From Roseimicrobium gellanilyticum (GTDB lineage Bacteria; Verrucomicrobiota; Verrucomicrobiia; Verrucomicrobiales; Verrucomicrobiaceae): a stretch of 64,000 nt of DNA. The stretch is taken from positions 776,881-840,880 of the forward strand of contig NZ_QNRR01000002.1 in assembly GCF_003315205.1 (NCBI RefSeq), in the 5' to 3' direction. Positions 1 to 64,000 of this stretch are shown one piece after another. Position 1 is the first letter of the stretch. Each line of letters starts with the position of its first letter. A program made the position numbers and the translations under genes. The notes under the pieces are model-generated. The model saw nothing but the letters and a program-made list of their open reading frames with translations, made no database searches and was not told where the DNA came from.

Positions 1-287
1 GAATGATAGATTTCTGGATTGCTACGAGCCCTTTTGCCCACCTCCTGTTCGTCGATCCGCGGAGGAATGGACCGAATGGCAATGGAGAGCTCCAAACGGA
101 CGTCGGCATACATGTTGTGCCTCTTCAACGTTTGGGTGACCGTGTCCAGAAGCTGAAAGGCATGCACACGGGCAGTCCCCGCCAAGCAATCGGGAGTTGC
201 CTCGATGATCTCCTTCAAGGCATTCAGGTCCTGAGTCAGACGTGCCTTGTCGAAACGTGTAGAAATACCAGACGGATTTTGCCCCAT
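1..287 (-). CDS. Hypothetical protein, 5' part only (runs off the window)
   Basis: The minus strand stays open from an ATG at 287 to the window edge, giving 95 residues that begin MGQNPSGISTRFDKARL. The visible part is hydrophilic and mostly helical, with an LNALKEII stretch near residues 21-28 and a second helix near residues 41-56. I recognise no family and see no signal peptide or membrane segment. A promoter-like sequence ends about ten bases upstream of the ATG and there is no Shine-Dalgarno sequence, so the transcript may be nearly leaderless. The open reading frame plus the promoter make a real gene likely; function is unknown. The plus-strand reading frame over the same bases looks like its shadow. 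Confidence 0.6.
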   Translation of the reverse strand, partial: MGQNPSGISTRFDKARLTQDLNALKEIIEATPDCLAGTARVHAFQLLDTVTQTLKRHNMYADVRLELSIAIRSIPPRIDEQEVGKRARSNPEIYH

Positions 288-296
288 TCGAATAGA

Positions 297-325
297 ATTA
301 TAAGTAATTCTGTATTCATTGCCAA
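297..325 (-). promoter_or_regulatory. Sigma-70 type promoter for the partial gene at 1-287
   Basis: On the minus strand there is a TTGGCA -35 box (320-325), a 17-base spacer and a perfect TATAAT -10 box (297-302). Transcription would be expected to start near 289-291, only two to four bases before the ATG at 287. The boxes and spacing are read directly; use in vivo is inferred. Confidence 0.6.
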
Positions 326-392
326 CTTCCAGACTGAAAATATGTGAGGCAAAATTCAGATTTAGCTCCCCATTGCGACAAAAGCTGTTCAT

Positions 393-737
393 TCAGAGCA
401 ATTTAGTCCCAAGGGGCACCTCTCGGTCCGGCACGCAGAGGACTACGTGTCCCTCCTGGTTGTGAAATCCGGTGATCAAGCACTCGGATTGGATGGGGCC
501 GATTTGCTTTTTCGGGAAGTTCACGACTGCCACCACGAGCTTTCCCACCAAGTCCTCCAGAGTGTAGCGGTGGGTAATCTGGGCGCTGGACTTCCTGATG
601 CCCAACTCCGGTCCGAAGTCCACCTGTAGGACATAGGCCGGCTTCCTGGCTTCGCTGAATGGGCGGGCGCTCACCACCTTGCCAACACGCAGTTCCACTT
701 TGGCAAAGTCGCCCCATGTAATCGTCTCCATTTCCAT
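393..737 (-). CDS. csaA: CsaA-like tRNA-binding-domain protein
   Basis: This is a 114-residue protein made of one tRNA-binding (OB-fold) domain of the CsaA family. The diagnostic stretches are FAKVELRVGKVVSA near residues 11-24, EARKPAYVLQVDFG near 29-42 and KSSAQIT near 49-55. CsaA proteins are cytoplasmic dimers of about this length, described as chaperones with export-related activity that also bind tRNA. A second ATG at 731 (METITW) is an alternative start. It is the last gene of a minus-strand series and sits 47 bases after the DUF1080 gene, so cotranscription is possible, although no functional link is evident. Confidence 0.85.
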   Translation of the reverse strand: MEMETITWGDFAKVELRVGKVVSARPFSEARKPAYVLQVDFGPELGIRKSSAQITHRYTLEDLVGKLVVAVVNFPKKQIGPIQSECLITGFHNQEGHVVLCVPDREVPLGTKLL

Positions 738-784
738 TCGCGGAGTTTATGCCCAGCCTGTTGCACCGCAACCGGTGCGGACCT

Positions 785-1525
785 CTAGGGCAGCTCACGA
801 ATCCGCAGTTTGCGGAACTGGATAGGAGAGCCCTCGCTCTCGAGACAAAGGTAGCCAGTCTTCGGGTCGCACGCGGTGCCACCGGAGACTTCCTCGCCAT
901 TCACCCAGAGGCGTACTTCGCCGTTGACGGCGCGGATGTAGTACTGGTTCCACTCACCATGGCCCTTGCAGAGGTGTTTGCGGGGGAAGCTGCGCTGACC
1001 ATTCGGTGAGACAGGAGGGAAGGGGGTCATCTTTACTCCCACTGGGAAGACATCGCCGTTCGTTCCAAACCAATCGGTGGGCCGGCCTGCCTTGGCCTGG
1101 AGTTCGGTGTAGCCATGATCGAGGATTTGAACCTCAATCCCCTGTGGCAGACCCGGCTTGCCCGCAGCGGTGAGCTTTTCAATCGACTCTGGTGTACCCC
1201 AGAGGAACACGCCCGAGTTGCCGGCGGGCTTCTCATGCATCCACTCCACGACGAGCTCGAAGTTTGTCAGAGGTTTCACGGTGCGCATCACGCTGACCGG
1301 TTTGCCGGTGCAGTGGAGCACGCCGTCCTTCCAGCTCCAGGTGTCGTCGGCGCTGTTGACCTTCGTGAAGTCTTCCGCAGTCAGCGCACGCCATCCGGGT
1401 TGGGTGTCGTCGATCACGGCGCGAATGCCCGTGGCTGCCGGCGTGGGGTCGGCCGCTCGCTGTGGTGATGTGATACTCAAACTGGCGGCGAGGATGAGGA
1501 GGCAGGTGATTGGCAGCGGCTTCAT
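785..1525 (-). CDS. Exported 3-keto-disaccharide hydrolase-type protein (DUF1080)
   Basis: This 246-residue protein has a signal peptide (MKPLPITCLLILAASL) and one DUF1080 (PF06439) concanavalin-like beta-sandwich. Typical stretches are GNSGVFLWGTPES, GIEVQILDHGY, WNQYYIRAVNGEVRLWVNG and the C-terminal FRKLRIREL. DUF1080 proteins act on glycosides whose sugar ring has been oxidised to a 3-keto form. The Gfo/Idh/MocA oxidoreductase encoded 33 bases upstream on the same strand could make such a substrate. An in-frame ATG nine codons further upstream (1552) exists, but the start at 1525 places the signal peptide at the N-terminus. The actual substrate cannot be read from the sequence. Confidence 0.88.
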   Translation of the reverse strand: MKPLPITCLLILAASLSITSPQRAADPTPAATGIRAVIDDTQPGWRALTAEDFTKVNSADDTWSWKDGVLHCTGKPVSVMRTVKPLTNFELVVEWMHEKPAGNSGVFLWGTPESIEKLTAAGKPGLPQGIEVQILDHGYTELQAKAGRPTDWFGTNGDVFPVGVKMTPFPPVSPNGQRSFPRKHLCKGHGEWNQYYIRAVNGEVRLWVNGEEVSGGTACDPKTGYLCLESEGSPIQFRKLRIRELP

Positions 1526-1558
1526 GGAATGTAGTACTCGGTAGGGATGCACTCTTAA

Positions 1559-2764
1559 TCACGCTTTCAATCCACTGAGATCCGGGGGCACAGGTTTTGA
1601 TTTGGTGATGAAGTCCTCCCAGGTGGCTCCACCCGGTGTCTTGGCTGCGTATTCACCGAACAGGGTCAGAAGCGTGGACTCCACGGCCCCTTCAATGGTG
1701 GGATTCCCATTCGGATTCTTTGCAGCGATGGCGGCACGGAAGTCCTCAACATTCTTTTCCGACCCGGTGCGGTACAGGTTCTTCGTATCGCCTCCGCGCC
1801 AGAAGCTCTCCTTGTCACCCCGGATCATCACGCGACCGCCGAAGTCACTGGTGAAAATGCCCTTGTTTCCCACGAAGCGGTTGGAACACATGAACGGTGA
1901 GCCCCAGCCGTTGAACTGCCGCGAGGCGAAGGTCACCGCTCCTTTTTCAAACTCGAACAGCAGGGAGAAGTGGTCGGACGCATCGCCCAGCTTGTCTGGC
2001 CGTGCTCCGCGTCCGCAGTTGCCACTGGCGCGCACGGGGCGGCCGAAGGCCCAGCTCACGATGTCCAGCGCATGGATGTTCTGCTCGGTGATGATGTCTC
2101 CACCCAGCGCACGGTGGCGTACCCAGTTCTTCAAGCGGCCTTCCGCTGTGCTGTCATCATCGTCGCGGGGAATCAATTCCGCCTCGTAGTGGCACTCTCC
2201 AAACATGAGGTCGCCAATCGCTCCCTCTCGCACGCGCTTGATACCGTCCTGGAAAAACTCATTGCCGCGGGACTGCACATCCGCCAGCACCACGATACCT
2301 TTCGCGGCAGCATCCCTGGCAAGTTGACGGATGGTTTCGCACCCAGCCGCATCGATTGCCATGGGCTTCGCGATGAGCACGTGTTTTCCGGCGGCCACAG
2401 CATCGATGGCCTGCTGCACGTGAAAGTACGGCGGGCTGTGGATGGCCACAGCGTCCACGTGCTCCAGCATCTTCTTGTACCCGTCCAACCCGGTGAACTG
2501 CCGGTCCGCAGCGACCCCGTACTTCTCGCCAAACTTCTGAACCTTCTCTTCGAAGTAATCATGGGCGGCGGTGACCTTGAAGCCAGCATTCTCCACGATG
2601 ATGTCTGTCACGAAAGTGCCGCGTCCTCCGCAGCCGATGTTGCCGATCCGGATCACAGGGCCGTCATGGACAGGCTTGGGCGGTGCATCCGCGGACGCAG
2701 AGCTGGCAAGTTGGCTGAAGACAGTGGCAAGGCCGGAGGTTTGGAAGAAGGAACGTCGGTTCAT
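1559..2764 (-). CDS. Gfo/Idh/MocA family oxidoreductase with Tat-type signal
   Basis: The 401-residue protein begins MNRRSFFQTSGLATVFSQ, a twin-arginine-like signal, so export in folded form with a bound nicotinamide cofactor is likely. A Rossmann domain follows (GNIGCGGRGTFVTDI near residues 38-52) with the family segment HSPPYFHVQQAIDAVAAGKHV. The usual EKP catalytic triplet is replaced by AKPMAID, and the C-terminal alpha/beta domain carries a GGDIITEQNIHALD stretch. Enzymes of this family oxidise or reduce sugars and inositols. It precedes the DUF1080 gene, so the pair is a likely sugar-oxidation and cleavage unit. The start at 2764 is chosen because it places the RR motif at the N-terminus; the upstream 34 codons look non-coding. 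Confidence 0.9.
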   Translation of the reverse strand: MNRRSFFQTSGLATVFSQLASSASADAPPKPVHDGPVIRIGNIGCGGRGTFVTDIIVENAGFKVTAAHDYFEEKVQKFGEKYGVAADRQFTGLDGYKKMLEHVDAVAIHSPPYFHVQQAIDAVAAGKHVLIAKPMAIDAAGCETIRQLARDAAAKGIVVLADVQSRGNEFFQDGIKRVREGAIGDLMFGECHYEAELIPRDDDDSTAEGRLKNWVRHRALGGDIITEQNIHALDIVSWAFGRPVRASGNCGRGARPDKLGDASDHFSLLFEFEKGAVTFASRQFNGWGSPFMCSNRFVGNKGIFTSDFGGRVMIRGDKESFWRGGDTKNLYRTGSEKNVEDFRAAIAAKNPNGNPTIEGAVESTLLTLFGEYAAKTPGGATWEDFITKSKPVPPDLSGLKA

Positions 2765-2885
2765 GCGTGGTGGCTCGAGGGGACAAAATCGAACGGATCT
2801 GTAGACCTCCGTCTTCTTCCGCGCACGATATTTCATGCAATAGGGTGCCATCTTGTTAGGGAGCACCTAATGGTAGGGGCGCCAC

Positions 2886-3899
2886 TCAACCCACAGCTTC
2901 TTCCTGTTTCTCGCCGAAGGCCTGCTGCACCAATTGACGGAAGACACGCACATGCTCGGGTTCGAAGCGGCCCTTGCGTTGCACAAGGAAAACCTCCTCG
3001 TGACCGAACAGGGAGGAAATTTCGCGGACGACGATTTCAGATTCGCCCGGACCGCGCTTCGGAGGCCTCACACTGGCGGCACTTGTTCCGATGGCGATGC
3101 CGAAGCCGATGGCTACGTAGTTCAAGAGCAGCGCACGATTCGTGGCCGTCATGATGACATTCATCCGGTCCAGAAGGCCTGCCTGGGCAAACACGTGACG
3201 GATCTGTCGGTGGGAACTGCTCTCCTGGGGTGCTAGCACGAGTGGCTCTCTCACCAAGTTGGCCAGCGTGATGCGGCGTGCCGTGGCCAGCGGGTGTCCC
3301 TGTGGACACATCAGGTGAAAAGTATGGCGCGTCAGTGGCAGGCACTGGAATTGGGGCATGGGCTCATCTCCAGTCGCCATGCCCATCACGGCGAGATCGG
3401 CGCCATCTTCCTCGATGATCTGCCGCGCCAGCCTGGATACCCGATCGACCAGGACCAGCTTCACCTTCGGATGATGCTGCCGGTACTGCATGATGGGACC
3501 CCGCAGCGCTCCCGAGAGCGAAGGTGAGGGTGCCACCACGGTCAGCGTTCTCACTGCCGCGGATCGCTTGTCCTCGAACATCTCCCTCAACCCGTCGAAT
3601 GATTCCACCAGCGGAGCTGCCAGATCCACGAGCGTCTGGCCATCCTCCGTCAGGCGCACCTTGCTCCCATCCGCCACGGCGAGCTGCACGCCATATTCCT
3701 CCTCAAGCGACCGAACCTGTTGCCACACGGAAGGTACAGAAAGGTCCAGGGCCGCCGCCGTGCCTGCAAAGCTCCCACAGCGCGACAGTTCCACCAGGGA
3801 GCGAATCTGCCGGAAACGTACCTCCTTGAAATAACGACGGGCCGAACCGGTGTCGGGAGACCCGATTCTGCGGGCAGCGGAGCGTTGTTTCTTCATCAT
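2886..3899 (-). CDS. LysR-family transcriptional regulator
   Basis: This 337-residue protein has an N-terminal winged helix-turn-helix (IRSLVELSRCGSFAGTAAAL through QQVRSLEEEYGVQL, about residues 33-78) and a LysR substrate-binding domain from about residue 95 (RTLTVVAPSPSLSG, GADLAVMG, GFGIAIG). The DNA-binding part has the usual layout, but the third helix reads SVPSVWQQVRSLE where SxPAxSxxIxxLE is more common. The N-terminal 30 residues are a basic extension. It lies upstream of the Gfo/Idh/MocA gene on the same strand, 121 bases away, so local control of that sugar module is plausible but not shown. ATGs at 3899 and 3896 are adjacent. Confidence 0.9.
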   Translation of the reverse strand: MMKKQRSAARRIGSPDTGSARRYFKEVRFRQIRSLVELSRCGSFAGTAAALDLSVPSVWQQVRSLEEEYGVQLAVADGSKVRLTEDGQTLVDLAAPLVESFDGLREMFEDKRSAAVRTLTVVAPSPSLSGALRGPIMQYRQHHPKVKLVLVDRVSRLARQIIEEDGADLAVMGMATGDEPMPQFQCLPLTRHTFHLMCPQGHPLATARRITLANLVREPLVLAPQESSSHRQIRHVFAQAGLLDRMNVIMTATNRALLLNYVAIGFGIAIGTSAASVRPPKRGPGESEIVVREISSLFGHEEVFLVQRKGRFEPEHVRVFRQLVQQAFGEKQEEAVG

Positions 3900-4116
3900 G
3901 GCATCCGGGGATGCCTCAGAATCACCCGGTCAGGGTTCTGTATCCTGCAAGGGGAGGGAAAGGCAAATGCAATTCTGGGCCGGGGTGCAGGAGTCCCGAG
4001 GTTCCCTCACGCTGTCACCATACTAGGGAGACATCACCGCTCCTGTGAACCCCGCAATCCGGTGCTTGCATTCCCCGGCCTTTCATGCGAAGGCTCAGCA
4101 CAGCCGACAATCAAAA

Positions 4117-4205
4117 GGAAGGGTGGCTGAGTGGTTTAAGGCACTCGATTCGAAATCGAACGTAGTCAAAAGCTACCGTGGGTTCAAATCCCACCCCTTC
4201 CGCCA
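4117..4205 (+). tRNA. tRNA-Ser (anticodon CGA)
   Basis: The 89-base sequence folds as a class II tRNA. The acceptor stem is GGAAGGG (4117-4123) with CCCTTCC (4195-4201), followed by discriminator G and an encoded CCA. The T arm is GTGGG-TTCAAAT-CCCAC (4178-4194). The anticodon CGA is at 4151-4153 in loop TTCGAAA. A long variable arm has a GTAG/CTAC stem. The bottom pair of the anticodon stem is a C-A mismatch in this reading, which is unusual. The gene lies alone between the LysR gene and a minus-strand hypothetical gene. Confidence 0.95.
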
Positions 4206-4310
4206 ATTCATGCTCATAATGAGCAAGTTGCTGGCGCGCATCTAGTCTGCTCTGCCAACTTCTCAAGAGAGAGGCAATCCACCTCTAAACCTTCCCTTGA
4301 GTCACGAACC

Positions 4311-4712
4311 TCAGGGGCGTGCTGTCGGGTGACGCGAACTGAGTTTCCCATTTCCAGCACTGTCTGCGGGTTCACTGGCCATCACTTTCTCGGCCTGAAG
4401 CAGTTCAGCCTCGATCTCGAACCCACCGTCCGCCACTTTTTTGGCATCATCCAACATGGCGTGCAGTCGTGGTAGCGCCTCCTTCAGTTGGGGCACCTCG
4501 GTGAAGGCATGCCTGATGGTGTCCACGCCCTCCGCATCGATCTTCTCCGCCGCATCATCGTAGCCCCGGTCCCTGGCATCATGGGCGCTTCCAAACCCTT
4601 GCACAGCCCTCCGAATGAGCCTGAAGGCCCAGACCACGTCGTCCGGTGGAATATGGGGTGAGGGTGGGGCTTCGCTCCCGTCCTGTGGTGGTAGGGCATC
4701 ACTGTTCTGCAT
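4311..4712 (-). CDS. Hypothetical protein (133 aa)
   Basis: The ORF from the ATG at 4712 encodes 133 residues with a Pro/Ser-rich N-terminus (MQNSDALPPQDGSEAPPSP) and a helical, acidic body (VVWAFRLIRRAVQGFGSA, DDAAEKIDAEGVDTIRHAF, ALPRLHAMLDDAKKV). No signal peptide or membrane helix is present and no family is recognised. The frame extends upstream to 5186, but that extension has the composition of non-coding sequence, so the shorter start is preferred. The gene stands alone, divergent from hppA. Confidence 0.55.
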   Translation of the reverse strand: MQNSDALPPQDGSEAPPSPHIPPDDVVWAFRLIRRAVQGFGSAHDARDRGYDDAAEKIDAEGVDTIRHAFTEVPQLKEALPRLHAMLDDAKKVADGGFEIEAELLQAEKVMASEPADSAGNGKLSSRHPTARP

Positions 4713-5234
4713 CGGCGAAATGTTGTGGTTCCGCTTGGCGGGTGTACAGTCACCCAATGAGGTCCAATTTGCGTTCTGCCTGCACCCTGCGTCACAACAC
4801 TCCAAAAACGATAGTTCGTTTGGCCGATTTTCAAGATTGTTCAGCTTCACCAGTCCCCCGGTCCTTCGTGAACACCAGCGTCCAGCTGCTAGCGCACCCA
4901 AGCGCTGGCCGCACAAGGCCCACGGAAGATTCTCCAACCCTTCCGTCAAACTTCCCCCCACAAGGTCTGCTTGTGAACATCTCCTTTTGTGCCCGGTTGG
5001 AGTACGAATGCGCGGCCGCGGAAGGCGGGCCGCAAAGCGCGGATCAATTGCTGGAGCCCCGTAGTGGCGGGCTTCGCAGGGCGGGGGAACAGTGAATTTG
5101 CCTGATGGGGGCTTGTGAAATCCTTCACAAACCCCGTTGCCTCGCGTGACAAACTCGCTACACTCGCCGCCTCTTTTTCCGCGCACTGTATTATTTGGTC
5201 ATCTTTCGCGTTCAGTCTCCTCCTCACTCCCCAC
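4713..5234. other. 522-base intergenic region between divergent genes
   Basis: Between the hypothetical gene (start 4712, minus) and hppA (start 5235, plus) I see no convincing gene, RNA or repeat. The open frames here on both strands are rich in Cys, Arg, Ser and Pro and look non-coding. The region must hold the promoters of both flanking genes. Its last part contains AT-richer sequence around 5185-5200 (ACTGTATTATTTGG), where a -10 element for hppA could lie, but no matching -35 is clear. Confidence 0.4.
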
Positions 5235-7307
5235 ATGTCTGACTTCCTCCTAAACCAAGGCATCATCATCTCCATCATCCTGGGTGCCGTAGGCCTGGGC
5301 TACGCGGTGTTCCTCATCAAGCAGATCATGGCTTCCTCCGCGGGGAATGATGCCATGAAAAGGGTGGCGGCCGCCATTCAGGAAGGGGCAAAAGCCTACC
5401 TCCGCCGCCAGGTGACCAGCGTGAGCATCATTGCGGTGATCATCACCATCCTCCTCTTCATCTGGAAGCGCTCCGCTCCGGTCCCGGTGGGCTTCATCAT
5501 TGGTGCCGTGTGCTCCATGATTGCCGGATTCATCGGCATGCGCGTTGCCGTGGTGGCCAATGTACGCACCACCCAGGCGGCGACCGTGGGTCATCTCCAG
5601 GCGCTGCGTGTGGCCTTCAATGGCGGCGCGGTCACCGGTCTTCTCGTCGTAGGTCTGGCTCTCCTGTCCGTGGCCTTGTTCTATATTGTCATGTCGGCAG
5701 GCGGGCACCAGGCGCACGCCATCGACTCCCTTGTGGGTCTGGCCTTGGGTGCTTCGCTCGTTTCCGTTTTTGCCCGCCTCGGTGGAGGTATCTACACCAA
5801 AGCTGCCGACGTGGGCGCTGACCTCGTGGGCAAGAACGAGAACGCACTGGACGAAGACGATCCCCGCAATCCTGCCACCATCGCCGACAACGTGGGCGAC
5901 AACGTGGGCGACTGCGCTGGCATGGCTGCGGACGTGTTCGAGACCTATGCCGTGACCCTCATCGGTGCTCTGCTCATCGCGTCCCTGTCGAAGTTCGGCG
6001 ACGCTACCCAGGCCGCCCTCATGTATCCGTTCCTCATCGGTGGCATCAGCATCGTGGGTGCGGTGCTCGGCATCCTTTGGGTCAACATCCGCAAAGGTGG
6101 TGCCACCGCGCTCCTCATGCAGGGCGTGGGCATCTCCGCCGTGGTGACTGCCGTCCTGGCCTATCCAGTGACGCAGGCGCTCTTCGGCAAGGCCGAGAAG
6201 CTTCCCTTCACTGCAAATGCGCTCTACTTCACGGCCATCATCGGCCTGGTGCTTACCTGGCTGGTGGTTCTCATCACGAACTACTACACCTCCACCGAAC
6301 ACGCTCCGGTACGCAAGATCGCGAAGGCCAGTGAGACTGGCCACGCCACGAACATCATCGCAGGTATCTCCATCGGCAACTACGCCACCGCGCTTCCCGT
6401 GTTACTCATCTGCGCCTCCATCGCAGGTGGTTACATGCTGGCGGGTCTGTACGGCATTGCCATCGCGGTCATGAGCATGCTCTCCATGGCCGGCATTATC
6501 GTTTCACTCGACGCCTTTGGCCCCATCACGGACAACGCGGGTGGTATCGCTGTGATGAGCGAACTGCCCAAGGAGGTGCGCAAGATCACCGACGAACTCG
6601 ATGCGGTGGGCAACACCATGAAGGCCGTGACCAAGGGCTACGCCATCGCCTCGGCCGGGGTGGCCGCGCTGGTGCTCTTCGGCTCCTTCTATCTGGAACT
6701 TGAAAAGCATCTCGGCCATGTGGTGGAATTCTCTCTCAAGGATCCGAGCGTGATCATCGGTCTCTTCATCGGCGGCCTGCTGCCGTTCCTCTTCACTGCG
6801 ATGAGCATGAACGCTGTGGGCAACGCCGCTGGCGCTGTCGTGCAGGAAGTGCGCCGTCAGATCTCCGCCAAGCCTGGCATTCTGACCGGCAAGGACACAC
6901 CCGAGTACGCCACCTGCGTGGACATTGTGACCAAAGCCGCTTTGCGTGAAATGATCCTGCCTGCTCTGCTTCCCATCATCGGCGTGCTCGGTGTGGGCTG
7001 GGGCGTGAGCTTCCTGCAGTCCAACCACTTCCTGGGCCATACCGCTCTCGGCGGCATGCTCATGGGTACCATCGTCACCGGCCTTTTCCTTGGCCTGAGC
7101 ATGACCAGCGCCGGTGGCGCCTGGGACAATGCGAAGAAATACATCGAAGAAGGCAATCACGGCGGCAAAGGCAGCGATGCTCACAAGGCAGCCGTAACGG
7201 GTGACACCGTGGGCGACCCCTACAAGGACACCAGCGGTCCTGCCATCAATCCGATGATCAAGGTGGTGAACATCGTGGCCATCCTCGTGATTCCGCTGCT
7301 GTTCTAG
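5235..7307 (+). CDS. hppA: Membrane-bound proton-translocating pyrophosphatase, K+-independent type
   Basis: This 690-residue integral membrane protein hydrolyses pyrophosphate and pumps H+ out of the cytoplasm. It starts [17 protein letters not shown] and has about 16 hydrophobic segments. The active-site signature is intact: [32 protein letters not shown] and [10 protein letters not shown], with the C-terminal [21 protein letters not shown]. The segment [15 protein letters not shown] carries Lys463 and Thr466 in place of the Ala/Gly pair of K+-dependent enzymes, so it belongs to the K+-independent H+-pumping subfamily. The length matches the family. The ATG at 5235 is chosen because the 40 codons upstream in frame do not fit. 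A rho-independent terminator follows. Confidence 0.97.
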
Positions 7308-7344
7308 GACGCACTACTGCGAGTACCGCTCCATACACTTTAAG

Positions 7345-7378
7345 AGCCCGCCTGTTAAACGGCGGGCTTTTTCTTTTT
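7345..7378 (+). terminator. Rho-independent terminator of hppA
   Basis: A perfect 8-bp stem AGCCCGCC (7345-7352) / GGCGGGCT (7361-7368) with an 8-base loop is followed by TTTTCTTTTT. It lies 38 bases after the hppA stop. Confidence 0.92.
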
Positions 7379-7383
7379 GGCTC

Positions 7384-7782
7384 TCAGTACGCAATCGTCT
7401 TGCCTCCCTGCTTGAGCGTCACCTTCTTCAGCGGATCGATCGAATTGAAGGTAATCGTGTAGCCATTGGGCAGATAGCTCGTGAGCTGGCTTTCGGCATA
7501 GCTGAGATAGGGCGCCAGTTTGCTGTAGCGTGTCTGGGAGTTGGTGGAGGCGTTCCAGTCACTCTTCGCCTGTGTGCGACCGCGTACCTGCACCAGCGTG
7601 GCCATGGCCATATTGAGCGACTCGGCACGGGCGATGGCCATGTTGAGCTCGGCATCGCTGCGCACTTTGATGAGATTGGGCAGGGCAAGGAAGGAAATGA
7701 TGCCGATGATTGCGACAGCGGTGAGCATCTCAACGAGTGAGAATGCGTGGGAGTGGGGGAGATTGGCAGGCTGGCGAGACAT
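7384..7782 (-). CDS. Type II/IV pseudopilin-like protein
   Basis: The 132-residue protein begins MSRQPANLPHSHA and then shows a prepilin N-terminus, FSLVEMLTAVAIIGIISFLA, with the conserved Glu five residues into the mature protein. Prepilin peptidase would cut between Ala13 and Phe14 and methylate the Phe; the residue before the cut is Ala rather than the common Gly. The globular part (RSDAELNMAIARAESLNMAM onward) has the short layout of minor pseudopilins of the kind common in Verrucomicrobia and Planctomycetes. Upstream in-frame starts exist (for example 7835), but 7782 gives a normal short leader. No secretion or pilus genes are adjacent, so it is an orphan. Confidence 0.85.
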   Translation of the reverse strand: MSRQPANLPHSHAFSLVEMLTAVAIIGIISFLALPNLIKVRSDAELNMAIARAESLNMAMATLVQVRGRTQAKSDWNASTNSQTRYSKLAPYLSYAESQLTSYLPNGYTITFNSIDPLKKVTLKQGGKTIAY

Positions 7783-7941
7783 GTAGGAATTTCTGCACAG
7801 GCCTGTGTATCGTCCATGATCCTGCGGTTTGAGCATGGGTCCGCAGGAGGGAGATTGGGGGATAGGCAGACTGCTTAGTAAAAACATCCGGGAAGAGGCT
7901 TCCAGGCTGGCCATCCTCACTGAGTCGTTGCAAACTCCGGC

Positions 7942-8322
7942 ATGCCCCGGCGTTTCGACCACATCGATCTTCGTGTGCGCAATCTGGAGGAGGTGCGTGC
8001 CTTCTATGACACCTTTCTTCCGGCGCTCGGATTTGCACACGATGCGCAGATAGAAGGCTGGATTCAATACGATGCCATAGGCGAAGATGGCACCCTGCGT
8101 GACTTTTTCGGTGTCACCGAGTCACCCGGCCATGTGGCAAACGAAAACCGCATCGCCTTCTGGGCAGATACGGATGCCGAAGTAGATCGACTTGCTGCTG
8201 TCGCAGTGAGTGTCGGAGCCAGGAACGTCGAAGGGCCAGGCTTCGAGGTGCCTGGCTACTACGCGGTGTTCTTTGAGGACGCCTCTGGAAACCGGTTCGA
8301 AATCTGCCACCGCACCAATTGA
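7942..8322 (+). CDS. VOC family (glyoxalase/dioxygenase-fold) protein
   Basis: The 126-residue cytoplasmic protein is a single vicinal-oxygen-chelate domain built of two beta-alpha-beta-beta-beta units. The first starts FDHIDLRVRNLEEVRAFYDTFLPALGF, with a metal-ligand His at position 7; the second contains NRIAFWADTDAEVDRL and ends VFFEDASGNRFEICHR, with the family Glu near the C-terminus. VOC proteins include glyoxalases, antibiotic-binding proteins and dioxygenases; the substrate is not evident. It is divergent from the pseudopilin gene and convergent with the SRPBCC gene, whose stop is five bases away. Confidence 0.9.
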   Translation: MPRRFDHIDLRVRNLEEVRAFYDTFLPALGFAHDAQIEGWIQYDAIGEDGTLRDFFGVTESPGHVANENRIAFWADTDAEVDRLAAVAVSVGARNVEGPGFEVPGYYAVFFEDASGNRFEICHRTN

Positions 8323-8327
8323 GGAGC

Positions 8328-8870
8328 CTACGTACTTGGCTTCCAGAAAGTTGGCTGTGGAGGTGGCGGGATGGCCGCTCGCGCCGCTTCGTCGAGAGCC
8401 CTGCGTCGTTGCAGTTCCAGCTTCAGGCTTTCCTCTCCACGGTTCATGGCCCAGCGGTGGTTCGCGGAGAAGACAGGTCTGCAGAGCCAGGAAAGAGACT
8501 GTAGAATGGGTTTGTCGGCCCGGACGCGCCAGTCGAAGAGGATCTCGACCTCGTCTTCGCTCTTCTGGGCGAGTTGCCACTCACCTCTGCCCGTGAGATC
8601 CCCTGCGGCGGCAAGGCTGAAGCCATCCGGACGATTCACTTCCGTGATGGTAGAACGCCAGCGCAGAGTGTAAGGCAGCCAGCCTTTTGTGAAGAGATCC
8701 ATGGACGCACCGACGCCATCCGGTCCGCCCTGGTTTACGATGGTGGTTTCCAGATAAACCGAGGGCCACCAGCGGGGGAGAGATGTACCATCGTACAAGA
8801 CATCATACACCTCAGCGCAGGTGCCCGGGACCGTCCAGTGGGTCAGAAATGAATACTCAGTGGCTGGCAT
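8328..8870 (-). CDS. SRPBCC (polyketide cyclase/START-like) protein
   Basis: The 180-residue protein has the START-like ligand-binding fold: an N-terminal beta strand (YSFLTHWTVPGTCAEVYDVLYD), the helix-loop SLPRWWPSVY, then strands such as LRWRSTITEVNRPDGFSL and WQLAQKSEDEVEILFDWRV. It closes with a long C-terminal helix (NRGEESLKLELQRRRALDEAA) and a Pro-rich tail. No signal peptide is seen. SRPBCC proteins bind hydrophobic ligands and some act as cyclases or dehydratases. It lies 31 bases after an SGNH hydrolase gene in the same minus-strand unit, which also includes a fatty acid hydroxylase, suggesting lipid-related work, but this is inference. Confidence 0.85.
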   Translation of the reverse strand: MPATEYSFLTHWTVPGTCAEVYDVLYDGTSLPRWWPSVYLETTIVNQGGPDGVGASMDLFTKGWLPYTLRWRSTITEVNRPDGFSLAAAGDLTGRGEWQLAQKSEDEVEILFDWRVRADKPILQSLSWLCRPVFSANHRWAMNRGEESLKLELQRRRALDEAARAAIPPPPQPTFWKPST

Positions 8871-8901
8871 GACATGGGAAATGCGAGCCGGAACAGTGCC
8901 G

Positions 8902-9654
8902 CTAGTTCCAGCTCATGGTCTCGAGGATCTTGCCGCGCCACAAAGCGTACGCGGTCTCCGTGAGATGCAAGCCATCGTTGGTGAATTCTGCTTTCAGCCG
9001 CCCTTCGCCGTCCGCCATCAGGGAGTGAAGATCGACAAAGGTGCACTTGTATTCCGCCGCCAGACGTTTGAGCCGGGCGTTGAACTCGCGCACCGGGGTA
9101 TTCTGCTTGTCGTGGTTACCCCGGGTGGGCAGGACCGATTGCACATGGACGCGAAGTTCGGGAGAATGCTCGCGAAGCCGCTGGAGCAGAGTCCGATATC
9201 CCGTCTCCATGGAATCCACCGATTTGCCGGAGTTCAGGTCATTGATGCCGATGAGGATGAAGACATCCGTGGCCGCGCAGTCGAAAACGGAATTGTCCAG
9301 CCTTTGCAAAACGCCACGCGGATCATCGGGCGCCATGTTGTTCCCGATGACGTCGGCCCCGATGCCTCGGTTCAGCACTCGACGCCCAGGGAAGTGCTTG
9401 GCGACATCGAAACCTTCCGTGATGCTGTCACCCAGCAGTACCACATTCTGGAAAACCAGGTTCTGCTCCTTGAAGGCCCGCACCCGGTTCTGCCAGTGCA
9501 TCTTGAAGATGGCTCCCCAGTCGGGTGGTGGAGCCTTGGCTTTCTCGGCCGTCGGAGCGTCTGGTTTCTTGTCCTCGGCAAAGACTGGATGTGTTGCCTG
9601 GAGCAATAGCGCGAGGAACGTGCAAAGGGCAGGGGAGGCCAGACGGTGTATCAT
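8902..9654 (-). CDS. Exported SGNH/GDSL hydrolase
   Basis: The 250-residue protein has a signal peptide (MIHRLASPALCTFLALLLQATHPVFA) and an SGNH esterase domain. Block I is VVLLGDSITEGFDV with the nucleophile Ser, block II has Gly in RGIGADVIG, block III is LIGINDLNSG with the oxyanion Asn, and block V is TNDGLHLTETAY with the catalytic Asp and His. Relatives include platelet-activating-factor acetylhydrolase-like and carbohydrate esterases. The stop of the upstream fatty acid hydroxylase gene lies six bases before its ATG, indicating one transcript. Substrate is unknown; deacetylation of a sugar or lipid is most likely. Confidence 0.92.
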   Translation of the reverse strand: MIHRLASPALCTFLALLLQATHPVFAEDKKPDAPTAEKAKAPPPDWGAIFKMHWQNRVRAFKEQNLVFQNVVLLGDSITEGFDVAKHFPGRRVLNRGIGADVIGNNMAPDDPRGVLQRLDNSVFDCAATDVFILIGINDLNSGKSVDSMETGYRTLLQRLREHSPELRVHVQSVLPTRGNHDKQNTPVREFNARLKRLAAEYKCTFVDLHSLMADGEGRLKAEFTNDGLHLTETAYALWRGKILETMSWN

Positions 9655-9660
9655 AAGTTA

Positions 9661-10521
9661 TCAGGAGACGCTGGGAACGTCGAGCGGAGGTTTGGGCCCG
9701 GCCCCATCTCCGGGTGGGGCAACGGCATTGTCCTTGGGCGCGGTCACCTGGCGGAAGCGCTCCTCGTAATTCTCGTGGTTCGTGCCCATGAGCCGGTCCC
9801 AGAAATTGAAGTACAGTCCATAGTTCCCGCGCATGGACTCGTGGTGCATCACGTGATTCGTGGGGGTATTCATGAGGTACTTGAGCGGCGTATTCATCAG
9901 CCAGCGTGGATGCACCTCATATCCGGAGTGGCCGACAACGTTGTAGGCGACCTGCCAGAGCATGAAAATGCCGAAGGCCCAGAGATGCATGGGCATCACC
10001 GTGACCACGATCGGGAAGATGGCTGCCTGTACTACCGCCTCCAGTGGGGAAAAGGCATAGGCGGCCCAGGGCGTGGGATTGTGCGAGAGATGGTGCACCC
10101 GGTGGAAGAGCTTGAAGAGCTTGCGGTGATGCATGAGCCGGTGCGTCCAGTAGAACCAGGCATCATGAATGAAGATGGCAATCACAATGCTCATCCAGAA
10201 CCAGAGCTGGCCATGCTGGTCGATCTTCCGATAGATCTGCGTGTATCCATGTCGCGAGGCAATGATGGTCAGCGCCCCAACCATGGCAAAGACAACCATG
10301 GACATGGCCGAGTATCCGATCTCGCGCCAGACCTCGCGACCCCTGGGGAATTTCGTGATGATCTTCCGGGCGAACCACTTCCGCTTGAAGATCACGTAGC
10401 ACAGCAGCCAGGCGATGCCTGCGAGCAGGGCGTAGCGAATCGTCAACTCAAGCGTGCTTCCCGCGGTGAGTTCGAAGAAGTTCCATTTTCTGAAGGGTTT
10501 GGCGGCGAGCAAAAACGTCAT
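9661..10521 (-). CDS. Sterol desaturase/fatty acid hydroxylase family membrane protein
   Basis: The 286-residue membrane protein carries the eight-histidine di-iron signature of the fatty acid hydroxylase superfamily: HDAWFYWTHRLMHH, HRVHH, and NHVMHHE near the C-terminus, with a further His in VVGHSGYEVHP. Four to five hydrophobic segments (LTIRYALLAGIAWLLCYVIF, MSMVVFAMVGALTII, WMSIVIAIFI, VVTVMPMHLWAFGIFML) anchor it. The enzymes use O2 and two iron atoms to hydroxylate or desaturate lipids. The last 25 residues are a Pro-rich tail. It is the first of three closely spaced genes (with the SGNH and SRPBCC genes), which suggests a small lipid-modification unit. Confidence 0.93.
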   Translation of the reverse strand: MTFLLAAKPFRKWNFFELTAGSTLELTIRYALLAGIAWLLCYVIFKRKWFARKIITKFPRGREVWREIGYSAMSMVVFAMVGALTIIASRHGYTQIYRKIDQHGQLWFWMSIVIAIFIHDAWFYWTHRLMHHRKLFKLFHRVHHLSHNPTPWAAYAFSPLEAVVQAAIFPIVVTVMPMHLWAFGIFMLWQVAYNVVGHSGYEVHPRWLMNTPLKYLMNTPTNHVMHHESMRGNYGLYFNFWDRLMGTNHENYEERFRQVTAPKDNAVAPPGDGAGPKPPLDVPSVS

Positions 10522-10628
10522 GGGGGATGGTGGGGCTGAGGCTTCTGTTCCCGGCTGTAACGATCGTGCGCCTGCCGCACGAAAAGTTCACTTCACGAAA
10601 GACGTGGCTGACCGTCTTCTGGTTTCCA

Positions 10629-10781
10629 TCATTTTCCAACAAGCAGGAAGATGCCGGCCACGAGGGCGAGGATGGCCATGATGACTTGAATCTGAGGAAA
10701 GCCCACATTCAGCCCGACGAGGCCCTGGAGGATGAGATAGATGGCAAGGAGGAGGGTTCCGATGCTCTTGGTGATTTTCAT
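10629..10781 (-). CDS. Small membrane protein (50 aa)
   Basis: The ATG at 10781 opens a 50-residue frame that begins MKITKSIGTLLLAIYLILQ, continues GLVGLNVGFPQIQVIMAI and ends LALVAGIFLLVGK, with stop TGA at 10629-10631. It is two hydrophobic helices joined by a short Gly/Asn/Pro turn with Lys at both ends, as expected for a small inner-membrane hairpin protein. The clean amphipathic pattern, positive N-terminus and position upstream of the hydroxylase gene on the same strand support a real gene. Function is unknown. It is 107 bases upstream of the hydroxylase start and may share its transcript. Confidence 0.75.
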   Translation of the reverse strand: MKITKSIGTLLLAIYLILQGLVGLNVGFPQIQVIMAILALVAGIFLLVGK

Positions 10782-10979
10782 GGTGGGAGGTCTGGGGAGG
10801 TTTGACGGGCGATGCGTGGCGCATCGCGCCGATTGTACGGAAAGGCCGTTTCGGTGTCATTCCTTTTGCTGTCGTCCATGGCTGGAAGGCGATACCGGCC
10901 TTGGGAAGGGTATTGGACGTGCGCATTCTCGCACCCATCCGGAGCCTTCGACGCAGCCGATTTCCAAGGTGAAAACGAT

Positions 10980-12404
10980 GTGAATGCGGTTTTTGAAGAC
11001 AGCGCTGTGTCCTTTTACGCGGATCCTGTGGTCAGGACACGGCTGATGGAGTTTCTCGGGGAAGATGTCGCTGGCCAGACTTCGGCGGTGTACCTGACTT
11101 GCTCCGATGGCGTCCAACTCGATCCCCGCATGTTCCGGTTGCCCTCGGAGATCGATTGGTTCCTCGGGAACAATCTGGATATTGCCCGATCATTGGCGGA
11201 TTCAGCGGCAATCCTCATGCATCTGGATGTGGAGTACGTGAGCTTCGCGCATCCGGCCGAGGCCTATGAGGATCCGGAGCGCGCTTTTGGCCTGCAGGAG
11301 CCCGTGGTGAGAGCCATTGAGGCACAACTTCTGCGCTGGGGCATCAAGCCGCTGCATCTCATCACGGGCCAGGGGCATCACTTTGTCTGGAAAATTGATC
11401 GCGATTCGGACCTTGCGAAGAGAATCGAGGCCCTCTCTCCCACGCCGGAACTTACGGAGCGATGCATGGCACGTGTGCCGCCGTTCCTTCAGGGACGCAT
11501 CACGCCCCAGATGCAGGAGGTCTTCAGCGGGGTGGGGCTGATCATGGAGTATGTCGCCCATTGCGTGAAGGAGGAGGCGCGCGCCTCGTGCAGCATTCCC
11601 ATTGAGCTCACTGCAGTGCACGTGGATCATCGTGGCTCTCGCAGGCGGGAGTTCATCTCCATCGATATCTCTGAGTACGGTGATCCCCTCCACACTCGGA
11701 TGGTGCGGCTTCCCTTCACGAACTATCGCAAGCCCAAGCTCATGGAACTCACCGGCCTGCTGCCGACAGGAGAGCCCGCCCAGACTCTGCGCGCGATCCC
11801 ACTTCATGAAATGGACGTGCAGATGGCGCTGAAAGTACGTCGCAGTGAGTCCGAGGTGCGCGACCTGGCACGGCGGGCCTGTGTGCGTATCCCAGACCAG
11901 ACCTTGGGCTCCACAAAACTCTTCCATGAGTACATGGCCTCACGACTGCGCCACTTCCACGAGTACTACTATTCCACGAAACACGATCCCGTGGAGTGCT
12001 GGCCAGATACCTACGACCACACGCCCATGGACCCACTCCCGCCATGCGTCCGACATATTGTGCAGAATCCCAATGATCTCCTGCTGAAGCCTGCCGGCAT
12101 GCAGCTCGTGGCCCGTACGTTTCTGGCGCAGGGCTGGCATCCCAGGCACATCGCCGGATACATCCGTTCGCGCTTCGAAAAACCCGAGTTCGGCTGGGGC
12201 GTAAACTGGAACGATTACGACACGGCCACCCGTGCCGACTTCTACGTGAGGAACTTCATCGGGCAGTACGAGACCCGTCTGGACCGGCTGGAGGACTACA
12301 ACTGCGCTTCCACGCAGGAGAAGGGCTTCTGTTGCGCGCCGGAGGACCCCGGCTGCTGCCTGCTCCTGCACTACGAATCCCTCATCGAACGCCAACACCG
12401 ATGA
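10980..12404 (+). CDS. Primase-like protein (AEP-type catalytic part plus PriL-like Fe-S domain)
   Basis: From a GTG at 10980 (preceded by AAGGTGA) the product is 474 residues; an ATG at 10812 would add 56 residues that look non-coding. Three stretches fit archaeo-eukaryotic primase motifs: ILMHLDVEYV (Asp83, Glu85), ITGQGHHFVW (His133/134) and FISIDIS (Asp229). The C-terminal third resembles the [4Fe-4S] domain of the primase large subunit: LPPCVRHI (Cys356), a helical R-LAxxxLxxGW-like stretch, then NCAS (Cys442), GFCC (Cys451/452) and PGCC (Cys459/460) followed by HYESL. The family link is my inference from motif order. It overlaps the next gene by ATGA, so the two are coupled. No mobile-element genes lie nearby. 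Confidence 0.6.
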   Translation: MNAVFEDSAVSFYADPVVRTRLMEFLGEDVAGQTSAVYLTCSDGVQLDPRMFRLPSEIDWFLGNNLDIARSLADSAAILMHLDVEYVSFAHPAEAYEDPERAFGLQEPVVRAIEAQLLRWGIKPLHLITGQGHHFVWKIDRDSDLAKRIEALSPTPELTERCMARVPPFLQGRITPQMQEVFSGVGLIMEYVAHCVKEEARASCSIPIELTAVHVDHRGSRRREFISIDISEYGDPLHTRMVRLPFTNYRKPKLMELTGLLPTGEPAQTLRAIPLHEMDVQMALKVRRSESEVRDLARRACVRIPDQTLGSTKLFHEYMASRLRHFHEYYYSTKHDPVECWPDTYDHTPMDPLPPCVRHIVQNPNDLLLKPAGMQLVARTFLAQGWHPRHIAGYIRSRFEKPEFGWGVNWNDYDTATRADFYVRNFIGQYETRLDRLEDYNCASTQEKGFCCAPEDPGCCLLLHYESLIERQHR

Positions 12405-13231
12405 ATCCCTGGCTCATTGGTCTGTCCACCGGTTGCTTCTACCGCCGGAACATCATGACCATCCTGGAGGATGTGAAGGCGAGCGGATTTCATGACATCG
12501 AAATCTGCTCCTTTCCCATGCATCTGAACTACCATTCGGAGGAAGACGTGCGTCGTGCGGGTGATCGCATTCGTGACCTGGAGCTCAATGCGTATTCCTT
12601 TCACGCGCCCTTCGCGAACCATATCGACATCACCTCGCTGGATGAAGGCGTCCGTGAGAAGGCGGTGGTCGAGCTGGAGCTGGCATGCAAGGCGGCTTCG
12701 TGGATGGGAGCAGAGCACATCGTGCTGCATCCTGGTCCCGAGCGGGAAGGTCGTCCGCCGCAGGGGGAATTCCTGGCGCACATGGAGCATGCCGGGAGAT
12801 CGCTCAACCGCGTGGGCGCGTATTGCGGCGAGCTCGGCGTCAAGCTGATGCTGGAGAACATGCTGCCACACCTGCTCTTCGGCCATATCAGTGATCTCAT
12901 GTTCTTGCTCGGTGAAATCAAGACACCAGGCGTGGGCATCTGCCTAGACACAGGGCATGCCAATCTCGCGGGTGAACTCGGTCGTGTGATTCCCACCTTC
13001 TCAGGTCACCTGAAGATGCTGCATGTGAATGACAACAAGCGGAACTACGATTCCCACCTGCCGCCCGGCGAAGGGGTGATTGATTGGAAATGGGTGGCGG
13101 ATGAACTGCGGTACAATCACTTTGAGGGCGGGCTCATCCTGGAGCTAGCGGGAGACGAGCATGAGTCTACTTCGGTGATTCTGGAGCGGGCCGTGCGAGC
13201 GAAGGAATATCTGCGTGGGGTGGGGGCGTAG
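12401..13231 (+). CDS. Sugar phosphate isomerase/epimerase-like TIM-barrel protein
   Basis: The 276-residue protein is a single TIM barrel of the AP-endonuclease-2/xylose-isomerase-like family. It begins MNPWLIGLSTGCFYRRNIM. Likely metal ligands lie in DIEICSF, HAPF, EHIVLHPG, LMLENM (Glu), GICLDTGHANL (Asp, His), LHVNDN (His, Asp) and LILELAG (Glu). Such proteins are cytoplasmic and bind two divalent metals; relatives isomerise or epimerise keto sugars or cut abasic DNA. The ATG overlaps the stop of the primase-like gene in an ATGA, so translation is coupled. That neighbour makes a nucleic-acid role, like endonuclease IV, worth considering, though the sequence alone does not decide it. Confidence 0.85.
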   Translation: MNPWLIGLSTGCFYRRNIMTILEDVKASGFHDIEICSFPMHLNYHSEEDVRRAGDRIRDLELNAYSFHAPFANHIDITSLDEGVREKAVVELELACKAASWMGAEHIVLHPGPEREGRPPQGEFLAHMEHAGRSLNRVGAYCGELGVKLMLENMLPHLLFGHISDLMFLLGEIKTPGVGICLDTGHANLAGELGRVIPTFSGHLKMLHVNDNKRNYDSHLPPGEGVIDWKWVADELRYNHFEGGLILELAGDEHESTSVILERAVRAKEYLRGVGA

Positions 13232-13267
13232 GAGAGTGGGGTGGGTGTGTTTACGTGCATTGGATTC

Positions 13268-13290
13268 AACGCAGAGACACGGAAACGCAG
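13268..13290 (+). repeat. Short degenerate ACGCAGA-type repeat
   Basis: Two copies of ACGCAGA lie 16 bases apart, separated by a purine-rich stretch (GACACGGAA). Similar ACGCAGAGACGCAGAG runs are scattered between genes of many environmental bacteria. This is a short, decayed example in the 140-base gap between convergent genes; no function is assigned. Confidence 0.3.
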
Positions 13291-13371
13291 AAGAACTTCG
13301 GAGTCTGAAGAGCGAGGATGGAAATGATATGCATCGTGCGGTTTGGATTGCTCCCGTTACCAATCTTCCTG

Positions 13372-14484
13372 CTATTTTCCCTTTGCGTGCTTCCTCTTCG
13401 TCTTCCGCTTCCCCGCATGCAGCCGCTTGTCCAACAGCACTACCACCGCCGCTTCTTGCGCCTTCAAGTTCCTCAACCCTGAATCCACAGCCGGATCCAG
13501 CTTCTGCTTGATGGTCTCAATGGTGGCGCCCTCCAGGTAGCAATCGAGGATGGCAGGGTGCACGTAACACTTGCGACAGACTGCCGGAGTATTCCCCAGC
13601 ATGCTGGCCACGGCTTCGATGGCAGTCACGATGTTCTTCTTCGCCTGCGCCTGCGAGGTGAAAGACTCAAACTCGCGCAATGCAATCGCCGCAAGCACGG
13701 TGCCGGCCCAGGTGCGAAAGTCTTTTGCCGTGAAGTCACTCCCGGAGATCTCGCGGATGTACGCATTCACCTCGGACGAACCCACGTCATGCACGCCTGT
13801 CTCCGTTTCGTAGGCAAAGAGCTCCTGTCCCGGCAGATCCTGACACCGTCGTACCACACGTGCGAGCGTGGGTTCCTTCACGTCGATGTCATGCTTCTTC
13901 CCGCTCTTTCCCCGGAAGCTGAACTTGATCGTGCTGCCCTTCACCTTGGCGTGATGATTACGAATCGTAGTCAGCCCGTAGGATCCATTCTGCTTCGCGT
14001 ACTCATCATTGCCGATGCGAATCAGCGTGGCCTCCAAGAGGCGAACCACGGTAGCCAGCACCTTGTTGCGTTCCATGCCCCGAGCGCGGAGATCCCGCTT
14101 CACCCGGCGGCGAATTTTGGGCAGAGCGCGCGCGAAGGCGAGGATGCGGTGGAACTTCGTTTCATCTCGCGCCTGCCTCCAGCGCGGATGGTAGCGGTAC
14201 TGCTTTCGTCCGCGTGCATCGCGTCCAGTGGCTTGCAGATGCCCATTGGTTTGGGGACAGATCCAGACATCAGTCCACGCCGGAGGAATGACGAGGCTCT
14301 TGATGCGGTCCAGCGTATCGGCATCGCGCACACGCTTTCCCTTCGCGTCTTCGTAGAAGACACCGTTCCCCTTCTTCACACGACGCAAGCCCGGACGGTC
14401 ATCGTTGGTAAAACGCAGCCCTGCTTCCTCCAGCTCCACAGGGGGCACTGACATCAGGGCCAGCTCTGGAGCACGCTTATCCAT
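13372..14484 (-). CDS. DNA topoisomerase IB (bacterial, poxvirus-like)
   Basis: The 370-residue enzyme relaxes supercoiled DNA through a 3'-phosphotyrosyl intermediate. The N-terminal domain has the family stretch LRFTNDDRPGLRRVKKGNGVFY. The catalytic domain includes YHPRWRQARDETKFHRI, RIGNDEYAKQNGSYGLTTIRNHH and KDFRTWAGTVLAA. The active-site tyrosine is Tyr307 in CRKCYVHPAIL. The C-terminus is very basic (KRKTKRKHAKGK). The start at 14484 overlaps the end of the SDR gene by eight bases, indicating cotranscription; an alternative start lies five codons upstream. Topoisomerase IB next to a stress-type SDR is seen in soil bacteria and suggests a general-stress regulon. Confidence 0.95.
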   Translation of the reverse strand: MDKRAPELALMSVPPVELEEAGLRFTNDDRPGLRRVKKGNGVFYEDAKGKRVRDADTLDRIKSLVIPPAWTDVWICPQTNGHLQATGRDARGRKQYRYHPRWRQARDETKFHRILAFARALPKIRRRVKRDLRARGMERNKVLATVVRLLEATLIRIGNDEYAKQNGSYGLTTIRNHHAKVKGSTIKFSFRGKSGKKHDIDVKEPTLARVVRRCQDLPGQELFAYETETGVHDVGSSEVNAYIREISGSDFTAKDFRTWAGTVLAAIALREFESFTSQAQAKKNIVTAIEAVASMLGNTPAVCRKCYVHPAILDCYLEGATIETIKQKLDPAVDSGLRNLKAQEAAVVVLLDKRLHAGKRKTKRKHAKGK

Positions 14485-15349
14485 TGACGATCTCCCCACC
14501 GTTGGGATGCAGCACCTGCCCGGTCATGTAGGAGGAGTCATCACTTGCCAGGAATACATAGCACGGGGCCACTTCATTCGGCTCACCAGCGCGGCCCATG
14601 GGCACATCCGATCCGAAGGTGGAGACGTGCTCAGGCGGGAAGGTCGAGGGAATGAGCGGCGTCCAGATGGGGCCCGGGGCCACGGCATTCACCCGGATGC
14701 CGCGCTTCACCAGCGAGTGCGCCAGGGAGCGTGTGAAGCCGACAATCGCAGCCTTCGTGGACGCGTAATCCACCAGTGAGGCACTGCCGCGATATGCCGT
14801 GACGGAGGTGGTGTTGATGATGACACTGCCCTTCTGCATATGCGGCAGCGCGGCCCTCACGAGGTGGAACATCGAGAACACATTCGTGCGGAAGGTGCGT
14901 TCCACCTGCTCCGCGGAGATGAACTCGAAGTTCTCCTGGGGATGCTGCTCGGCAGCGTTATTCACGAGAATGTCAATGCGGCCAAACTCCTGCACCACGG
15001 CTTCCACGGCTTGCTTGCAGGCTGCTTCATCACCGATATCAGCAGCGTGGGTGAGGCAGCGGTGGCCGAGTTTCTTCACCAGCTTGGCGGCTTCGGAGGC
15101 GTCCTCGTCTTCATTCAAATAGACGATGCTCACGTCCGCGCCTTCTGCAGCAAAAGCCAGGGCGACTGCGCGTCCAATGCCGCTGTCTCCACCGGTGATG
15201 AGAGCCACACGATCCTTGAGCTTCGGTTCGCGTGCGCGATGGCGCGGCTCTGCGTGTGGTGCGGGCTCCATGACTGACTCGAGTCCAGGTTGCCGCGTCT
15301 GGATTTGAGGTGGCCGAACGGGCTTCTCTTGTTGCTGCATCTGGGCCAT
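14477..15349 (-). CDS. SDR oxidoreductase (general-stress, glucose/ribitol dehydrogenase type)
   Basis: The 290-residue classical short-chain dehydrogenase has a hydrophilic N-terminal extension (MAQMQQQEKPVRPPQIQTRQ) before the Rossmann core. Motifs are TGGDSGIGRAVA (TGxxxGIG), NNAAEQH (NNAG-like, with Ala for Gly), Ser of INTTSVTAY and YASTK (catalytic Tyr-Lys). It ends GQVLHPNGGEIVNG. The extension and GRAGEPNEVAPCYVFLAS stretch match the YhdF/YdaD-like stress dehydrogenases of soil bacteria. The start at 15349 was chosen because this family keeps a polar extension of about 40 residues; the 54 upstream codons look non-coding. It is followed by, and overlaps, the topoisomerase IB gene. Confidence 0.93.
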   Translation of the reverse strand: MAQMQQQEKPVRPPQIQTRQPGLESVMEPAPHAEPRHRAREPKLKDRVALITGGDSGIGRAVALAFAAEGADVSIVYLNEDEDASEAAKLVKKLGHRCLTHAADIGDEAACKQAVEAVVQEFGRIDILVNNAAEQHPQENFEFISAEQVERTFRTNVFSMFHLVRAALPHMQKGSVIINTTSVTAYRGSASLVDYASTKAAIVGFTRSLAHSLVKRGIRVNAVAPGPIWTPLIPSTFPPEHVSTFGSDVPMGRAGEPNEVAPCYVFLASDDSSYMTGQVLHPNGGEIVNG

Positions 15350-15547
15350 GGTCGTAAGGAGAAAGGCTGAAGTTTCATCGGGGTCAGGCCCCGCAGACCT
15401 CGTGGTCTGATGTCCTGTTATCGGGACAGCGAGCAGGCATGGCTGGGTGGTGGCATTCGGCCGATGGCCACGCGGCCTTGAGAATTCGGCCTCCGTGCAA
15501 TCGCCGCCCACCGCGCATCCGATTCACGAAGTAACCCCGTTACCGCC

Positions 15548-16804
15548 ATGCAAACCTACTCCAATCGAAGGCAGTTTCTCGGCCAGACACTGGGTCTGGC
15601 GGGTGGGACGTTTGCTGTTCTCCAAGGCCAAGGTCAGGCTGCAGATGAACCTCGCCCCTCGCAGCCCAAGAGTGCTGCACGTCAAGTTTCGCCAGGCAAG
15701 AACAACGGTGGAGGCACCGTGCCACTCGCGCCGCCGGACAAGCAACCACCCGACCTCGATGTGCCTGATGCACCGGATCGGACGCTGGGCTGGGCCATCG
15801 TGGGTCTGGGGCAGTTGGCTCTGGAAGAAATCATGCCGGCCTTCGGTGGATGCAAACTCTCAAAGCCGACCGCGCTGGTCAGTGGCCATCCAGATAAGGC
15901 GCGCCGTGTGGCTCGGGCGTATGGCATTGCTGAAGACGCCATCTACAGCTACGAGAACTACGACAAGCTGGCCGAGGACAAGCGCGTGGACGTCATCTAT
16001 ATCGTGCTGCCCAACAGCATGCATGCGGAGTTCACCATTCGCGGGCTCAAGGCTGGGAAGCATGTCCTTTGTGAGAAGCCCATGGCGGGTAATGTGAAGG
16101 AGGCGGAGGACATGATTTCTGCGTCCAATACCACGGGCAAAAGACTCGGAGTGGCCTACCGGCTGCACTACGAGCCCCTGAATCGCAAGGTCATGTACCT
16201 TTGCCAGGAACGGAATTTCGGCGCGGTGAAGACCTTTGTGTCCTCCAACTGCCAGGATGTGAAGGCTCCGAACATCCGCCTGAGTGGCACGCTCAAAGGA
16301 GGTCCGCTGGGTGATGTGGGTGTGTACTCCATCAATGCGGCACGCTATGTCATTGGTGAGGAACCGGTGGAGGTGAGCGCGTACATGCACGAACCCAGCG
16401 ATGATGATCGATTTCGCGAGGTGCCTGAGAGTGTGAGCTTCCAGATGCGCTATCCTTCAGGAGCGCTGGCGCATTGCGATTGCTCGTTCGGCACTGCGGA
16501 AAGCCGCTTCTACACCGTGCATTGTGCGAAAGGCACCATTGGTATGGATCCCGCCTTCAGCTATCGGGGCCTCAAACTGTGGGTGCGAGAAGGGGATGCC
16601 AAGGGCGGCGATGCAGCCAAATCTGAGCTCCTCATCCCTCAAGTAAACCACTTTACCGAGGAGATGGATGGCTTCTCAGATGCGGTGCTGCATGACAAGC
16701 CCATCCTTACACCCGGATCGATGGGGCTGGCAGATATGCGAATCATCGCGGCCATCGAAGAGGCGGCGAAGACAGGAAAGTCCGTGCCTGTGAATATGGT
16801 CTGA
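15548..16804 (+). CDS. Gfo/Idh/MocA oxidoreductase, glucose-fructose oxidoreductase-like, Tat-exported
   Basis: The 418-residue protein has a twin-arginine-like signal (NRRQFLGQTLGLAGG), a Pro-rich spacer and a Rossmann domain (GWAIVGLGQLALEEIMPAF near residues 80-98). The segments YIVLPNSMHAEFTIRGLKAGKHVLCEKPMAGN contain the EKP triplet with catalytic Lys. The C-terminal domain includes GGPLGDVGVYSINAARYV, as in glucose-fructose oxidoreductase of Zymomonas. Such enzymes carry tightly bound NADP and work in the periplasm. It is a single-gene unit; 198 bases upstream separate it from the divergent SDR gene. Its substrate may be an extracellular sugar, feeding the same kind of chemistry as the DUF1080 locus at 0.8-2.8 kb. 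Confidence 0.92.
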   Translation: MQTYSNRRQFLGQTLGLAGGTFAVLQGQGQAADEPRPSQPKSAARQVSPGKNNGGGTVPLAPPDKQPPDLDVPDAPDRTLGWAIVGLGQLALEEIMPAFGGCKLSKPTALVSGHPDKARRVARAYGIAEDAIYSYENYDKLAEDKRVDVIYIVLPNSMHAEFTIRGLKAGKHVLCEKPMAGNVKEAEDMISASNTTGKRLGVAYRLHYEPLNRKVMYLCQERNFGAVKTFVSSNCQDVKAPNIRLSGTLKGGPLGDVGVYSINAARYVIGEEPVEVSAYMHEPSDDDRFREVPESVSFQMRYPSGALAHCDCSFGTAESRFYTVHCAKGTIGMDPAFSYRGLKLWVREGDAKGGDAAKSELLIPQVNHFTEEMDGFSDAVLHDKPILTPGSMGLADMRIIAAIEEAAKTGKSVPVNMV

Positions 16805-16970
16805 TGCGAAGAAGGACCAAGCTGACCCCAAGGCACCGCATTCGCGGATAAAAATTGAGCGCAGATCGTAGCGGTTCTGCGCGGAATGGTCACGCATTAT
16901 CCACCGTGGAAATTGTCGTCCGATTTGCCTTGTTTCTTCCAAGAAATCCAAGGCATAACCGTAGTGCGTG

Positions 16971-18281
16971 ATGATGAATGCCGACGGAAATCCTGCTTCT
17001 CCAAGAGATACTGCAAGCACCAAGCCCGCAGTTACCATCCAGAACCTGACGCCGACCTCTTCGGAAGCCATCCCTGAGTACCCCACGGCACCGGGAGCGA
17101 TGCCGGTCATTCCCCCGGCTCCCTCGAAGGTTGAGGCCACCATTGTTTCCGTGGTGGATCAGGTGCCACTGGCAGCAGGCCATTCCTTTGCGCCCGTCAA
17201 GCAACCCGGCCTTTTCTCCACGTACTGGAAAAAAATCGGAGCAGGCTCGTTCCTGCTGAGCCTCGCCATTCATGCAGGTTTGCTGGCCGTTGCGACGCTG
17301 ATTGTCACCACCGTCGTTACCGGAGACAAGCCGGTGGATTTCCTCCCGGGTGGTGGAAGCAAGGCGGGGCAGGAAGCTTCGCAGGCACTGGCAAACACGG
17401 TGCAGATGAAGAAGCGCAACTCTTTGCGGCAGACCACGCCGATGCAGAAGATTGTCTCCCTCAACAGCACAGCTGCCATCAGCCTGCCGGACATGCCGCA
17501 GGATCCCATCGACATGCCGGAGATGAGCAGCATGATGGGCGGGGGGGCCATGGGCAGTGGTGGATTCGGATCCTCCGGCGCCGGTGGTGGATTTGGCACC
17601 GGGCAGGGGATTGGAGGCATGAAGGGCGTCACCTTCAAACCCATCGTCATGTTCGGGAAGGATCTGAAGGCACGGAAAATTGCCGTGATCCTTGATGTAT
17701 CAGGATCCATGACACCCCACCTCACCAAGGTGGTGAAGGAACTGGACCGCGTGGCCGCCGGCAGCCGCGTGATGCTCTACGTCGGATGCGGCGTGGCGAC
17801 GCCCAAGGACAAGCGCCTGGACAAGGACGCCATCAAGACCAGCAGCAAGAGCAAGGATGATGACAAGAACTTCGAAGTCTTCTGGAGGAGGAGCCATCCT
17901 CCCAAGACTCCTGCTGGAGGTCCACCGCCTGACCCCAAGCAAGGGCCCGTCCAGGAGGAGGCGGTGTTCAGCCTCATGCACAACCGCTCAGAAACGTACT
18001 TCATGAAGAGCCAGGGCATCCAGTATGCATGGATCGCTCTGCTGGCTCGCGAGTTGGGCGAAGCGGACGCGCTCTATTGGTTCTCTGATTTCCAGGATCA
18101 GGTCGACGATGCGCAGATGGAAACCGTGCTGAGGACGCTCAAGCGCCGCAAACAGCGTCTCTTCATCCACGCCTCGGGTAACGGCAAATTCTTCGAAAAG
18201 ATTCGCGACGGACTGTGCCTGCCCTCAGGTGGCGAGGTGGTCGAGTCACAGCCTGAGAAGAAGCCGGCACCCGCGAAGTAA
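16971..18281 (+). CDS. Membrane-anchored VWA-domain protein
   Basis: The 436-residue protein has a disordered N-terminus rich in Pro and Thr, one membrane helix (FLLSLAIHAGLLAVATLIVTTVV, about residues 93-116) and a Gly/Met-rich stretch (SSMMGGGAMGSGGFGSSGAG). A von Willebrand A domain follows, starting RKIAVILDVSGSM with the MIDAS Asp-x-Ser-x-Ser. Later DALYWFSDFQDQ supplies the third MIDAS element. The layout, short cytoplasmic tail plus helix plus periplasmic domain, resembles that of TonB- or ExbD-like proteins. GTG (16968) and two ATGs (16971, 16974) are possible starts. It stands alone and converges with the FKBP lipoprotein gene. A binding or scaffold role is likely; the partner is unknown. 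Confidence 0.85.
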   Translation: MMNADGNPASPRDTASTKPAVTIQNLTPTSSEAIPEYPTAPGAMPVIPPAPSKVEATIVSVVDQVPLAAGHSFAPVKQPGLFSTYWKKIGAGSFLLSLAIHAGLLAVATLIVTTVVTGDKPVDFLPGGGSKAGQEASQALANTVQMKKRNSLRQTTPMQKIVSLNSTAAISLPDMPQDPIDMPEMSSMMGGGAMGSGGFGSSGAGGGFGTGQGIGGMKGVTFKPIVMFGKDLKARKIAVILDVSGSMTPHLTKVVKELDRVAAGSRVMLYVGCGVATPKDKRLDKDAIKTSSKSKDDDKNFEVFWRRSHPPKTPAGGPPPDPKQGPVQEEAVFSLMHNRSETYFMKSQGIQYAWIALLARELGEADALYWFSDFQDQVDDAQMETVLRTLKRRKQRLFIHASGNGKFFEKIRDGLCLPSGGEVVESQPEKKPAPAK

Positions 18282-18310
18282 AGCGGGCTGCGGCCAAGTG
18301 CGTTTGGTGG

Positions 18311-18781
18311 CTACTCCACCCGAATCAACGCCACCACAAAGCGCAGCGTCTCATTCGGACCTATGTCCGGGGGAGCGCCACGAGTGCCGTAGGCGAGGTG
18401 GGAGGGAATGACGAATTCATATTGCGCCCCTTCCTGCATGAGCTGGAGGCCCTCTGTCCATCCCGGGATCACACCGTTCAAGGGGAAGGTGGCGGGCACA
18501 CCCCGGCTATAAGAACTGTCAAATTCCGTGCCATTGAGCAGCGTGCCTCGGTAGTGCACCGTGACCGTGCTGGCGGCGGTGGGACGGCGCCCGGAGCCAG
18601 GTTGTACCACCTTGTACTGCAGTCCGGAGGCCGTGGTGGTGTAGCCGGCCGTCGTGCTGCCGGGGGACAGTGGACCTTCCGTAGCGGGTGGAGCGGGAGT
18701 CGGGGCTGGCTTTGCAGGCTCCGGTGAGGAGCACGATGCCAGGGCGGCGGTGGCCGCAAGGAGAGTGCAGAGGCGTTTCAT
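18311..18781 (-). CDS. FKBP-type peptidyl-prolyl isomerase, lipoprotein
   Basis: The 156-residue protein has a lipoprotein signal (MKRLCTLLAATAALASC) with lipidation expected at Cys17, a Pro-rich linker and an FKBP domain. The domain contains TTASGLQYKVVQPGSG, VTVHYRGTLLNGTEFDSSY, NGVIPGWTEGLQLM, YEFVIPSHLAYGTRG and a terminal LRFVVALIRVE. FKBPs speed cis-trans isomerisation at proline; this one would work at the membrane on exported proteins. The upstream neighbour is a cytosolic-type FKBP very similar in sequence, pointing to a tandem duplication in which one copy gained a signal. The 60 in-frame codons before the ATG at 18781 look non-coding. Confidence 0.93.
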   Translation of the reverse strand: MKRLCTLLAATAALASCSSPEPAKPAPTPAPPATEGPLSPGSTTAGYTTTASGLQYKVVQPGSGRRPTAASTVTVHYRGTLLNGTEFDSSYSRGVPATFPLNGVIPGWTEGLQLMQEGAQYEFVIPSHLAYGTRGAPPDIGPNETLRFVVALIRVE

Positions 18782-18817
18782 GGGAGTTGGAGAGGTGTGA
18801 AGACGGAAAGCTCCGAA

Positions 18818-18850
18818 AACAAAAAAGCCGCGGAGTTTGCTCCGCAGCTT
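18818..18850 (-). terminator. Rho-independent terminator of the upstream FKBP gene
   Basis: Read on the minus strand, an 11-base arm (AAGCTGCGGAG, 18840-18850) pairs with CTCCGCGGCTT (18825-18835) across a CAAA loop, with one mismatched pair, and is followed by a run of T. It lies between the two FKBP genes, so they can be transcribed separately. Confidence 0.88.
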
Positions 18851-18893
18851 TCTAGCAGATCGCCCTGAGAGGTCGATGTTTATCTTGAAGGGA

Positions 18894-19289
18894 TTAGTAC
18901 ACCTTGAGGAGTTCCACCTCGAAGATGAGCGCCTCGTTCGGACCGATGTCGCGCCCCGCACCCCGGCTGCCGTAGGCGAGCTTCGAGGGGATGAAGAACT
19001 GATACTTCGCGCCTTCCTGCATGAGCTGCACGCCTTCCGTCCAGCCGCGGATCACGCCGTTCAGGGGGAATTCGATCGGCTCGCGACGGGCATAGGAGCT
19101 GTCGAACTCGACGCCGCTGATCAGTTCACCGCGGTAGTGTACCAGCACCGTATCCGTGGCCTTGGGGGATTTTCCCGTTCCGGGGGTAATGACCTTGTAC
19201 TGGAGGCCGCTGGCGGTGGTGACTACGCCTTCTTTCTTGGCGTTTTCAGCGAGGAACTTTTCGCCTTTGGCGAGTGCGATGTCGGACAT
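18894..19289 (-). CDS. FKBP-type peptidyl-prolyl isomerase, no signal peptide
   Basis: The 131-residue protein begins MSDIALAKGEKFLAENAKKEG, the short dimerisation-type helix of Mip/FkpA-like FKBPs, followed by the isomerase domain (TTASGLQYKVITPGTG, VLVHYRGELISGVEFDSSY, NGVIRGWTEGVQLM, YQFFIPSKLAYGSRGAG, ALIFEVELLKVY). No signal peptide is present with this start, so it is probably cytosolic; the 24 in-frame codons upstream do not form a signal either. It is closely similar to the lipoprotein FKBP encoded downstream, and a terminator separates the two. Confidence 0.93.
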   Translation of the reverse strand: MSDIALAKGEKFLAENAKKEGVVTTASGLQYKVITPGTGKSPKATDTVLVHYRGELISGVEFDSSYARREPIEFPLNGVIRGWTEGVQLMQEGAKYQFFIPSKLAYGSRGAGRDIGPNEALIFEVELLKVY

Positions 19290-19383
19290 GGGAATCGATG
19301 TTGGAGGATTGAACGGGTACTGACGGAAAGCGGAGCCTACCGAGCAGCGGGACTTCGGCAAGGACGGTGTGCATTTGCCTGGC

Positions 19384-20490
19384 TCAGGCCCGCGGTTTCA
19401 GGTCGTGCTCAAGTTCGCGGCGATCCACCGGGTTGCGCGCCTTGATCCTGTGGTCGCGTTTGGCACGGCGCTCGATGGTCATCTGGCGTTTCTTGCGCTG
19501 GGCGCGGAGCTTGGCGATTTCGCTGTCGAGCTTCAGGTAGGCCTCATAGCGTCCAGCATCCAAAGCGCCGGTTTCCACGGCAGCGCGGATGGCGCAGCCC
19601 GTATCCTTGCCATGCTTGCAGTCGAGGAATTTGCATTGGGCGGCGAGATCATCCACGTCGACAAAGCGATCCCTCAGTGTGGTCTCATCCGTCCACATCT
19701 GTATTTCTTTGATGCCAGGATTGTCCACCAGGATACCGCCCTTGCGGAGCACCATGAGCTCGCGGGCCGTGGTGGTGTGGCGGCCTTTGCCGGTGGTTTC
19801 GTTCACTTCACCGGTCCACTGGTACTCGTCGCCGAAGATGGCATTCACCAGGGCTGACTTGCCCACACCACTGGAGCCTATGAGCGCAATGGTCTGCCCT
19901 TTCTTGAAGTACTCTTTCAGTGGGCGGTGCTTCTTAACGCTTGTGATGTGCACATCCACCTCGGATGAAAGCTCGCGAATGGCCGCCGCCGCCTCTTCGT
20001 TCTCCTGCTTTGTATAGAGGTCGGATTTGTTCACCAGCACCACCGGCCTGGCGCCACTGCGGGCAATCACCGCGAAGTAGCGTTCCATGCGCCGGAGATT
20101 GAAATCGGGACCCGCGTCTGTAACCACTACTACGGTGGAGACATTGGCCACGATGACCTGCTCTTCCGCGCTATTGCCGGGTGCTTTGCGGGAGAGGCAG
20201 GTCTGCCGGGACAGGCGCGCGCGGATGACGGTGTCTTCACCTTCGCCGCCCAGATCCAGCGCCACCCAGTCGCCTACAGCAGGCAAGGCGGCATCCGACT
20301 CCGCGTCGTGATACACCTTGCCACTCATCACGACCTCCACATCGTCATAGCCACCCTCACCGTCTTCGATGAGAGCGCCGTAAGTGATCTTGTTGTCGCG
20401 GATCAAACGCGCAGGCACCCAGCCATTCTTTTGGAATGGGGCAAACTCCTTCTCGAAAGCTTCGTTCCAGCCTAGGTCAGCGAGGGTCAT
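19384..20490 (-). CDS. rsgA: Ribosome small-subunit-dependent GTPase A
   Basis: The 368-residue protein is a circularly permuted GTPase that helps finish 30S ribosomal subunits. An OB-fold comes first, then G4 (VLVNKSDL), G1/Walker A (GSSGVGKSALVN) and G3 (VDNPGI), the order that defines the family. The C-terminal zinc site is CKFLDCKHGKDTGC (Cys-x4-Cys-x-His-x5-Cys), followed by a basic tail. Length is typical. It is a single gene, 202 bases from the upstream GT2-GtrA gene. Confidence 0.96.
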   Translation of the reverse strand: MTLADLGWNEAFEKEFAPFQKNGWVPARLIRDNKITYGALIEDGEGGYDDVEVVMSGKVYHDAESDAALPAVGDWVALDLGGEGEDTVIRARLSRQTCLSRKAPGNSAEEQVIVANVSTVVVVTDAGPDFNLRRMERYFAVIARSGARPVVLVNKSDLYTKQENEEAAAAIRELSSEVDVHITSVKKHRPLKEYFKKGQTIALIGSSGVGKSALVNAIFGDEYQWTGEVNETTGKGRHTTTARELMVLRKGGILVDNPGIKEIQMWTDETTLRDRFVDVDDLAAQCKFLDCKHGKDTGCAIRAAVETGALDAGRYEAYLKLDSEIAKLRAQRKKRQMTIERRAKRDHRIKARNPVDRRELEHDLKPRA

Positions 20491-20692
20491 TAATCACACG
20501 GGGAAAGCTAAACTACGATACAAGTCGCGAATTCCAACCGGGAAGTACAGGCGCGACCGGCTGGCAAAGTGGACCTAAGAATTCGCATCTCCGCAGTGGC
20601 CGGGATGCCACGAGAAGAGCACTGCATTCTGCAATAGGGACCGTAATGGGAGAAAGGGGTTCGGATCCGGTGAGGTCCCGGGCGTGAGCCAG

Positions 20693-21838
20693 TTACGGAG
20701 TGCCTCCGAGGGAGGCCGCTTCGCTCCCCACCTTCTGCGGCCCATTGGCGGGGGCGGGGGCGAGCACCGAGTGCTCGCCAGATGCGCTGTTTCGTTGAAA
20801 CGCGACGGTGGCGGCCAAAAGCATCAGCTCTACAAACAGCTTTGTGATCGCGAGCTTTACCAAGGTCCACGCATGGACCCCAGGCAAGAGACGCTCCCAG
20901 TTGTCCGGAGTATGCGCCACAAATCCGATTGCAAGATAGGCCACGGTCCCCAGACAACCCAGCAGCAGGGCCAACCGCGCAAGGCGCCGCCCCCAGTCGG
21001 AGCGTAGATGCAGCCCCAGAATTCGCCCAGCGATGAGGTGCCCCACAAAGACAGCCGCACGCCCCAACACCATGGCCAGGCCCAGGCTTCCTCCAGCGAT
21101 CGTGGCGCAGAGGAATACAAGGAAGTCACCCAGCAGCGACAACAGCATCACCGAGAGGTGCCGCACAAAAACATAGTAGATGCGGATGGAATCCAGCAGG
21201 GGATTGAAGTGCGAGTCCCGATTGTTCTCAATGTAGACCGTGGCAATCGGCACCTGGGTGATGGTCATGCGCTCGCGGGCCGCCATCACCAGCATTTGCA
21301 TCTCGAAGTCGTACCCGTTGATCCGCACATGAAGCAGGGAGACCATGAGCGAGCGCGGGATGGCCCGCAGCCCAGTCTGGGTATCCGTAAGACAAGGCCC
21401 CATGAGGCCCTGATACACCGAACGGGTAAGGGTATTCCCAAAGCGGCTGCGCAGCGGCACGTCCCCGGAGAATCCGCGGGAGCCGAGCACCAGTTCGGCC
21501 GGAGTCTGCATGGCGCGTTCACCCACCTTGAGAATGTCCACCGGCAGGTGCTGCCCATCGGCGTCGGCGGTGACGAGCACACTGTTCGCCGTATCCGTGC
21601 AGAGGAAGTGGTTCATGCCCGTGCGAAGTGCAGCCCCCTTGCCCAGGTTGGCTGCATGACGCAGCAGCACGACCTTGTGATCCTTCGCGGCCGCCTCGAA
21701 TACCTCCTCGTACTTCTGCCCGCTGCCATCATTCACCAGGATGATCCGGTTCACCCGGTCATCCGCGGAGAGGGCGGAGACGACTGACAGAAGCTGCCCC
21801 GACGGCATGAGCGCCGGGATGAGGACGGTGATTGGCAT
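20693..21838 (-). CDS. Family 2 glycosyltransferase fused to a GtrA-like membrane domain
   Basis: The 381-residue protein starts with a GT2 domain like dolichyl/undecaprenyl-phosphate sugar synthases: TVLIPALMPSG, RIILVNDGSG, ANLGKGAALRTGMNHF, the DAD metal motif in VTADADGQHLP, and TDTQTGLRAIPRSLM. After about residue 225 four hydrophobic segments follow (MLLSLLGDFLVFLCATIAGG, AVFVGHLIAGRIL, LALLLGCLGTVAYLAIGFV and LAITKLFVELMLLAATVAF), matching a GtrA-like bundle. Such fusions load a sugar onto a lipid carrier and help flip it across the membrane. No O-antigen cluster is nearby. A Pro/Ala-rich tail ends the protein. Confidence 0.88.
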   Translation of the reverse strand: MPITVLIPALMPSGQLLSVVSALSADDRVNRIILVNDGSGQKYEEVFEAAAKDHKVVLLRHAANLGKGAALRTGMNHFLCTDTANSVLVTADADGQHLPVDILKVGERAMQTPAELVLGSRGFSGDVPLRSRFGNTLTRSVYQGLMGPCLTDTQTGLRAIPRSLMVSLLHVRINGYDFEMQMLVMAARERMTITQVPIATVYIENNRDSHFNPLLDSIRIYYVFVRHLSVMLLSLLGDFLVFLCATIAGGSLGLAMVLGRAAVFVGHLIAGRILGLHLRSDWGRRLARLALLLGCLGTVAYLAIGFVAHTPDNWERLLPGVHAWTLVKLAITKLFVELMLLAATVAFQRNSASGEHSVLAPAPANGPQKVGSEAASLGGTP

Positions 21839-21892
21839 TACCGACTGCTTGTAGCAAATGGCCGGAATGCAACAAGGCTATTTTACTTTTCC

Positions 21893-22357
21893 TCAGTGGC
21901 CGTTGCCATTCCGGCTGTCACTGCGCACATACCACAGGCAATTGTACCGCAGGGCGTGGCTGTCGTGGAGCTGGAAGAACTCCGAGAGGGACACTTCTCC
22001 GCACTCACGCCTTTCCCCGCCGAACTGGTATTCGGCGGCAAAGGCCAGGCAGTGCCGGGGCGAGGCCTCCAGAAGGCGCTGCATGAGGTCCATCACATCG
22101 TCGCGAGTTTCCGAGCGGAAGAGCAGGGCATCGTCGCAGGGCCAATCCATCACGGTACCGGCATAGGGAGCGCCCTTTGCGCCTTCGAGCTCTTTATTGG
22201 CAAGGTTGACCATCACGCCGCTCAATTCGTCGAAGGTGGGCTGAAAAAGCCCCCGGCGGCTGACAAGGTCCTGCTCCGTACGGCACGCAAACGTGGGGTA
22301 CCTCGGAAGCGGGGGAGCTTCTGGACAGTCGATGGAAATGAGTTCGATCGTGGGCAC
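21893..22357 (-). CDS. Hypothetical protein (154 aa, GTG start)
   Basis: The frame opens at a GTG (22357) and gives 154 residues, MPTIELISIDCPEAPPLPRY onward. It contains a charged helix (RDDVMDLMQRLLEA) and aromatic C-terminal strands (EFFQLHDSHALRYNCLWYV). There is no signal or membrane segment. The mix of helices and strands with Cys residues at 11, 25, 74, 103, 119 and 140 suggests a small globular cytosolic protein. I do not recognise the family. It lies between the dipeptidase and glycosyltransferase genes on the same strand, with gaps of 85 and 54 bases, so it could be part of an operon. Confidence 0.65.
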   Translation of the reverse strand: MPTIELISIDCPEAPPLPRYPTFACRTEQDLVSRRGLFQPTFDELSGVMVNLANKELEGAKGAPYAGTVMDWPCDDALLFRSETRDDVMDLMQRLLEASPRHCLAFAAEYQFGGERRECGEVSLSEFFQLHDSHALRYNCLWYVRSDSRNGNGH

Positions 22358-22442
22358 GTGTGGACGCTGTATTTGCGCACACGACGCCCGTGCAGGTAAC
22401 TTTATTAGCCCGCCATAGACAGGTTTTTAGGCACACTGATTA

Positions 22443-23201
22443 TTAGTTTTTGGGTGAATTCAGGGCCTTGTACTCTTGTGTTTTCGCCTGCGACTTTTGT
22501 GACCCATTTTGGGACTTTACATATTCCTCTGGAGAAAAATTTTCAAGTGGGAATTCCTCCCATCCCTTCGCATCAAAGTGCCACCATTCGCTGGGGAAGA
22601 TCACAAATCCATGCTTGACCATGACCTCCTGAAGTAGCGTCCGGTTCTTCAGGACCTCGGGGGAAACGAGCTTGAAATCGGCCGCGGCTTTCGGGGTGAA
22701 ATCATCGTAGCCGGTCGGCATGGGAAGCTCCTCCCCGCTCATGAGATCGATGAGTGTGAGATCCACCGCTGCACCGCGATTGTGGCGGGAGCCCTTCACA
22801 GGATCCGCGACATAGTTTGGATCCGGCAGCGTTTTCCAGAATTCGTACTGCACCGAACGTGGACGGTAGCCGTCCCAGATCTTCAGCCCGAGTCCCTGAG
22901 CGGCCAGCTCCTTTTGCACCGCAGCCAGTCGGTCCACCACCGAACGGCGCAGCAGACAGGTGTTCGATGCATAAAATCTCTTTTTGAAAAAATTCTGATC
23001 GGTGGCGTACGGCAAGGAGATCACTATGCTTGGGATCATCGAGGAGACTTCCACGAACTCGTGGCCCGGTTTGAAGGAAGTAGGGGAAGGCGGTGGCGCG
23101 GGCTTGGAATCATCCGCGGCGAGGCGGGGTGGCAGCGGCAGCGCTACCAGCAGCATCAGGCACATCATGACCGGTGGGAGCAGCCTTGGGAGGGAAGTCA
23201 T
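22443..23201 (-). CDS. Exported D-Ala-D-Ala dipeptidase (VanX/DdpX family, M15D)
   Basis: The 252-residue protein has a signal peptide (MTSLPRLLPPVMMCLMLLVALPLPPRLA) and an M15D peptidase domain. DGYRPRSVQYEFW holds the substrate-binding Arg, SRHNRGAAVDLTL the zinc His and Asp, and PSEWWHFD the catalytic Glu and third zinc His. The domain hydrolyses D-Ala-D-Ala, here in the periplasm, where it may recycle or trim peptidoglycan material. The C-terminal 25 residues are polar and rich in Lys, Ser and Gln. No vanH, vanA or vanRS genes are adjacent, so a resistance role is unlikely. Confidence 0.93.
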   Translation of the reverse strand: MTSLPRLLPPVMMCLMLLVALPLPPRLAADDSKPAPPPSPTSFKPGHEFVEVSSMIPSIVISLPYATDQNFFKKRFYASNTCLLRRSVVDRLAAVQKELAAQGLGLKIWDGYRPRSVQYEFWKTLPDPNYVADPVKGSRHNRGAAVDLTLIDLMSGEELPMPTGYDDFTPKAAADFKLVSPEVLKNRTLLQEVMVKHGFVIFPSEWWHFDAKGWEEFPLENFSPEEYVKSQNGSQKSQAKTQEYKALNSPKN

Positions 23202-23314
23202 GGGGAAACCTTAGCACATTTCATGAGAATCCCGTGTCCAAGGAAGCCGCTGACCGACCTACATGTCTTTGCCGCTTGAAAGTGGTTTCCCGTGCCGTTA
23301 GCCTTTGAATTCTC

Positions 23315-25363
<2,049 letters not shown>

Positions 25364-25399
25364 GGCCGGGCCGCAAACGGCAGAAGTGCCTTTTCAGAA

Positions 25400-25437
25400 A
25401 TGCTCTGGCTGCGATCGCGAGTCAGAGCATTTTTTTC
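25400..25437 (+). terminator. Rho-independent terminator of cstA
   Basis: An 11-bp stem with one G-T pair (25400-25410 with 25420-25430), whose loop is GCGATCGCG, is followed by six T residues. It lies 36 bases after the cstA stop. Confidence 0.9.
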
Positions 25438-25511
25438 CTAAGCTCGGCGAGTTTTCCCTTCCACGGACAAGGCCACTACATTTGGCGGATGGAAGCAATG
25501 GGTAGCTTCAC

Positions 25512-25553
25512 GCAGAGCAAGCTCTGCTCCCAAAAGCTGGAGCAAGCTCCAGC
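25512..25553. repeat. Two tandem perfect hairpins sharing the core GAGCAAGCTC
   Basis: GCAGAGC-AA-GCTCTGC (25512-25527) is followed eight bases later by GCTGGAGC-AA-GCTCCAGC (25536-25553). Both contain the same ten-base core GAGCAAGCTC. They lie between the cstA terminator and the DUF6807 gene and code for nothing. The pair resembles a REP/BIME-type intergenic element. Confidence 0.6.
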
Positions 25554-25587
25554 ACTCCATGTAGCTGCCCGATCTCTGTCGTCACCA

Positions 25588-25624
25588 AACAAACGCGCGT
25601 CCCGCCACCAAGGCAAGGACGCGC
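25588..25624 (-). terminator. Likely terminator of the DUF6807 gene
   Basis: On the minus strand GCGCGTCC (25617-25624) pairs with GGACGCGC (25595-25602) across 14 bases, and the sequence continues GTTTGTTTGG. It lies 36 bases past the DUF6807 stop. The T-run is interrupted, so strength is uncertain. Confidence 0.6.
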
Positions 25625-25659
25625 ATTCGAAGTTGAAAAGGTTCGTGAAGTCCTGACGC

Positions 25660-26706
25660 TTAATTCGTCTTCTCTGCAGCGGCAGGCTTGGTACCTTTAT
25701 CTCCAGCCTTCGCATCCGCCTTCGGCTTCGGCTTGTTGCCGCCCGGTGTCTTGCCGGCTCCTTCGGCAGGCTTCAGGGTGCTCTTCGGCGTGGGCTCGTT
25801 CTTGCCGGTGTATTCGTTCCACGCCTTCTGAATCACATCTGCGGAAGGCAGTTCTCCTTCGCCTATGAGGAAGCGCACTTTCAGCGTGAGCACTTCATCC
25901 TTCTTTACGGCAGTGTCGAAGAATGCGCCAAAGCGACCATAGTCGCGATAGGCGGAGATGCGGGCTTTCTTGGGATTGTCCGGGTGATTGAGGTAAACCA
26001 CGTTGTAGGTCTTGCCGCCTACGCTGTAGCTCTCTCCGAACCACGGATAGTCGAGGTCCTTGTGCGCATTCGCGTTTTCCACCGGATAGATGTACATCGT
26101 CTTCGAGCGATCCACTTCCTGCGCGGGGCGGTAATGAAGACCGGCGTGCTCTGGATCACCGCTGAGGATGGTGTCGCCGACGAGCGCCTTCACCTTGTGG
26201 GTCACATCCACCACCGTATAGAAGGGCGCGCTGGCGGGCGGGAAGGAAAAGGTGCGCTCATCCTGGAGAATCGGAGGAGCCCCCGCTTCGCCATCCCACT
26301 TTACCAGCGATGTGATGGAAAGCGTGCCGCCATCCGCTTTCTCTTCGAGGAACTTCTCATGCACCTGATCGCCACCCTTCATGTGCCAGCGATCGTAGGT
26401 CTTGCCGTCCACCGTGATCTTGTTCCAGCCAAGGTAGATGCCACGATGGTGTGTGAAGTCACCGCCCGCGCCCTTGGTGATCGGGCCGCTGCCTGCCGCG
26501 TCGAAGATGTGCAGATACGGCTTGTAGGTCTCGTGCGCCTTCTCGGGCGTGGACTTGTCATGCGCCGTCATGTAGCGGGCGATGGTCTTGCCATCACGTA
26601 TCACATCGAGATGCTGGCCGGAAGTTTCCTTGAGCGAAGAGTCGGCCGCCGGCGCGGTCGCGGCGAAGGCGAGGAAGAGGAGATAAGAAAGGTGCTTCAG
26701 TTTCAT
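25660..26706 (-). CDS. Exported DUF6807 ('PmoA family') protein
   Basis: The 348-residue protein has a signal peptide (MKLKHLSYLLFLAFAATAPA) and a DUF6807 domain of about 270 residues: YKPYLHIFDAAGSGPITKGAGGDFTHHRGIYLGWNKI, HMKGGDQVHEKF, GLHYRPAQEVDR, PWFGESYSVGGKTYNVVYLNHPDNP and RFGAFFDTAVKKDEVLTLKVRFLIGEG. Many databases label this family 'methane oxygenase PmoA', but it has no relation to particulate methane monooxygenase; it is a beta-sandwich family common in sugar-degrading Bacteroidetes, Planctomycetes and Verrucomicrobia. The tail after about residue 300 is low-complexity Lys/Pro/Ala. It follows an exported SGNH hydrolase gene by 50 bases, so an extracellular carbohydrate role is plausible. 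Confidence 0.88.
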   Translation of the reverse strand: MKLKHLSYLLFLAFAATAPAADSSLKETSGQHLDVIRDGKTIARYMTAHDKSTPEKAHETYKPYLHIFDAAGSGPITKGAGGDFTHHRGIYLGWNKITVDGKTYDRWHMKGGDQVHEKFLEEKADGGTLSITSLVKWDGEAGAPPILQDERTFSFPPASAPFYTVVDVTHKVKALVGDTILSGDPEHAGLHYRPAQEVDRSKTMYIYPVENANAHKDLDYPWFGESYSVGGKTYNVVYLNHPDNPKKARISAYRDYGRFGAFFDTAVKKDEVLTLKVRFLIGEGELPSADVIQKAWNEYTGKNEPTPKSTLKPAEGAGKTPGGNKPKPKADAKAGDKGTKPAAAEKTN

Positions 26707-26756
26707 AAGGACAAAGTGAATCGTTTGCGAAGAAGGGAAGGGGAGGAGAGCACGGT

Positions 26757-27461
26757 TTATTTCTTGGGCAAGTTCTGCTCTATGGCTGCGGACACAGCGT
26801 GGCCCTGCATCACGCGGGCATCGGTCTTCCAGTGGAACTGGTCTCCGCTCGCGAGCGAGAGCTTGTCTGCCATCAGTGAATAGAGGTCATTGATGGGGAT
26901 CTTGCTGGTATTCATGACATTTGCCGCCATGCGGTTGTGATCGAGGATCGTGGCATTGATCACCGGATCCAGTTCCTCCGGCTTGCCCTTCACCGTCACA
27001 GGTGTGGTGCTGGCCCAGATGAGCTTTGCCTGGGGCGCGCCCGCACGGAGATTGTCCACCATCTTTTGGGTCAGCGGCTCAAACTTGCCCTCCGGGATGC
27101 GTCCCTTCTGCCAGCCATGCAGACCGAGGTTGAAGTGAATGACATCATACTTGTGCGCAGCCAGGATCTCCGCGATGGCCTTGGGAAGCTCCCCAGAAGC
27201 TTGGGACACAGGTGTGACCCAGGCATCCACGTTAGCCTTGCCATCCAGATCCTTGCGTACTGTTTCCAGGTAGCCGCCAAGGATGGAATCACCGATGCAC
27301 AACACACGCGGCAGGGACGCGTCCTTCACCTCAGCCTCACGCACGCCCCAGCCGCCCTTTCCCGGAGGCAGGCGCTTGTCGGTTTCCTTGGCATCCTTCA
27401 CTTGGGCGGACGCTGAAGTTGCGAGGAAGAGGAGCGGCAGGATGGCACAGAGAAATCTCAT
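26757..27461 (-). CDS. Exported SGNH/GDSL hydrolase
   Basis: The 234-residue protein has a signal peptide (MRFLCAILPLLFLATSASAQ) and an SGNH domain. LPRVLCIGDSILGGY has the nucleophile Ser; VIHFNLGLHGW occupies the block III position with Asn; FHWKTDARVMQGHAVSAAI has a His near the C-terminus where block V is expected, but the Asp three residues before it is replaced by Gln (QFH). This makes the catalytic triad less certain than in the other two SGNH proteins of the window. The start at 27461 puts the signal peptide at the N-terminus. It precedes the DUF6807 gene and probably shares its transcript. Confidence 0.82.
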   Translation of the reverse strand: MRFLCAILPLLFLATSASAQVKDAKETDKRLPPGKGGWGVREAEVKDASLPRVLCIGDSILGGYLETVRKDLDGKANVDAWVTPVSQASGELPKAIAEILAAHKYDVIHFNLGLHGWQKGRIPEGKFEPLTQKMVDNLRAGAPQAKLIWASTTPVTVKGKPEELDPVINATILDHNRMAANVMNTSKIPINDLYSLMADKLSLASGDQFHWKTDARVMQGHAVSAAIEQNLPKK

Positions 27462-27559
27462 GAGGGATGTAGAGCAGGCGGATTGCAGGAGGCTTTGTTC
27501 AACGTATTCCGCCACCCTTTCATTGCGGCCGGATGGGATTTTATAGATGCGCCCTGCGC

Positions 27560-27640
27560 AACGTAGCTCGCGAGTCCCTTCGTGAGTCATCAAAGCCAGC
27601 TAACCAGAAAGTCCTCGCGAAGGGACTCGCGAGCTACGTT
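27560..27640. repeat. Perfect 23-bp inverted repeat with 35-base spacer
   Basis: The arm starting AACGTAGCTCGCGAGTCCC at 27560-27582 recurs inverted at 27618-27640 without a mismatch. The right arm is itself part of a smaller dyad (CTCGCGA-AGGGAC-TCGCGAG). It lies between the divergent SGNH hydrolase genes, so a long RNA hairpin or cruciform could form. It may be a copy of an interspersed genomic repeat; one window cannot show this. Confidence 0.85.
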
Positions 27641-27743
27641 AAGCTGCCTGCGTTCGTCATCCCTCGGCACAAACGTTTTGACCTTGCGGCCCTTGCGTCA
27701 ACCCACTCTCATGCGAGACACGCCTTCGCCTATTTTCTCCATC

Positions 27744-29108
27744 ATGCCCGGCCACCTCACTTCCATTCCACGCCGCACCTTCCTCGTTCAGCTTGCCGCA
27801 GGTTGCTCCGCTGCTCCGTTGGTGGGACAGACACTCCCAGTCAAGGACACCCCGGCGCTCCCGGCGGTGAATGCGCTCTCACCGCTCAAGAAAAAGCTCG
27901 GGGAGGGGAAGTCTGCCACCCTGCTCATCATTTCCGACAGCACGGGATACAAGGATGTGTCCGGCACCCGACGTTTCCTCCGCTGGCTGGCGACCCAGTT
28001 TCCGTCCCATCGCGCCGTGGAATATTATTGGGCGGAGTGGGAGATGAAGGCACCGACCGGCCCACGAATGTACGGTGAGCCCATCGTCATCGCGGAGGGT
28101 ACGTCCAAGGCCTCTCTCACCATCCTCAATGCCGTGCTGCCAGGCTCCGTGGCCCAGGCCATGATCGATGGTTCTCGATGGGCAAACATGATTGCACCGC
28201 TGAACAACGAAGCACCGGATCTCATCCTCTGGAATCACGGCCACAATCATCAAGCGGCGCTCGCACCCAAAGACTTCCCCAACGGACGCGGTGGTTTCCT
28301 GGCACCCCTGGGCCGGGTGGGCATGGAGTTTCCGAAAGCGCCTCAGGCCGCCATCATTCAGAATCCCTGGCGGGATAATGACGGCTACGACCGGGTGCGT
28401 GATTGGTGGCTCTCCACGGCAGAGGCCATGCCCGTGCTGACGCTCATCGATGGCCACGCACCCTTCATCGAGCAAAAGAAGGGCGGCGACCTTTACCAGG
28501 ACAATGTGCATCCCAGCGCACGCGGCTATGAATTGATCTACCAGAGACTGGTCGCCGCGTGGGAATCCACCGAGCCCCAAGCGGAGGTACCCACCACCTG
28601 CTGGGCGAATGAGGCTGCGGAACCTCTGGTCGCCAATGGCGATCTCGCCAACTGGACGGCAGAACTGCCCGCGAACTGGCGGCTCATCAATGGGGCTGTT
28701 GCGCGCAAGGACACGGAACACACCTTCCGTCAGGCGCCGTACTCGCTAGCCCTTACCGGCACGAAGCAGAATGACGGCCTGCAGATCAGCATCACAGGCG
28801 TGACCCTAGCCAAGGTGAGGGGAAAGACCATCAGCCTTGCCGTACTGTGTTATGTGCCGAAGGAAGCCGAGCAAGACATCCAGGTGAAGTTCACCACGAA
28901 CTCCAGCGACCGCGTCACTGGCTCAACCCAATTTGCGCGTGACAATTGGAAATGGATCGTCATGGCCGGCTGCCCGGTGCCAGCCGATGCCACCCTGGCC
29001 TTCGTGGGGATCTTCCGTTCCTTTGCCAAACCACCCACCTCTGACGTGCCCTTTTACATTCAGAAGGTGGTCATCGTGGAAGGCGACGCTCCCAAAGGTG
29101 GGATGTGA
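27744..29108 (+). CDS. SGNH hydrolase with Tat/lipoprotein signal and C-terminal carbohydrate-binding-like module
   Basis: From the ATG at 27744 the product is 454 residues; 27711 is an alternative. The N-terminus reads IPRRTFLVQLAAGC, combining twin arginines with a lipobox (LAAGC, Cys21), so a Tat-exported lipoprotein is likely. The SGNH domain has IISDSTGYKD (Ser nucleophile in an SDST variant of GDS), WNHGHNH (block III Asn) and DNVHPSARGYELI (Asp and His). From about residue 285 a beta-sandwich follows (NGDLANWTAELPANWRL, YSLALTG, ISLAVLCYVPKEAEQDIQVKF), like CBM4/CBM9-type modules. It likely deacetylates or trims an extracellular polymer. Confidence 0.82.
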   Translation: MPGHLTSIPRRTFLVQLAAGCSAAPLVGQTLPVKDTPALPAVNALSPLKKKLGEGKSATLLIISDSTGYKDVSGTRRFLRWLATQFPSHRAVEYYWAEWEMKAPTGPRMYGEPIVIAEGTSKASLTILNAVLPGSVAQAMIDGSRWANMIAPLNNEAPDLILWNHGHNHQAALAPKDFPNGRGGFLAPLGRVGMEFPKAPQAAIIQNPWRDNDGYDRVRDWWLSTAEAMPVLTLIDGHAPFIEQKKGGDLYQDNVHPSARGYELIYQRLVAAWESTEPQAEVPTTCWANEAAEPLVANGDLANWTAELPANWRLINGAVARKDTEHTFRQAPYSLALTGTKQNDGLQISITGVTLAKVRGKTISLAVLCYVPKEAEQDIQVKFTTNSSDRVTGSTQFARDNWKWIVMAGCPVPADATLAFVGIFRSFAKPPTSDVPFYIQKVVIVEGDAPKGGM

Positions 29109-29209
29109 GGTGAAACGATCGCGCGCCCCCATGCATGACACCAATTTTCTTGGTTGCCCATGTCCTGACCCCGGTTCAGCATTGAGTGGTCGGCAGAACC
29201 CGAGCCAGC

Positions 29210-30127
29210 ATGACCGTCACTGAGGAAAGTCCGCGTCGATTTCTCCTTGGCCTCGTCTTTGGAGGCCTTCATTCGGCCCTTTTCCTGCTTCTTGCGCTCG
29301 TGGTCGCCGCCAGCGGAGACCCGCAAGGAGGGATGGTGTTCTACATATTCTTCTGGTTGGACTATCCGGTTAGCCGGAGTTTCATGTTTGCTTCAGGTGG
29401 ATCGGGTGGGGGCTCAATGTTCTTCCTGGGCGGTCTCCTGTGGTTTTCCTACGGCTGGGTTTTTCAGAGTCTTCTCCAGCTCCGCACCCAGCATGGTGCA
29501 TGGTGGCTGGATGGCGCTGTATCACTTTTGACCGCAGTCCTCTTCGTTCCCGAACTCACTCTGGCCTCCATGCCCGACTGGGAAGAGCAGTGGGAGCGTG
29601 GGACCGCCGCTGTCCAGGCTGGTGACCGTCTGAAAGGGATTGAGCATGTGTCGAAGGCCATCGAGTTATCACCGTCGGGCAATCAGAGTCTCAGCGGCAT
29701 GTGGGATTATTTGGGACGGTTGCACGTCGACGCAGAAAACTACGGTGCCGCCGAAGCTGCTTTTAGGATGGTTCTAGGGCAGGTTGAGACGGGGCAGACC
29801 TCCCGACCCATCGACCACCTAAATGCACACAACCAGCTTTCTTGGCTCTACAATCGCATGGAGAAATATGAGGGCGAAAAGACTCACCTTGAGAAGGCAA
29901 TAGAGTTCAATCGTCTGGTTTATGAGGGCGACTCAACTCAGGAGGCCCACTGCTGGGCCCGACTTGCAGAAATCGAATTCAAGCGCGGGAAGACCGAGGA
30001 GGCCCTGCGTCTACTCGATAAGGCCATCAACATGGAGGAGGGGCTGACGCACCCTTCTGAGTTTTTGCTGAGCTACAGGAAGGAAATGCGCCTCAAATGG
30101 AGTGAGGCATCCGGCAAGAAGAACTGA
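29210..30127 (+). CDS. Membrane protein with C-terminal TPR repeats
   Basis: The 305-residue protein has three hydrophobic segments in its first 120 residues (LLGLVFGGLHSALFLLLALVVAA; FFLGGLLWFSYGWVF; WLDGAVSLLTAVLFV), followed by a soluble part of tetratricopeptide-type helix pairs: WERGTAAVQAGDRLKGIEHVSKAIELSPS, WDYLGRLHVDAENYGAAEAAFRMVL, NQLSWLYNRMEKYEGEKTHLEKAIEFNR and AEIEFKRGKTEEALRLLDKAI. TPRs mediate protein contacts; the partner is unknown. The ATG at 29210 is preferred over 29186. It converges with the TIM-barrel gene; a strong hairpin lies between. Confidence 0.75.
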   Translation: MTVTEESPRRFLLGLVFGGLHSALFLLLALVVAASGDPQGGMVFYIFFWLDYPVSRSFMFASGGSGGGSMFFLGGLLWFSYGWVFQSLLQLRTQHGAWWLDGAVSLLTAVLFVPELTLASMPDWEEQWERGTAAVQAGDRLKGIEHVSKAIELSPSGNQSLSGMWDYLGRLHVDAENYGAAEAAFRMVLGQVETGQTSRPIDHLNAHNQLSWLYNRMEKYEGEKTHLEKAIEFNRLVYEGDSTQEAHCWARLAEIEFKRGKTEEALRLLDKAINMEEGLTHPSEFLLSYRKEMRLKWSEASGKKN

Positions 30128-30243
30128 CGGGCAGGCCAAAGGGATACGCTTCAAGGGGAAGGACTCGCAGGATGGGCCGCTCTTGTATCCAAGGCACTCA
30201 TCCCTCCCGCCGCGGTCTCTCAGCAGTAGGAGCTGAGTCAAGA

Positions 30244-30279
30244 CAAGAAAAGCGCGACCCACCGGTCGCGCTTTTCTTG
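30244..30279. terminator. Bidirectional terminator hairpin
   Basis: CAAGAAAAGCGCGACC (30244-30259) pairs perfectly with GGTCGCGCTTTTCTTG (30264-30279) around a four-base loop. The A/T-rich outer arm gives a U-rich tract on either strand. It sits between convergent genes, 27 bases past the minus-strand TIM-barrel gene and 117 past the plus-strand TPR gene. Confidence 0.93.
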
Positions 30280-30305
30280 CTTGAGTATGCTTGGAATAGC
30301 GGAGC

Positions 30306-31148
30306 CTAGCCCACCAGCGGCAGGAGGTTCTCCTTGCACCACTCGCCGTTCTGGCGGGTCACGCCGTCCGGGTCGCCAATGGCGTCGTGGCACTCGTCTT
30401 CGCAGATGATCCAGCCCTCGTAATTCCGGAGGGTGAGCCACTCGGTGATCTTGTGGAAGTCGAGCTTGCCGGTGCCCATCTGAGCCCAAGGTTCAGGACC
30501 GTTTCCGGAGAAATCCTTATAATGGATGTGGTTCACCAGGTGGCCCCACTTGGTCATGGTCTCGATGACATCCATGCCGCCACGGATGATATGGCCCACG
30601 TCCGGCGTCCAGCCCGTGACCGTCGGGTCGATGCTGTTGAGCACCACGTCATAGTCGTCCTGGGTGCGAACCACGGAGGAGGGAGGGCTGTTCGGGTGGA
30701 AGGAGCAGACGAGACCGGCATCCACGGCGCGGCGGCTCACGGCGTTCACGTTTTTCGCCAGGTTCATGCGGCGCTCCTGAAGGTTCTTGCGGTTGCTGGG
30801 GAGGGGCACGGTGCCCAGCTTCGCGCCGGGGAAATGCTTCAGCGTGGCGATGGCATAGTCGGCAGCGGCGCGCTCGGCATCATTCTCCTTCTCATCATTC
30901 CAGCCGCAGACGAGGGCCAGACCGGCCAGCTTCATGTTGTGTTTTGCGAGGGTGTCCTTCAGCTTGGCAGGATCCTTGAAGTCGCCCAGCCAGTACGTGG
31001 GGAAGGGCTCCAGAACCATGGGCTCGATGCTGGTGAAGCCGGACTCAGCGGCCACTTTAATCATGTGATCGAGCTTGTTGTCGTAGGCGGAGCCGGTGCC
31101 CTGCATGAACCAGGTGTAGACCTGGGACCCGAATTCGATTTTGGCCAT
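30306..31148 (-). CDS. Sugar phosphate isomerase/epimerase-like TIM-barrel protein
   Basis: The 280-residue TIM barrel starts MAKIEFGSQVYTWFMQGTG. Likely metal ligands are in FTSIEPMVLEPF (Glu), VCSFHPNSP (His), WTPDVGHIIRGG (Asp, His), HIHYKDFSG (His, Asp) and WIICEDEC (Glu). The layout matches inosose dehydratase/IolE-like and related isomerases that handle keto sugars, with the divalent metal in the barrel. It has no signal peptide with this start; 65 upstream in-frame codons look non-coding. A single-gene unit with a strong terminator, divergent from the giant ATPase gene. It is unlike the TIM barrel at 12.4 kb beyond the shared fold. Confidence 0.88.
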   Translation of the reverse strand: MAKIEFGSQVYTWFMQGTGSAYDNKLDHMIKVAAESGFTSIEPMVLEPFPTYWLGDFKDPAKLKDTLAKHNMKLAGLALVCGWNDEKENDAERAAADYAIATLKHFPGAKLGTVPLPSNRKNLQERRMNLAKNVNAVSRRAVDAGLVCSFHPNSPPSSVVRTQDDYDVVLNSIDPTVTGWTPDVGHIIRGGMDVIETMTKWGHLVNHIHYKDFSGNGPEPWAQMGTGKLDFHKITEWLTLRNYEGWIICEDECHDAIGDPDGVTRQNGEWCKENLLPLVG

Positions 31149-31372
31149 GGTATCGTGTCGTATGTTTGGGTTGCGTATCTTCGGAAAAGCGAAGAGCGCG
31201 ATGCTGGCGGAGGCCCCTGCCAAAGTCCAGCGGGAAGTTGTGGCACCATGGGCCAAACCCGTACGTATGCAATTTTGAAGCCAGTGCACCTTGTGTCCCC
31301 GCAACGGCGGCAACAGGTTGTGCATCGTGCATTTTCCCTGCACAAAGAAAAGTTTGTTCGTGTGTCGTTCTG

Positions 31373-31390
31373 CGATCTTGATTAAGATCG
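31373..31390. promoter_or_regulatory. Perfect dyad upstream of the large ATPase gene
   Basis: CGATCTT-GATT-AAGATCG is a perfect 7-bp inverted repeat with a four-base centre. It lies 34 bases before the ATG at 31425 in an AT-rich stretch that also contains AAAAAAAA. It could be an operator or a small 5' leader hairpin. It is symmetric, so it is listed without strand. Confidence 0.5.
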
Positions 31391-31424
31391 AGTCCCCATC
31401 TTAAAAAAAACCGTCATTTTAGCC

Positions 31425-34400
31425 ATGAGTTCTGTAGTCGTGCCGCTGAACCCTTTCTCTGATCAGATTGTGACCTCCCCCCGCCGGGCAGAGCCCTCGG
31501 TGCAGGGGTTGAACGATCAGGCTCTTCAACGTCTTGTAGGCGCGTTTACGGCGATGGAATTGCCGCCGCGTCGTGGCGGCCGTATACACTTGGTGACTTC
31601 ACCCAGTGGTGGCTACGGCAAGTCGCACCTCACGGGCCGTCTCTATAGAGAACTGGGCCGCCGGGCCACTCAGATCTACGTGCGTCCCTTCAGCGACCCG
31701 GACACTCATTGGGTTTCGCTCCTGCACACCATCATCCAGGAGATGCTGGCTCCGGAATTCACCGGTGAGGAAGAGGAGGAAATCAGGGATCGTGGCACCT
31801 ACCCGCCCTCCCAGCTTGACGCCTTCGCCCACGGGGTCTTCGCCTCGGTGCTGATTTCGCTGCTCGACAGCGGAGAGTTTGAATACGGTGACCCGGAATT
31901 CGTGAAGGATCGTCTGCGGAACCGCACTTTCGTGAAATGGGATTTGGGTGATCCGCAGAGCAACTGGGGGCTCTGGGCCAGCGACATGCTACAACGGTAT
32001 GAAGAGTCTGAGAGCCGCGAAAGTCGCGTGCTGAAGTCTTTGAACCAGGCGACCGGCAATCACCTCGGCAGTACCACCCGCCCTCAGGCATGGCTCCGTG
32101 TGCTGCGCCGCTTTGCCGCCAATCGTGGTGCCACGGCACTGCGTGATCAGTGCCTCGAGTGGATGCGTGCGCGCACCCCGATGATCGAACTTGTGACGAA
32201 GCCCCTCGGCCTGCTGTCCACGGACGGTGTCGACTCGGAGGGAGGCATTGCAGCACGCAATTCCATGGCCCGCAGCCGTGTCTTGGACCTGCTCACGTTG
32301 GGCCGGCTTTTCCGTCCGTTCGTGATTTGCTTTGACCAGACGGAAGTATTTGGCCGCGTGCCCGGGCTGGCCCGCGCCTTCGGGGGCATGCTTTCTGACC
32401 TGGTGCAGTGTGAAGGAGCGCAGTTCACCGTGGTCACGGCGAATCAGGAGATCTGGAACACCCAGCTTTCCCCTTCCATAGAGGTCGCCGACCGTGACCG
32501 CATCCTTCCAGGCATTGAGCTCACCGGCTTGTCTCAGATGCAGGGCAGGGAACTTGCCCTGAATCGTCTGCGCCAGACCCGCCTTCCGGTCGAGCTCCAA
32601 GACCTCGTCCTGTCTCCTGACTGGGTGGCCTACCAATTTGGCAACGCGGTTCTGTCGCCCCGCGATTTCCTTCGTCGTTGCGAGCAGCGGTATGAAGAAA
32701 TCGTGCCTGCCGCGCTGGCTCAGCCGCCGCGGCCGAAGCTGATGTTGGGCGAGCTTTTCGCCCAGGAGCGCAATCAGATCGAAAGCGATCCACGCGAGTC
32801 CAAGGACTTCCGTGCCGATGCTCTGCGTTGGGCACTGCTCACCGTTCCCACAAAGGCTGGTGCCGATTTTGCGGCCTCGGCTTGCCGTACCGATGTGGCC
32901 TCCTACGTTGCCGATTGGAAGAGCAAGTCGGGAGCGCATCGCTACATCGTGTTGGAGCCAAGTTCTCACACACTCGTCTGGCAGGCCATTTTCCGAAAGG
33001 GAGCGGCTCTTCGGGCAGAAAGTCCCGACGCTGGTGTCGTCGCACTGCGCATCGAAGGTCAGGGGGCAGTGCCTCATGATAATCAGGCGGCACACGTGCA
33101 GTCTAACAAGGCGTCTGGGAAGGAAGCATTCCGTGTTTACACGCTGAACGCGGGAGATCTCTCTAAGGTGTATGCAGGCTGGGAACTTTACCTTCAGGCG
33201 TGCCAGGGAGACATTGAATACACTCCCGAGCAGGTGCTGGCTTATGTTTTCGACCGGCTCGTGCCGGTCTACAGCGCGATGCTGGGAGAGCCAGTAGCCT
33301 CCACGTTGCCTCCCGAACTTGGGACCGGCGTCACCACCGCAGCGCTCCAGTCGCATGAGGCACCTACGGTGATCATGCCGCGGAGTGCCATACAGCCGCC
33401 TGCCCCCGCTTCGGCCCCGCCTCCTCAGCCGATGGCAGCTCCAGCGTACGTCCCTCCATCTTTCCTTAGCTCTGGAGCCGGTTCCCTGGCAGGTGCGAAC
33501 ACCGCTCCCAGCCCGGCACCTGCCATTGCAGCTTCGGCAAATGGGCTCAAGGCGCCGGAAGAGACTGCGCCGATCCACAAGACGGCCATCAAGATCACAA
33601 CGCGTGTGGATGGGATTGTGCAGAGCCCGGCTCCGGGTGCTGCGCCCATGACCTTCCCACCGCCTTCAGGCTTGAAGCCTGTGGTGCCCATGTCGCCGCA
33701 GCCTCCGCTCGTCACGGCGCCGGCTCCTGCGCCAGCAGTGCCTTCTGCTCCAGCGCCCTCGCCAGCGATTGTCACGGCTCCTGCAGCGATGGCCCCTGCC
33801 GCTCCAGCTCCCGCAGCACCACCGCCTGCGCCAGCACCTGCACCCGCTCCTGCTCCTGCCTACATGGCTCCGGCAGCGGTAAGCCCGGACACCGACCGAA
33901 TCGTGATTGCGTCCGTGAGTGATATCCTCGGTGCACCTGCGGTACGACCGGATCTTCGCGGGCCTTTGCCAGCACCTGCCGCGCCTGCGCCTGCACCAGT
34001 TCCCGCTCCGGCCCCGGTTGCACCGCTCCCGGCTCCTGCTCCTCCACCTGCGCCTCCGCAGTCCTTTGCCCAGTTCATCCCACCACCGACGGGATTCTCC
34101 GCGCCTCCGAAGCCCGCACCTCCTCAGAGTGCGGAGCCCACGCAGGGCACGGTGGAACCCAAGCCTGGACAGAAGGCGTTTCCATCTGGAAGTCCCGCAG
34201 CGTCACCCTCTCCGGACACGGAGACTCAAGCACCGGCAGATGACGAGTCACCCAAGCCTGTCACGGCCGCTGCAGCGCCTGCTGCGGCCGCCCCCCTGCG
34301 TCCTACCGTTCCGTCGCCTGCGCGCCCCGGAGGAGAGATACCTCGTCCCGCCGGTGCCGTGCCTCCGCCGAATGCGGGAGCACCGACCAAGCCTTCCGCG

Positions 34401-35858
34401 CCACCTCCCGCGGTCGCAGCGAAGCCAGTGGCGCCAGCACCCGCTCCCAGCGGAACAGGTTCGCCCGTATCCCGCCAGAGTCCCGCTGCCGCCCCAGCTG
34501 TAGGCACCCCGAAACCCGGTGTGCCGGGCCGTCCCACCGGACCGACGCCAGGGGGAAGCGGCACCCCGGCCCCGCGTCCCGGAGCTCCCGGTGCCCCCAC
34601 GGCCAGAGGGCCCATGCCAGCTCAGCCGGGACCAGGTCCCCGTGGAGCTTCGGCACCCGCAGCACCGAGTGCCGCACCGACCTCTCCTGCAGAGGAGAAG
34701 GCAGGGTTCTTCGGACGCATCGGAAAAATGTTCTCCAAAAAGGAGGCCGTTCCAGTTCCGGCACCTGCGGCTCCTTCCGCACCGCGGCGTCCCATGCCGG
34801 CAGCGACCGCTGCCCGCCTTGCCGGAGCAGTTCCGCCAGGCGGTCCCCCAGGCCCCAAAGCTCCCGGTGCTCCAGCGCCAGCTCCTGCAGCCGCATCCAA
34901 GAGCACCGAACCCGTCGCTGTCGTTCCCTTAAGCGACAATGATGCACCGGAGGCTGCGGTCCGACCCGCCGAGGAGCCGCCAAAAAAATCGCTGACTGAG
35001 GCGTCACCCGCGAAAGACGCCTCAGTCGAAAATAAAACGAGCGCAACCAGCAGCCCTGAGACCACTCAGGTCAAGGAAACCGTGGACTCTGTGAAGACAG
35101 AGCCTGCGGTGGTGGTTGAGCAAGCGAAGATACCCGAGTCAATCCCTGCCCCTGTACCGGCGGCAGGGGTGCGGTCACTTGCACCTGTAGACGTGGCGCT
35201 TCCCGCGCCTGTGGTATCTGCACCAGTCGCAAAAGTGGCTCCTGCATCTCCTGCGGTACCGCCTTTCCTGGCGACGCCTGCTTCTGTGCGTCAGTATCCG
35301 ACGCAGCCATGGTCCTTCAGCAATGAAGCCATGACCCGGCTCGCTGAGCTGTTGCATCCCAAGAAGGGCAAAGATGCCAAGGGCAAGGCGAACGGCAATG
35401 GAAGCGCCAATGGCCATGCACACTCCAATGGGAAATCCCATGCGAATGGGCATGCCGATCCTCCGCACGAAGATGAAGAGCCCTTGTCCCAATCGCCATC
35501 ACATGAGGCGATGGTGTGGCTGGCTCGGTGCCTGCGCGAGTACCATCAGGAACGTGATGCTCCCGAGGGCAGCCGTCGTGTTGCCGTTTTTGCCAAGGAG
35601 GAGATGCATGTCGCCGAACCTCTCATTCCTGCCGCCGTGATGTCTGAAGTGGCCAGTCCACCCAGTCTGGAAAAGGTGATGCGCGACTTGGTAAAGGCCC
35701 GCCGTCTCATCAGCTATCCCATGCTCGCCATGGAGTTGGAGAAGCGGCTGGCACGTCCCGTTTCCATGGATGAAGCGAGTGCCGCGGCGAAAGCCTCCGG
35801 TGACATCCATGTCTACGGCGAAGGCAACAGCGCTGGCTATCTCTGGCAGGGAAGGTGA
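31425..35858 (+). CDS. Large P-loop ATPase with long Pro/Ala-rich disordered region
   Basis: The 1,477-residue protein has an N-terminal P-loop ATPase. HLVTSPSGGYGKSHLTGRL (residues 55-73) is a Walker A with Pro60 where Gly or Ala is usual. FVICFDQTEVF (299-309) is a Walker B ending in Asp304-Gln305, and FTVVTANQEIW resembles sensor 1. A second folded part runs to about residue 640. Residues about 650-1290 are Pro/Ala-rich and disordered, broken by a conserved-looking FFGRIGKMFSKKE (from residue 1095). The C-terminus has a Gly/Asn/His/Lys-rich stretch, then a helical domain of about 125 residues ending GYLWQGR. ATP-driven action with partner binding by the disordered region is inferred. It is a single-gene unit of unknown function. 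Confidence 0.8.
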   Translation: MSSVVVPLNPFSDQIVTSPRRAEPSVQGLNDQALQRLVGAFTAMELPPRRGGRIHLVTSPSGGYGKSHLTGRLYRELGRRATQIYVRPFSDPDTHWVSLLHTIIQEMLAPEFTGEEEEEIRDRGTYPPSQLDAFAHGVFASVLISLLDSGEFEYGDPEFVKDRLRNRTFVKWDLGDPQSNWGLWASDMLQRYEESESRESRVLKSLNQATGNHLGSTTRPQAWLRVLRRFAANRGATALRDQCLEWMRARTPMIELVTKPLGLLSTDGVDSEGGIAARNSMARSRVLDLLTLGRLFRPFVICFDQTEVFGRVPGLARAFGGMLSDLVQCEGAQFTVVTANQEIWNTQLSPSIEVADRDRILPGIELTGLSQMQGRELALNRLRQTRLPVELQDLVLSPDWVAYQFGNAVLSPRDFLRRCEQRYEEIVPAALAQPPRPKLMLGELFAQERNQIESDPRESKDFRADALRWALLTVPTKAGADFAASACRTDVASYVADWKSKSGAHRYIVLEPSSHTLVWQAIFRKGAALRAESPDAGVVALRIEGQGAVPHDNQAAHVQSNKASGKEAFRVYTLNAGDLSKVYAGWELYLQACQGDIEYTPEQVLAYVFDRLVPVYSAMLGEPVASTLPPELGTGVTTAALQSHEAPTVIMPRSAIQPPAPASAPPPQPMAAPAYVPPSFLSSGAGSLAGANTAPSPAPAIAASANGLKAPEETAPIHKTAIKITTRVDGIVQSPAPGAAPMTFPPPSGLKPVVPMSPQPPLVTAPAPAPAVPSAPAPSPAIVTAPAAMAPAAPAPAAPPPAPAPAPAPAPAYMAPAAVSPDTDRIVIASVSDILGAPAVRPDLRGPLPAPAAPAPAPVPAPAPVAPLPAPAPPPAPPQSFAQFIPPPTGFSAPPKPAPPQSAEPTQGTVEPKPGQKAFPSGSPAASPSPDTETQAPADDESPKPVTAAAAPAAAAPLRPTVPSPARPGGEIPRPAGAVPPPNAGAPTKPSAPPPAVAAKPVAPAPAPSGTGSPVSRQSPAAAPAVGTPKPGVPGRPTGPTPGGSGTPAPRPGAPGAPTARGPMPAQPGPGPRGASAPAAPSAAPTSPAEEKAGFFGRIGKMFSKKEAVPVPAPAAPSAPRRPMPAATAARLAGAVPPGGPPGPKAPGAPAPAPAAASKSTEPVAVVPLSDNDAPEAAVRPAEEPPKKSLTEASPAKDASVENKTSATSSPETTQVKETVDSVKTEPAVVVEQAKIPESIPAPVPAAGVRSLAPVDVALPAPVVSAPVAKVAPASPAVPPFLATPASVRQYPTQPWSFSNEAMTRLAELLHPKKGKDAKGKANGNGSANGHAHSNGKSHANGHADPPHEDEEPLSQSPSHEAMVWLARCLREYHQERDAPEGSRRVAVFAKEEMHVAEPLIPAAVMSEVASPPSLEKVMRDLVKARRLISYPMLAMELEKRLARPVSMDEASAAAKASGDIHVYGEGNSAGYLWQGR

Positions 35859-35880
35859 GACCTACTTTGCCCGTCTTCCC

Positions 35881-35915
35881 CTGAACCGGCTTGCTTACGA
35901 AACAAGCCGGTTCAG
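35881..35915. other. Perfect 13-bp hairpin at a convergent gene end
   Basis: CTGAACCGGCTTG (35881-35893) pairs with CAAGCCGGTTCAG (35903-35915) around a nine-base loop. The right arm and loop overlap the last codons and stop of the fructosamine kinase gene. No U-tract follows on either strand, so it may stabilise or end transcripts in a factor-dependent way rather than act as a classic terminator. Confidence 0.6.
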
Positions 35916-36779
35916 CTCATGAATCATCTGCTGTGCCTGTGAACGATACCCTCCACCGAAGAGGTGGAAGTGATTGAGCACATGGTAGAGGTTGTAGAGG
36001 TCACGGCGCATCGGCCAGTTTCGGTGTCGTGGCCATGATTGGTCGTATGCCTCGTAGAACGCGGCAGGGAAGGAGCCAAAGAGTTCGGTGAACGCGAGAT
36101 CGCATTCGCGATCGCCATGGTAGCTGGCAGGATCATAGATGATGGGCACCCCGTCATCCGTGAAAGAGGCATTGCCACTCCAAAGATCGCCGTGCAGCAA
36201 GGATGGCTCCGGCGCATAACCTTCAAAGAACAGAGGCAAACGTTCCAGCAAGCGTTCCGCACCAGTGAATCGGACGCCTTGTTCTCCAGCGAGCTTCAGT
36301 TGAAATCCCAACCGCTGCTCACGCCAGAAGATGAGCCAGTCGCGACTGGCTGCGTTTGGTTGTGGGGTAACGCCAATGTAGTTCGCGCAGTGCCACCCGT
36401 ACGACCTGTCAGGAGAAAGGTGGCGATGCATGGCAGCGAGCTGCGCTCCAAAAGTCTCCCAAGACGAGGCTCCGCTCAAGCCCATGGCCACATGCTCGAG
36501 GACCAGAAAGCTCCGATCCCCGTGCCTGCCGATGGTGACGGGACGCGGCACACGGATCGCTCCTGTGGCAGCCAGGGCCCGCAACGCATCCATTTCTGCA
36601 TCGAACAATCCAGCCTTCGCCATGGCATTCACCTTCACGAAGTACGGCGTGAATGCCACGAGCACATACGCCTCATGAATGCACCCGCCTCCCACAGGCC
36701 GCGCCTCGCAGGCGCCCAGTGAATGACCTGTGGCACGCTCTATCTCCGTGCCGATGGCGTGGAGCAGCGCCGCGTCCAT
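35895..36779 (-). CDS. Fructosamine/ribulosamine 3-kinase family protein
   Basis: The 294-residue protein has the aminoglycoside-phosphotransferase-like kinase fold of the FN3K family. PVGGGCIHEAYVL forms the ATP loop, and YFVKVN has the ATP-binding Lys. HGDLWSGNASF has the catalytic Asp and Asn, and IYDPASYHGDRECDLAFTELFG the metal Asp and the family hallmark. FN3K homologues phosphorylate the sugar of glycated proteins, after which the adduct falls off. The upstream gene, 18 bases away, encodes an LMW tyrosine phosphatase, the pairing expected for a ribulosamine repair pathway. Length is typical. The hairpin at 35881-35915 overlaps its 3' end. Confidence 0.93.
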   Translation of the reverse strand: MDAALLHAIGTEIERATGHSLGACEARPVGGGCIHEAYVLVAFTPYFVKVNAMAKAGLFDAEMDALRALAATGAIRVPRPVTIGRHGDRSFLVLEHVAMGLSGASSWETFGAQLAAMHRHLSPDRSYGWHCANYIGVTPQPNAASRDWLIFWREQRLGFQLKLAGEQGVRFTGAERLLERLPLFFEGYAPEPSLLHGDLWSGNASFTDDGVPIIYDPASYHGDRECDLAFTELFGSFPAAFYEAYDQSWPRHRNWPMRRDLYNLYHVLNHFHLFGGGYRSQAQQMIHELNRLVS

Positions 36780-36797
36780 GAACGAATGGGTCTGCTC

Positions 36798-37298
36798 TCA
36801 GCGTGCCAGAAGCGTGCCGTTCTGAAGACGGCGCACGAGCTCGGCGCATCCGTCTTCCAGCAGGTTCAGCACTTCTTCGAATCCCTCCGGCCCGCCATAG
36901 TAGGGATCCGGCACCTCGGTGTGATCATGCTCCGTGCAGTATTCGCAGAAGAGGTGCATGCGCGCCTTGCGAGGAGCCCCGCCCGCAAGCTGGTTGGCGT
37001 CAGCGAGGTTGAATTCATCCATCACCAGCACGAGATCAAAGGCCTCCAGATCGGACGGACGCAACTGGCGTGCCGCGTGATTGAGGGTGTAGCCACGTCG
37101 CGAAGCTGCCTTGCGCATGCGTGAGTCCGGCGGGTTGCCCGCATGCATGCCGATGGTTCCTGCGGAATCGACCTGAACTTCATTGCCCAAACCCGCTTCG
37201 TCGATCATGTGTTGCATCACGCCTTCCGCAGCAGGCGAGCGGCAGATGTTTCCCATGCAGACGAACAAGATGCGGGTGGGGGAGGAGGCTGGGGGCAT
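36798..37298 (-). CDS. Low-molecular-weight protein-tyrosine-phosphatase family protein
   Basis: The 166-residue protein has the P-loop VCMGNICRSP (Cys14-x5-Arg20) with the second Cys19, and DPYYGG with the general acid Asp131. VDSAGTIGMHAG and LVLVMDEFNL are further family marks. LMW-PTPs dephosphorylate phosphotyrosine, but some act on ribulosamine-5-phosphate attached to proteins. Its gene lies directly upstream of the fructosamine kinase gene on the same strand (18-base gap), favouring the second activity here. No tyrosine kinase or capsule genes lie nearby. Confidence 0.94.
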   Translation of the reverse strand: MPPASSPTRILFVCMGNICRSPAAEGVMQHMIDEAGLGNEVQVDSAGTIGMHAGNPPDSRMRKAASRRGYTLNHAARQLRPSDLEAFDLVLVMDEFNLADANQLAGGAPRKARMHLFCEYCTEHDHTEVPDPYYGGPEGFEEVLNLLEDGCAELVRRLQNGTLLAR

Positions 37299-37379
37299 GA
37301 ATGCGAACCTATGAACGGGCAGGAAGCCTGCGCAACCTGCAAGGCCGCTGCAGTAGAAACACGAGAAGCGACGCCAGCT

Positions 37380-38369
37380 TCAATTCTTCACCAGCAATCC
37401 CGTGAAAGGATCCGTGGCCATCTCCACCTTGCCCACCAGTTCTTCCAAGGCGCCCTCCAGAGAGGCGAGGCAATCTACGAGGCGCACATCGGGGATACGA
37501 ACAGCCCGGTGATAACCAAAGGCGGCACGACCACCCATGAGCAAGGCGACAGAGGACGGAAGAAGCTGCCGCAGCTTGGTGATCTCCGCGGGCACATTGG
37601 GGTCATCCGACGGATACACGAGGCTCAGGGCCACGGCACGTGCCCGGCGGGTCTGCACGCACGCGGCGATTTCTTCCGCGGCCAGGGAGGGGCCAAGATA
37701 GGTCGCACGCCAGCCCAGATCCCGGGCGACTGCTGAAGCAAGAAGGGCACCCACTTCATGGCATTGCCCGCTGGGAGTGGTCACCACAATCTCAGGCGCA
37801 TCAGGAGGTGGCTGGTAGCACCGTGCCCCGATGGCAAGAAAATCACGGACCACATTAGTGGCAAGGTGCTCGTGAGATACCCGGAGCTCTCCCTTGCGCC
37901 ATGCTTCTCCGACCTCATACACCAGCGGCGAAACAATTCGCAGCAAGGTGGTCCGCGCTCCATAGCGCAGGCAGGCCTCCTCCAGGAGCTTGGTCAGCGT
38001 GAAACAGTCCAACTGTTTCACTGCATCCATGCACCTTGCCTGACATTGATCGGGCGTGGCGTGGGTGAGGTCTGGCACCGGCGCTGGAGCATCGATGCGC
38101 TCGGGGAGTTCCTTCTTGTGCAGGTGGTAGAGCTCATCCAGGCACAGGCAGGCAATCTGGCTGATGCGATGACCACATCCCGTGAGCTGTTTCAGAAGCC
38201 GGAGACGTTCGATTTCCTCATCCGAGTAGAGACGCCGGTTGGAGTCCGTGCGCTTGCAGCAGACCAGTCCATAGCGCCTCTCCCAAACGCGGATCACGTG
38301 CGCCGTGAGACCGGTGCGGTGGCACACGACCTTGATGGGATGGCGCAGTTCACGAGAGGGGGCGGACAT
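37380..38369 (-). CDS. MerR-type regulator with B12-binding domain (CarH/LitR-like photoreceptor)
   Basis: The 329-residue protein has an N-terminal MerR winged helix (IKVVCHRTGLTAHVIRVWERRYGLV, residues 12-36; RRLYSDEEIERLRLL) and a four-helix plus Rossmann cobalamin-binding module. The helical cap holds Trp157-x9-Glu167-His168 (in EAWRKGELRVSHEHLA), the signature of light-sensing CarH proteins. The Rossmann part has GQCHEVG with His204 as probable cobalt ligand, although Cys replaces the usual acidic residue two before it, and TYLGPSLAAEEI. CarH binds adenosylcobalamin, represses DNA as a tetramer in the dark and falls apart in light. It is divergent from the SpmAB-like gene. No carotenoid genes are in the window. 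Confidence 0.9.
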   Translation of the reverse strand: MSAPSRELRHPIKVVCHRTGLTAHVIRVWERRYGLVCCKRTDSNRRLYSDEEIERLRLLKQLTGCGHRISQIACLCLDELYHLHKKELPERIDAPAPVPDLTHATPDQCQARCMDAVKQLDCFTLTKLLEEACLRYGARTTLLRIVSPLVYEVGEAWRKGELRVSHEHLATNVVRDFLAIGARCYQPPPDAPEIVVTTPSGQCHEVGALLASAVARDLGWRATYLGPSLAAEEIAACVQTRRARAVALSLVYPSDDPNVPAEITKLRQLLPSSVALLMGGRAAFGYHRAVRIPDVRLVDCLASLEGALEELVGKVEMATDPFTGLLVKN

Positions 38370-38556
38370 GAATACAGAGAGGGTCTACAATGGGATGGTC
38401 AGATTACGTGCGAAGGTGACGGAACGGTTGGCTGGAAGCGGACAATTCAAAAGAACGGGACGAAAAAAGCAAGCCTGTACGAACCTTGATGCAATCTACA
38501 CCGCTGCGGCCATGCCGCACTTGCCAAGTGCTGGCATCCTGTTAAAGCACGGCTTC

Positions 38557-40005
38557 ATGTTGAATTACGTCTGGTCGTTCCTCATCGTCACAGGAATCAT
38601 CGCTGCGGCGTTGTTTGGGAGGCTGGACGCGATGGTGACGGGGGTGTTCGACATCTGCATCAAGGTAGTCATGGTGATTGCGCTTCCGCTGGCCGGCACC
38701 ATCATGCTCTGGCTGGGCATCATGAGGGTGATGGAGAAGGGGGGAATGATGAATGTCGTGGCGAAGCTTCTCTCGCCGCTTTTGAGGATTCTCTTCCCCG
38801 AGGTGCCCAAAGATCATCCCGCGATGGGCGCCATCACGATGAACATCGCCGCGAACATGCTGGGACTGGGAAATGCAGCCACACCCATGGGTCTCAAGGC
38901 CATGACCCATCTCCAGGAACTGAATCCAAACAAGCAAAGCGCCAGCAACGCGATGTGCATGTTCCTCGCCCTGAACACGGCGGGATTTACCCTCCTGCCG
39001 ATGACCTCGCTCAACTACCTGAATGCCGGTGGCGTGCAAAATCCGCAGTCCATCATTCTGCCTACCATCCTGGCCACCATCTGTTCGACGACTGCGGGGA
39101 TCCTGGCGGCCATGTTTTTTCAACGCCTTCCCATGTTTCGGCCACGGCCTGATGATGTGGTAGCCACGGCGCCCACGACTTCCGATGCCCAACCCGCAGC
39201 GAGCAAATCTGGAGAAGCATCTGCAAAGCCCTACCGCATGCCTCCCGTCCGTGCCATTCTGGTCTACGGTGCTGCCTCGGCATTCATGTTCGGAGCGCTT
39301 CTGGAGTTCCTTCCTGAACAAAGAGCGAGAGTGCTGGAGGCCACGGGGCTTCAAAAGCTGCTGACAGAAGCCGACTCGGACGCCAAGGCTGCTGCGGCAA
39401 GGGAAAAGGAACTGAAAGCGCAGGCACCCGTCGTGGTGGATCAACCCAAGAAGGAGGAGTCCGTGTGGCGGAAGCAACTGCTCAAGCTGTCCACGCTGAC
39501 GATCCCCCTGATCCTGATTGGCGTGGTGCTATGGGCCCTGGCTCGAGGGATTCCCGTCTTCGAGGAAATGGCGGAGGGCGCGAAGGAAGGATTTGGAGTG
39601 GTGACGAGGATCATGCCGTTCCTCCTCGTGATGTTTGTCGCCATTGTCTGCTTCCGGGATTCGGGAGCTCTCATGCTGATCGAGTATGCCTTGCGTCCCG
39701 TGCTCTCGGTCATCGGCATGCCCGTGGATCTGTTCCCACTTGCCATCATGCGTCCCCTCAGTGGCTCTGGGTCATCGGGGTTCCTGAATGAGATCATCTT
39801 CAATCCGGCCTCAACGGATCATTTGCGTTATACTGCGGCCATTCTCTTTGGTTCCACGGAGACAACTTTCTACGTGCTGGCCGTGTACTTCGGCAGTGTG
39901 AGCATCCGTCGCACACGGCATGCTCTGGCGGCCGGACTCTGCGCAGACGCCGTGGGGATGACCGCCGCCATTGCACTTGGCTGGCTGCTCTTCGCCAGGG
40001 TCTAG
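38557..40005 (+). CDS. SpmA-SpmB fusion (nucleoside-recognition/gate domain membrane protein)
   Basis: The 482-residue membrane protein fuses homologues of spore maturation proteins A and B. The N-terminal half has MLNYVWSFLIVTGIIAAALFG and the gate-domain stretch NIAANMLGLGNAATPMGLKAM. A charged linker with a coiled-coil-like part (EADSDAKAAAAREKELKAQ) leads to the C-terminal half, with LTIPLILIGVVLWALARG, SGALMLIEYALRPV, MRPLSGSGSSGFLNEII and GSTETTFYVLAVYFGSV. In Bacillus the two proteins act in spore core dehydration; similar fused forms occur in non-sporulating bacteria, where they are uncharacterised transporters. The start at 38557 is chosen because the upstream 84 codons look non-coding. 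Confidence 0.9.
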   Translation: MLNYVWSFLIVTGIIAAALFGRLDAMVTGVFDICIKVVMVIALPLAGTIMLWLGIMRVMEKGGMMNVVAKLLSPLLRILFPEVPKDHPAMGAITMNIAANMLGLGNAATPMGLKAMTHLQELNPNKQSASNAMCMFLALNTAGFTLLPMTSLNYLNAGGVQNPQSIILPTILATICSTTAGILAAMFFQRLPMFRPRPDDVVATAPTTSDAQPAASKSGEASAKPYRMPPVRAILVYGAASAFMFGALLEFLPEQRARVLEATGLQKLLTEADSDAKAAAAREKELKAQAPVVVDQPKKEESVWRKQLLKLSTLTIPLILIGVVLWALARGIPVFEEMAEGAKEGFGVVTRIMPFLLVMFVAIVCFRDSGALMLIEYALRPVLSVIGMPVDLFPLAIMRPLSGSGSSGFLNEIIFNPASTDHLRYTAAILFGSTETTFYVLAVYFGSVSIRRTRHALAAGLCADAVGMTAAIALGWLLFARV

Positions 40006-40048
40006 GTGTTATACACCACTTAAGTCCCTACAAAGCCCGCGACGTAAG

Positions 40049-40858
40049 CTACGGTGTCGTGCCAGGCTGTCGGGGTGCGGGGACCTTGGGACGAGATAGG
40101 ATGACGCTCCGGATCATGAGCTTTGGCGTGACCGCCTCCGACTGAAGGCGGAGATTTCCGGCTGCCACATCCTTCTCCACCGTGACGGTGCCAAATCGGA
40201 AGATACGGAAGTCTTTTACGGATCCCGTGGAGCGATCAGCCGGAAGTGTGAAGGGATGTGCGACTCCTGCCAGGCTCAGCGTGAGCTTCTCAGGGGCCTC
40301 CATCGGTGCACAGGCAAAGACCATCGCCACGTCATAAGTGCCCGCGGCGAGTTTCTCCACGGTCCAGTCGAGCGAACCCAGAGGCGCGGCGCTTCCAGCC
40401 GCAAGCGTGTTGCCATTGGCCTTGGCGGCCTGAAGGGTCAGCACCGTGCGTGGAGCGTTTGGTTCCGACGCAGGCTTGGCAGGTTCTGGAGTTGTCGCTT
40501 TCGCGGGATCAGCGGGCGCCCCTTCGCCGGTGGCTACAAAAGGGAAGGTGCCCGTCGTAGACATGGCCTGCCGAATGCGTGCAATCTCTGCATCCACCGC
40601 AAGGGATTCTGCGGCACGACCGCTCGCCGTCATTTTGTTCTTGAGGAGCTCGAGCTCACGCAGGTAGTCCTGCATGACCGGGCCGTGAATCGGGCGGAGA
40701 TTCGTGGCATACGTTTTCTCCATCATTTCCAACCGGGCTTCAGGAGAGACAAAGGAATCGAGGAGCGGTGCCTGCGGCAGTTGTGCGGTCAGGTTGCCAG
40801 CCAGCCAGAGCGACAGACTGCAAAAGCCTATGGAAACACTGATGAAGCGGACAGTCAT
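40049..40858 (-). CDS. Exported protein: coiled coil plus beta-sandwich module (paralogue 3 of 3)
   Basis: The 269-residue protein has a signal peptide (MTVRFISVSIGFCSLSLWLAGNLTAQ), a helical segment (ARLEMMEKTYATNLRPIHGPVMQDYLRELELLKNKM, about residues 42-78), a Pro/Ala linker, and a C-terminal beta-sandwich of about 130 residues. That module starts RTVLTLQAAKANGNTLAAG and includes WTVEKLAAGTYDVAMVFACA. The same pattern (an A-x-G strand, then W and AGxYDV) appears in both upstream genes. Its ATG overlaps the stop of the preceding gene in an ATGA, so the genes are coupled. The fold recalls carbohydrate-binding or fucosidase C-terminal modules, but no catalytic residues are visible. Confidence 0.8.
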   Translation of the reverse strand: MTVRFISVSIGFCSLSLWLAGNLTAQLPQAPLLDSFVSPEARLEMMEKTYATNLRPIHGPVMQDYLRELELLKNKMTASGRAAESLAVDAEIARIRQAMSTTGTFPFVATGEGAPADPAKATTPEPAKPASEPNAPRTVLTLQAAKANGNTLAAGSAAPLGSLDWTVEKLAAGTYDVAMVFACAPMEAPEKLTLSLAGVAHPFTLPADRSTGSVKDFRIFRFGTVTVEKDVAAGNLRLQSEAVTPKLMIRSVILSRPKVPAPRQPGTTP

Positions 40859-42450
40859 GTACCAGGAGTGGCAGGGGTGGCATCTGAGGCGCGCGACCAG
40901 GCTCCAGGTGGGATGTGGCGCGATTTGGCTGCCGCTTCGCGTTCACGCAACACGGTGAGGGCTGCATCCTCATGCAGCTTCGCGGCACGGGCCCTCGCGA
41001 CGGGCTGATGCACCATGGCAAGTCCATTGTCCACAAGCGCACCTGCAAAATCGCCCAACGCTTCTGTCTGCACGGACACCAGCAGAGCTCCATCAGGATC
41101 CTTCAGCCCGCGGGTAACAAGCCGGAGCGGTTTCTCTTTAAGATACTCGGCAGTGAAGTCGCGTGCCATGATCCCAATGGCAGTGATGTCTTCATCATTG
41201 AGGCCGAAGTATTTGGCGGGGTCCTGTCCAGAGGCTCCGGGAGTGACAGGGCCGGGCAGGGGACAGCTGACCCACATGAGACGCACAGGAAAAGTTTCTC
41301 CATTGCATGCCACCATGAATCGGTCCCCGGTATTCTCCGGAGCGGCCACGTAGATAGCATCACGCATTTCATGCATCCCATCCGCAAGAGCCGCAGTGGC
41401 TACCGGACGGTTGCGGTCACGAAGCTGTAGCAAGGAGCGAGGATTATCCCCCAGGCGCTCCACACGCTTCACCTCGTTCTGCAAATCTTCCACCGCCTCG
41501 GCATTTCTGGCCAGGGTGGTGGCGAGGGAAGAAAGCTTTCCCGTGTAGTCCACCGAGATGGGCATGAGTTTTTGCCTCAGGCGCTCAAGATGATCCTGCT
41601 TCAGTTTCGTCAGCTCATCCACTTGTGGCAGAGGTTGGCCATTTTCATCGAGCGCGGGAGCCGCAGCTTCGGCGGTCACCGGTTTCGCGGGAGTGAGGCG
41701 AATCTCCTTGAGATGCATCACCCCCCCTTCACCTTTTGCCTTTGTGATTTTCAGCGCGAATGTCGCGTTGGTTCGCGTCAATTGGATGGCTGGCAGGGTG
41801 ACTGTGGAGAACTCTCCCCAACCGCCCGTACTGCTCACGGTTCCGGTGCGGCGATTGGCGGCGGCTCCGGACAAACTAGAGTCCTCGTAGAACTCAAAGT
41901 CACCTCCCGTGGTGAGGTCCGGAGCAGCGAGGTATGGGTTGGGGCGGCTGGGAGGATCCCCAACATCGGCAACACCATAGGTGATGACGACATCGTAGCT
42001 GCCGGCAGCAATGCGTGACACGCCCCAGCTTGCGACATTGCCCACGGCCTTCCATCCCACCAGCACGTCCTTGGCCCGGTCATGGCTTACGGAGCCGCCG
42101 ACACGGGCCTCTGCTGCCCGCAAGATAATGACATTTGAAATGGCGGAGCCTTCCAACGCGCTGCTGTACAAGGCGGCGAGAGTTTCACGCCGTTGCTGCG
42201 CCTTGAGCGCCAGCTCGTAGTCGCCAGCGACACCAGCCTCACGCGCCAGGGCGGCCAGCGCTTTGGCAAACTGCTCGGAAAGCAATTGGGAACCCGTGAG
42301 AGCGCGAGTCATGAACTGCTGCCGCTTTTGGATCAGATCCGGAGGTTCGGTGGGTGCTGTCGCCGGTGCTGGTGCGGGTGTCGTCTGAGACGCGACGTTG
42401 CCAGCCAGCAGGAGCGTGAGGAAAATCGAAGCTGACCAGCGGGCAATCAT
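40855..42450 (-). CDS. Exported protein: coiled coil, beta-sandwich and nuclease-fold domain (paralogue 2 of 3)
   Basis: The 531-residue protein has a signal peptide (MIARWSASIFLTLLLAGNVASQ). A coiled coil (residues 40-95) precedes a beta-sandwich (about 105-255: ILRAAEARVGGSVSHD, GWKAVGNVASWGVSRIAAGSYDVVITYG). A second coiled coil (about 280-335) leads to a C-terminal domain (about 365-482) resembling the staphylococcal nuclease fold: MVACNGETFPVRLMWVSCPLPG, ARDFTAEYLKEKPLRLVTRG, ALVDNGLAMVHQ. Arg390 matches a nuclease active-site Arg, but the Asp and Glu that should follow are Ser395 and Pro397, so nuclease activity is unlikely. It starts 13 bases after paralogue 1 and overlaps paralogue 3 by ATGA. 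Confidence 0.8.
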   Translation of the reverse strand: MIARWSASIFLTLLLAGNVASQTTPAPAPATAPTEPPDLIQKRQQFMTRALTGSQLLSEQFAKALAALAREAGVAGDYELALKAQQRRETLAALYSSALEGSAISNVIILRAAEARVGGSVSHDRAKDVLVGWKAVGNVASWGVSRIAAGSYDVVITYGVADVGDPPSRPNPYLAAPDLTTGGDFEFYEDSSLSGAAANRRTGTVSSTGGWGEFSTVTLPAIQLTRTNATFALKITKAKGEGGVMHLKEIRLTPAKPVTAEAAAPALDENGQPLPQVDELTKLKQDHLERLRQKLMPISVDYTGKLSSLATTLARNAEAVEDLQNEVKRVERLGDNPRSLLQLRDRNRPVATAALADGMHEMRDAIYVAAPENTGDRFMVACNGETFPVRLMWVSCPLPGPVTPGASGQDPAKYFGLNDEDITAIGIMARDFTAEYLKEKPLRLVTRGLKDPDGALLVSVQTEALGDFAGALVDNGLAMVHQPVARARAAKLHEDAALTVLREREAAAKSRHIPPGAWSRASDATPATPGT

Positions 42451-42463
42451 GGGGAAGGGCAGT

Positions 42464-43207
42464 TCAGCGCGCGGCAGGGACCAGTACCACGGAGTAAATG
42501 CGCAGGCTGGCGCATTTGTCTGCGGGACCTATGGTCAGAGTCAGGGAACCTGCACCATCACGTACCCGCAAGGTTCCCAAAGATTGAGTCACCACCTTGT
42601 CTTTGGCCGGCTTGAGATCGGACGTGAGTGTGTAGAAGCTCTCCTTCAGTGAGGCGCTGGCATTGCTTCCCTGATGATTCAACGAGACCTCATAGCCACC
42701 TGCAGGGAGATTGGGCAGCTTCCATGTAGCGCTGGCTCCGGTGGCGTTCCAGCCGGTCAGTGACTTGTCGCCTGCATCCAAACGTACGCCTGAGAGGGCA
42801 GCCTCGGAAAGATTCAGCTCGATGCGCTCCGGGGCACGCGAGGCCCCCACGGCAGTGGCACGCTGGCCAAGCGCAGCCAGCTCCTTTTCCATGATCGTGA
42901 TCTCCTGCTCAATGCGCTGGCGCTCGTCGCGTGCCTTGATGGCGCCGGAGTAGTCCTGGGCAGAGGCATATTTTTTCTCCAACGCCAGCAGTGCCTCACG
43001 CTGAGCTTTCTGCTCAGGCAGGGCGGCGGTGAGCAGTTCCCTGCGGAGCTGGGCCTTCAGCGAGCGCAAATCCGGTCCGGCATCCTGTGCCCCACTGGTC
43101 AGCGCAGGGGGCAGAGCGAGCATGAGCATGCACCATCCCTTGGCGAGCCATCTGCCACAGGCACGGAGTCGGGATGGGGTACTGGATGAAGCGGTTGCGA
43201 AGGACAA
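42464..43207 (-). CDS. Exported protein: coiled coil plus beta-sandwich module (paralogue 1 of 3)
   Basis: The frame begins at a TTG (43207) and gives 247 residues; internal ATGs at 43129 and 43123 would remove the basic n-region of the apparent signal (RACGRWLAKGWCMLMLALPPALTSGA). A long coiled coil follows (LRSLKAQLRRELLTAALPEQ through RIEQEITIMEKELAALGQ, residues about 48-116), then the beta-sandwich (RIELNLSEAALSGVRLDAGD, GWNATGASATWKLPNLPAGGYEVSLNHQG, SLTLTIGPADKCASLRIYSVVL). It is the first gene of a three-gene operon of related exported proteins. The family is not one I can name; carbohydrate or cell-wall binding is a guess. Confidence 0.75.
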   Translation of the reverse strand: MSFATASSSTPSRLRACGRWLAKGWCMLMLALPPALTSGAQDAGPDLRSLKAQLRRELLTAALPEQKAQREALLALEKKYASAQDYSGAIKARDERQRIEQEITIMEKELAALGQRATAVGASRAPERIELNLSEAALSGVRLDAGDKSLTGWNATGASATWKLPNLPAGGYEVSLNHQGSNASASLKESFYTLTSDLKPAKDKVVTQSLGTLRVRDGAGSLTLTIGPADKCASLRIYSVVLVPAAR

Positions 43208-43276
43208 GGATTTGCCAGGAATTCTATCTCACAGGCTAGAAAAAGCGGGGGGTTACGGCAAGACCAATTCGCCGAC

Positions 43277-44245
43277 TTAACCAGTACGTCGCGAGACGAC
43301 CGCTTCCATCTCCAAGTCCAGTTCCGCGCGGCAGATGTCTGCCTTGAGGAACATCACCTCTTCGCCGGTGAGGCCCGTTTCTTCGGCGAGCCATTCCTGC
43401 ACCAGGGGCAGGGCCTCCGGGTGACGGAGGTACACCTTGAAATCGCGCATAACCAGCTTCGACTGGGCGTTCCGCGACTTCGGCTTGAGCATTTGCGCCA
43501 TGCCCATGCGCTCAAACATGATTTGGATGTTGTGCATGGTGGTGCGGTACTGGGTGTGCCAGTCGCCCTCACCCACGCTGCGGTGGCCCTCAATGCTGGC
43601 CGTGCCACTCAGGTAGCCGACGGTTTCCCGGGAACACTTCACCAAGACCGCACGGGCAAAACTCGGCGGGCGGGGACCGTAGTCGGCCGGGTAGTGGTAG
43701 GCGGGCACTTGGGAGGGGTTCTCCAGATACTGGGGGTGCGTCTTTCCCGCGACAAAAAGCACGGCGAACTGCCCACCCTCGGCTCCCACTGCGGATGCAG
43801 CGGGCATGAAGGAACGCAAGTCCCGACCGAATGACTCCTCGAAAGCCAGCCAGCGGCCGATATTGAACTGACGGTAGCGCTCGAGTCCGTGGTCCAACTC
43901 GTTGATTTTGGGGACGTAATTCCAAGCGCGGTGCAGGTGCATGCCTCGGGAGGAGCAGGCATTCAGCACCTCCCGATAAATCTGGTGCACGGGTTCCTCC
44001 ATGCGGGTGGAGACATCAATGGTGGCCGCCCCGATGAGGTGGGTTTCATTCTCGAGCGTGATAAGATTGCCCGAGCGCCCGGCGCGCCCCTTGGGCAACG
44101 CCACGGTTTCGGTTTTGCGGCCTGCCAGCCAAGGCACTCCCAAATGCAACACGCCCGCACCCTCGCCCCCCGTAATCTGGGAAACTTTCTCTCCGAAATG
44201 AATCTGAATTTGCGGCTCGTCGGTGACTGCGGCGGGCATGGGCAT
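43277..44245 (-). CDS. FkbO/Hyg5-type chorismatase
   Basis: The 322-residue protein matches the chorismatase family (FkbO, Hyg5, XanB2), which hydrolyse chorismate to dihydroxycyclohexadiene or hydroxybenzoate products. Typical stretches are HLHRAWNYVPKIN, LERYRQFNIGRW, VPAYHYPADYGPRPPSFARA, GTASIEGHRSVGEGDWHTQYR, KVYLRHPE and FLKADICRAELDLEMEAVV. No signal peptide. The ATG at 44245 (MPMPAAV) is preferred; 44284 is also possible. It is divergent from an MMPL exporter gene with 87 bases between the starts. Which product type it makes (XanB2-like 3-hydroxybenzoate, or another) cannot be decided by eye. Confidence 0.87.
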   Translation of the reverse strand: MPMPAAVTDEPQIQIHFGEKVSQITGGEGAGVLHLGVPWLAGRKTETVALPKGRAGRSGNLITLENETHLIGAATIDVSTRMEEPVHQIYREVLNACSSRGMHLHRAWNYVPKINELDHGLERYRQFNIGRWLAFEESFGRDLRSFMPAASAVGAEGGQFAVLFVAGKTHPQYLENPSQVPAYHYPADYGPRPPSFARAVLVKCSRETVGYLSGTASIEGHRSVGEGDWHTQYRTTMHNIQIMFERMGMAQMLKPKSRNAQSKLVMRDFKVYLRHPEALPLVQEWLAEETGLTGEEVMFLKADICRAELDLEMEAVVSRRTG

Positions 44246-44332
44246 CGGGTTGTTTTGGCGGCTTGATATGGGAATGTCAAACATTTGCGTACTGGGATGG
44301 ACGGGCGAAAGGGGCTGTCTATTCTGAGTCAG

Positions 44333-46786
44333 ATGTCTTTTTCCGGGAAACACACGCCGGTCATTCTAGTTGTGGTTGTTGCTGCAGTCGCTTTTGTGAC
44401 GGCGGGACTTTCACGATTGCGGTTGGACCCGGATGTGCTCTCGACCTTGCCGCCGGATCTGCCGGAGGTCGGGGCGTTGCGGACCCTCCGCGACGCCTTT
44501 GCAGGAGGGGGGGATCTGGTGGTGTCGGTGGAGTCCCTGGACGCGGAAACGGCCAAGGCTGCTGTGACCTCGCTGGCAGGCCGGTTCCGCGAGGCTGCCC
44601 ACTTGTGCCGGACCGTTCAGGAAGGGGACTCCATGGAGAATTCCGAGACCGCCGGGGCGCTGCTGGCTTGGGTCCTGCAAAACGGCAACCCCCTGAAACT
44701 GGAGGCGGTCCGAAGGCGGCTTGAGGGGACCGACGGCCCCCAGAAGCACCTCGAACGCGTGCTGGAGGAACTGGCCAGCTCCCCTGATCCCGGAGTGGTG
44801 CAGCGCTGGCAGTATGATCCGCTGGGGCTGTTGGGGGGAGTGGACCTCGGCCAGATGATGGCGTTTCAGGAAGCGGGGCTCGGAGCCTCCTCGGCAGATG
44901 GCACCTTCCGCATGCTCTTTCTTACTCCCAAGGAGAAACTCTCGGGCTATCGGAAGGCAGAAGGATGGCTGAAGGAGGTAGACCAAGTGGTCGCTGCGTG
45001 GCGCAGTTCCGATGCCAAGTTTTCCGATGTCGTGGTGCGGATGACGGGCGAACCCGCGTTCATGGCGGAGATCGGCGGCGGCATCGAACGTGACCTGAGT
45101 GGAACGCTTGGGCTGGGCACGGCGCTGATTGCGGCGCTCTACTGGTTCATGCACCGGAGGTGGAAGCCGCTCTTCTGGATCCTGCTGCTGATGGGGGTGA
45201 GCATTCTGTTCTCCCTATCCCTGGCGGGTTGGACCGTGGGCAAGCTCACGGTGATGAGCCTGGGCTTTGCCTCCATCGTGCTGGGCATCGTGGTGGACTA
45301 TGGCGTTCTGATCCTGCAGGAGGCTCGGACGCATCCGGAGCTCGATGCGCAGGGAGTGCGTCGGCTCGCCATGCCGGGCATCCTCGCGGGTGCCGCCACG
45401 AATTCAGCGGTATTCTTTGCGCTGCTCTTCATCAGCCTGCCGGGTCTTGCGGAACTGGGACTGCTGGTGGGCATGAATGTGGTGACCGGAGCGCTGGTGA
45501 TGCTGACCTTCATGCCGTATGTGGCGGTGCGGCATCGGGTGCTGGATGGCGATCATGAACGAACGCGAGGCGGAATGGTGACGCATCGTTATGCGATCGT
45601 GGGGACGGTATTGATGGCTGCGGGTGTGGCGACAGTGCTACTGTGGCGTGGCCTCCCCCCCTTTGAAGGTGGCGCTGCAGTGTTGCGCCCCACGCATAGC
45701 AAAGCGGCGGAGAACTGGGACCTCGTACAACAACGGCTGGGGAAAGCAGACGTCGCCACCGTGCCTGTGGTGCTGACGTTTGAAGATGCGGCCGGGGCTC
45801 AGAGCAAAGCTGCTGAGGTCGGCGCTTTGCTCGCGAAGCTACGGCTTGAAGGGGTGATTGAGGGAATTGCTCTGCCTTCAACCTTCTTGCCGCACGAGGG
45901 GTATCAAAAGTCGAACGAGCCTGGGATTGGGTGGTTCGTGAAACATCGCCGCGTTCTGGAAGATGCAGTCCTGAAGGAAGGTTTCACCGAGGAAACGCTG
46001 CTCCTCTTCCGAGGCGTGATGTCGGCATGGGAAGAATGGTTGGGAGAGATCGCGGCAAATCCCAAGATGCGCCCCGCTGCAACTCCAGCTGCAGGGGCGG
46101 ATGACTTGCTGCGGAGGTTTGTCGGCAGGGAGGAAACAACCGGAGTGGGGAGAGATGGCAGCAAGCTCGTCGCTCTTGGTTTTGTGCAGATGAAAGGGCA
46201 GCCCGGGAATCCTGATCCCGTGAAGCTTGCGGAACTGGATGCGAAGCTGTCCTCACAAGCAGGCGTACGTCTCGCGGCCTGGGAGTCGCTGGGTCAGGCC
46301 CTGTCTGAGCGGGTGCAGCAGGACATCACGCGCGAGATGCTGCCCATCATCGCCATCCTTCTCGTCATGCTCTCCCTGGCCTATCGGAACTGGCGGGATC
46401 TGTTGCTCTCCGTGTTGATTCTGGCCTTGGGCGTAGCAGCGCTCATGGCGACGATGGCATTGGTGGGCAAGTCATGGAATCTGGCGAGCCTCGCGGCGCT
46501 GCCGTTGCTGTTGGGAACGGGCATCGACTATGGCATCCACACGATTCTCGCCATGAAGCGTGATGGCAATGATGTCCGCCGTGTGCGCCACAGCACTGGT
46601 CGCGCCGTGTTCTTCTGCGGAGCCACGACCGTCATTGGCTTCATGAGTCTGGTGGTGGCGGACAATCGTGGCGTGGCCAGCCTGGGTACTGCGTGCGCAG
46701 CAGGAACCGTCTGGATTCTGTTGCTCGTACTATGGTTGCTGCCGCATTGGAGGTGCTGGATTTTTGGACGTACGGTGCAAAAATGA
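44333..46786 (+). CDS. MMPL/RND-family exporter
   Basis: The 817-residue membrane protein has the RND layout of a single polypeptide. One N-terminal helix (VILVVVVAAVAFVTAG) is followed by a periplasmic domain and a bundle of about five helices (LGTALIAALYWFM, PLFWILLLMGVSILFSLSLAG, LTVMSLGFASIVLGIVVDYGVLILQEA). A second periplasmic domain and bundle follow (MLPIIAILLVMLSL, LGTGIDYGIHTILAMKR). The Asp-Tyr-Gly pairs in the fourth helices are the likely proton relay. Similar 'predicted exporters' (COG4258) are standard members of aryl-polyene and xanthomonadin clusters. It diverges from the chorismatase gene and overlaps the following small gene by ATGA. Confidence 0.93.
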   Translation: MSFSGKHTPVILVVVVAAVAFVTAGLSRLRLDPDVLSTLPPDLPEVGALRTLRDAFAGGGDLVVSVESLDAETAKAAVTSLAGRFREAAHLCRTVQEGDSMENSETAGALLAWVLQNGNPLKLEAVRRRLEGTDGPQKHLERVLEELASSPDPGVVQRWQYDPLGLLGGVDLGQMMAFQEAGLGASSADGTFRMLFLTPKEKLSGYRKAEGWLKEVDQVVAAWRSSDAKFSDVVVRMTGEPAFMAEIGGGIERDLSGTLGLGTALIAALYWFMHRRWKPLFWILLLMGVSILFSLSLAGWTVGKLTVMSLGFASIVLGIVVDYGVLILQEARTHPELDAQGVRRLAMPGILAGAATNSAVFFALLFISLPGLAELGLLVGMNVVTGALVMLTFMPYVAVRHRVLDGDHERTRGGMVTHRYAIVGTVLMAAGVATVLLWRGLPPFEGGAAVLRPTHSKAAENWDLVQQRLGKADVATVPVVLTFEDAAGAQSKAAEVGALLAKLRLEGVIEGIALPSTFLPHEGYQKSNEPGIGWFVKHRRVLEDAVLKEGFTEETLLLFRGVMSAWEEWLGEIAANPKMRPAATPAAGADDLLRRFVGREETTGVGRDGSKLVALGFVQMKGQPGNPDPVKLAELDAKLSSQAGVRLAAWESLGQALSERVQQDITREMLPIIAILLVMLSLAYRNWRDLLLSVLILALGVAALMATMALVGKSWNLASLAALPLLLGTGIDYGIHTILAMKRDGNDVRRVRHSTGRAVFFCGATTVIGFMSLVVADNRGVASLGTACAAGTVWILLLVLWLLPHWRCWIFGRTVQK

Positions 46787-47163
46787 AGACCCTCACCGTC
46801 AACGATGCCCTTGGCACGAAGGACCAAATCCACGGCCATTGTATCGAGGTTGAGGGACTCTTGGGTTACGATTCTGAGATTGCCCCTCCCGAGCTTTACC
46901 TCGCACACTGGCCAAGAGCTGAGCGGATAGCTGGAGAAGCGATTAAGATCGTCACCGAGGGTGCGTTCTCATTCAACGAGGAAGTTCTGAAACGTTGGTC
47001 CGGTAAGCGCGTCGTAGTGCTGGGAGTGTTTGAGACCATGCCACCGGGGGAATTCAAAGACTGGTTATGGTTTGGTCTTGGTCATTCCAGCCATTGGCCA
47101 GCGAGAATCGTTACCAGGAGAGTGGACCTGCTCAAGAAGCGATTGGCGGAGCACGATGGTTAG
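46783..47163 (+). CDS. Hypothetical protein (126 aa), coupled to the MMPL gene
   Basis: The ATG at 46783 overlaps the MMPL stop (ATGA), so translation is probably coupled. The 126-residue product starts MKTLTVNDALGTKDQIHGHC and looks like a small beta-rich domain: HCIEVEGLLGY, AIKIVTEGAFSF, KRVVVLGVFETM, PARIVTRRVDLLKKRLAE. This strand pattern resembles an OB-fold or tRNA-anticodon-like barrel with a C-terminal helix, but that is a guess. No signal peptide or membrane segment. The upstream frame overlapping the MMPL 3' end is not used. Confidence 0.7.
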   Translation: MKTLTVNDALGTKDQIHGHCIEVEGLLGYDSEIAPPELYLAHWPRAERIAGEAIKIVTEGAFSFNEEVLKRWSGKRVVVLGVFETMPPGEFKDWLWFGLGHSSHWPARIVTRRVDLLKKRLAEHDG

Positions 47164-47214
47164 GAACGAATCCGGATCCCTTTGGCAGGCGCGACCTTTC
47201 TTGTAGTCTCCGGC

Positions 47215-47520
47215 ATGAGGAAATTTTCTCACCCCATGGCTCTCGCGGTCGTGATCGTGTGCTTGTTGACCTATGTCGGAGGCTACTTCCAGTTCGCTGA
47301 GCGTAGTGAGGGTCGGGCCAGAAGTGCTGGAGCGTATTTCCACTATAGAAGATTCAACCATGACTGGCAAGGCTATCTGTTTTTCCCAGCGGCTTGGGCA
47401 GAGTCACTGATGATTCGATCATTCCCGAAGCTCTTTCTGAAAGAGCCCTCATGGGCAGAGATTCCTCAGGCACTGGTTCTTCAGTTGCCCAAAGGCAATA
47501 TCACCTTTGGTTATCCTTGA
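47215..47520 (+). CDS. Hypothetical single-pass membrane or exported protein (101 aa)
   Basis: From the ATG at 47215 the 101-residue product starts MRKFSHPMALAVVIVCLLTYVGGYF, a basic n-region plus one hydrophobic segment that is either a signal anchor or an uncleaved signal. The rest is aromatic (AYFHYRRFNHDWQGYLFFPAAWAESL) with no recognised motif. It follows the coupled 126-residue gene by 51 bases and may share the MMPL transcript. The ATG at 47182 would put eleven residues before the basic region and is less likely. Confidence 0.6.
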   Translation: MRKFSHPMALAVVIVCLLTYVGGYFQFAERSEGRARSAGAYFHYRRFNHDWQGYLFFPAAWAESLMIRSFPKLFLKEPSWAEIPQALVLQLPKGNITFGYP

Positions 47521-47537
47521 TCAGCGTGGAATGCAGT

Positions 47538-48278
47538 TCACGCCGTCAGGGAGGTCGAATCTCGACGGACGTGTTTCTTCCGCCCCTGCTTCAGCAATCT
47601 CGCTTCACGCTCGCGGGCAATCTGGCGTGAGAGCGCGATCAGATCTGCTTCGGTCACATCGACGAAGGAATCCAGTTCCTTCAACGCCTTGACGATGTCC
47701 TCGTGCTCGTTTTCCCTGCCAAAGGGGTGGGGCTTGTTGGGGTGCCTTCTCTTTGATAGTACCGAAGGATAGCGCCGCCAGTGGAAAGGCCAGTTGAAGA
47801 GAACAGCGACGAGCAACATGATGGCCACATTCACCATCACGGGCCACAGGACGAAATGAAAGCCCAGCGCGCGAATGGCATCGCCACCGAGCACGGCGGT
47901 TAAGGCCGTCGCACCACCGGGCGGATGGATGCATTTCAAGAGATGCATCGCGAGGATGGCACTCCCCACAGCACATCCGGCGGCAATCCAATCATGGCCG
48001 AGATGCTGCGCGCACAGCACTCCCAGAATGGCCGACACACCGTGCCCTGCTATCAGCGGCCATGGCTGCGAGAGCTGGCCATGGGGTACGCCGAAAAGCA
48101 GGACCGCACTCGCCCCCATGGAAGCGATCACACACGCGGCATTATCCACGCCAAGGATGTGATGCGTGCTCCAGACCAGCAGGCAGATCGCAAAAAGGCC
48201 TCCAAGACCGGAGAGGATTTTCTCCTTCGGCGACACTGCACTGAGCTCAACACCTATCAGGGAAATCAGACCTCTCAT
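47538..48278 (-). CDS. HPP family integral membrane protein
   Basis: The 246-residue protein has four to five membrane helices: LGGLFAICLLVWSTHHIL; NAACVIASMGASAVLLFG; PWPLIAGHGVSAILGVL; WIAAGCAVGSAILAMHLL; VLWPVMVNVAIMLLVAVLFNW. The family motif IHPPGGATAL comes in the middle. A cytosolic C-terminal tail of about 75 residues is acidic, then very basic (EREARLLKQGRKKHVRRD), and contains a helix near KALKELDSFVDVTEADLIALSRQI. HPP proteins include a nitrite transporter of plants and cyanobacteria; most bacterial members are uncharacterised. It converges with the small exported-protein gene, 17 bases away. Confidence 0.9.
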   Translation of the reverse strand: MRGLISLIGVELSAVSPKEKILSGLGGLFAICLLVWSTHHILGVDNAACVIASMGASAVLLFGVPHGQLSQPWPLIAGHGVSAILGVLCAQHLGHDWIAAGCAVGSAILAMHLLKCIHPPGGATALTAVLGGDAIRALGFHFVLWPVMVNVAIMLLVAVLFNWPFHWRRYPSVLSKRRHPNKPHPFGRENEHEDIVKALKELDSFVDVTEADLIALSRQIAREREARLLKQGRKKHVRRDSTSLTA

Positions 48279-48413
48279 CTCGTGGCAGGCGGAATGACAA
48301 GACGAGAAGCGGCTACAGGGGCAATGGCATCAAGGAACGATCGATTCTGCGAAAAGAGGCACTGACGTTTTGGCATGCGAGCGAACTGAGAGGTGAAGTT
48401 TCGTGGAAGAGGA

Positions 48414-49697
48414 TCAGGACTCTGGTTTCGAAGCCCAGGCGGCTCGGATTTCGGACTCCGTGTCGATGAGGATCTGGCGGATGGATTGGCATTCAACTGC
48501 ATCCAGATGAGCGTAGTCGGTACCTCCGCGACCGGAGAGAGCATCATCCAGCAGTGCATACACGCGGGCCTTCAGAATCTGTGGCATCGCCTTGAACGTG
48601 GCGGAGTGAATCATGTAGCTGCATCGGTGCGTGAAAATGCGGCTATGCAGATCGAAGTCCTTCAGCGAGGCTCCATGGGTGGAAGTCTTGCGGTTGCGGC
48701 GGAAGGCGTTCTGAAATGCGTCACCACCAGCAACTCCACCGTCCTTGAGCGGGTACTCGCCTGTGAACAACAACAGCTCGACGATCTTCTCCGCGCGCTT
48801 CGTCACGACGCGCTGCCGGGCAGCCTCGTCCGGAGCGTCGCTGTTGTCTTTGCGTTCCAGCATGCGCCTTACCACGCGGGCAGCATCCTGGAGAGCATTG
48901 TGAAGGACGTACTGATGCTCCAGCACCATGAGAGCTACGAGATCACTGGTGCCCGTGAGATAAGGCTCCACCGGAAACCAGCCGGTCAGTGATTCGAGAT
49001 TGGCCCCCTGTTTGCGATCCAGGACCATGCCCTTGGGACCGGTTTCCGTGGTTACATTTCCCATGTGGAAATCTCCACCGTGGCGCCCGGTCACGTACCA
49101 GCCACCCCAACGCTCGCTCAGCGGACTCTCAAACGAGGTGACAAAACGATCCTCGTTTCCCATGGGATAGCCCGAGGGCCGGGTGAAAACGGACTGCACC
49201 TGCAACTCTCCACCAACATGGCAGCTCGCGCACTGGTTGGACCGGATGAGGCGCGGTTGGGCAGGGGAGGGACCTGGACGATGGATCAGGTAATATTGGA
49301 GGTCCCCGCCAGGTTCAGAGGAAACGACTTCCACGTCACCGCCCTGTACCCAGCCGATGTAACATTCTTCGTTAAAGTAGAGCGCCCGCGGAGTAGCCGG
49401 CCCAATGAGGGACTTTTGCAGGCTCGTCTTTGAGAAGACCAGGACCTGGGACTCCACCGGCACGTCCAGTTCCCTCAGGAGGCTGCCAAGGAAGGCCTTG
49501 TCGGATGACGTGTCCAGCTTGGTCTGACCAGCCGCCACACGGCGCCACAGCATGGCGACGGGATCCCGCGAGGCCTGCCAGTTGGCGTCTTCCAGAACAT
49601 CCTCGCCCCGCACAGGCGCACCCGTCAGGACCAACAAAGTCGCGATGACCTGCAGGCAGGACGGCAGCCATTTTGGAGGATGGATGTCGCGGGACAT
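48414..49697 (-). CDS. Exported protein with one CxxCH haem-type motif
   Basis: The 427-residue protein has a signal peptide (MSRDIHPPKWLPSCLQVIATLLVLTGAPVRGE). A single CASCH (CxxCH) motif near residues 168-172, in IRSNQCASCHVGGELQVQ, suggests one c-type haem. Around it are WVQGGDVEVVSSEPGG, ERWGGWYVTGRHGGDFHMGN and FTHRCSYMIHSATF. The second half is helical. Proteins of this type occur in Verrucomicrobia and Bacteroidetes but lack a defined role; electron transfer or haem-based oxidation in the periplasm is inferred. It stands alone with no cytochrome biogenesis genes nearby. Met at 49697 is preferred over 49724, because the signal then starts cleanly. Confidence 0.75.
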   Translation of the reverse strand: MSRDIHPPKWLPSCLQVIATLLVLTGAPVRGEDVLEDANWQASRDPVAMLWRRVAAGQTKLDTSSDKAFLGSLLRELDVPVESQVLVFSKTSLQKSLIGPATPRALYFNEECYIGWVQGGDVEVVSSEPGGDLQYYLIHRPGPSPAQPRLIRSNQCASCHVGGELQVQSVFTRPSGYPMGNEDRFVTSFESPLSERWGGWYVTGRHGGDFHMGNVTTETGPKGMVLDRKQGANLESLTGWFPVEPYLTGTSDLVALMVLEHQYVLHNALQDAARVVRRMLERKDNSDAPDEAARQRVVTKRAEKIVELLLFTGEYPLKDGGVAGGDAFQNAFRRNRKTSTHGASLKDFDLHSRIFTHRCSYMIHSATFKAMPQILKARVYALLDDALSGRGGTDYAHLDAVECQSIRQILIDTESEIRAAWASKPES

Positions 49698-49821
49698 GGA
49701 AAAGGGGTGAAATGGGTAAATCAAGTACCGCTTTAAACCAGTATTTTATGCGCATATTTTTGGAGCTGAGCGGCAAAGCTTGTCCTCGCTCGGCGCACCT
49801 CGACCGGTTCAGCCTCTTACT

Positions 49822-50388
49822 TCAGAGCCATTTCCCCGCATCTACCGGCTCAAACGCCTGCATCGCGGCGAGCAGTTCCTTCACCTCAGTGGCCACCAGC
49901 AGCATGGCGCGGTGCTCGGCCTTGAGCAGCCCCTTCGCAGTCATGTGGTCAAGTTGGGCCAGCATGAGGTCGTAAAAGCCGTCGACATTCAACAAGCCGA
50001 CCGGCTTGTGATGGAAGCCAAGTTGGAGCCAGGCAATGACCTCGAACAGCTCCTCCAGAGTGCCGTACCCGCCAGGCAGTACCAGGAACCCATCGGCATG
50101 CTCCATCATGAGACGTTTCCGCTCATGCATGGTGTCCGTTTCAAGGAGCTTGGTCAGGCCGCGGTGCTCCTTTTCCAGCTCCACCAGCTTCCGGGGGATG
50201 ACGCCGATGACCTCGCCTCCACCTTCCAGCACGGCGTCTGCCACGGTACCCATCAGGCCCACGCTGCCGCCGCCGTACACCAGTCCCAGCCCTTGTACTG
50301 CCATTTCATGGCCCACGGCTGCCGCCGCCTCGCGAAAGGCGGGGTCATTCCCAAAATTCGAGCCGCAATAGACACACACACGGTGCAT
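49822..50388 (-). CDS. LOG-family nucleoside 5'-monophosphate phosphoribohydrolase (TIGR00730)
   Basis: The 188-residue Rossmann-fold protein begins MHRVCVYCGSNFG and has GLVYGGGSVGLMGTVADAVLEGGG, RKRLMMEHADGFLVLPGGYGTLEELFEVIAW. The PGGxGTxxE and the preceding Arg-Lys-x2-M signature (MHERKRLMM) mark the lysine-decarboxylase-like LOG family. These enzymes release the base from nucleoside monophosphates; in plants and some bacteria they make cytokinins. The substrate in this bacterium is unknown. Length is typical. It is divergent from the alpha-2-macroglobulin gene across 158 bases. Confidence 0.94.
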   Translation of the reverse strand: MHRVCVYCGSNFGNDPAFREAAAAVGHEMAVQGLGLVYGGGSVGLMGTVADAVLEGGGEVIGVIPRKLVELEKEHRGLTKLLETDTMHERKRLMMEHADGFLVLPGGYGTLEELFEVIAWLQLGFHHKPVGLLNVDGFYDLMLAQLDHMTAKGLLKAEHRAMLLVATEVKELLAAMQAFEPVDAGKWL

Positions 50389-50546
50389 CCGTCGGTACTG
50401 CCCCGTTCTGCCACCGCGCTCAAGTAAAATTCATGTTTTGCTGTCACGGGGAACGAAATCGCAACAACACTGTCATACAGAATGCGCATGACCGGCTCGT
50501 CGTCCGACGACAGCTCTGCTATGCTCTTCTGAAGCAACCTTCCCCC

Positions 50547-53500
50547 ATGAAAGCCCGTGCCTTCTTGCTGACCCTGCTGGGTCTTTTAACCGTTGCGAGC
50601 CCCGTGCCCGCTGCTGAACTCGTCATTGATAACGAAGAGCTCCTTCCCTCCAGCACGCTGGATTTGCGATTCGACAGCGCGATGATCGGAAAGGAGAAGG
50701 TGGGCACCGTGGAGAAAATTTCGCCACTGGTGGGTGAGCCCGCCATCGAAGGCGAATTCAAGTGGACCAGCACGCGCAGCGGCCAGTTCCATTTCACCAA
50801 GGCGCCTGCCATCGCCACCACCTATTCCTTCACTCTCCGCAAAGGATTGAAGGATGCTACAGGCAAACCGGTGGCCGTTGAGGAACTTGGCGAGTATGAG
50901 ACGGAAGCCTTCCGCGTCGCGGATGACTATAAAGAGTATCCCTACAGCTTCGGCGAGTCTGCGCGCCGCACGCCTTACTTCATCCTGCAGTTCTCTGACG
51001 CCGTGGACGCTGCCGCCGCCGGGCGACAGTTCCACTTCGTGAGTCGCTTTGGCACCCAGCCGATCGCGGCGAAGGTGCGCTATGCGACGGGGAAGGATTT
51101 CAAGAAGCGCTACGGCACGGATCTGGTCCCCACTTGGGAAGAGCAGGGCAAAGGAGTGAAGCCCTCCGTGAAGGATGATGAAACCCGCCCGAATGCCCTG
51201 ATTGTGCAGACCGGTGAACCACTGCCTCCCGGTGTGGACTGGACCCTGGTGATGCCGGCTGACTTCACCAATGCAGGTGGCAATGCCATCCTCGGCGAAG
51301 AAGCCCGCCATGAATGGGGCTCCGTGCAGGTGCTGGCTTTCAAAACCGTGAGCACGGAGAACCGCTTCGACGGTCCTCATTCCATCGTGCTGAACTTCAA
51401 CAAGAACTTGCGCAATGGAAACCTCTCGGCGGCAGATCTTGAGAAGGCCCGTGTGGAAGCAGCGAAGTTTGTGACGGTGGAGCCTGCCGTGGCGGACATG
51501 AAGGTGAATCTGGGATGGTCTTCACTGGAGATGGAAGGCAGTTTCGCCCTCGGCACGCCTTACACGGTCACGGTAAATACAGGCCTGCCCGGGGCAGATG
51601 ACCTGCCGCTGGAGAATCCCGTGCGCGAAACCGTGACCTTCAAGGCGAGTCCGGTGTTCGTATCCACCAGTGCTGGTGCAAGTACGCAGATCTCGTCTGG
51701 CAAGGCATTGCTGGACATCTATGGCGCAAACTTCAAGGAAATGCGCATCCGCGCGAAGCAGCTCAGCGATGGGGAGCTGATCGCGGCGCGTGCCATCTAT
51801 GAAAAGGAGTACGAAAACTTCGACTACAGCGAGAAGAACAAGACTCCTGCACGCGAGCGCCTGACGCCCTTTGACAAGCTTCCGGGCAAGCAGGTGTTTG
51901 AAAAGGTCATCACGAACAACCAGCCGCTGGAGCGTGGCTCGCTCCATGAGATCAACTGGCACGAGGTGCTGGGTCAGACCAAGGCGGCCCCTATCTTCTT
52001 GGAAATCGAGGCAACTCCACAAGACGGTGCACCTGTCGGCGCCATCTTGAACCGCAGCATCGTGGAGTTCACGGACATCGGCCTGATGGTGAAGAACACG
52101 GGTGAAGAAGCGCTCGTGTATGCATTCTCCCTGAAGACGGGCCAGGCCCTGCCGGGTGTGCAACTTACCTTCGCGGATGAGGAGCGAGCCTTTCTGAAGT
52201 CTGCTCAAACGGATGACAAAGGCATGGCCATGGTACCAAGCCAGAATGCCGCCTGGGTGCTGGCAAAAAATGGCGACGACTGCACCGCAGCAATCTGCAG
52301 TGGTAGGGAAAATCGCATCGGACTCTGGGGTCACAACATCAACATCGGGTGGGGTGACCCATGGAAGGCGAAAAACGAAACCTTCATTTTCTCTGACCGT
52401 CCCGTGTACAAGCCCGGCGAGAAGGCGAACGTGAAAGCCATCACCCGCATGCGCACCGGTGATGCGCTGACCCTTGGCCAGCCTACCAAGGCCAAGCTCA
52501 CCATGACCGACCCGCGCAATCGTGAGGTGCTGAACAAGGAAATCACCTTCACGGCGAATGGCACCTGGAGCGACCAGATTGCGCTGCCTGAAGGCGCGGT
52601 GGGCTGGTACAGCCTGAATATCCGCTTCCGCGAACCCGAGGCCGGTGAAGATGAGTATGAAACCGGTTCGCTGGTGAACCTCGCACTGCGTGTGGACGAG
52701 TACAAGCCGAACACCTTTGAGGTGAAGCTGAATGGGGAGAAGTTCCAGGCCAGCAAGGATCGCATCAAGGTGCCGCTCAAGGCGAACTACTACATGGGCA
52801 AGGCACTCTCCTCGGCGAAAGCCACGTGGAGTGCGAACCTTTCCAGCGTATACATGCCGCCGGATGAATTTGCGGAGTACCACTTCGGCGATGCCCCCTC
52901 CTGGTGGCACTATGGCAAAGATCGCGATGATGAGACGGCTTCCGAGGAAGACGAGGATGAATCCAGCAACTGGGGCGCTCATGGTGAACTCACGCTGAAT
53001 GACGACGGCACTGCGACCATCGAACTGCCACCTCCGCCAGCGCACAAGGAAGCGCTGCCGCAGACCATTTCCGTCTATGCGGATGTGACGGATGTGAATC
53101 AGCAGACCATCGCTGCGAATACGGAATTCAAGATTCCCGGCGCGGACTTCATCGTGGGCGCGAAGACCCATGCCTGGAGTGGCACAGCGGGCAAGGAATT
53201 CTCCATCGACCTCGTGGCGATCACACCGCAGGGCAAGGGCTTCACCTCTTCGGTTCCGGTCGATGTGAAGATCGAGCGCCAGGCGTGGAACACCGTGCGT
53301 GTGCAAGGCGCAGGTGGCGCCATGACAGCGAAGAACCAGAGTGTGTTGCTCGAAGAGCTGAAATCCCGTGTGGAACTTAAGAGCCAGAACGGTGGCGCGG
53401 CTGCGGCGGAAGTGAAGTTCACCCCAAAGGCTGGCGGCACCTATTTCATCACCTCGACGGCGACGGACGCCAGCGGCAAGACGGTGCTTTCCCGCCTGGG

Positions 53501-56333
53501 GTTCTATGTGCTGGGAGGCAAGGATTTCCCCTGGGCCTGGGATGATGGCGCGCTCATCGCGCTACAGCCGGATAAGACCACGGTGAAGCCGGGTGAAGAA
53601 GTGAGCGTGGTGGTGAAGTCACCCATCGCTGGCACTGCCTTGGTCACGGTGGAACGCAACCGCATCCATCGGCAGTTCCTCGCACCGGTGTCCACGGAGA
53701 ACCCGGTGGTGAAGGTGCCCATCACGGATGAAGACGGTCCGAATGCGTATATTTCCGTGGTGGTGATCCGCGGTGCGGACCAGAGCCCGCATGCTGACAA
53801 GGTGCCTGACTACAAGGTGGGCTACTGCGAGATCGCGGTGGAGAGCAATACGAAGAAGCTCCTGGTCACGACGGAAGCTTCGCAGCCATCCGTTTTGCCG
53901 AACGGTCAGCAGACTCTGACCGCTACCGTGAAGGACGGCGCAGGCCAGCCGGTGGAGGGCAGTGAGGTCACGTTCTTTGCCGTGGATGAAGGGGTGCTCA
54001 GCCTCATGGCTTATGAGACTCCGCAGCCTTTCGAATTCTTCCATGCGGCGAAGGCTCTCTTTGTCTCCACGTACACCACACTCGATGCGCTGCTGACTGA
54101 AGACATGAAGCAACGCCATCGTGGCAACAAGGGCATCATAGTGGGCGGCGGCGATGAAGAACTCGGCGCGGACATGGCGCTGCGGAAAAACTTTGTGGCC
54201 ACGGCGGTGTGGCAGGCTTCACTCATCACGGACAAGGACGGCAAGGTGACTACAACCTTCAATGCACCAGACAGCCTCACACGCTACCGCGTCATGGCCA
54301 TTGCCGCGAAAGATGGTGACCGCTTCGGCACGGGCGAGTCCTCCTTTGTGGTGAACAAGCCTCTCATGGTGGAGCCGGTCGTGCCCCGCTTCGCCCATGC
54401 GGGTGACGAGATTCTGGTGAAGGCCGTGGTGCACAACACCACTCAGCACAGCGGACAGGTGGAAGTGGAACTGCAGCTCGATGACCATGCACAACTCATC
54501 ACCGAGGAGCGTCCTTTTGCCCTGGCTGCACTGAAGAACCGCACCACCACGAACGACGGCAGGTCAGAACGTCGCGTCATCACACTCAAGGCGGGTGAGA
54601 CGACGGCCCTGGCCTTCCCGGTACGCTTCATCAAGAACGGCACGACCACATGGAAGTGGCAGGCCAAGACCACGGAGTGGAGTGATGCCAAGGCCCTCGG
54701 CGATGCCGTGGAGTCCAAGTTTGACATTCATCATCCCGTGCCGGCCCTGCGTGAAGTGCGCTACCTGCAACTCACCAGCGCGAGCGCCAGCCAGGATCTG
54801 CTGAAGGGCATCAACCCACAGCTTCTGGAAAGTGATGGCGAACTGCGCATCGACTTCAGTCAGTCCCGGCTCAGTGAGGCGCGCGATGCCTTGGAGTATC
54901 TGCTGCACTACCCGTATGGCTGCGTCGAGCAGACCACCAGCGCCACGCTGCCCTGGCTTGCCCTGAGCAAGTACGAGCCGATGTTCCCCGACCTCCTGCA
55001 GAAGGACAAGGTGCGCGATGCCATCAATCGCGGTGTGAACCGCATTCTGCAGATGCAGACCGATGATGGTGGCCTGGCCTACTGGCCCGGAGGTGACACA
55101 CCTGAACTCTGGGCGAGCGCGTATGGGGGGCACTGCCTCTTCAAGGCCAAGGAATGGGGCATTCCGATCCCGCAATCGTCTCTCGACAGCCTGACCACCT
55201 GGATCAGCAAGCAGCTTCGCGAGCTGGATCTGGCGAACACCTCGGACCTGAACAAGCTGAATGACGCCGCGATGGCCCTCTATACGCTGGCCCGTGCGGG
55301 CAAGGCGGAGCCCGCCTACGCGAATACGCTCTATAGCCGTCGCGAACGCATGCCTGAAACGGCACGTCTGTTCCTTGCACTCAGCATGTGCGTGACAAAA
55401 GCGCCTGACGTGCAGATCACCGAACTGCTCAAGCCGCAGAAGAACGACGCGAAAGCGGGACGCTTCTGGCTCGGTGGTGATACGGCTGCCGGGCTGCGTC
55501 TCATCGTGTGCGCGGATCGCGGCCTGACAAAGGAAGCGAATGTCATCGCAGATGAACTCATGAAGCGCCGCGGTGGCTGGGGCCACTGGGGCACCACCTT
55601 CAGCAACTCCTGGATCCTCACAGGTCTCTCCACACTGGAGCGCCCCGTGAAAGACCCGCAACCGCTGAGCTTCAATGTGGCCATCCGTGGTCAGGAGAAG
55701 CCCTTCTCGCTTGCGACTCCCATGGAAAGCACCACGGCCCTGCTGAGCTACAACGCCAAGAAGGAAGCGCCGACCGCGAAGGTGACGTTGCCACAGGATC
55801 AGACCGTGCGTGCCCGGGTGGAAGTAAAAGCCTGGCCTGAGCTGAAGACCTTCCAACCCGTGCAGAAGGGCTTTGGCATCAGCCGCCGTTATGAGCGACT
55901 CACGCCCACCGGCATGCTGGAGCCTGCGGAGAACCTGCGCGTGGGTGACCTCATCGTGGTGACGCTCGACATCAATGTGATGAAGGGCAATCGCTACCTT
56001 GCCTTGGAAGATCGACTGCCCAGTGTTTTCGAGCCAGTGAACCCTGAGTTTACCACGCAGAACAAGAAGCAGGATGCTGATGCCGAGGACAACGCCTGGT
56101 ACTGCGATCATCGAGAGCTGCGCCATGATCGTGCGTTGTTCTTCACCAATGACTGGAGTACGATTGGCAAGTTCCAGCTGAAGTACCTCGCACGCGTCAT
56201 TGCCGAAGGCGATGTGGTGGCTCCTCCGGCCCGCATTGAGGCCATGTACGACCCGGCACACTATGGTACCAGCGGTGTACAGCGCATCCAAACACTGCCC
56301 ATGAGCGACGGCAAGGACGTCGCAGGACAGTAA
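50547..56333 (+). CDS. Alpha-2-macroglobulin family protein with thioester
   Basis: The 1,928-residue exported protein begins MKARAFLLTLLGLLTVASPVPA, a signal peptide without a lipobox. The MG-type beta-sandwich repeats follow, including ETFIFSDRPVYKPGEKANVKAITRM and KLLVTTEASQPSVLPNGQ. The thioester motif is Gly-Cys1459-Val-Glu-Gln1462 in HYPYGCVEQTTSATLPWLAL, followed by the TED helices and a receptor-like domain. Such bacterial macroglobulins trap proteases in the periplasm. It is followed by pbpC with a 57-base gap, the arrangement also seen for Escherichia coli yfhM and pbpC. Unlike YfhM it seems not to be a lipoprotein. Confidence 0.96.
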   Translation: MKARAFLLTLLGLLTVASPVPAAELVIDNEELLPSSTLDLRFDSAMIGKEKVGTVEKISPLVGEPAIEGEFKWTSTRSGQFHFTKAPAIATTYSFTLRKGLKDATGKPVAVEELGEYETEAFRVADDYKEYPYSFGESARRTPYFILQFSDAVDAAAAGRQFHFVSRFGTQPIAAKVRYATGKDFKKRYGTDLVPTWEEQGKGVKPSVKDDETRPNALIVQTGEPLPPGVDWTLVMPADFTNAGGNAILGEEARHEWGSVQVLAFKTVSTENRFDGPHSIVLNFNKNLRNGNLSAADLEKARVEAAKFVTVEPAVADMKVNLGWSSLEMEGSFALGTPYTVTVNTGLPGADDLPLENPVRETVTFKASPVFVSTSAGASTQISSGKALLDIYGANFKEMRIRAKQLSDGELIAARAIYEKEYENFDYSEKNKTPARERLTPFDKLPGKQVFEKVITNNQPLERGSLHEINWHEVLGQTKAAPIFLEIEATPQDGAPVGAILNRSIVEFTDIGLMVKNTGEEALVYAFSLKTGQALPGVQLTFADEERAFLKSAQTDDKGMAMVPSQNAAWVLAKNGDDCTAAICSGRENRIGLWGHNINIGWGDPWKAKNETFIFSDRPVYKPGEKANVKAITRMRTGDALTLGQPTKAKLTMTDPRNREVLNKEITFTANGTWSDQIALPEGAVGWYSLNIRFREPEAGEDEYETGSLVNLALRVDEYKPNTFEVKLNGEKFQASKDRIKVPLKANYYMGKALSSAKATWSANLSSVYMPPDEFAEYHFGDAPSWWHYGKDRDDETASEEDEDESSNWGAHGELTLNDDGTATIELPPPPAHKEALPQTISVYADVTDVNQQTIAANTEFKIPGADFIVGAKTHAWSGTAGKEFSIDLVAITPQGKGFTSSVPVDVKIERQAWNTVRVQGAGGAMTAKNQSVLLEELKSRVELKSQNGGAAAAEVKFTPKAGGTYFITSTATDASGKTVLSRLGFYVLGGKDFPWAWDDGALIALQPDKTTVKPGEEVSVVVKSPIAGTALVTVERNRIHRQFLAPVSTENPVVKVPITDEDGPNAYISVVVIRGADQSPHADKVPDYKVGYCEIAVESNTKKLLVTTEASQPSVLPNGQQTLTATVKDGAGQPVEGSEVTFFAVDEGVLSLMAYETPQPFEFFHAAKALFVSTYTTLDALLTEDMKQRHRGNKGIIVGGGDEELGADMALRKNFVATAVWQASLITDKDGKVTTTFNAPDSLTRYRVMAIAAKDGDRFGTGESSFVVNKPLMVEPVVPRFAHAGDEILVKAVVHNTTQHSGQVEVELQLDDHAQLITEERPFALAALKNRTTTNDGRSERRVITLKAGETTALAFPVRFIKNGTTTWKWQAKTTEWSDAKALGDAVESKFDIHHPVPALREVRYLQLTSASASQDLLKGINPQLLESDGELRIDFSQSRLSEARDALEYLLHYPYGCVEQTTSATLPWLALSKYEPMFPDLLQKDKVRDAINRGVNRILQMQTDDGGLAYWPGGDTPELWASAYGGHCLFKAKEWGIPIPQSSLDSLTTWISKQLRELDLANTSDLNKLNDAAMALYTLARAGKAEPAYANTLYSRRERMPETARLFLALSMCVTKAPDVQITELLKPQKNDAKAGRFWLGGDTAAGLRLIVCADRGLTKEANVIADELMKRRGGWGHWGTTFSNSWILTGLSTLERPVKDPQPLSFNVAIRGQEKPFSLATPMESTTALLSYNAKKEAPTAKVTLPQDQTVRARVEVKAWPELKTFQPVQKGFGISRRYERLTPTGMLEPAENLRVGDLIVVTLDINVMKGNRYLALEDRLPSVFEPVNPEFTTQNKKQDADAEDNAWYCDHRELRHDRALFFTNDWSTIGKFQLKYLARVIAEGDVVAPPARIEAMYDPAHYGTSGVQRIQTLPMSDGKDVAGQ

Positions 56334-56390
56334 CGGAAAACATCCGGCCAGGGAGTGACACTCATTCCCTGGCCTCACCAGCATCCCATC

Positions 56391-58739
56391 ATGTCCCTCT
56401 TACCTGCCATGCTTCGCAAGAAGGCGACATGGCGGTGGACATTGAAAGGGGTGGGTGGTGTGGCGTTGCTTGGCGCTTTGGGATGGTGGGTACTGCCCTG
56501 GGTCGCGCCGCTGCCACCCAGGCTGGAGCGGCCTTTGCCGGTGTCACCCGTATTCCTCGCGGCCGATGGCACTCCATTGCGCCAGCTTCTCAGCGTCGAT
56601 GGACAACGCACCCTGGCACCGGTGTCGCGCATGGAGTTGCCGGAGAAGCTCGTGCAAGCGACACTCGCCGCCGAGGACAAACGCTTCTATTCTCATGGAG
56701 GTGTTGATCTGTTGGCGATTGGACGCGCAGCGCTGGATAATCTCACTTCGCGTCGCGTTGTCTCTGGCGCGTCCACGTTGTCGCAACAGCTCGTGAAGGT
56801 CTCGGCGGACGAGCGCGCTCCGCGGACCTTTTTCATCAAGATCAAAGAAGCGCTCCAAGCGCGACGCCTGGAGATGACTTGGGACAAGGATCGGATTCTT
56901 ACCGAGTATCTCAATCGCGTGAGCTATGGCAATCTGCTCACTGGTTGTGCAACCGCTTCACAAGGTTACTTCAACAAGCCGCTGCGTGACCTTTCGCCGG
57001 CGGAGTGCGCGTTCCTGGCGGCTTTGCCACAATCGCCCACGCGACTCAATCCTTTTCGCAACCTGCCTGCAGTACAGAAGCGGCAGAAACACATTCTTGA
57101 GCGCATGGCGGTACTCGGCTGGTTGACTGAAGAGGAGGGGAAGCTCGCAGGCACGGAGAGAGCCACCTTGCAACGGTACACGGGTGGGTTCGCTGCACCG
57201 CATGCCATCGAACTGCTGAAAGGTGGGGCATCGCTGGCAGCGGATGGGAAGATTCACACAACCATCCAGACGGCTTTGCAGCAAAGGATGGAGTCAATTA
57301 TTGCCCAGCGGCTGGGCGCATTGACGGGCAAGCATGTGACGCACGCCGCTGCGGTGGTGCTTGAGAATGAGACAGGGCGCGTGATTGGCCTGGCTGGCTC
57401 GCGCGATTTCTTCGCGGAAGATGGAGGACAGCTCAATGGTGCATGGGTACCGCATTCGCCAGGCTCCGCGTTGAAACCCTTCACCTACCTGCTGGCGCTC
57501 GAGCGAGGTTCGACACCGGCCACCATTCTTGCGGATTTGCCCATCGAGTATGCCACGCCCACAGGGATCTACCGCCCGGAAAACTACAACAAAAAGTTCT
57601 ATGGCCCGATCACGCTTCGCGAGGCTTTGGGCAATTCCCTGAATATCCCTGCGGTGCGTGCGCTACAGCAACTCGGTGGAGAGAAGGTGCTCTGCGAGGA
57701 GTTGAAGAGCCTTGGCATCTCCACCCTCACGGAGCCACCTGAGCACTATGGTTTAGGCCTGACCATTGGAAATGCTCCCGTACGCTTGCTGGAGCTGGCC
57801 AATGCCTATGCGTGCCTCGCCCGGCTCGGGAAGTGGAAAGAGTGGACCCTCCTGCATGCGACCGCGCAAGGATCTGGCGACGCTGCTGCCAATCGAAAAC
57901 ATACCGAGCAGGTGAGCTTTCTCATCGCGGACATCCTGCATGATGCACAGGCACGCATGCTCGCCTTCGGCCCGCACACGGTCATACGCATGCCGTTTCC
58001 GTGTGCGGTGAAGACCGGCACGAGCACGAGCTACCGGGACAACTGGACCATGGGATTCACCCCTGAGTTCACTGTTGGCGTCTGGGTGGGCAATTTTGAC
58101 AACTCACCCATGAACCAAGTCTCAGGCGTGGCGGGAGCGGGCCCCATTTTCCGTGATATCATGATACACCTTCATGAGACACAGGGAACAACGTGGTATG
58201 CGGAACCTTCCGGCATCGTTCGTGCGCGCATTGACCCGAGGAACGGGAAGCGGCTGGATGATGCCTCTCCGAGCGTTCGTGCTTCACGCGAGGAGTCGTT
58301 TCTGACAGGTACGCTTCCTCCGGCAGCCACCGCCAGGGACTATGACAGCGAGGGACGGGCGCTGCTGCCGCGCGACTACACCCGCTGGGTGCATGGCGGT
58401 GACCACTGGCTGGCGGGCCTGGTGGCGCTGCAGTCTGAGGACAGCAACAACGCTCCTCCTCGCATCTCCATTCCAGTGGACGGGAGCGTATTTCAACTCG
58501 ATCCGGACTTGAAAGACAAGGGCGGTCGCCTGCTTCTGCGAGCTACGGGACCCGCGGGCATGAAGTGGAGTTCGCCATCCATCGCCATTGTGGATGAGAA
58601 TGGACTGGCTTATGCCACGCTTGTGCCCGGGCATCATGAATTGCGCGTCGAGGATCCAGTGACCGGGGCCTTCTCTGAAGTGCGCATTGAGGTGCGTGAT
58701 GCGCTCTCTGCCACGGAGAAGTTGCGAGTGGCTCCGTAA
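56391..58739 (+). CDS. pbpC: Penicillin-binding protein 1C
   Basis: The 782-residue bifunctional enzyme builds and cross-links peptidoglycan. A membrane anchor (about residues 18-40) precedes a GT51 transglycosylase with TLAAEDKRFYSHGGVD (Glu95), GASTLSQQLVK and EYLNRVSYGN. The transpeptidase has SPGSALKPF (Ser359, Lys362), NSLNIPAV (Ser416, Asn418) and KTGTS (Lys541). The C-terminal beta domain (RISIPVDGSVFQLDPDL) marks the 1C type. ATG 56391 is chosen over 56355, since the N-terminal extension is not needed. It is downstream of the macroglobulin gene and probably cotranscribed with it. Confidence 0.96.
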   Translation: MSLLPAMLRKKATWRWTLKGVGGVALLGALGWWVLPWVAPLPPRLERPLPVSPVFLAADGTPLRQLLSVDGQRTLAPVSRMELPEKLVQATLAAEDKRFYSHGGVDLLAIGRAALDNLTSRRVVSGASTLSQQLVKVSADERAPRTFFIKIKEALQARRLEMTWDKDRILTEYLNRVSYGNLLTGCATASQGYFNKPLRDLSPAECAFLAALPQSPTRLNPFRNLPAVQKRQKHILERMAVLGWLTEEEGKLAGTERATLQRYTGGFAAPHAIELLKGGASLAADGKIHTTIQTALQQRMESIIAQRLGALTGKHVTHAAAVVLENETGRVIGLAGSRDFFAEDGGQLNGAWVPHSPGSALKPFTYLLALERGSTPATILADLPIEYATPTGIYRPENYNKKFYGPITLREALGNSLNIPAVRALQQLGGEKVLCEELKSLGISTLTEPPEHYGLGLTIGNAPVRLLELANAYACLARLGKWKEWTLLHATAQGSGDAAANRKHTEQVSFLIADILHDAQARMLAFGPHTVIRMPFPCAVKTGTSTSYRDNWTMGFTPEFTVGVWVGNFDNSPMNQVSGVAGAGPIFRDIMIHLHETQGTTWYAEPSGIVRARIDPRNGKRLDDASPSVRASREESFLTGTLPPAATARDYDSEGRALLPRDYTRWVHGGDHWLAGLVALQSEDSNNAPPRISIPVDGSVFQLDPDLKDKGGRLLLRATGPAGMKWSSPSIAIVDENGLAYATLVPGHHELRVEDPVTGAFSEVRIEVRDALSATEKLRVAP

Positions 58740-58820
58740 CGTGTGTGTCAATGCGGCTGCATTGCCTGGAGGCCGGAGCTTCCTGGTCCAATCGTACTCC
58801 CGCTCTGAAGCGCGGCAATT

Positions 58821-59147
58821 CTACTTCTCTGCAGCTTCTTCAATCACCGGCTCTTTCTCCCACTCACGCATGCGGCGGTCAATGAGAAAGGGGCCGAACG
58901 GCAGCAACGAGGCGATGAATACCAGCGCGCTGCGTCCGAAGGACCAACTGGTGGACATCATGACGCGCAGCAGGGCGAAGCAGAAGAGCACAAAGAGCAG
59001 GCCGTGGATCCAGCCGACCACCTTCACAGCCATGGGCATGCCGGCCATGTACTTCAAGGGCATGGCGATGCCAAGCAGGATGAGAAAGGACACACCCTCA
59101 ACAAGGGCGATGTGACGAAGGGGAGTGACAGGGTGGGAGTTCCTCAT
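58821..59147 (-). CDS. DUF3817 family membrane protein
   Basis: The 108-residue protein has three membrane helices: LRHIALVEGVSFLILLGIAMPLKYM, VKVVGWIHGLLFVLFCFALLRV and GRSALVFIASLLPFGPFLIDR. The stretches RHIALVEGVSFLILL and VGWIHGLLFV are typical of the DUF3817 family, whose function is not known. An acidic C-terminal tail follows (EKEPVIEEAAEK). The ATG at 59147 is chosen over 59213, where the extension looks non-coding. It is a single-gene unit between pbpC and an MFS gene. Confidence 0.9.
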   Translation of the reverse strand: MRNSHPVTPLRHIALVEGVSFLILLGIAMPLKYMAGMPMAVKVVGWIHGLLFVLFCFALLRVMMSTSWSFGRSALVFIASLLPFGPFLIDRRMREWEKEPVIEEAAEK

Positions 59148-59312
59148 AGGGGCTTGTAAAATACGCAGTGAACTGTGCCCCCATTTCGAGTGGAGGAGGT
59201 GTTCAGGGAGCATTCTTCATTCCGCAAGATTGAGAGGGAATCAACTTCTCAGTGCCCGGTGGCATCTGGGAGACGAATTCCTTATGGTCGTTGTCACTTT
59301 ATTTTCTTTCGC

Positions 59313-60560
59313 ATGCCGCCTGCGTCCAAGCCCATCCGCGCTCTTTTGTTGCTCTTGCTCACGTACGTGGGTTTCATCAGCCTGGGATTGCCGGATGGCA
59401 TGCTCGGAGTCGCTTGGCCATCCATGCGGGCGCAGTTCGATTTGCCCCTTGATGCAGTCAGCGCCGTGCTGGTGGTGTTCATCGCAGGCTATCTCATCTC
59501 GACCCTCTCAAGCGGCTGGCTGCTGGCGCGGATGAATGTGGGCATGCTGCTGGCGCTGAGTGGTGCGGCCACAGCGGTGGGACTCATTGGCTATGCCACA
59601 GCTCCAGCATGGGCCGTGATCGTGGCCCTGTCGTTCATTTCGGGTCTCGGCGCGGGAGCCATCGATACCGGTCTCAACACGTATGCGGCGATGAACTACA
59701 GCGCGCGCACCATGAACTGGCTGCATGCATGCTACGGTCTCGGTGCCGCCTCTGGTCCGGTGCTGCTCACCAGCATTCTTGCAAGTGGCGCACCTTGGCA
59801 GCGTGGGTACTTCTGGGTGGGCATTGGTGAAGTGGTGCTGGTGGCTTGCTTCCTCGCCACGCTGTCCTGGTGGCCGAAGGCGTCTGGCACAGCGCATGCC
59901 GAGCAGACACAGGAAACAGCAGCGACACAGCCGCCGGCCACTTTGTGGAGCACGCTAAGACTGCGGACCGTGTGGCTGGGCATTGCGACCTTCTTCATCT
60001 ACACGGGAACAGAGGCAGCCGTGGGGACATGGGCATACACGTTCCTCACGGGACATCATGGCGTGGCACCGGACAGGGCTGGGAATTGGACTGCGGCTTA
60101 TTGGGGCTCGCTTACGGTAGGGCGCATCGCGGCGGGACTCATTGCAGGAAAGTTCACGCCACGAGCGCTCATCCTCGGAGGTGCGTGGATCATTGTCATG
60201 GGGGCCGTGCTGATAGTGTCAGGACTTGGCGCCACCCTGACCATTGTGGGCATCATGTTCATCGGCTTTGGCTGCGCGCCCATTTTCCCCTCGCTGATTT
60301 CGACCACTCCCAATCGTGTGCCACTCCAGCACACCGCAAACGCGGTTGGGTATCAGATTGCCGCAGCTACGCTGGGCATCGCGCTGGTGCCGTCGTTCGT
60401 CGGATTCCTCGGGCGCGTGCAAGGGTTGCAGGTGATCCCGGTGGCGTGGTTCGTCGCTGCGGCTGCACTGCTGGTGCTGTTGATGATGCTTTTGCGCTTC
60501 TCCCCGAATCCATCACTCATCGAGACACGCACTGCATCCGGCACCCCGAGCACTCCATGA
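59313..60560 (+). CDS. MFS transporter (fucose-permease-like)
   Basis: The 415-residue protein has twelve membrane helices in two bundles separated by a Gln/Thr-rich loop near residue 200. LTYVGFISLGLPDGMLGVAWPSMR and SGLGAGAIDTGLNTYAAMNYS recall the sugar-transporting FucP/'GlcP' group. It starts MPPASKPIRALLLLL, and 46 upstream codons in frame are not used. Its stop overlaps the start of the next gene in an ATGA, so the transporter is translationally coupled to the metallo-beta-lactamase-fold protein. The substrate is unknown; a sugar or glycoside is likely. Confidence 0.92.
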   Translation: MPPASKPIRALLLLLLTYVGFISLGLPDGMLGVAWPSMRAQFDLPLDAVSAVLVVFIAGYLISTLSSGWLLARMNVGMLLALSGAATAVGLIGYATAPAWAVIVALSFISGLGAGAIDTGLNTYAAMNYSARTMNWLHACYGLGAASGPVLLTSILASGAPWQRGYFWVGIGEVVLVACFLATLSWWPKASGTAHAEQTQETAATQPPATLWSTLRLRTVWLGIATFFIYTGTEAAVGTWAYTFLTGHHGVAPDRAGNWTAAYWGSLTVGRIAAGLIAGKFTPRALILGGAWIIVMGAVLIVSGLGATLTIVGIMFIGFGCAPIFPSLISTTPNRVPLQHTANAVGYQIAAATLGIALVPSFVGFLGRVQGLQVIPVAWFVAAAALLVLLMMLLRFSPNPSLIETRTASGTPSTP

Positions 60561-61510
60561 AATCCAAGAGACCTGCTTCCTCTTCCTCACGCCGTCGATT
60601 TCTCCTTGGCACGCCCGCCGCGATTGGTCTGGCACACATTGCACGTACTCCTTCCGTGAGCGCACAGGATAAACCCTCCGTATCGCCAGCGCCTTCCGGC
60701 AAGGCGCACTACATCTGCGTCACCTGCGGCATTCAATTTGCGGAAACAGAGGCCGCGCCCAAGGAGTGTCCGATCTGCCAGGATGAAAGGCAGTATGTGG
60801 GACTCAATGGCCAGGAATGGACCACGCTCGATACCATGCGGCGCGGAGGATGGAAGAACATCTTCAAGGAACAGGAGCCAAATATCATCGGCATCGGCGC
60901 TGAGCCAAAGATTGGAATCGGCCAGCGTGCGCTGCTGGTACGCACACCCAAGGGCAATATCCTGTGGGACTGCATCAGCTACCTGGATGACGAGGCGATT
61001 CGTGAGGTGAAGAAACTGGGAGGCATCTCAGCCATTGCCATCTCCCACCCACACTACTATACGGCGATGGTGGAGTGGAGCCGCGCCTTTGGTGGTGTAC
61101 CGATTCACCTGCATGAAGCCGACAAGCAATGGGTGCTGCGGCCGGATCCGGCCATCCAGTTCTGGAAAGGAGAAACCAAATCCCTGGGTGATGGCCTCAC
61201 GCTCATCAACACGGGCGGTCACTTCGATGGCTTCCAGGTGTTGCACTGGCGGGATGGTGCGGAAGGGAAGGGCGTGCTCCTGGCCGGAGATCAACCTCAG
61301 GTGGTTTCGGATCGGCGTTGGGTGAGCTTCATGTACAGCTATCCCAACTACATCCCGCTCAACAAGCCAGCCATTGAACGCATCGTGAAGGCGCTGGATC
61401 CGTTCGAGTACGATCGCATCTATGGCGCCTTCTGGCCGGGTGTAGTGGCGAAGGACGGGAAGGGGGCGGTGAAGAGATCCGCTGAAAGATATCTCAAGGC
61501 GATTGTGTGA
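60557..61510 (+). CDS. Exported zinc-ribbon plus metallo-beta-lactamase-fold protein
   Basis: The 317-residue protein begins MKSKRPASSSSRRRFLLGTP, a Tat-type signal with three arginines. A rubredoxin-like zinc ribbon follows (YICVTCGIQFAETEAAPKECPICQ: CxxC and CxxC). The rest is a metallo-beta-lactamase fold: ISAIAISHPHYYTAMVEWSRAF in place of the HxHxDH site, then TGGHFDGFQVLHW and LLAGDQPQVVSDR. The Asp and third His of the classic motif are replaced by Tyr and Thr, so only part of the usual two-metal site remains. Its start overlaps the MFS gene by ATGA. The substrate is unknown. Confidence 0.85.
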   Translation: MKSKRPASSSSRRRFLLGTPAAIGLAHIARTPSVSAQDKPSVSPAPSGKAHYICVTCGIQFAETEAAPKECPICQDERQYVGLNGQEWTTLDTMRRGGWKNIFKEQEPNIIGIGAEPKIGIGQRALLVRTPKGNILWDCISYLDDEAIREVKKLGGISAIAISHPHYYTAMVEWSRAFGGVPIHLHEADKQWVLRPDPAIQFWKGETKSLGDGLTLINTGGHFDGFQVLHWRDGAEGKGVLLAGDQPQVVSDRRWVSFMYSYPNYIPLNKPAIERIVKALDPFEYDRIYGAFWPGVVAKDGKGAVKRSAERYLKAIV

Positions 61511-61578
61511 GTATCGCTCCCGACCTTGTTGATGTTAGAGCAGAGGACTCATAATCCCCTGGGTGGGGAGTTCCATTT

Positions 61579-62469
61579 TCACTTCTTCACCGTATCCACG
61601 GATGAAGTCGTGCTGCTGGCAGGATGCTCCTTGAAGAACTTTACGATCAGTGGCGGAGCATCTTGGAGGAACTGGTGGCCTCCGGGATGGATGAGGCTCA
61701 CGAAGGGAGTACCGGTGAGTGAGGGGTAAGCAGTACCCACTTCATTCCACGCTTTTCCCTGAGATTCGCAGCCATTGAGTTTGCGCACGGCTTCCATGGT
61801 CTTCACCTGCCACTCATACTTCACCAGAGGATCCGTCTCGCCAGCGAGGTGCATCGCGGGCTTGGGCTTGAGTTTTGGCATGCTGAAAGGGGCGGCTGCG
61901 GCTGAAGGAGCCATCGCGGCAAAGACATCGCCACGCTCTGCCCACAGCATGTACGTGAATCCACCGCCATTCGAATGACCTGTGGAGTAGATGCGTTTGC
62001 TGTCGACCTTGTAGTCCGTCTTCAGCTTCGCGAGAACCGCATCGAAGAATTTGAGATCGCGGTTGCCCTCCAGCCCCTCGCGTCCCTGCCATCCGTTCTT
62101 CTTTCCCTCAGGATCCGTGAGCTGACCCTTGGTGGGCAGCCCCTGCATGTAGACCGAGATGGCTTCCGGCCACTCGTGGTAGATGCCGAAGCTGCGCGCC
62201 GCCTGCCTGGCATTACCACCATGACCATGGAAAACAAACACGACCGGGGTGGGTGATGATTTTGCCGATGCGGGAGCGTAGATCAGCGCCTCACGGGCTA
62301 CGCCCTCCACGGTGTAGGATGCCGCCCCCAGACTCTCTGGAAGCTGCAGGGCCTGCTGCAAGCGCTGACGGGCCGTTGGGGGCTCCGCTTCGACGTACAG
62401 TGATGAAGCCGCCAGCAGGGCCAGCAGCAGGCAGGTAACAGGGGAATAGCGAGTCCTGGGAAGTCTCAT
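61579..62469 (-). CDS. Exported PHB-depolymerase/LpqC-like esterase
   Basis: The 296-residue protein has a signal peptide (MRLPRTRYSPVTCLLLALLAASSLYVEA) and an alpha/beta-hydrolase domain. VFVFHGHGGNARQAA forms the oxyanion hole, IYSTGHSNGGGFTYML has the nucleophile Ser in GHSNGG, HLAGETDPLVKYEW has the probable acid and SLIHPGGHQFLQ has the catalytic His. Close families are polyhydroxybutyrate depolymerases and feruloyl/acetyl-xylan esterases (CE1-like). The start at 62469 is preferred because the signal peptide begins there; 82 upstream codons are not used. It is divergent from the acyltransferase gene. Confidence 0.9.
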   Translation of the reverse strand: MRLPRTRYSPVTCLLLALLAASSLYVEAEPPTARQRLQQALQLPESLGAASYTVEGVAREALIYAPASAKSSPTPVVFVFHGHGGNARQAARSFGIYHEWPEAISVYMQGLPTKGQLTDPEGKKNGWQGREGLEGNRDLKFFDAVLAKLKTDYKVDSKRIYSTGHSNGGGFTYMLWAERGDVFAAMAPSAAAAPFSMPKLKPKPAMHLAGETDPLVKYEWQVKTMEAVRKLNGCESQGKAWNEVGTAYPSLTGTPFVSLIHPGGHQFLQDAPPLIVKFFKEHPASSTTSSVDTVKK

Positions 62470-62625
62470 GACGGGTAACGATGCTGCTGAGGACGTGCAC
62501 CAAGTGATGAAGGTTACAAGCTTTGCAGAGCTAAGCACGATTTCCATTGGTGGCTGGAATAACTTGTGCCAGATCCAAACCGCAGAAATCCATCGTTTCA
62601 ATAGTTTCCTGGCAACAACTTCCCC

Positions 62626-64000
62626 ATGTCTCACAGCAAGTCCCGAGTGCGCTCCTTTTCTGTTTTGTGCGGCATTCTGGCAGTGTTGGTGGGACTCGTT
62701 ATTTTGCTTCAGCATTCGAGCGGGACTCTGGCTGCATGGACGGCCCGTATTGAAAATTCCAAACTGGAACCCGCGGACGGGGGAGCCTATGCCTGGTCGA
62801 TTCCGGCCAAGCTTCGCCAGACCGAGATTCCTACCTCCGTCCGTTTATTGGAAAATGGAGCGCCCCTGACTCAAGCTGCAACCAGCAATCAGGTGCGCGA
62901 AGGGGGCAGGGGACTATTCAGCATCAGCCTGAAGCAAGTCTGGTTGTCATCCACCGATGGTACAGACCCGAGACAGAACGGACGCAGGTACGAGGTCCAG
63001 GTTTCCCGCAATGTGCCCAAGCTCATGCTGACCACCGCCTGGATCCTGATCTTTTTGGGTGCTCTCTTTTTGACTCGCGGTCTCTGGGGCTTCTGGATCT
63101 GGAGTGCGTTATGGCCGGGAACAGCCCAGGCTGCCGCTCCACGTCCCAAGCCTGCCCGCGAATGGAGCTTGGATGCCATTCGTGGCATCGCGATCATGCT
63201 CGTCCTTTTCGCGCACGTGCCCTGGCCCAAAGGAGTGCCAGACTTCCCCAAGCCACTGCTCCTCATGTTCAATCGGGGAGGGTGGATGGGGGTGGACCTT
63301 TTCTTTGTACTGAGCGGTTATCTGATCTCGGGTCTCCTGCTGGAGGAGTGGCGGCAGAACGGCTCTGTAAGAGTGGGGCGCTTTCTGTATCGACGGGCAT
63401 GGAAGATCTATCCAGCACACTGGATTCTGATCCTGGCTACGGTGGTGGCAGCGACTTTTGTCCCGTTGCAGAGTGCGGAAGTATCCATCGATCGGATCAC
63501 CCATGAGCTTTTGTATCTCCAAAACTATCTGGGAGGTGTTTGGGGACACACGTGGAGCTTGGGTGTGGAGGAGCAGTTCTACCTGCTTCTGGCCTTCGCA
63601 TTTGCACTCGCAGTTTCCCAAAGGGCTCCCTCGAAAGATGGTGAAAACTTGCGCTGGCTCCCGCGACTCGCACTTTGCATCTGCCTGATCTGCCCGGCAC
63701 TCAGGATACTGAGATTTCTCCATGGCGGGCATTACGCGTACAACTACGCCGCCACCCATCTTCATGGTGATGCCTTGATGTGGGGTGTGCTGCTTAGATA
63801 TGCCCGACATGCTCGCCCAGATGTATTTGTCCGCTGGGCAGACAGGCTTCGCTGGTGGGGCCCTCCGGCAATCGCAGTGCTTTTGTCCCCGTGTTTTGCT
63901 TACGGCAGGAATGACTGGACCATGACCATCGGCCTGACCGCCGTGTCGCTGGCCACCTGTCTTCTCATCCTCACCTTGTATGGATGGCAGCAGAGACATG
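62626..64000 (+). CDS. Acyltransferase 3 family membrane protein, 5' part (runs off the window)
   Basis: From the ATG at 62626 the frame stays open to the window end (458 codons). A membrane helix (SVLCGILAVLVGLVILL) is followed by about 100 extracytoplasmic residues and a second helix (LMLTTAWILIFLGALFL), then an acyltransferase 3 domain. The domain starts SLDAIRGIAIMLVLFAHVPWP (conserved Asp-x-x-Arg-Gly and His) and contains GGWMGVDLFFVLSGYLISGLLL, RFLYRRAWKIYPAHW and GHTWSLGVEEQFYLLL. Such enzymes acetylate or otherwise acylate surface polysaccharides (OafA-like). The extra N-terminal domain is not usual for the family. The gene continues beyond 64000. Confidence 0.92.
   Translation, partial: MSHSKSRVRSFSVLCGILAVLVGLVILLQHSSGTLAAWTARIENSKLEPADGGAYAWSIPAKLRQTEIPTSVRLLENGAPLTQAATSNQVREGGRGLFSISLKQVWLSSTDGTDPRQNGRRYEVQVSRNVPKLMLTTAWILIFLGALFLTRGLWGFWIWSALWPGTAQAAAPRPKPAREWSLDAIRGIAIMLVLFAHVPWPKGVPDFPKPLLLMFNRGGWMGVDLFFVLSGYLISGLLLEEWRQNGSVRVGRFLYRRAWKIYPAHWILILATVVAATFVPLQSAEVSIDRITHELLYLQNYLGGVWGHTWSLGVEEQFYLLLAFAFALAVSQRAPSKDGENLRWLPRLALCICLICPALRILRFLHGGHYAYNYAATHLHGDALMWGVLLRYARHARPDVFVRWADRLRWWGPPAIAVLLSPCFAYGRNDWTMTIGLTAVSLATCLLILTLYGWQQRH

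Follow-up and report, generated by a model that had tools for sequence, protein, structure and literature searches.

Our analysis of the window (the whole stretch of 64,000 nucleotides from Roseimicrobium gellanilyticum) points to a three-gene operon, A-B-C, whose exported products probably function together as one assembly and whose middle protein, B, carries one helical hairpin of the type found in A and one of the type found in C. The three genes are as follows.

42464..43207, minus strand: gene A, 247 aa, predicted to be exported, with an A-type hairpin at about residues 44-125 and a CBM6/35-type sandwich at residues 126-247.
40855..42450, minus strand: gene B, 531 aa, predicted to be exported, with an A-type hairpin, a sandwich, a C-type hairpin and an SNase-fold domain; the candidate hub.
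40049..40858, minus strand: gene C, 269 aa, predicted to be exported, with a C-type hairpin at residues 37-104 and a CBM6/35-type sandwich at residues 136-258.

The minus-strand layout described in an earlier, sequence-only reading of this DNA, with a 13-base gap from A to B and a 4-base ATGA overlap from B to C, agrees with the coordinates and strand, and ATGA overlaps were common across the A-B-C loci compared. The listed start codon of gene A is TTG, and scanning for promoters turned up no promoter-like site on the strand of the operon. The window comes from a genome of 7.93 Mb. The signal peptides proposed for each product were also recovered: A, B and C each begin with an export signal whose cleavage site is of the Ala-x-Ala/Gln type, and a hydrophobic stretch was present in 35/36 A, 33/34 B and 33/33 C proteins, with lipobox-like motifs in just one or two members of each family. 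The three proteins are thus predicted to be exported, a call made from sequence features and a crude hydrophobic-stretch test rather than a dedicated predictor. Judged by dN/dS values of 0.09-0.18 against a congener, a comparison in which dS is near saturation, A, B and C are under purifying selection.

To establish how the three families are related, profiles made from their alignments (36 A, 34 B and 33 C proteins) were matched against one another, giving 99.5% for A-B (E 1e-22), 97.9% for A-C (E 4e-13) and 98.0% for B-C (E 3e-13). The sandwich blocks alone, aligned pairwise with hhalign, matched at 96.7-98.8%, and their scores of 98, 59 and 62 stood well above the column-shuffled maxima of 16-20. 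These results uphold the earlier view of a single unnamed family that diverged through duplication. The signature then said to be common to the three proteins survived in part: A and B conserve the Ala-x-x-x-Gly spacing, but it is not maintained across the C family. The domains of B, from its N-terminus to its C-terminus, are listed here.

42142..42345, minus strand: B hairpin 1, residues 36-103, homologous to the A hairpin.
41680..42141, minus strand: B sandwich, residues 104-257, with a CBM6/35 fold.
41401..41631, minus strand: B hairpin 2, residues 274-350 (277-347 in the AlphaFold model), homologous to the C hairpin.
40888..41385, minus strand: B SNase-fold domain, residues 356-521 (360-521 in the AlphaFold model), with catalytic residues lost.

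In hhalign comparisons, B hairpin 1 matched the A hairpin at 96.8% (score 51, shuffled maximum 13) and B hairpin 2 matched the C hairpin at 97.4% (score 52, shuffled maximum 15), whereas the A and C hairpins matched each other weakly (33%) and B hairpin 1 did not match the C hairpin (0.5%). By sequence comparison there are therefore two hairpin types, one in A and first in B, the other in C and second in B, so that B holds one of each neighbor's type. Because its second hairpin is homologous to that of C, B combines A-type and C-type parts and is not merely a copy with a nuclease added. The earlier statement that only one member had gained a nuclease-fold domain was right about where the fold is, but it missed the second hairpin of B and the loss of catalytic residues. 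The AlphaFold model of B (pLDDT 81) shows a hairpin, the sandwich, a second hairpin and the SNase fold, their relative placement being unreliable (pTM 0.40), and that of C (pLDDT 80) a hairpin and the sandwich. With these two models, and with A assigned its fold through homology to B over both parts rather than from a model of its own, the coiled coil and beta-sandwich expected in each product are accounted for. Sequence searches in which the hairpin formed part of longer queries found no solved relative of it.

Gene A was found in 58/59 sampled Verrucomicrobiaceae genomes, covering 11/11 genera, and gene C likewise in 58/59. When the match coordinates of A and C were read together manually, the two lay about 2.6 kb or less apart in 47/59 genomes, with B between them in the loci opened, in agreement with the conserved gene order that had been anticipated. 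The other 12 comprise nine genomes with A and C on different contigs, two in which the locus is broken by contig ends and one in which A was not detected. In at least seven of the nine split genomes (G024, G028, G031, G034, G043, G048 and G050) A is well inside its contig, so the gene has truly relocated; B and C were adjacent in 6/6 of the relocated-A genomes whose B-C locus was fetched (these seven minus G031). The genes flanking A-B-C vary between genera. Named carriers of the set include Prosthecobacter, Brevifollis gellanilyticus and Verrucomicrobium, and on these names the sampled family was assigned to Verrucomicrobiaceae. No intact A-B-C was found in the roughly 280 genomes sampled from the phylum's other families, where isolated domains only were observed. 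Other phyla were covered through one A motif, and scanning 84,980 species with it gave 41 loci, every one under a verrucomicrobial title; the one that bears the name Akkermansia muciniphila is probably a mislabelled bin. From these searches the three-gene set looks limited to Verrucomicrobiaceae among the sampled groups. The profile search that the sequence-only reading had suggested thus returned a set that is near-universal within this family and, as a unit, absent from the other sampled groups of the phylum.

In the model that we favor, the operon would give rise to one hetero-oligomeric assembly in the periplasm or at the cell surface of Verrucomicrobiaceae. B would be the hub or scaffold that links A and C through related hairpins, the A hairpin packing with the A-type hairpin of B and the C hairpin with its C-type hairpin. 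Such a complex would present three heads of CBM6/35 type with a single pseudo-nuclease domain in their midst; these heads may bind a glycan of the envelope or of the extracellular space, and the inactive SNase fold would be a binding or structural module and not an enzyme. The complex, the pairing rule and the glycan ligand are inferred. In favor of the model are near-complete co-occurrence, linkage in 47/59 genomes despite changing flanks, the hairpin-type matches, the B-C adjacency kept where A has moved, the mirror-tree signal between C and B, the folds, the low dN/dS and the sandwich relatives in GH29 fucosidases. Against it are a mirror-tree analysis without signal between the A hairpin and B hairpin 1, the occurrence of similar hairpins elsewhere, a missing Glu-Ala-Glu motif and the lack of a pathway neighbor that points to a glycan. 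Taken as a whole, the explanation by a hetero-complex that has B at its center, CBM-type heads and an SNase fold without catalysis has in our judgment about an even chance of being correct. In its most far-reaching form, a self-assembling, Verrucomicrobiaceae-specific envelope machine whose order of assembly would be set by the duplicated hairpins (A pairing with B hairpin 1 and C with B hairpin 2) and which would have turned an ancestral thermonuclease into a non-catalytic part, the model is rather doubtful.

The mirror-tree partial correlations were computed over 19 thinned genomes and are to be read with the shared ancestry of these genomes in mind. The C hairpin gave a partial r of 0.34 with B hairpin 2 (10-90% range, 0.24-0.46) and of 0.47 with the B SNase domain, whereas the A hairpin gave no signal with B hairpin 1 (0.05); the remaining pairs of A or C with B hairpins were also at 0.05 each. 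This is suggestive only; it favors B-C over A-B and agrees with the stable adjacency of B and C. A contact between B and C through their hairpins is, in our view, evenly poised, and one between A and B is put forward tentatively.

The sandwich can be named by its fold. In structural comparisons of the models, the B sandwich matched CBM6 2cdp (Z 16.1, 125 residues, 2.3 A) and CBM35 2w1w (E 3.6e-7), and the C sandwich matched CBM6/35/36 modules with Z up to 13.1, so the predicted domain is of CBM6/CBM35 type. With modules of this type (2cdp, 2w1w, 4qb2, 2vzp) A-B-C share the jelly-roll fold and a Trp strand followed by a Gly-x-Tyr strand; unlike them, they lack Glu-Ala-Glu, have no glycoside hydrolase attached and fall below the cut-offs of the Pfam CBM models. 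A had no Pfam match at all, CBM models included; C reached 16 bits against CBM_35_2, under its cut-off of 23; and a single B member matched CBM_35 at a sub-threshold E of 0.12. NCBIfam gave no match above cut-off for A, B or C, and PDB sequence searches with the three profiles gave no significant match, only weak ones to CBM35 and thermonuclease. The Glu-Ala-Glu motif in the first strand is the calcium site of CBM6/CBM35. At position -4 of the motif Glu occurs in 1/36 A and is not among the residues listed in the other two families; B and C are rich in Ala/Ser at position -2, where A often has Asp/Glu. Since this motif is missing, sugar binding is uncertain.

One could propose that the sandwiches are structural protein-protein modules and that the complex builds a cell-envelope structure with no glycan, a reading that differs from our model in the ligand only. 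The absence of Glu-Ala-Glu from all three families favors it, as do the invariant residues of A, B and C, which are mostly of core type (Trp, Tyr, Gly), and CBM-like jelly rolls serve as non-sugar modules in other proteins too. This reading is somewhat unlikely, as a Glu is invariant in the sandwiches of A (E189) and B (E189), and alpha-L-fucosidase accessory domains are among the closest sequence relatives outside the family. One of those nearest to the A sandwich is the C-terminal module of verrucomicrobial GH29 fucosidases (L142, L145; E ~1e-8 for L142), with a weak Pfam match of the DUF5077 or CBM_6-like kind. It differs from A-B-C in being an accessory domain of an enzyme, with neither hairpin nor operon partners. 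No pathway neighbor pointing to a glycan lies beside A-B-C, and a glycan as the ligand of the heads stays a tentative proposal.

The hairpin is also found outside A-B-C. Several exported verrucomicrobial proteins (L059 8449-9165, L141, L146 and L147) have, like A-B-C, an N-terminal export signal and a similar hairpin, but carry different heads and lie outside any A-B-C set, so a hairpin need not imply pairing. One of them (L059 8449-9165, plus strand) is encoded, in one genome, a few kb away from the A-B-C genes. In another family, L146 (G290:C100 4800-6690) has three tandem hairpin matches on one contig, and the protein read there has a DUF7402-like head, unlike A-B-C. If the hairpin is a stalk or a homodimer handle, A, B and C could be three co-expressed exported paralogues with separate roles, such as independent periplasmic binding proteins or adhesins that each recognize a different ligand. 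The hairpins with other heads would fit this, and so would the genomes in which A is unlinked from B-C and none of the three is lost. That B combines both hairpin types, that the set is nearly always complete and that most genomes preserve the gene order A-B-C all argue against separate action, which we consider unlikely.

In structure the C-terminal domain of B resembles staphylococcal nuclease (Z 16.4; 133 residues and 26% identity to 1ii3), although its match to Pfam SNase is sub-threshold. The whole OB fold is shared with staphylococcal nuclease, or thermonuclease (PF00565); the B domain differs in being fused behind a hairpin-sandwich-hairpin and in its catalytic residues. Glu43 is present in 0/34 B proteins, Asp40 in 6/34, Arg35 in 25/34 and Asp21 in 26/34, and position 87 has no matching Arg in any of the five B proteins that were aligned with free-standing relatives. 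Those verrucomicrobial relatives (n=17) retain Asp21, Asp40 and Glu43 in 17/17 and Arg35 and Arg87 in 16/17. Outside Verrucomicrobiaceae, the B profile matched mostly SNase domains alone. An active secreted nuclease held at the surface for DNA scavenging or defence, as the well-matched fold and the frequent Asp21 and Arg35 might suggest, was rejected on the lost catalytic residues and is very improbable. The nuclease fold of B looks dead; it appears to be retained for some role, since the SNase part has a dN/dS of ~0.12 against the congener (dS near saturation).

Literature searches found no description of the A, B or C proteins. This near-universal, family-limited gene set has no dedicated Pfam or NCBIfam family, and it uses known folds only, combined in a way that our searches did not encounter elsewhere. 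The hairpin types offer a testable rule for binding partners, and B would be an example of a secreted thermonuclease that has apparently given up its enzymatic role. According to PMC12283558, transposon sequencing and targeted deletion are available in Verrucomicrobium spinosum. This species belongs to the same family, Verrucomicrobiaceae, which makes the question of A-B-C open to laboratory testing.

Four neighboring genes lie close to the operon.

43277-44353, minus strand: FkbO/Hyg5-like chorismatase, directly upstream of A-B-C.
44285-46786, plus strand: MMPL/HpnN-like transporter, divergent from the chorismatase and overlapping it.
37380-38369, minus strand: CarH-like MerR regulator with B12-binding domains.
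38305-40005, plus strand: Gate-domain (nucleoside recognition) membrane protein, divergent from the regulator and overlapping it.

The chorismatase is the next upstream gene in several genera, and it is accompanied by the transporter beside A-B-C in several genera, which could suggest that A-B-C belongs to an aryl-polyene or other chorismate-derived pathway. However, genus g8 as well as g5, g7 and g10 retain A-B-C without a close chorismatase orthologue (distant matches occur in some g8 only), and in G017 the chorismatase is located elsewhere. As it is missing from many A-B-C genomes, it is not a required partner; membership of such a pathway was rejected on this distribution and is highly unlikely. 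The regulator and Gate-domain pair stays adjacent to C in loci L041, L044 and L048.

Farther away in the window, a 1477-aa ORF (31425-35858, plus strand) had no Pfam match at 1e-3 and contains an N-terminal SGGYGKSHL P-loop-like stretch. On the plus strand, a bacterial alpha-2-macroglobulin gene (50433-56333) is followed by one for a penicillin-binding protein (56355-58739) that has a transglycosylase, a transpeptidase and a BiPBP_C domain; gene pairs of this kind are known.
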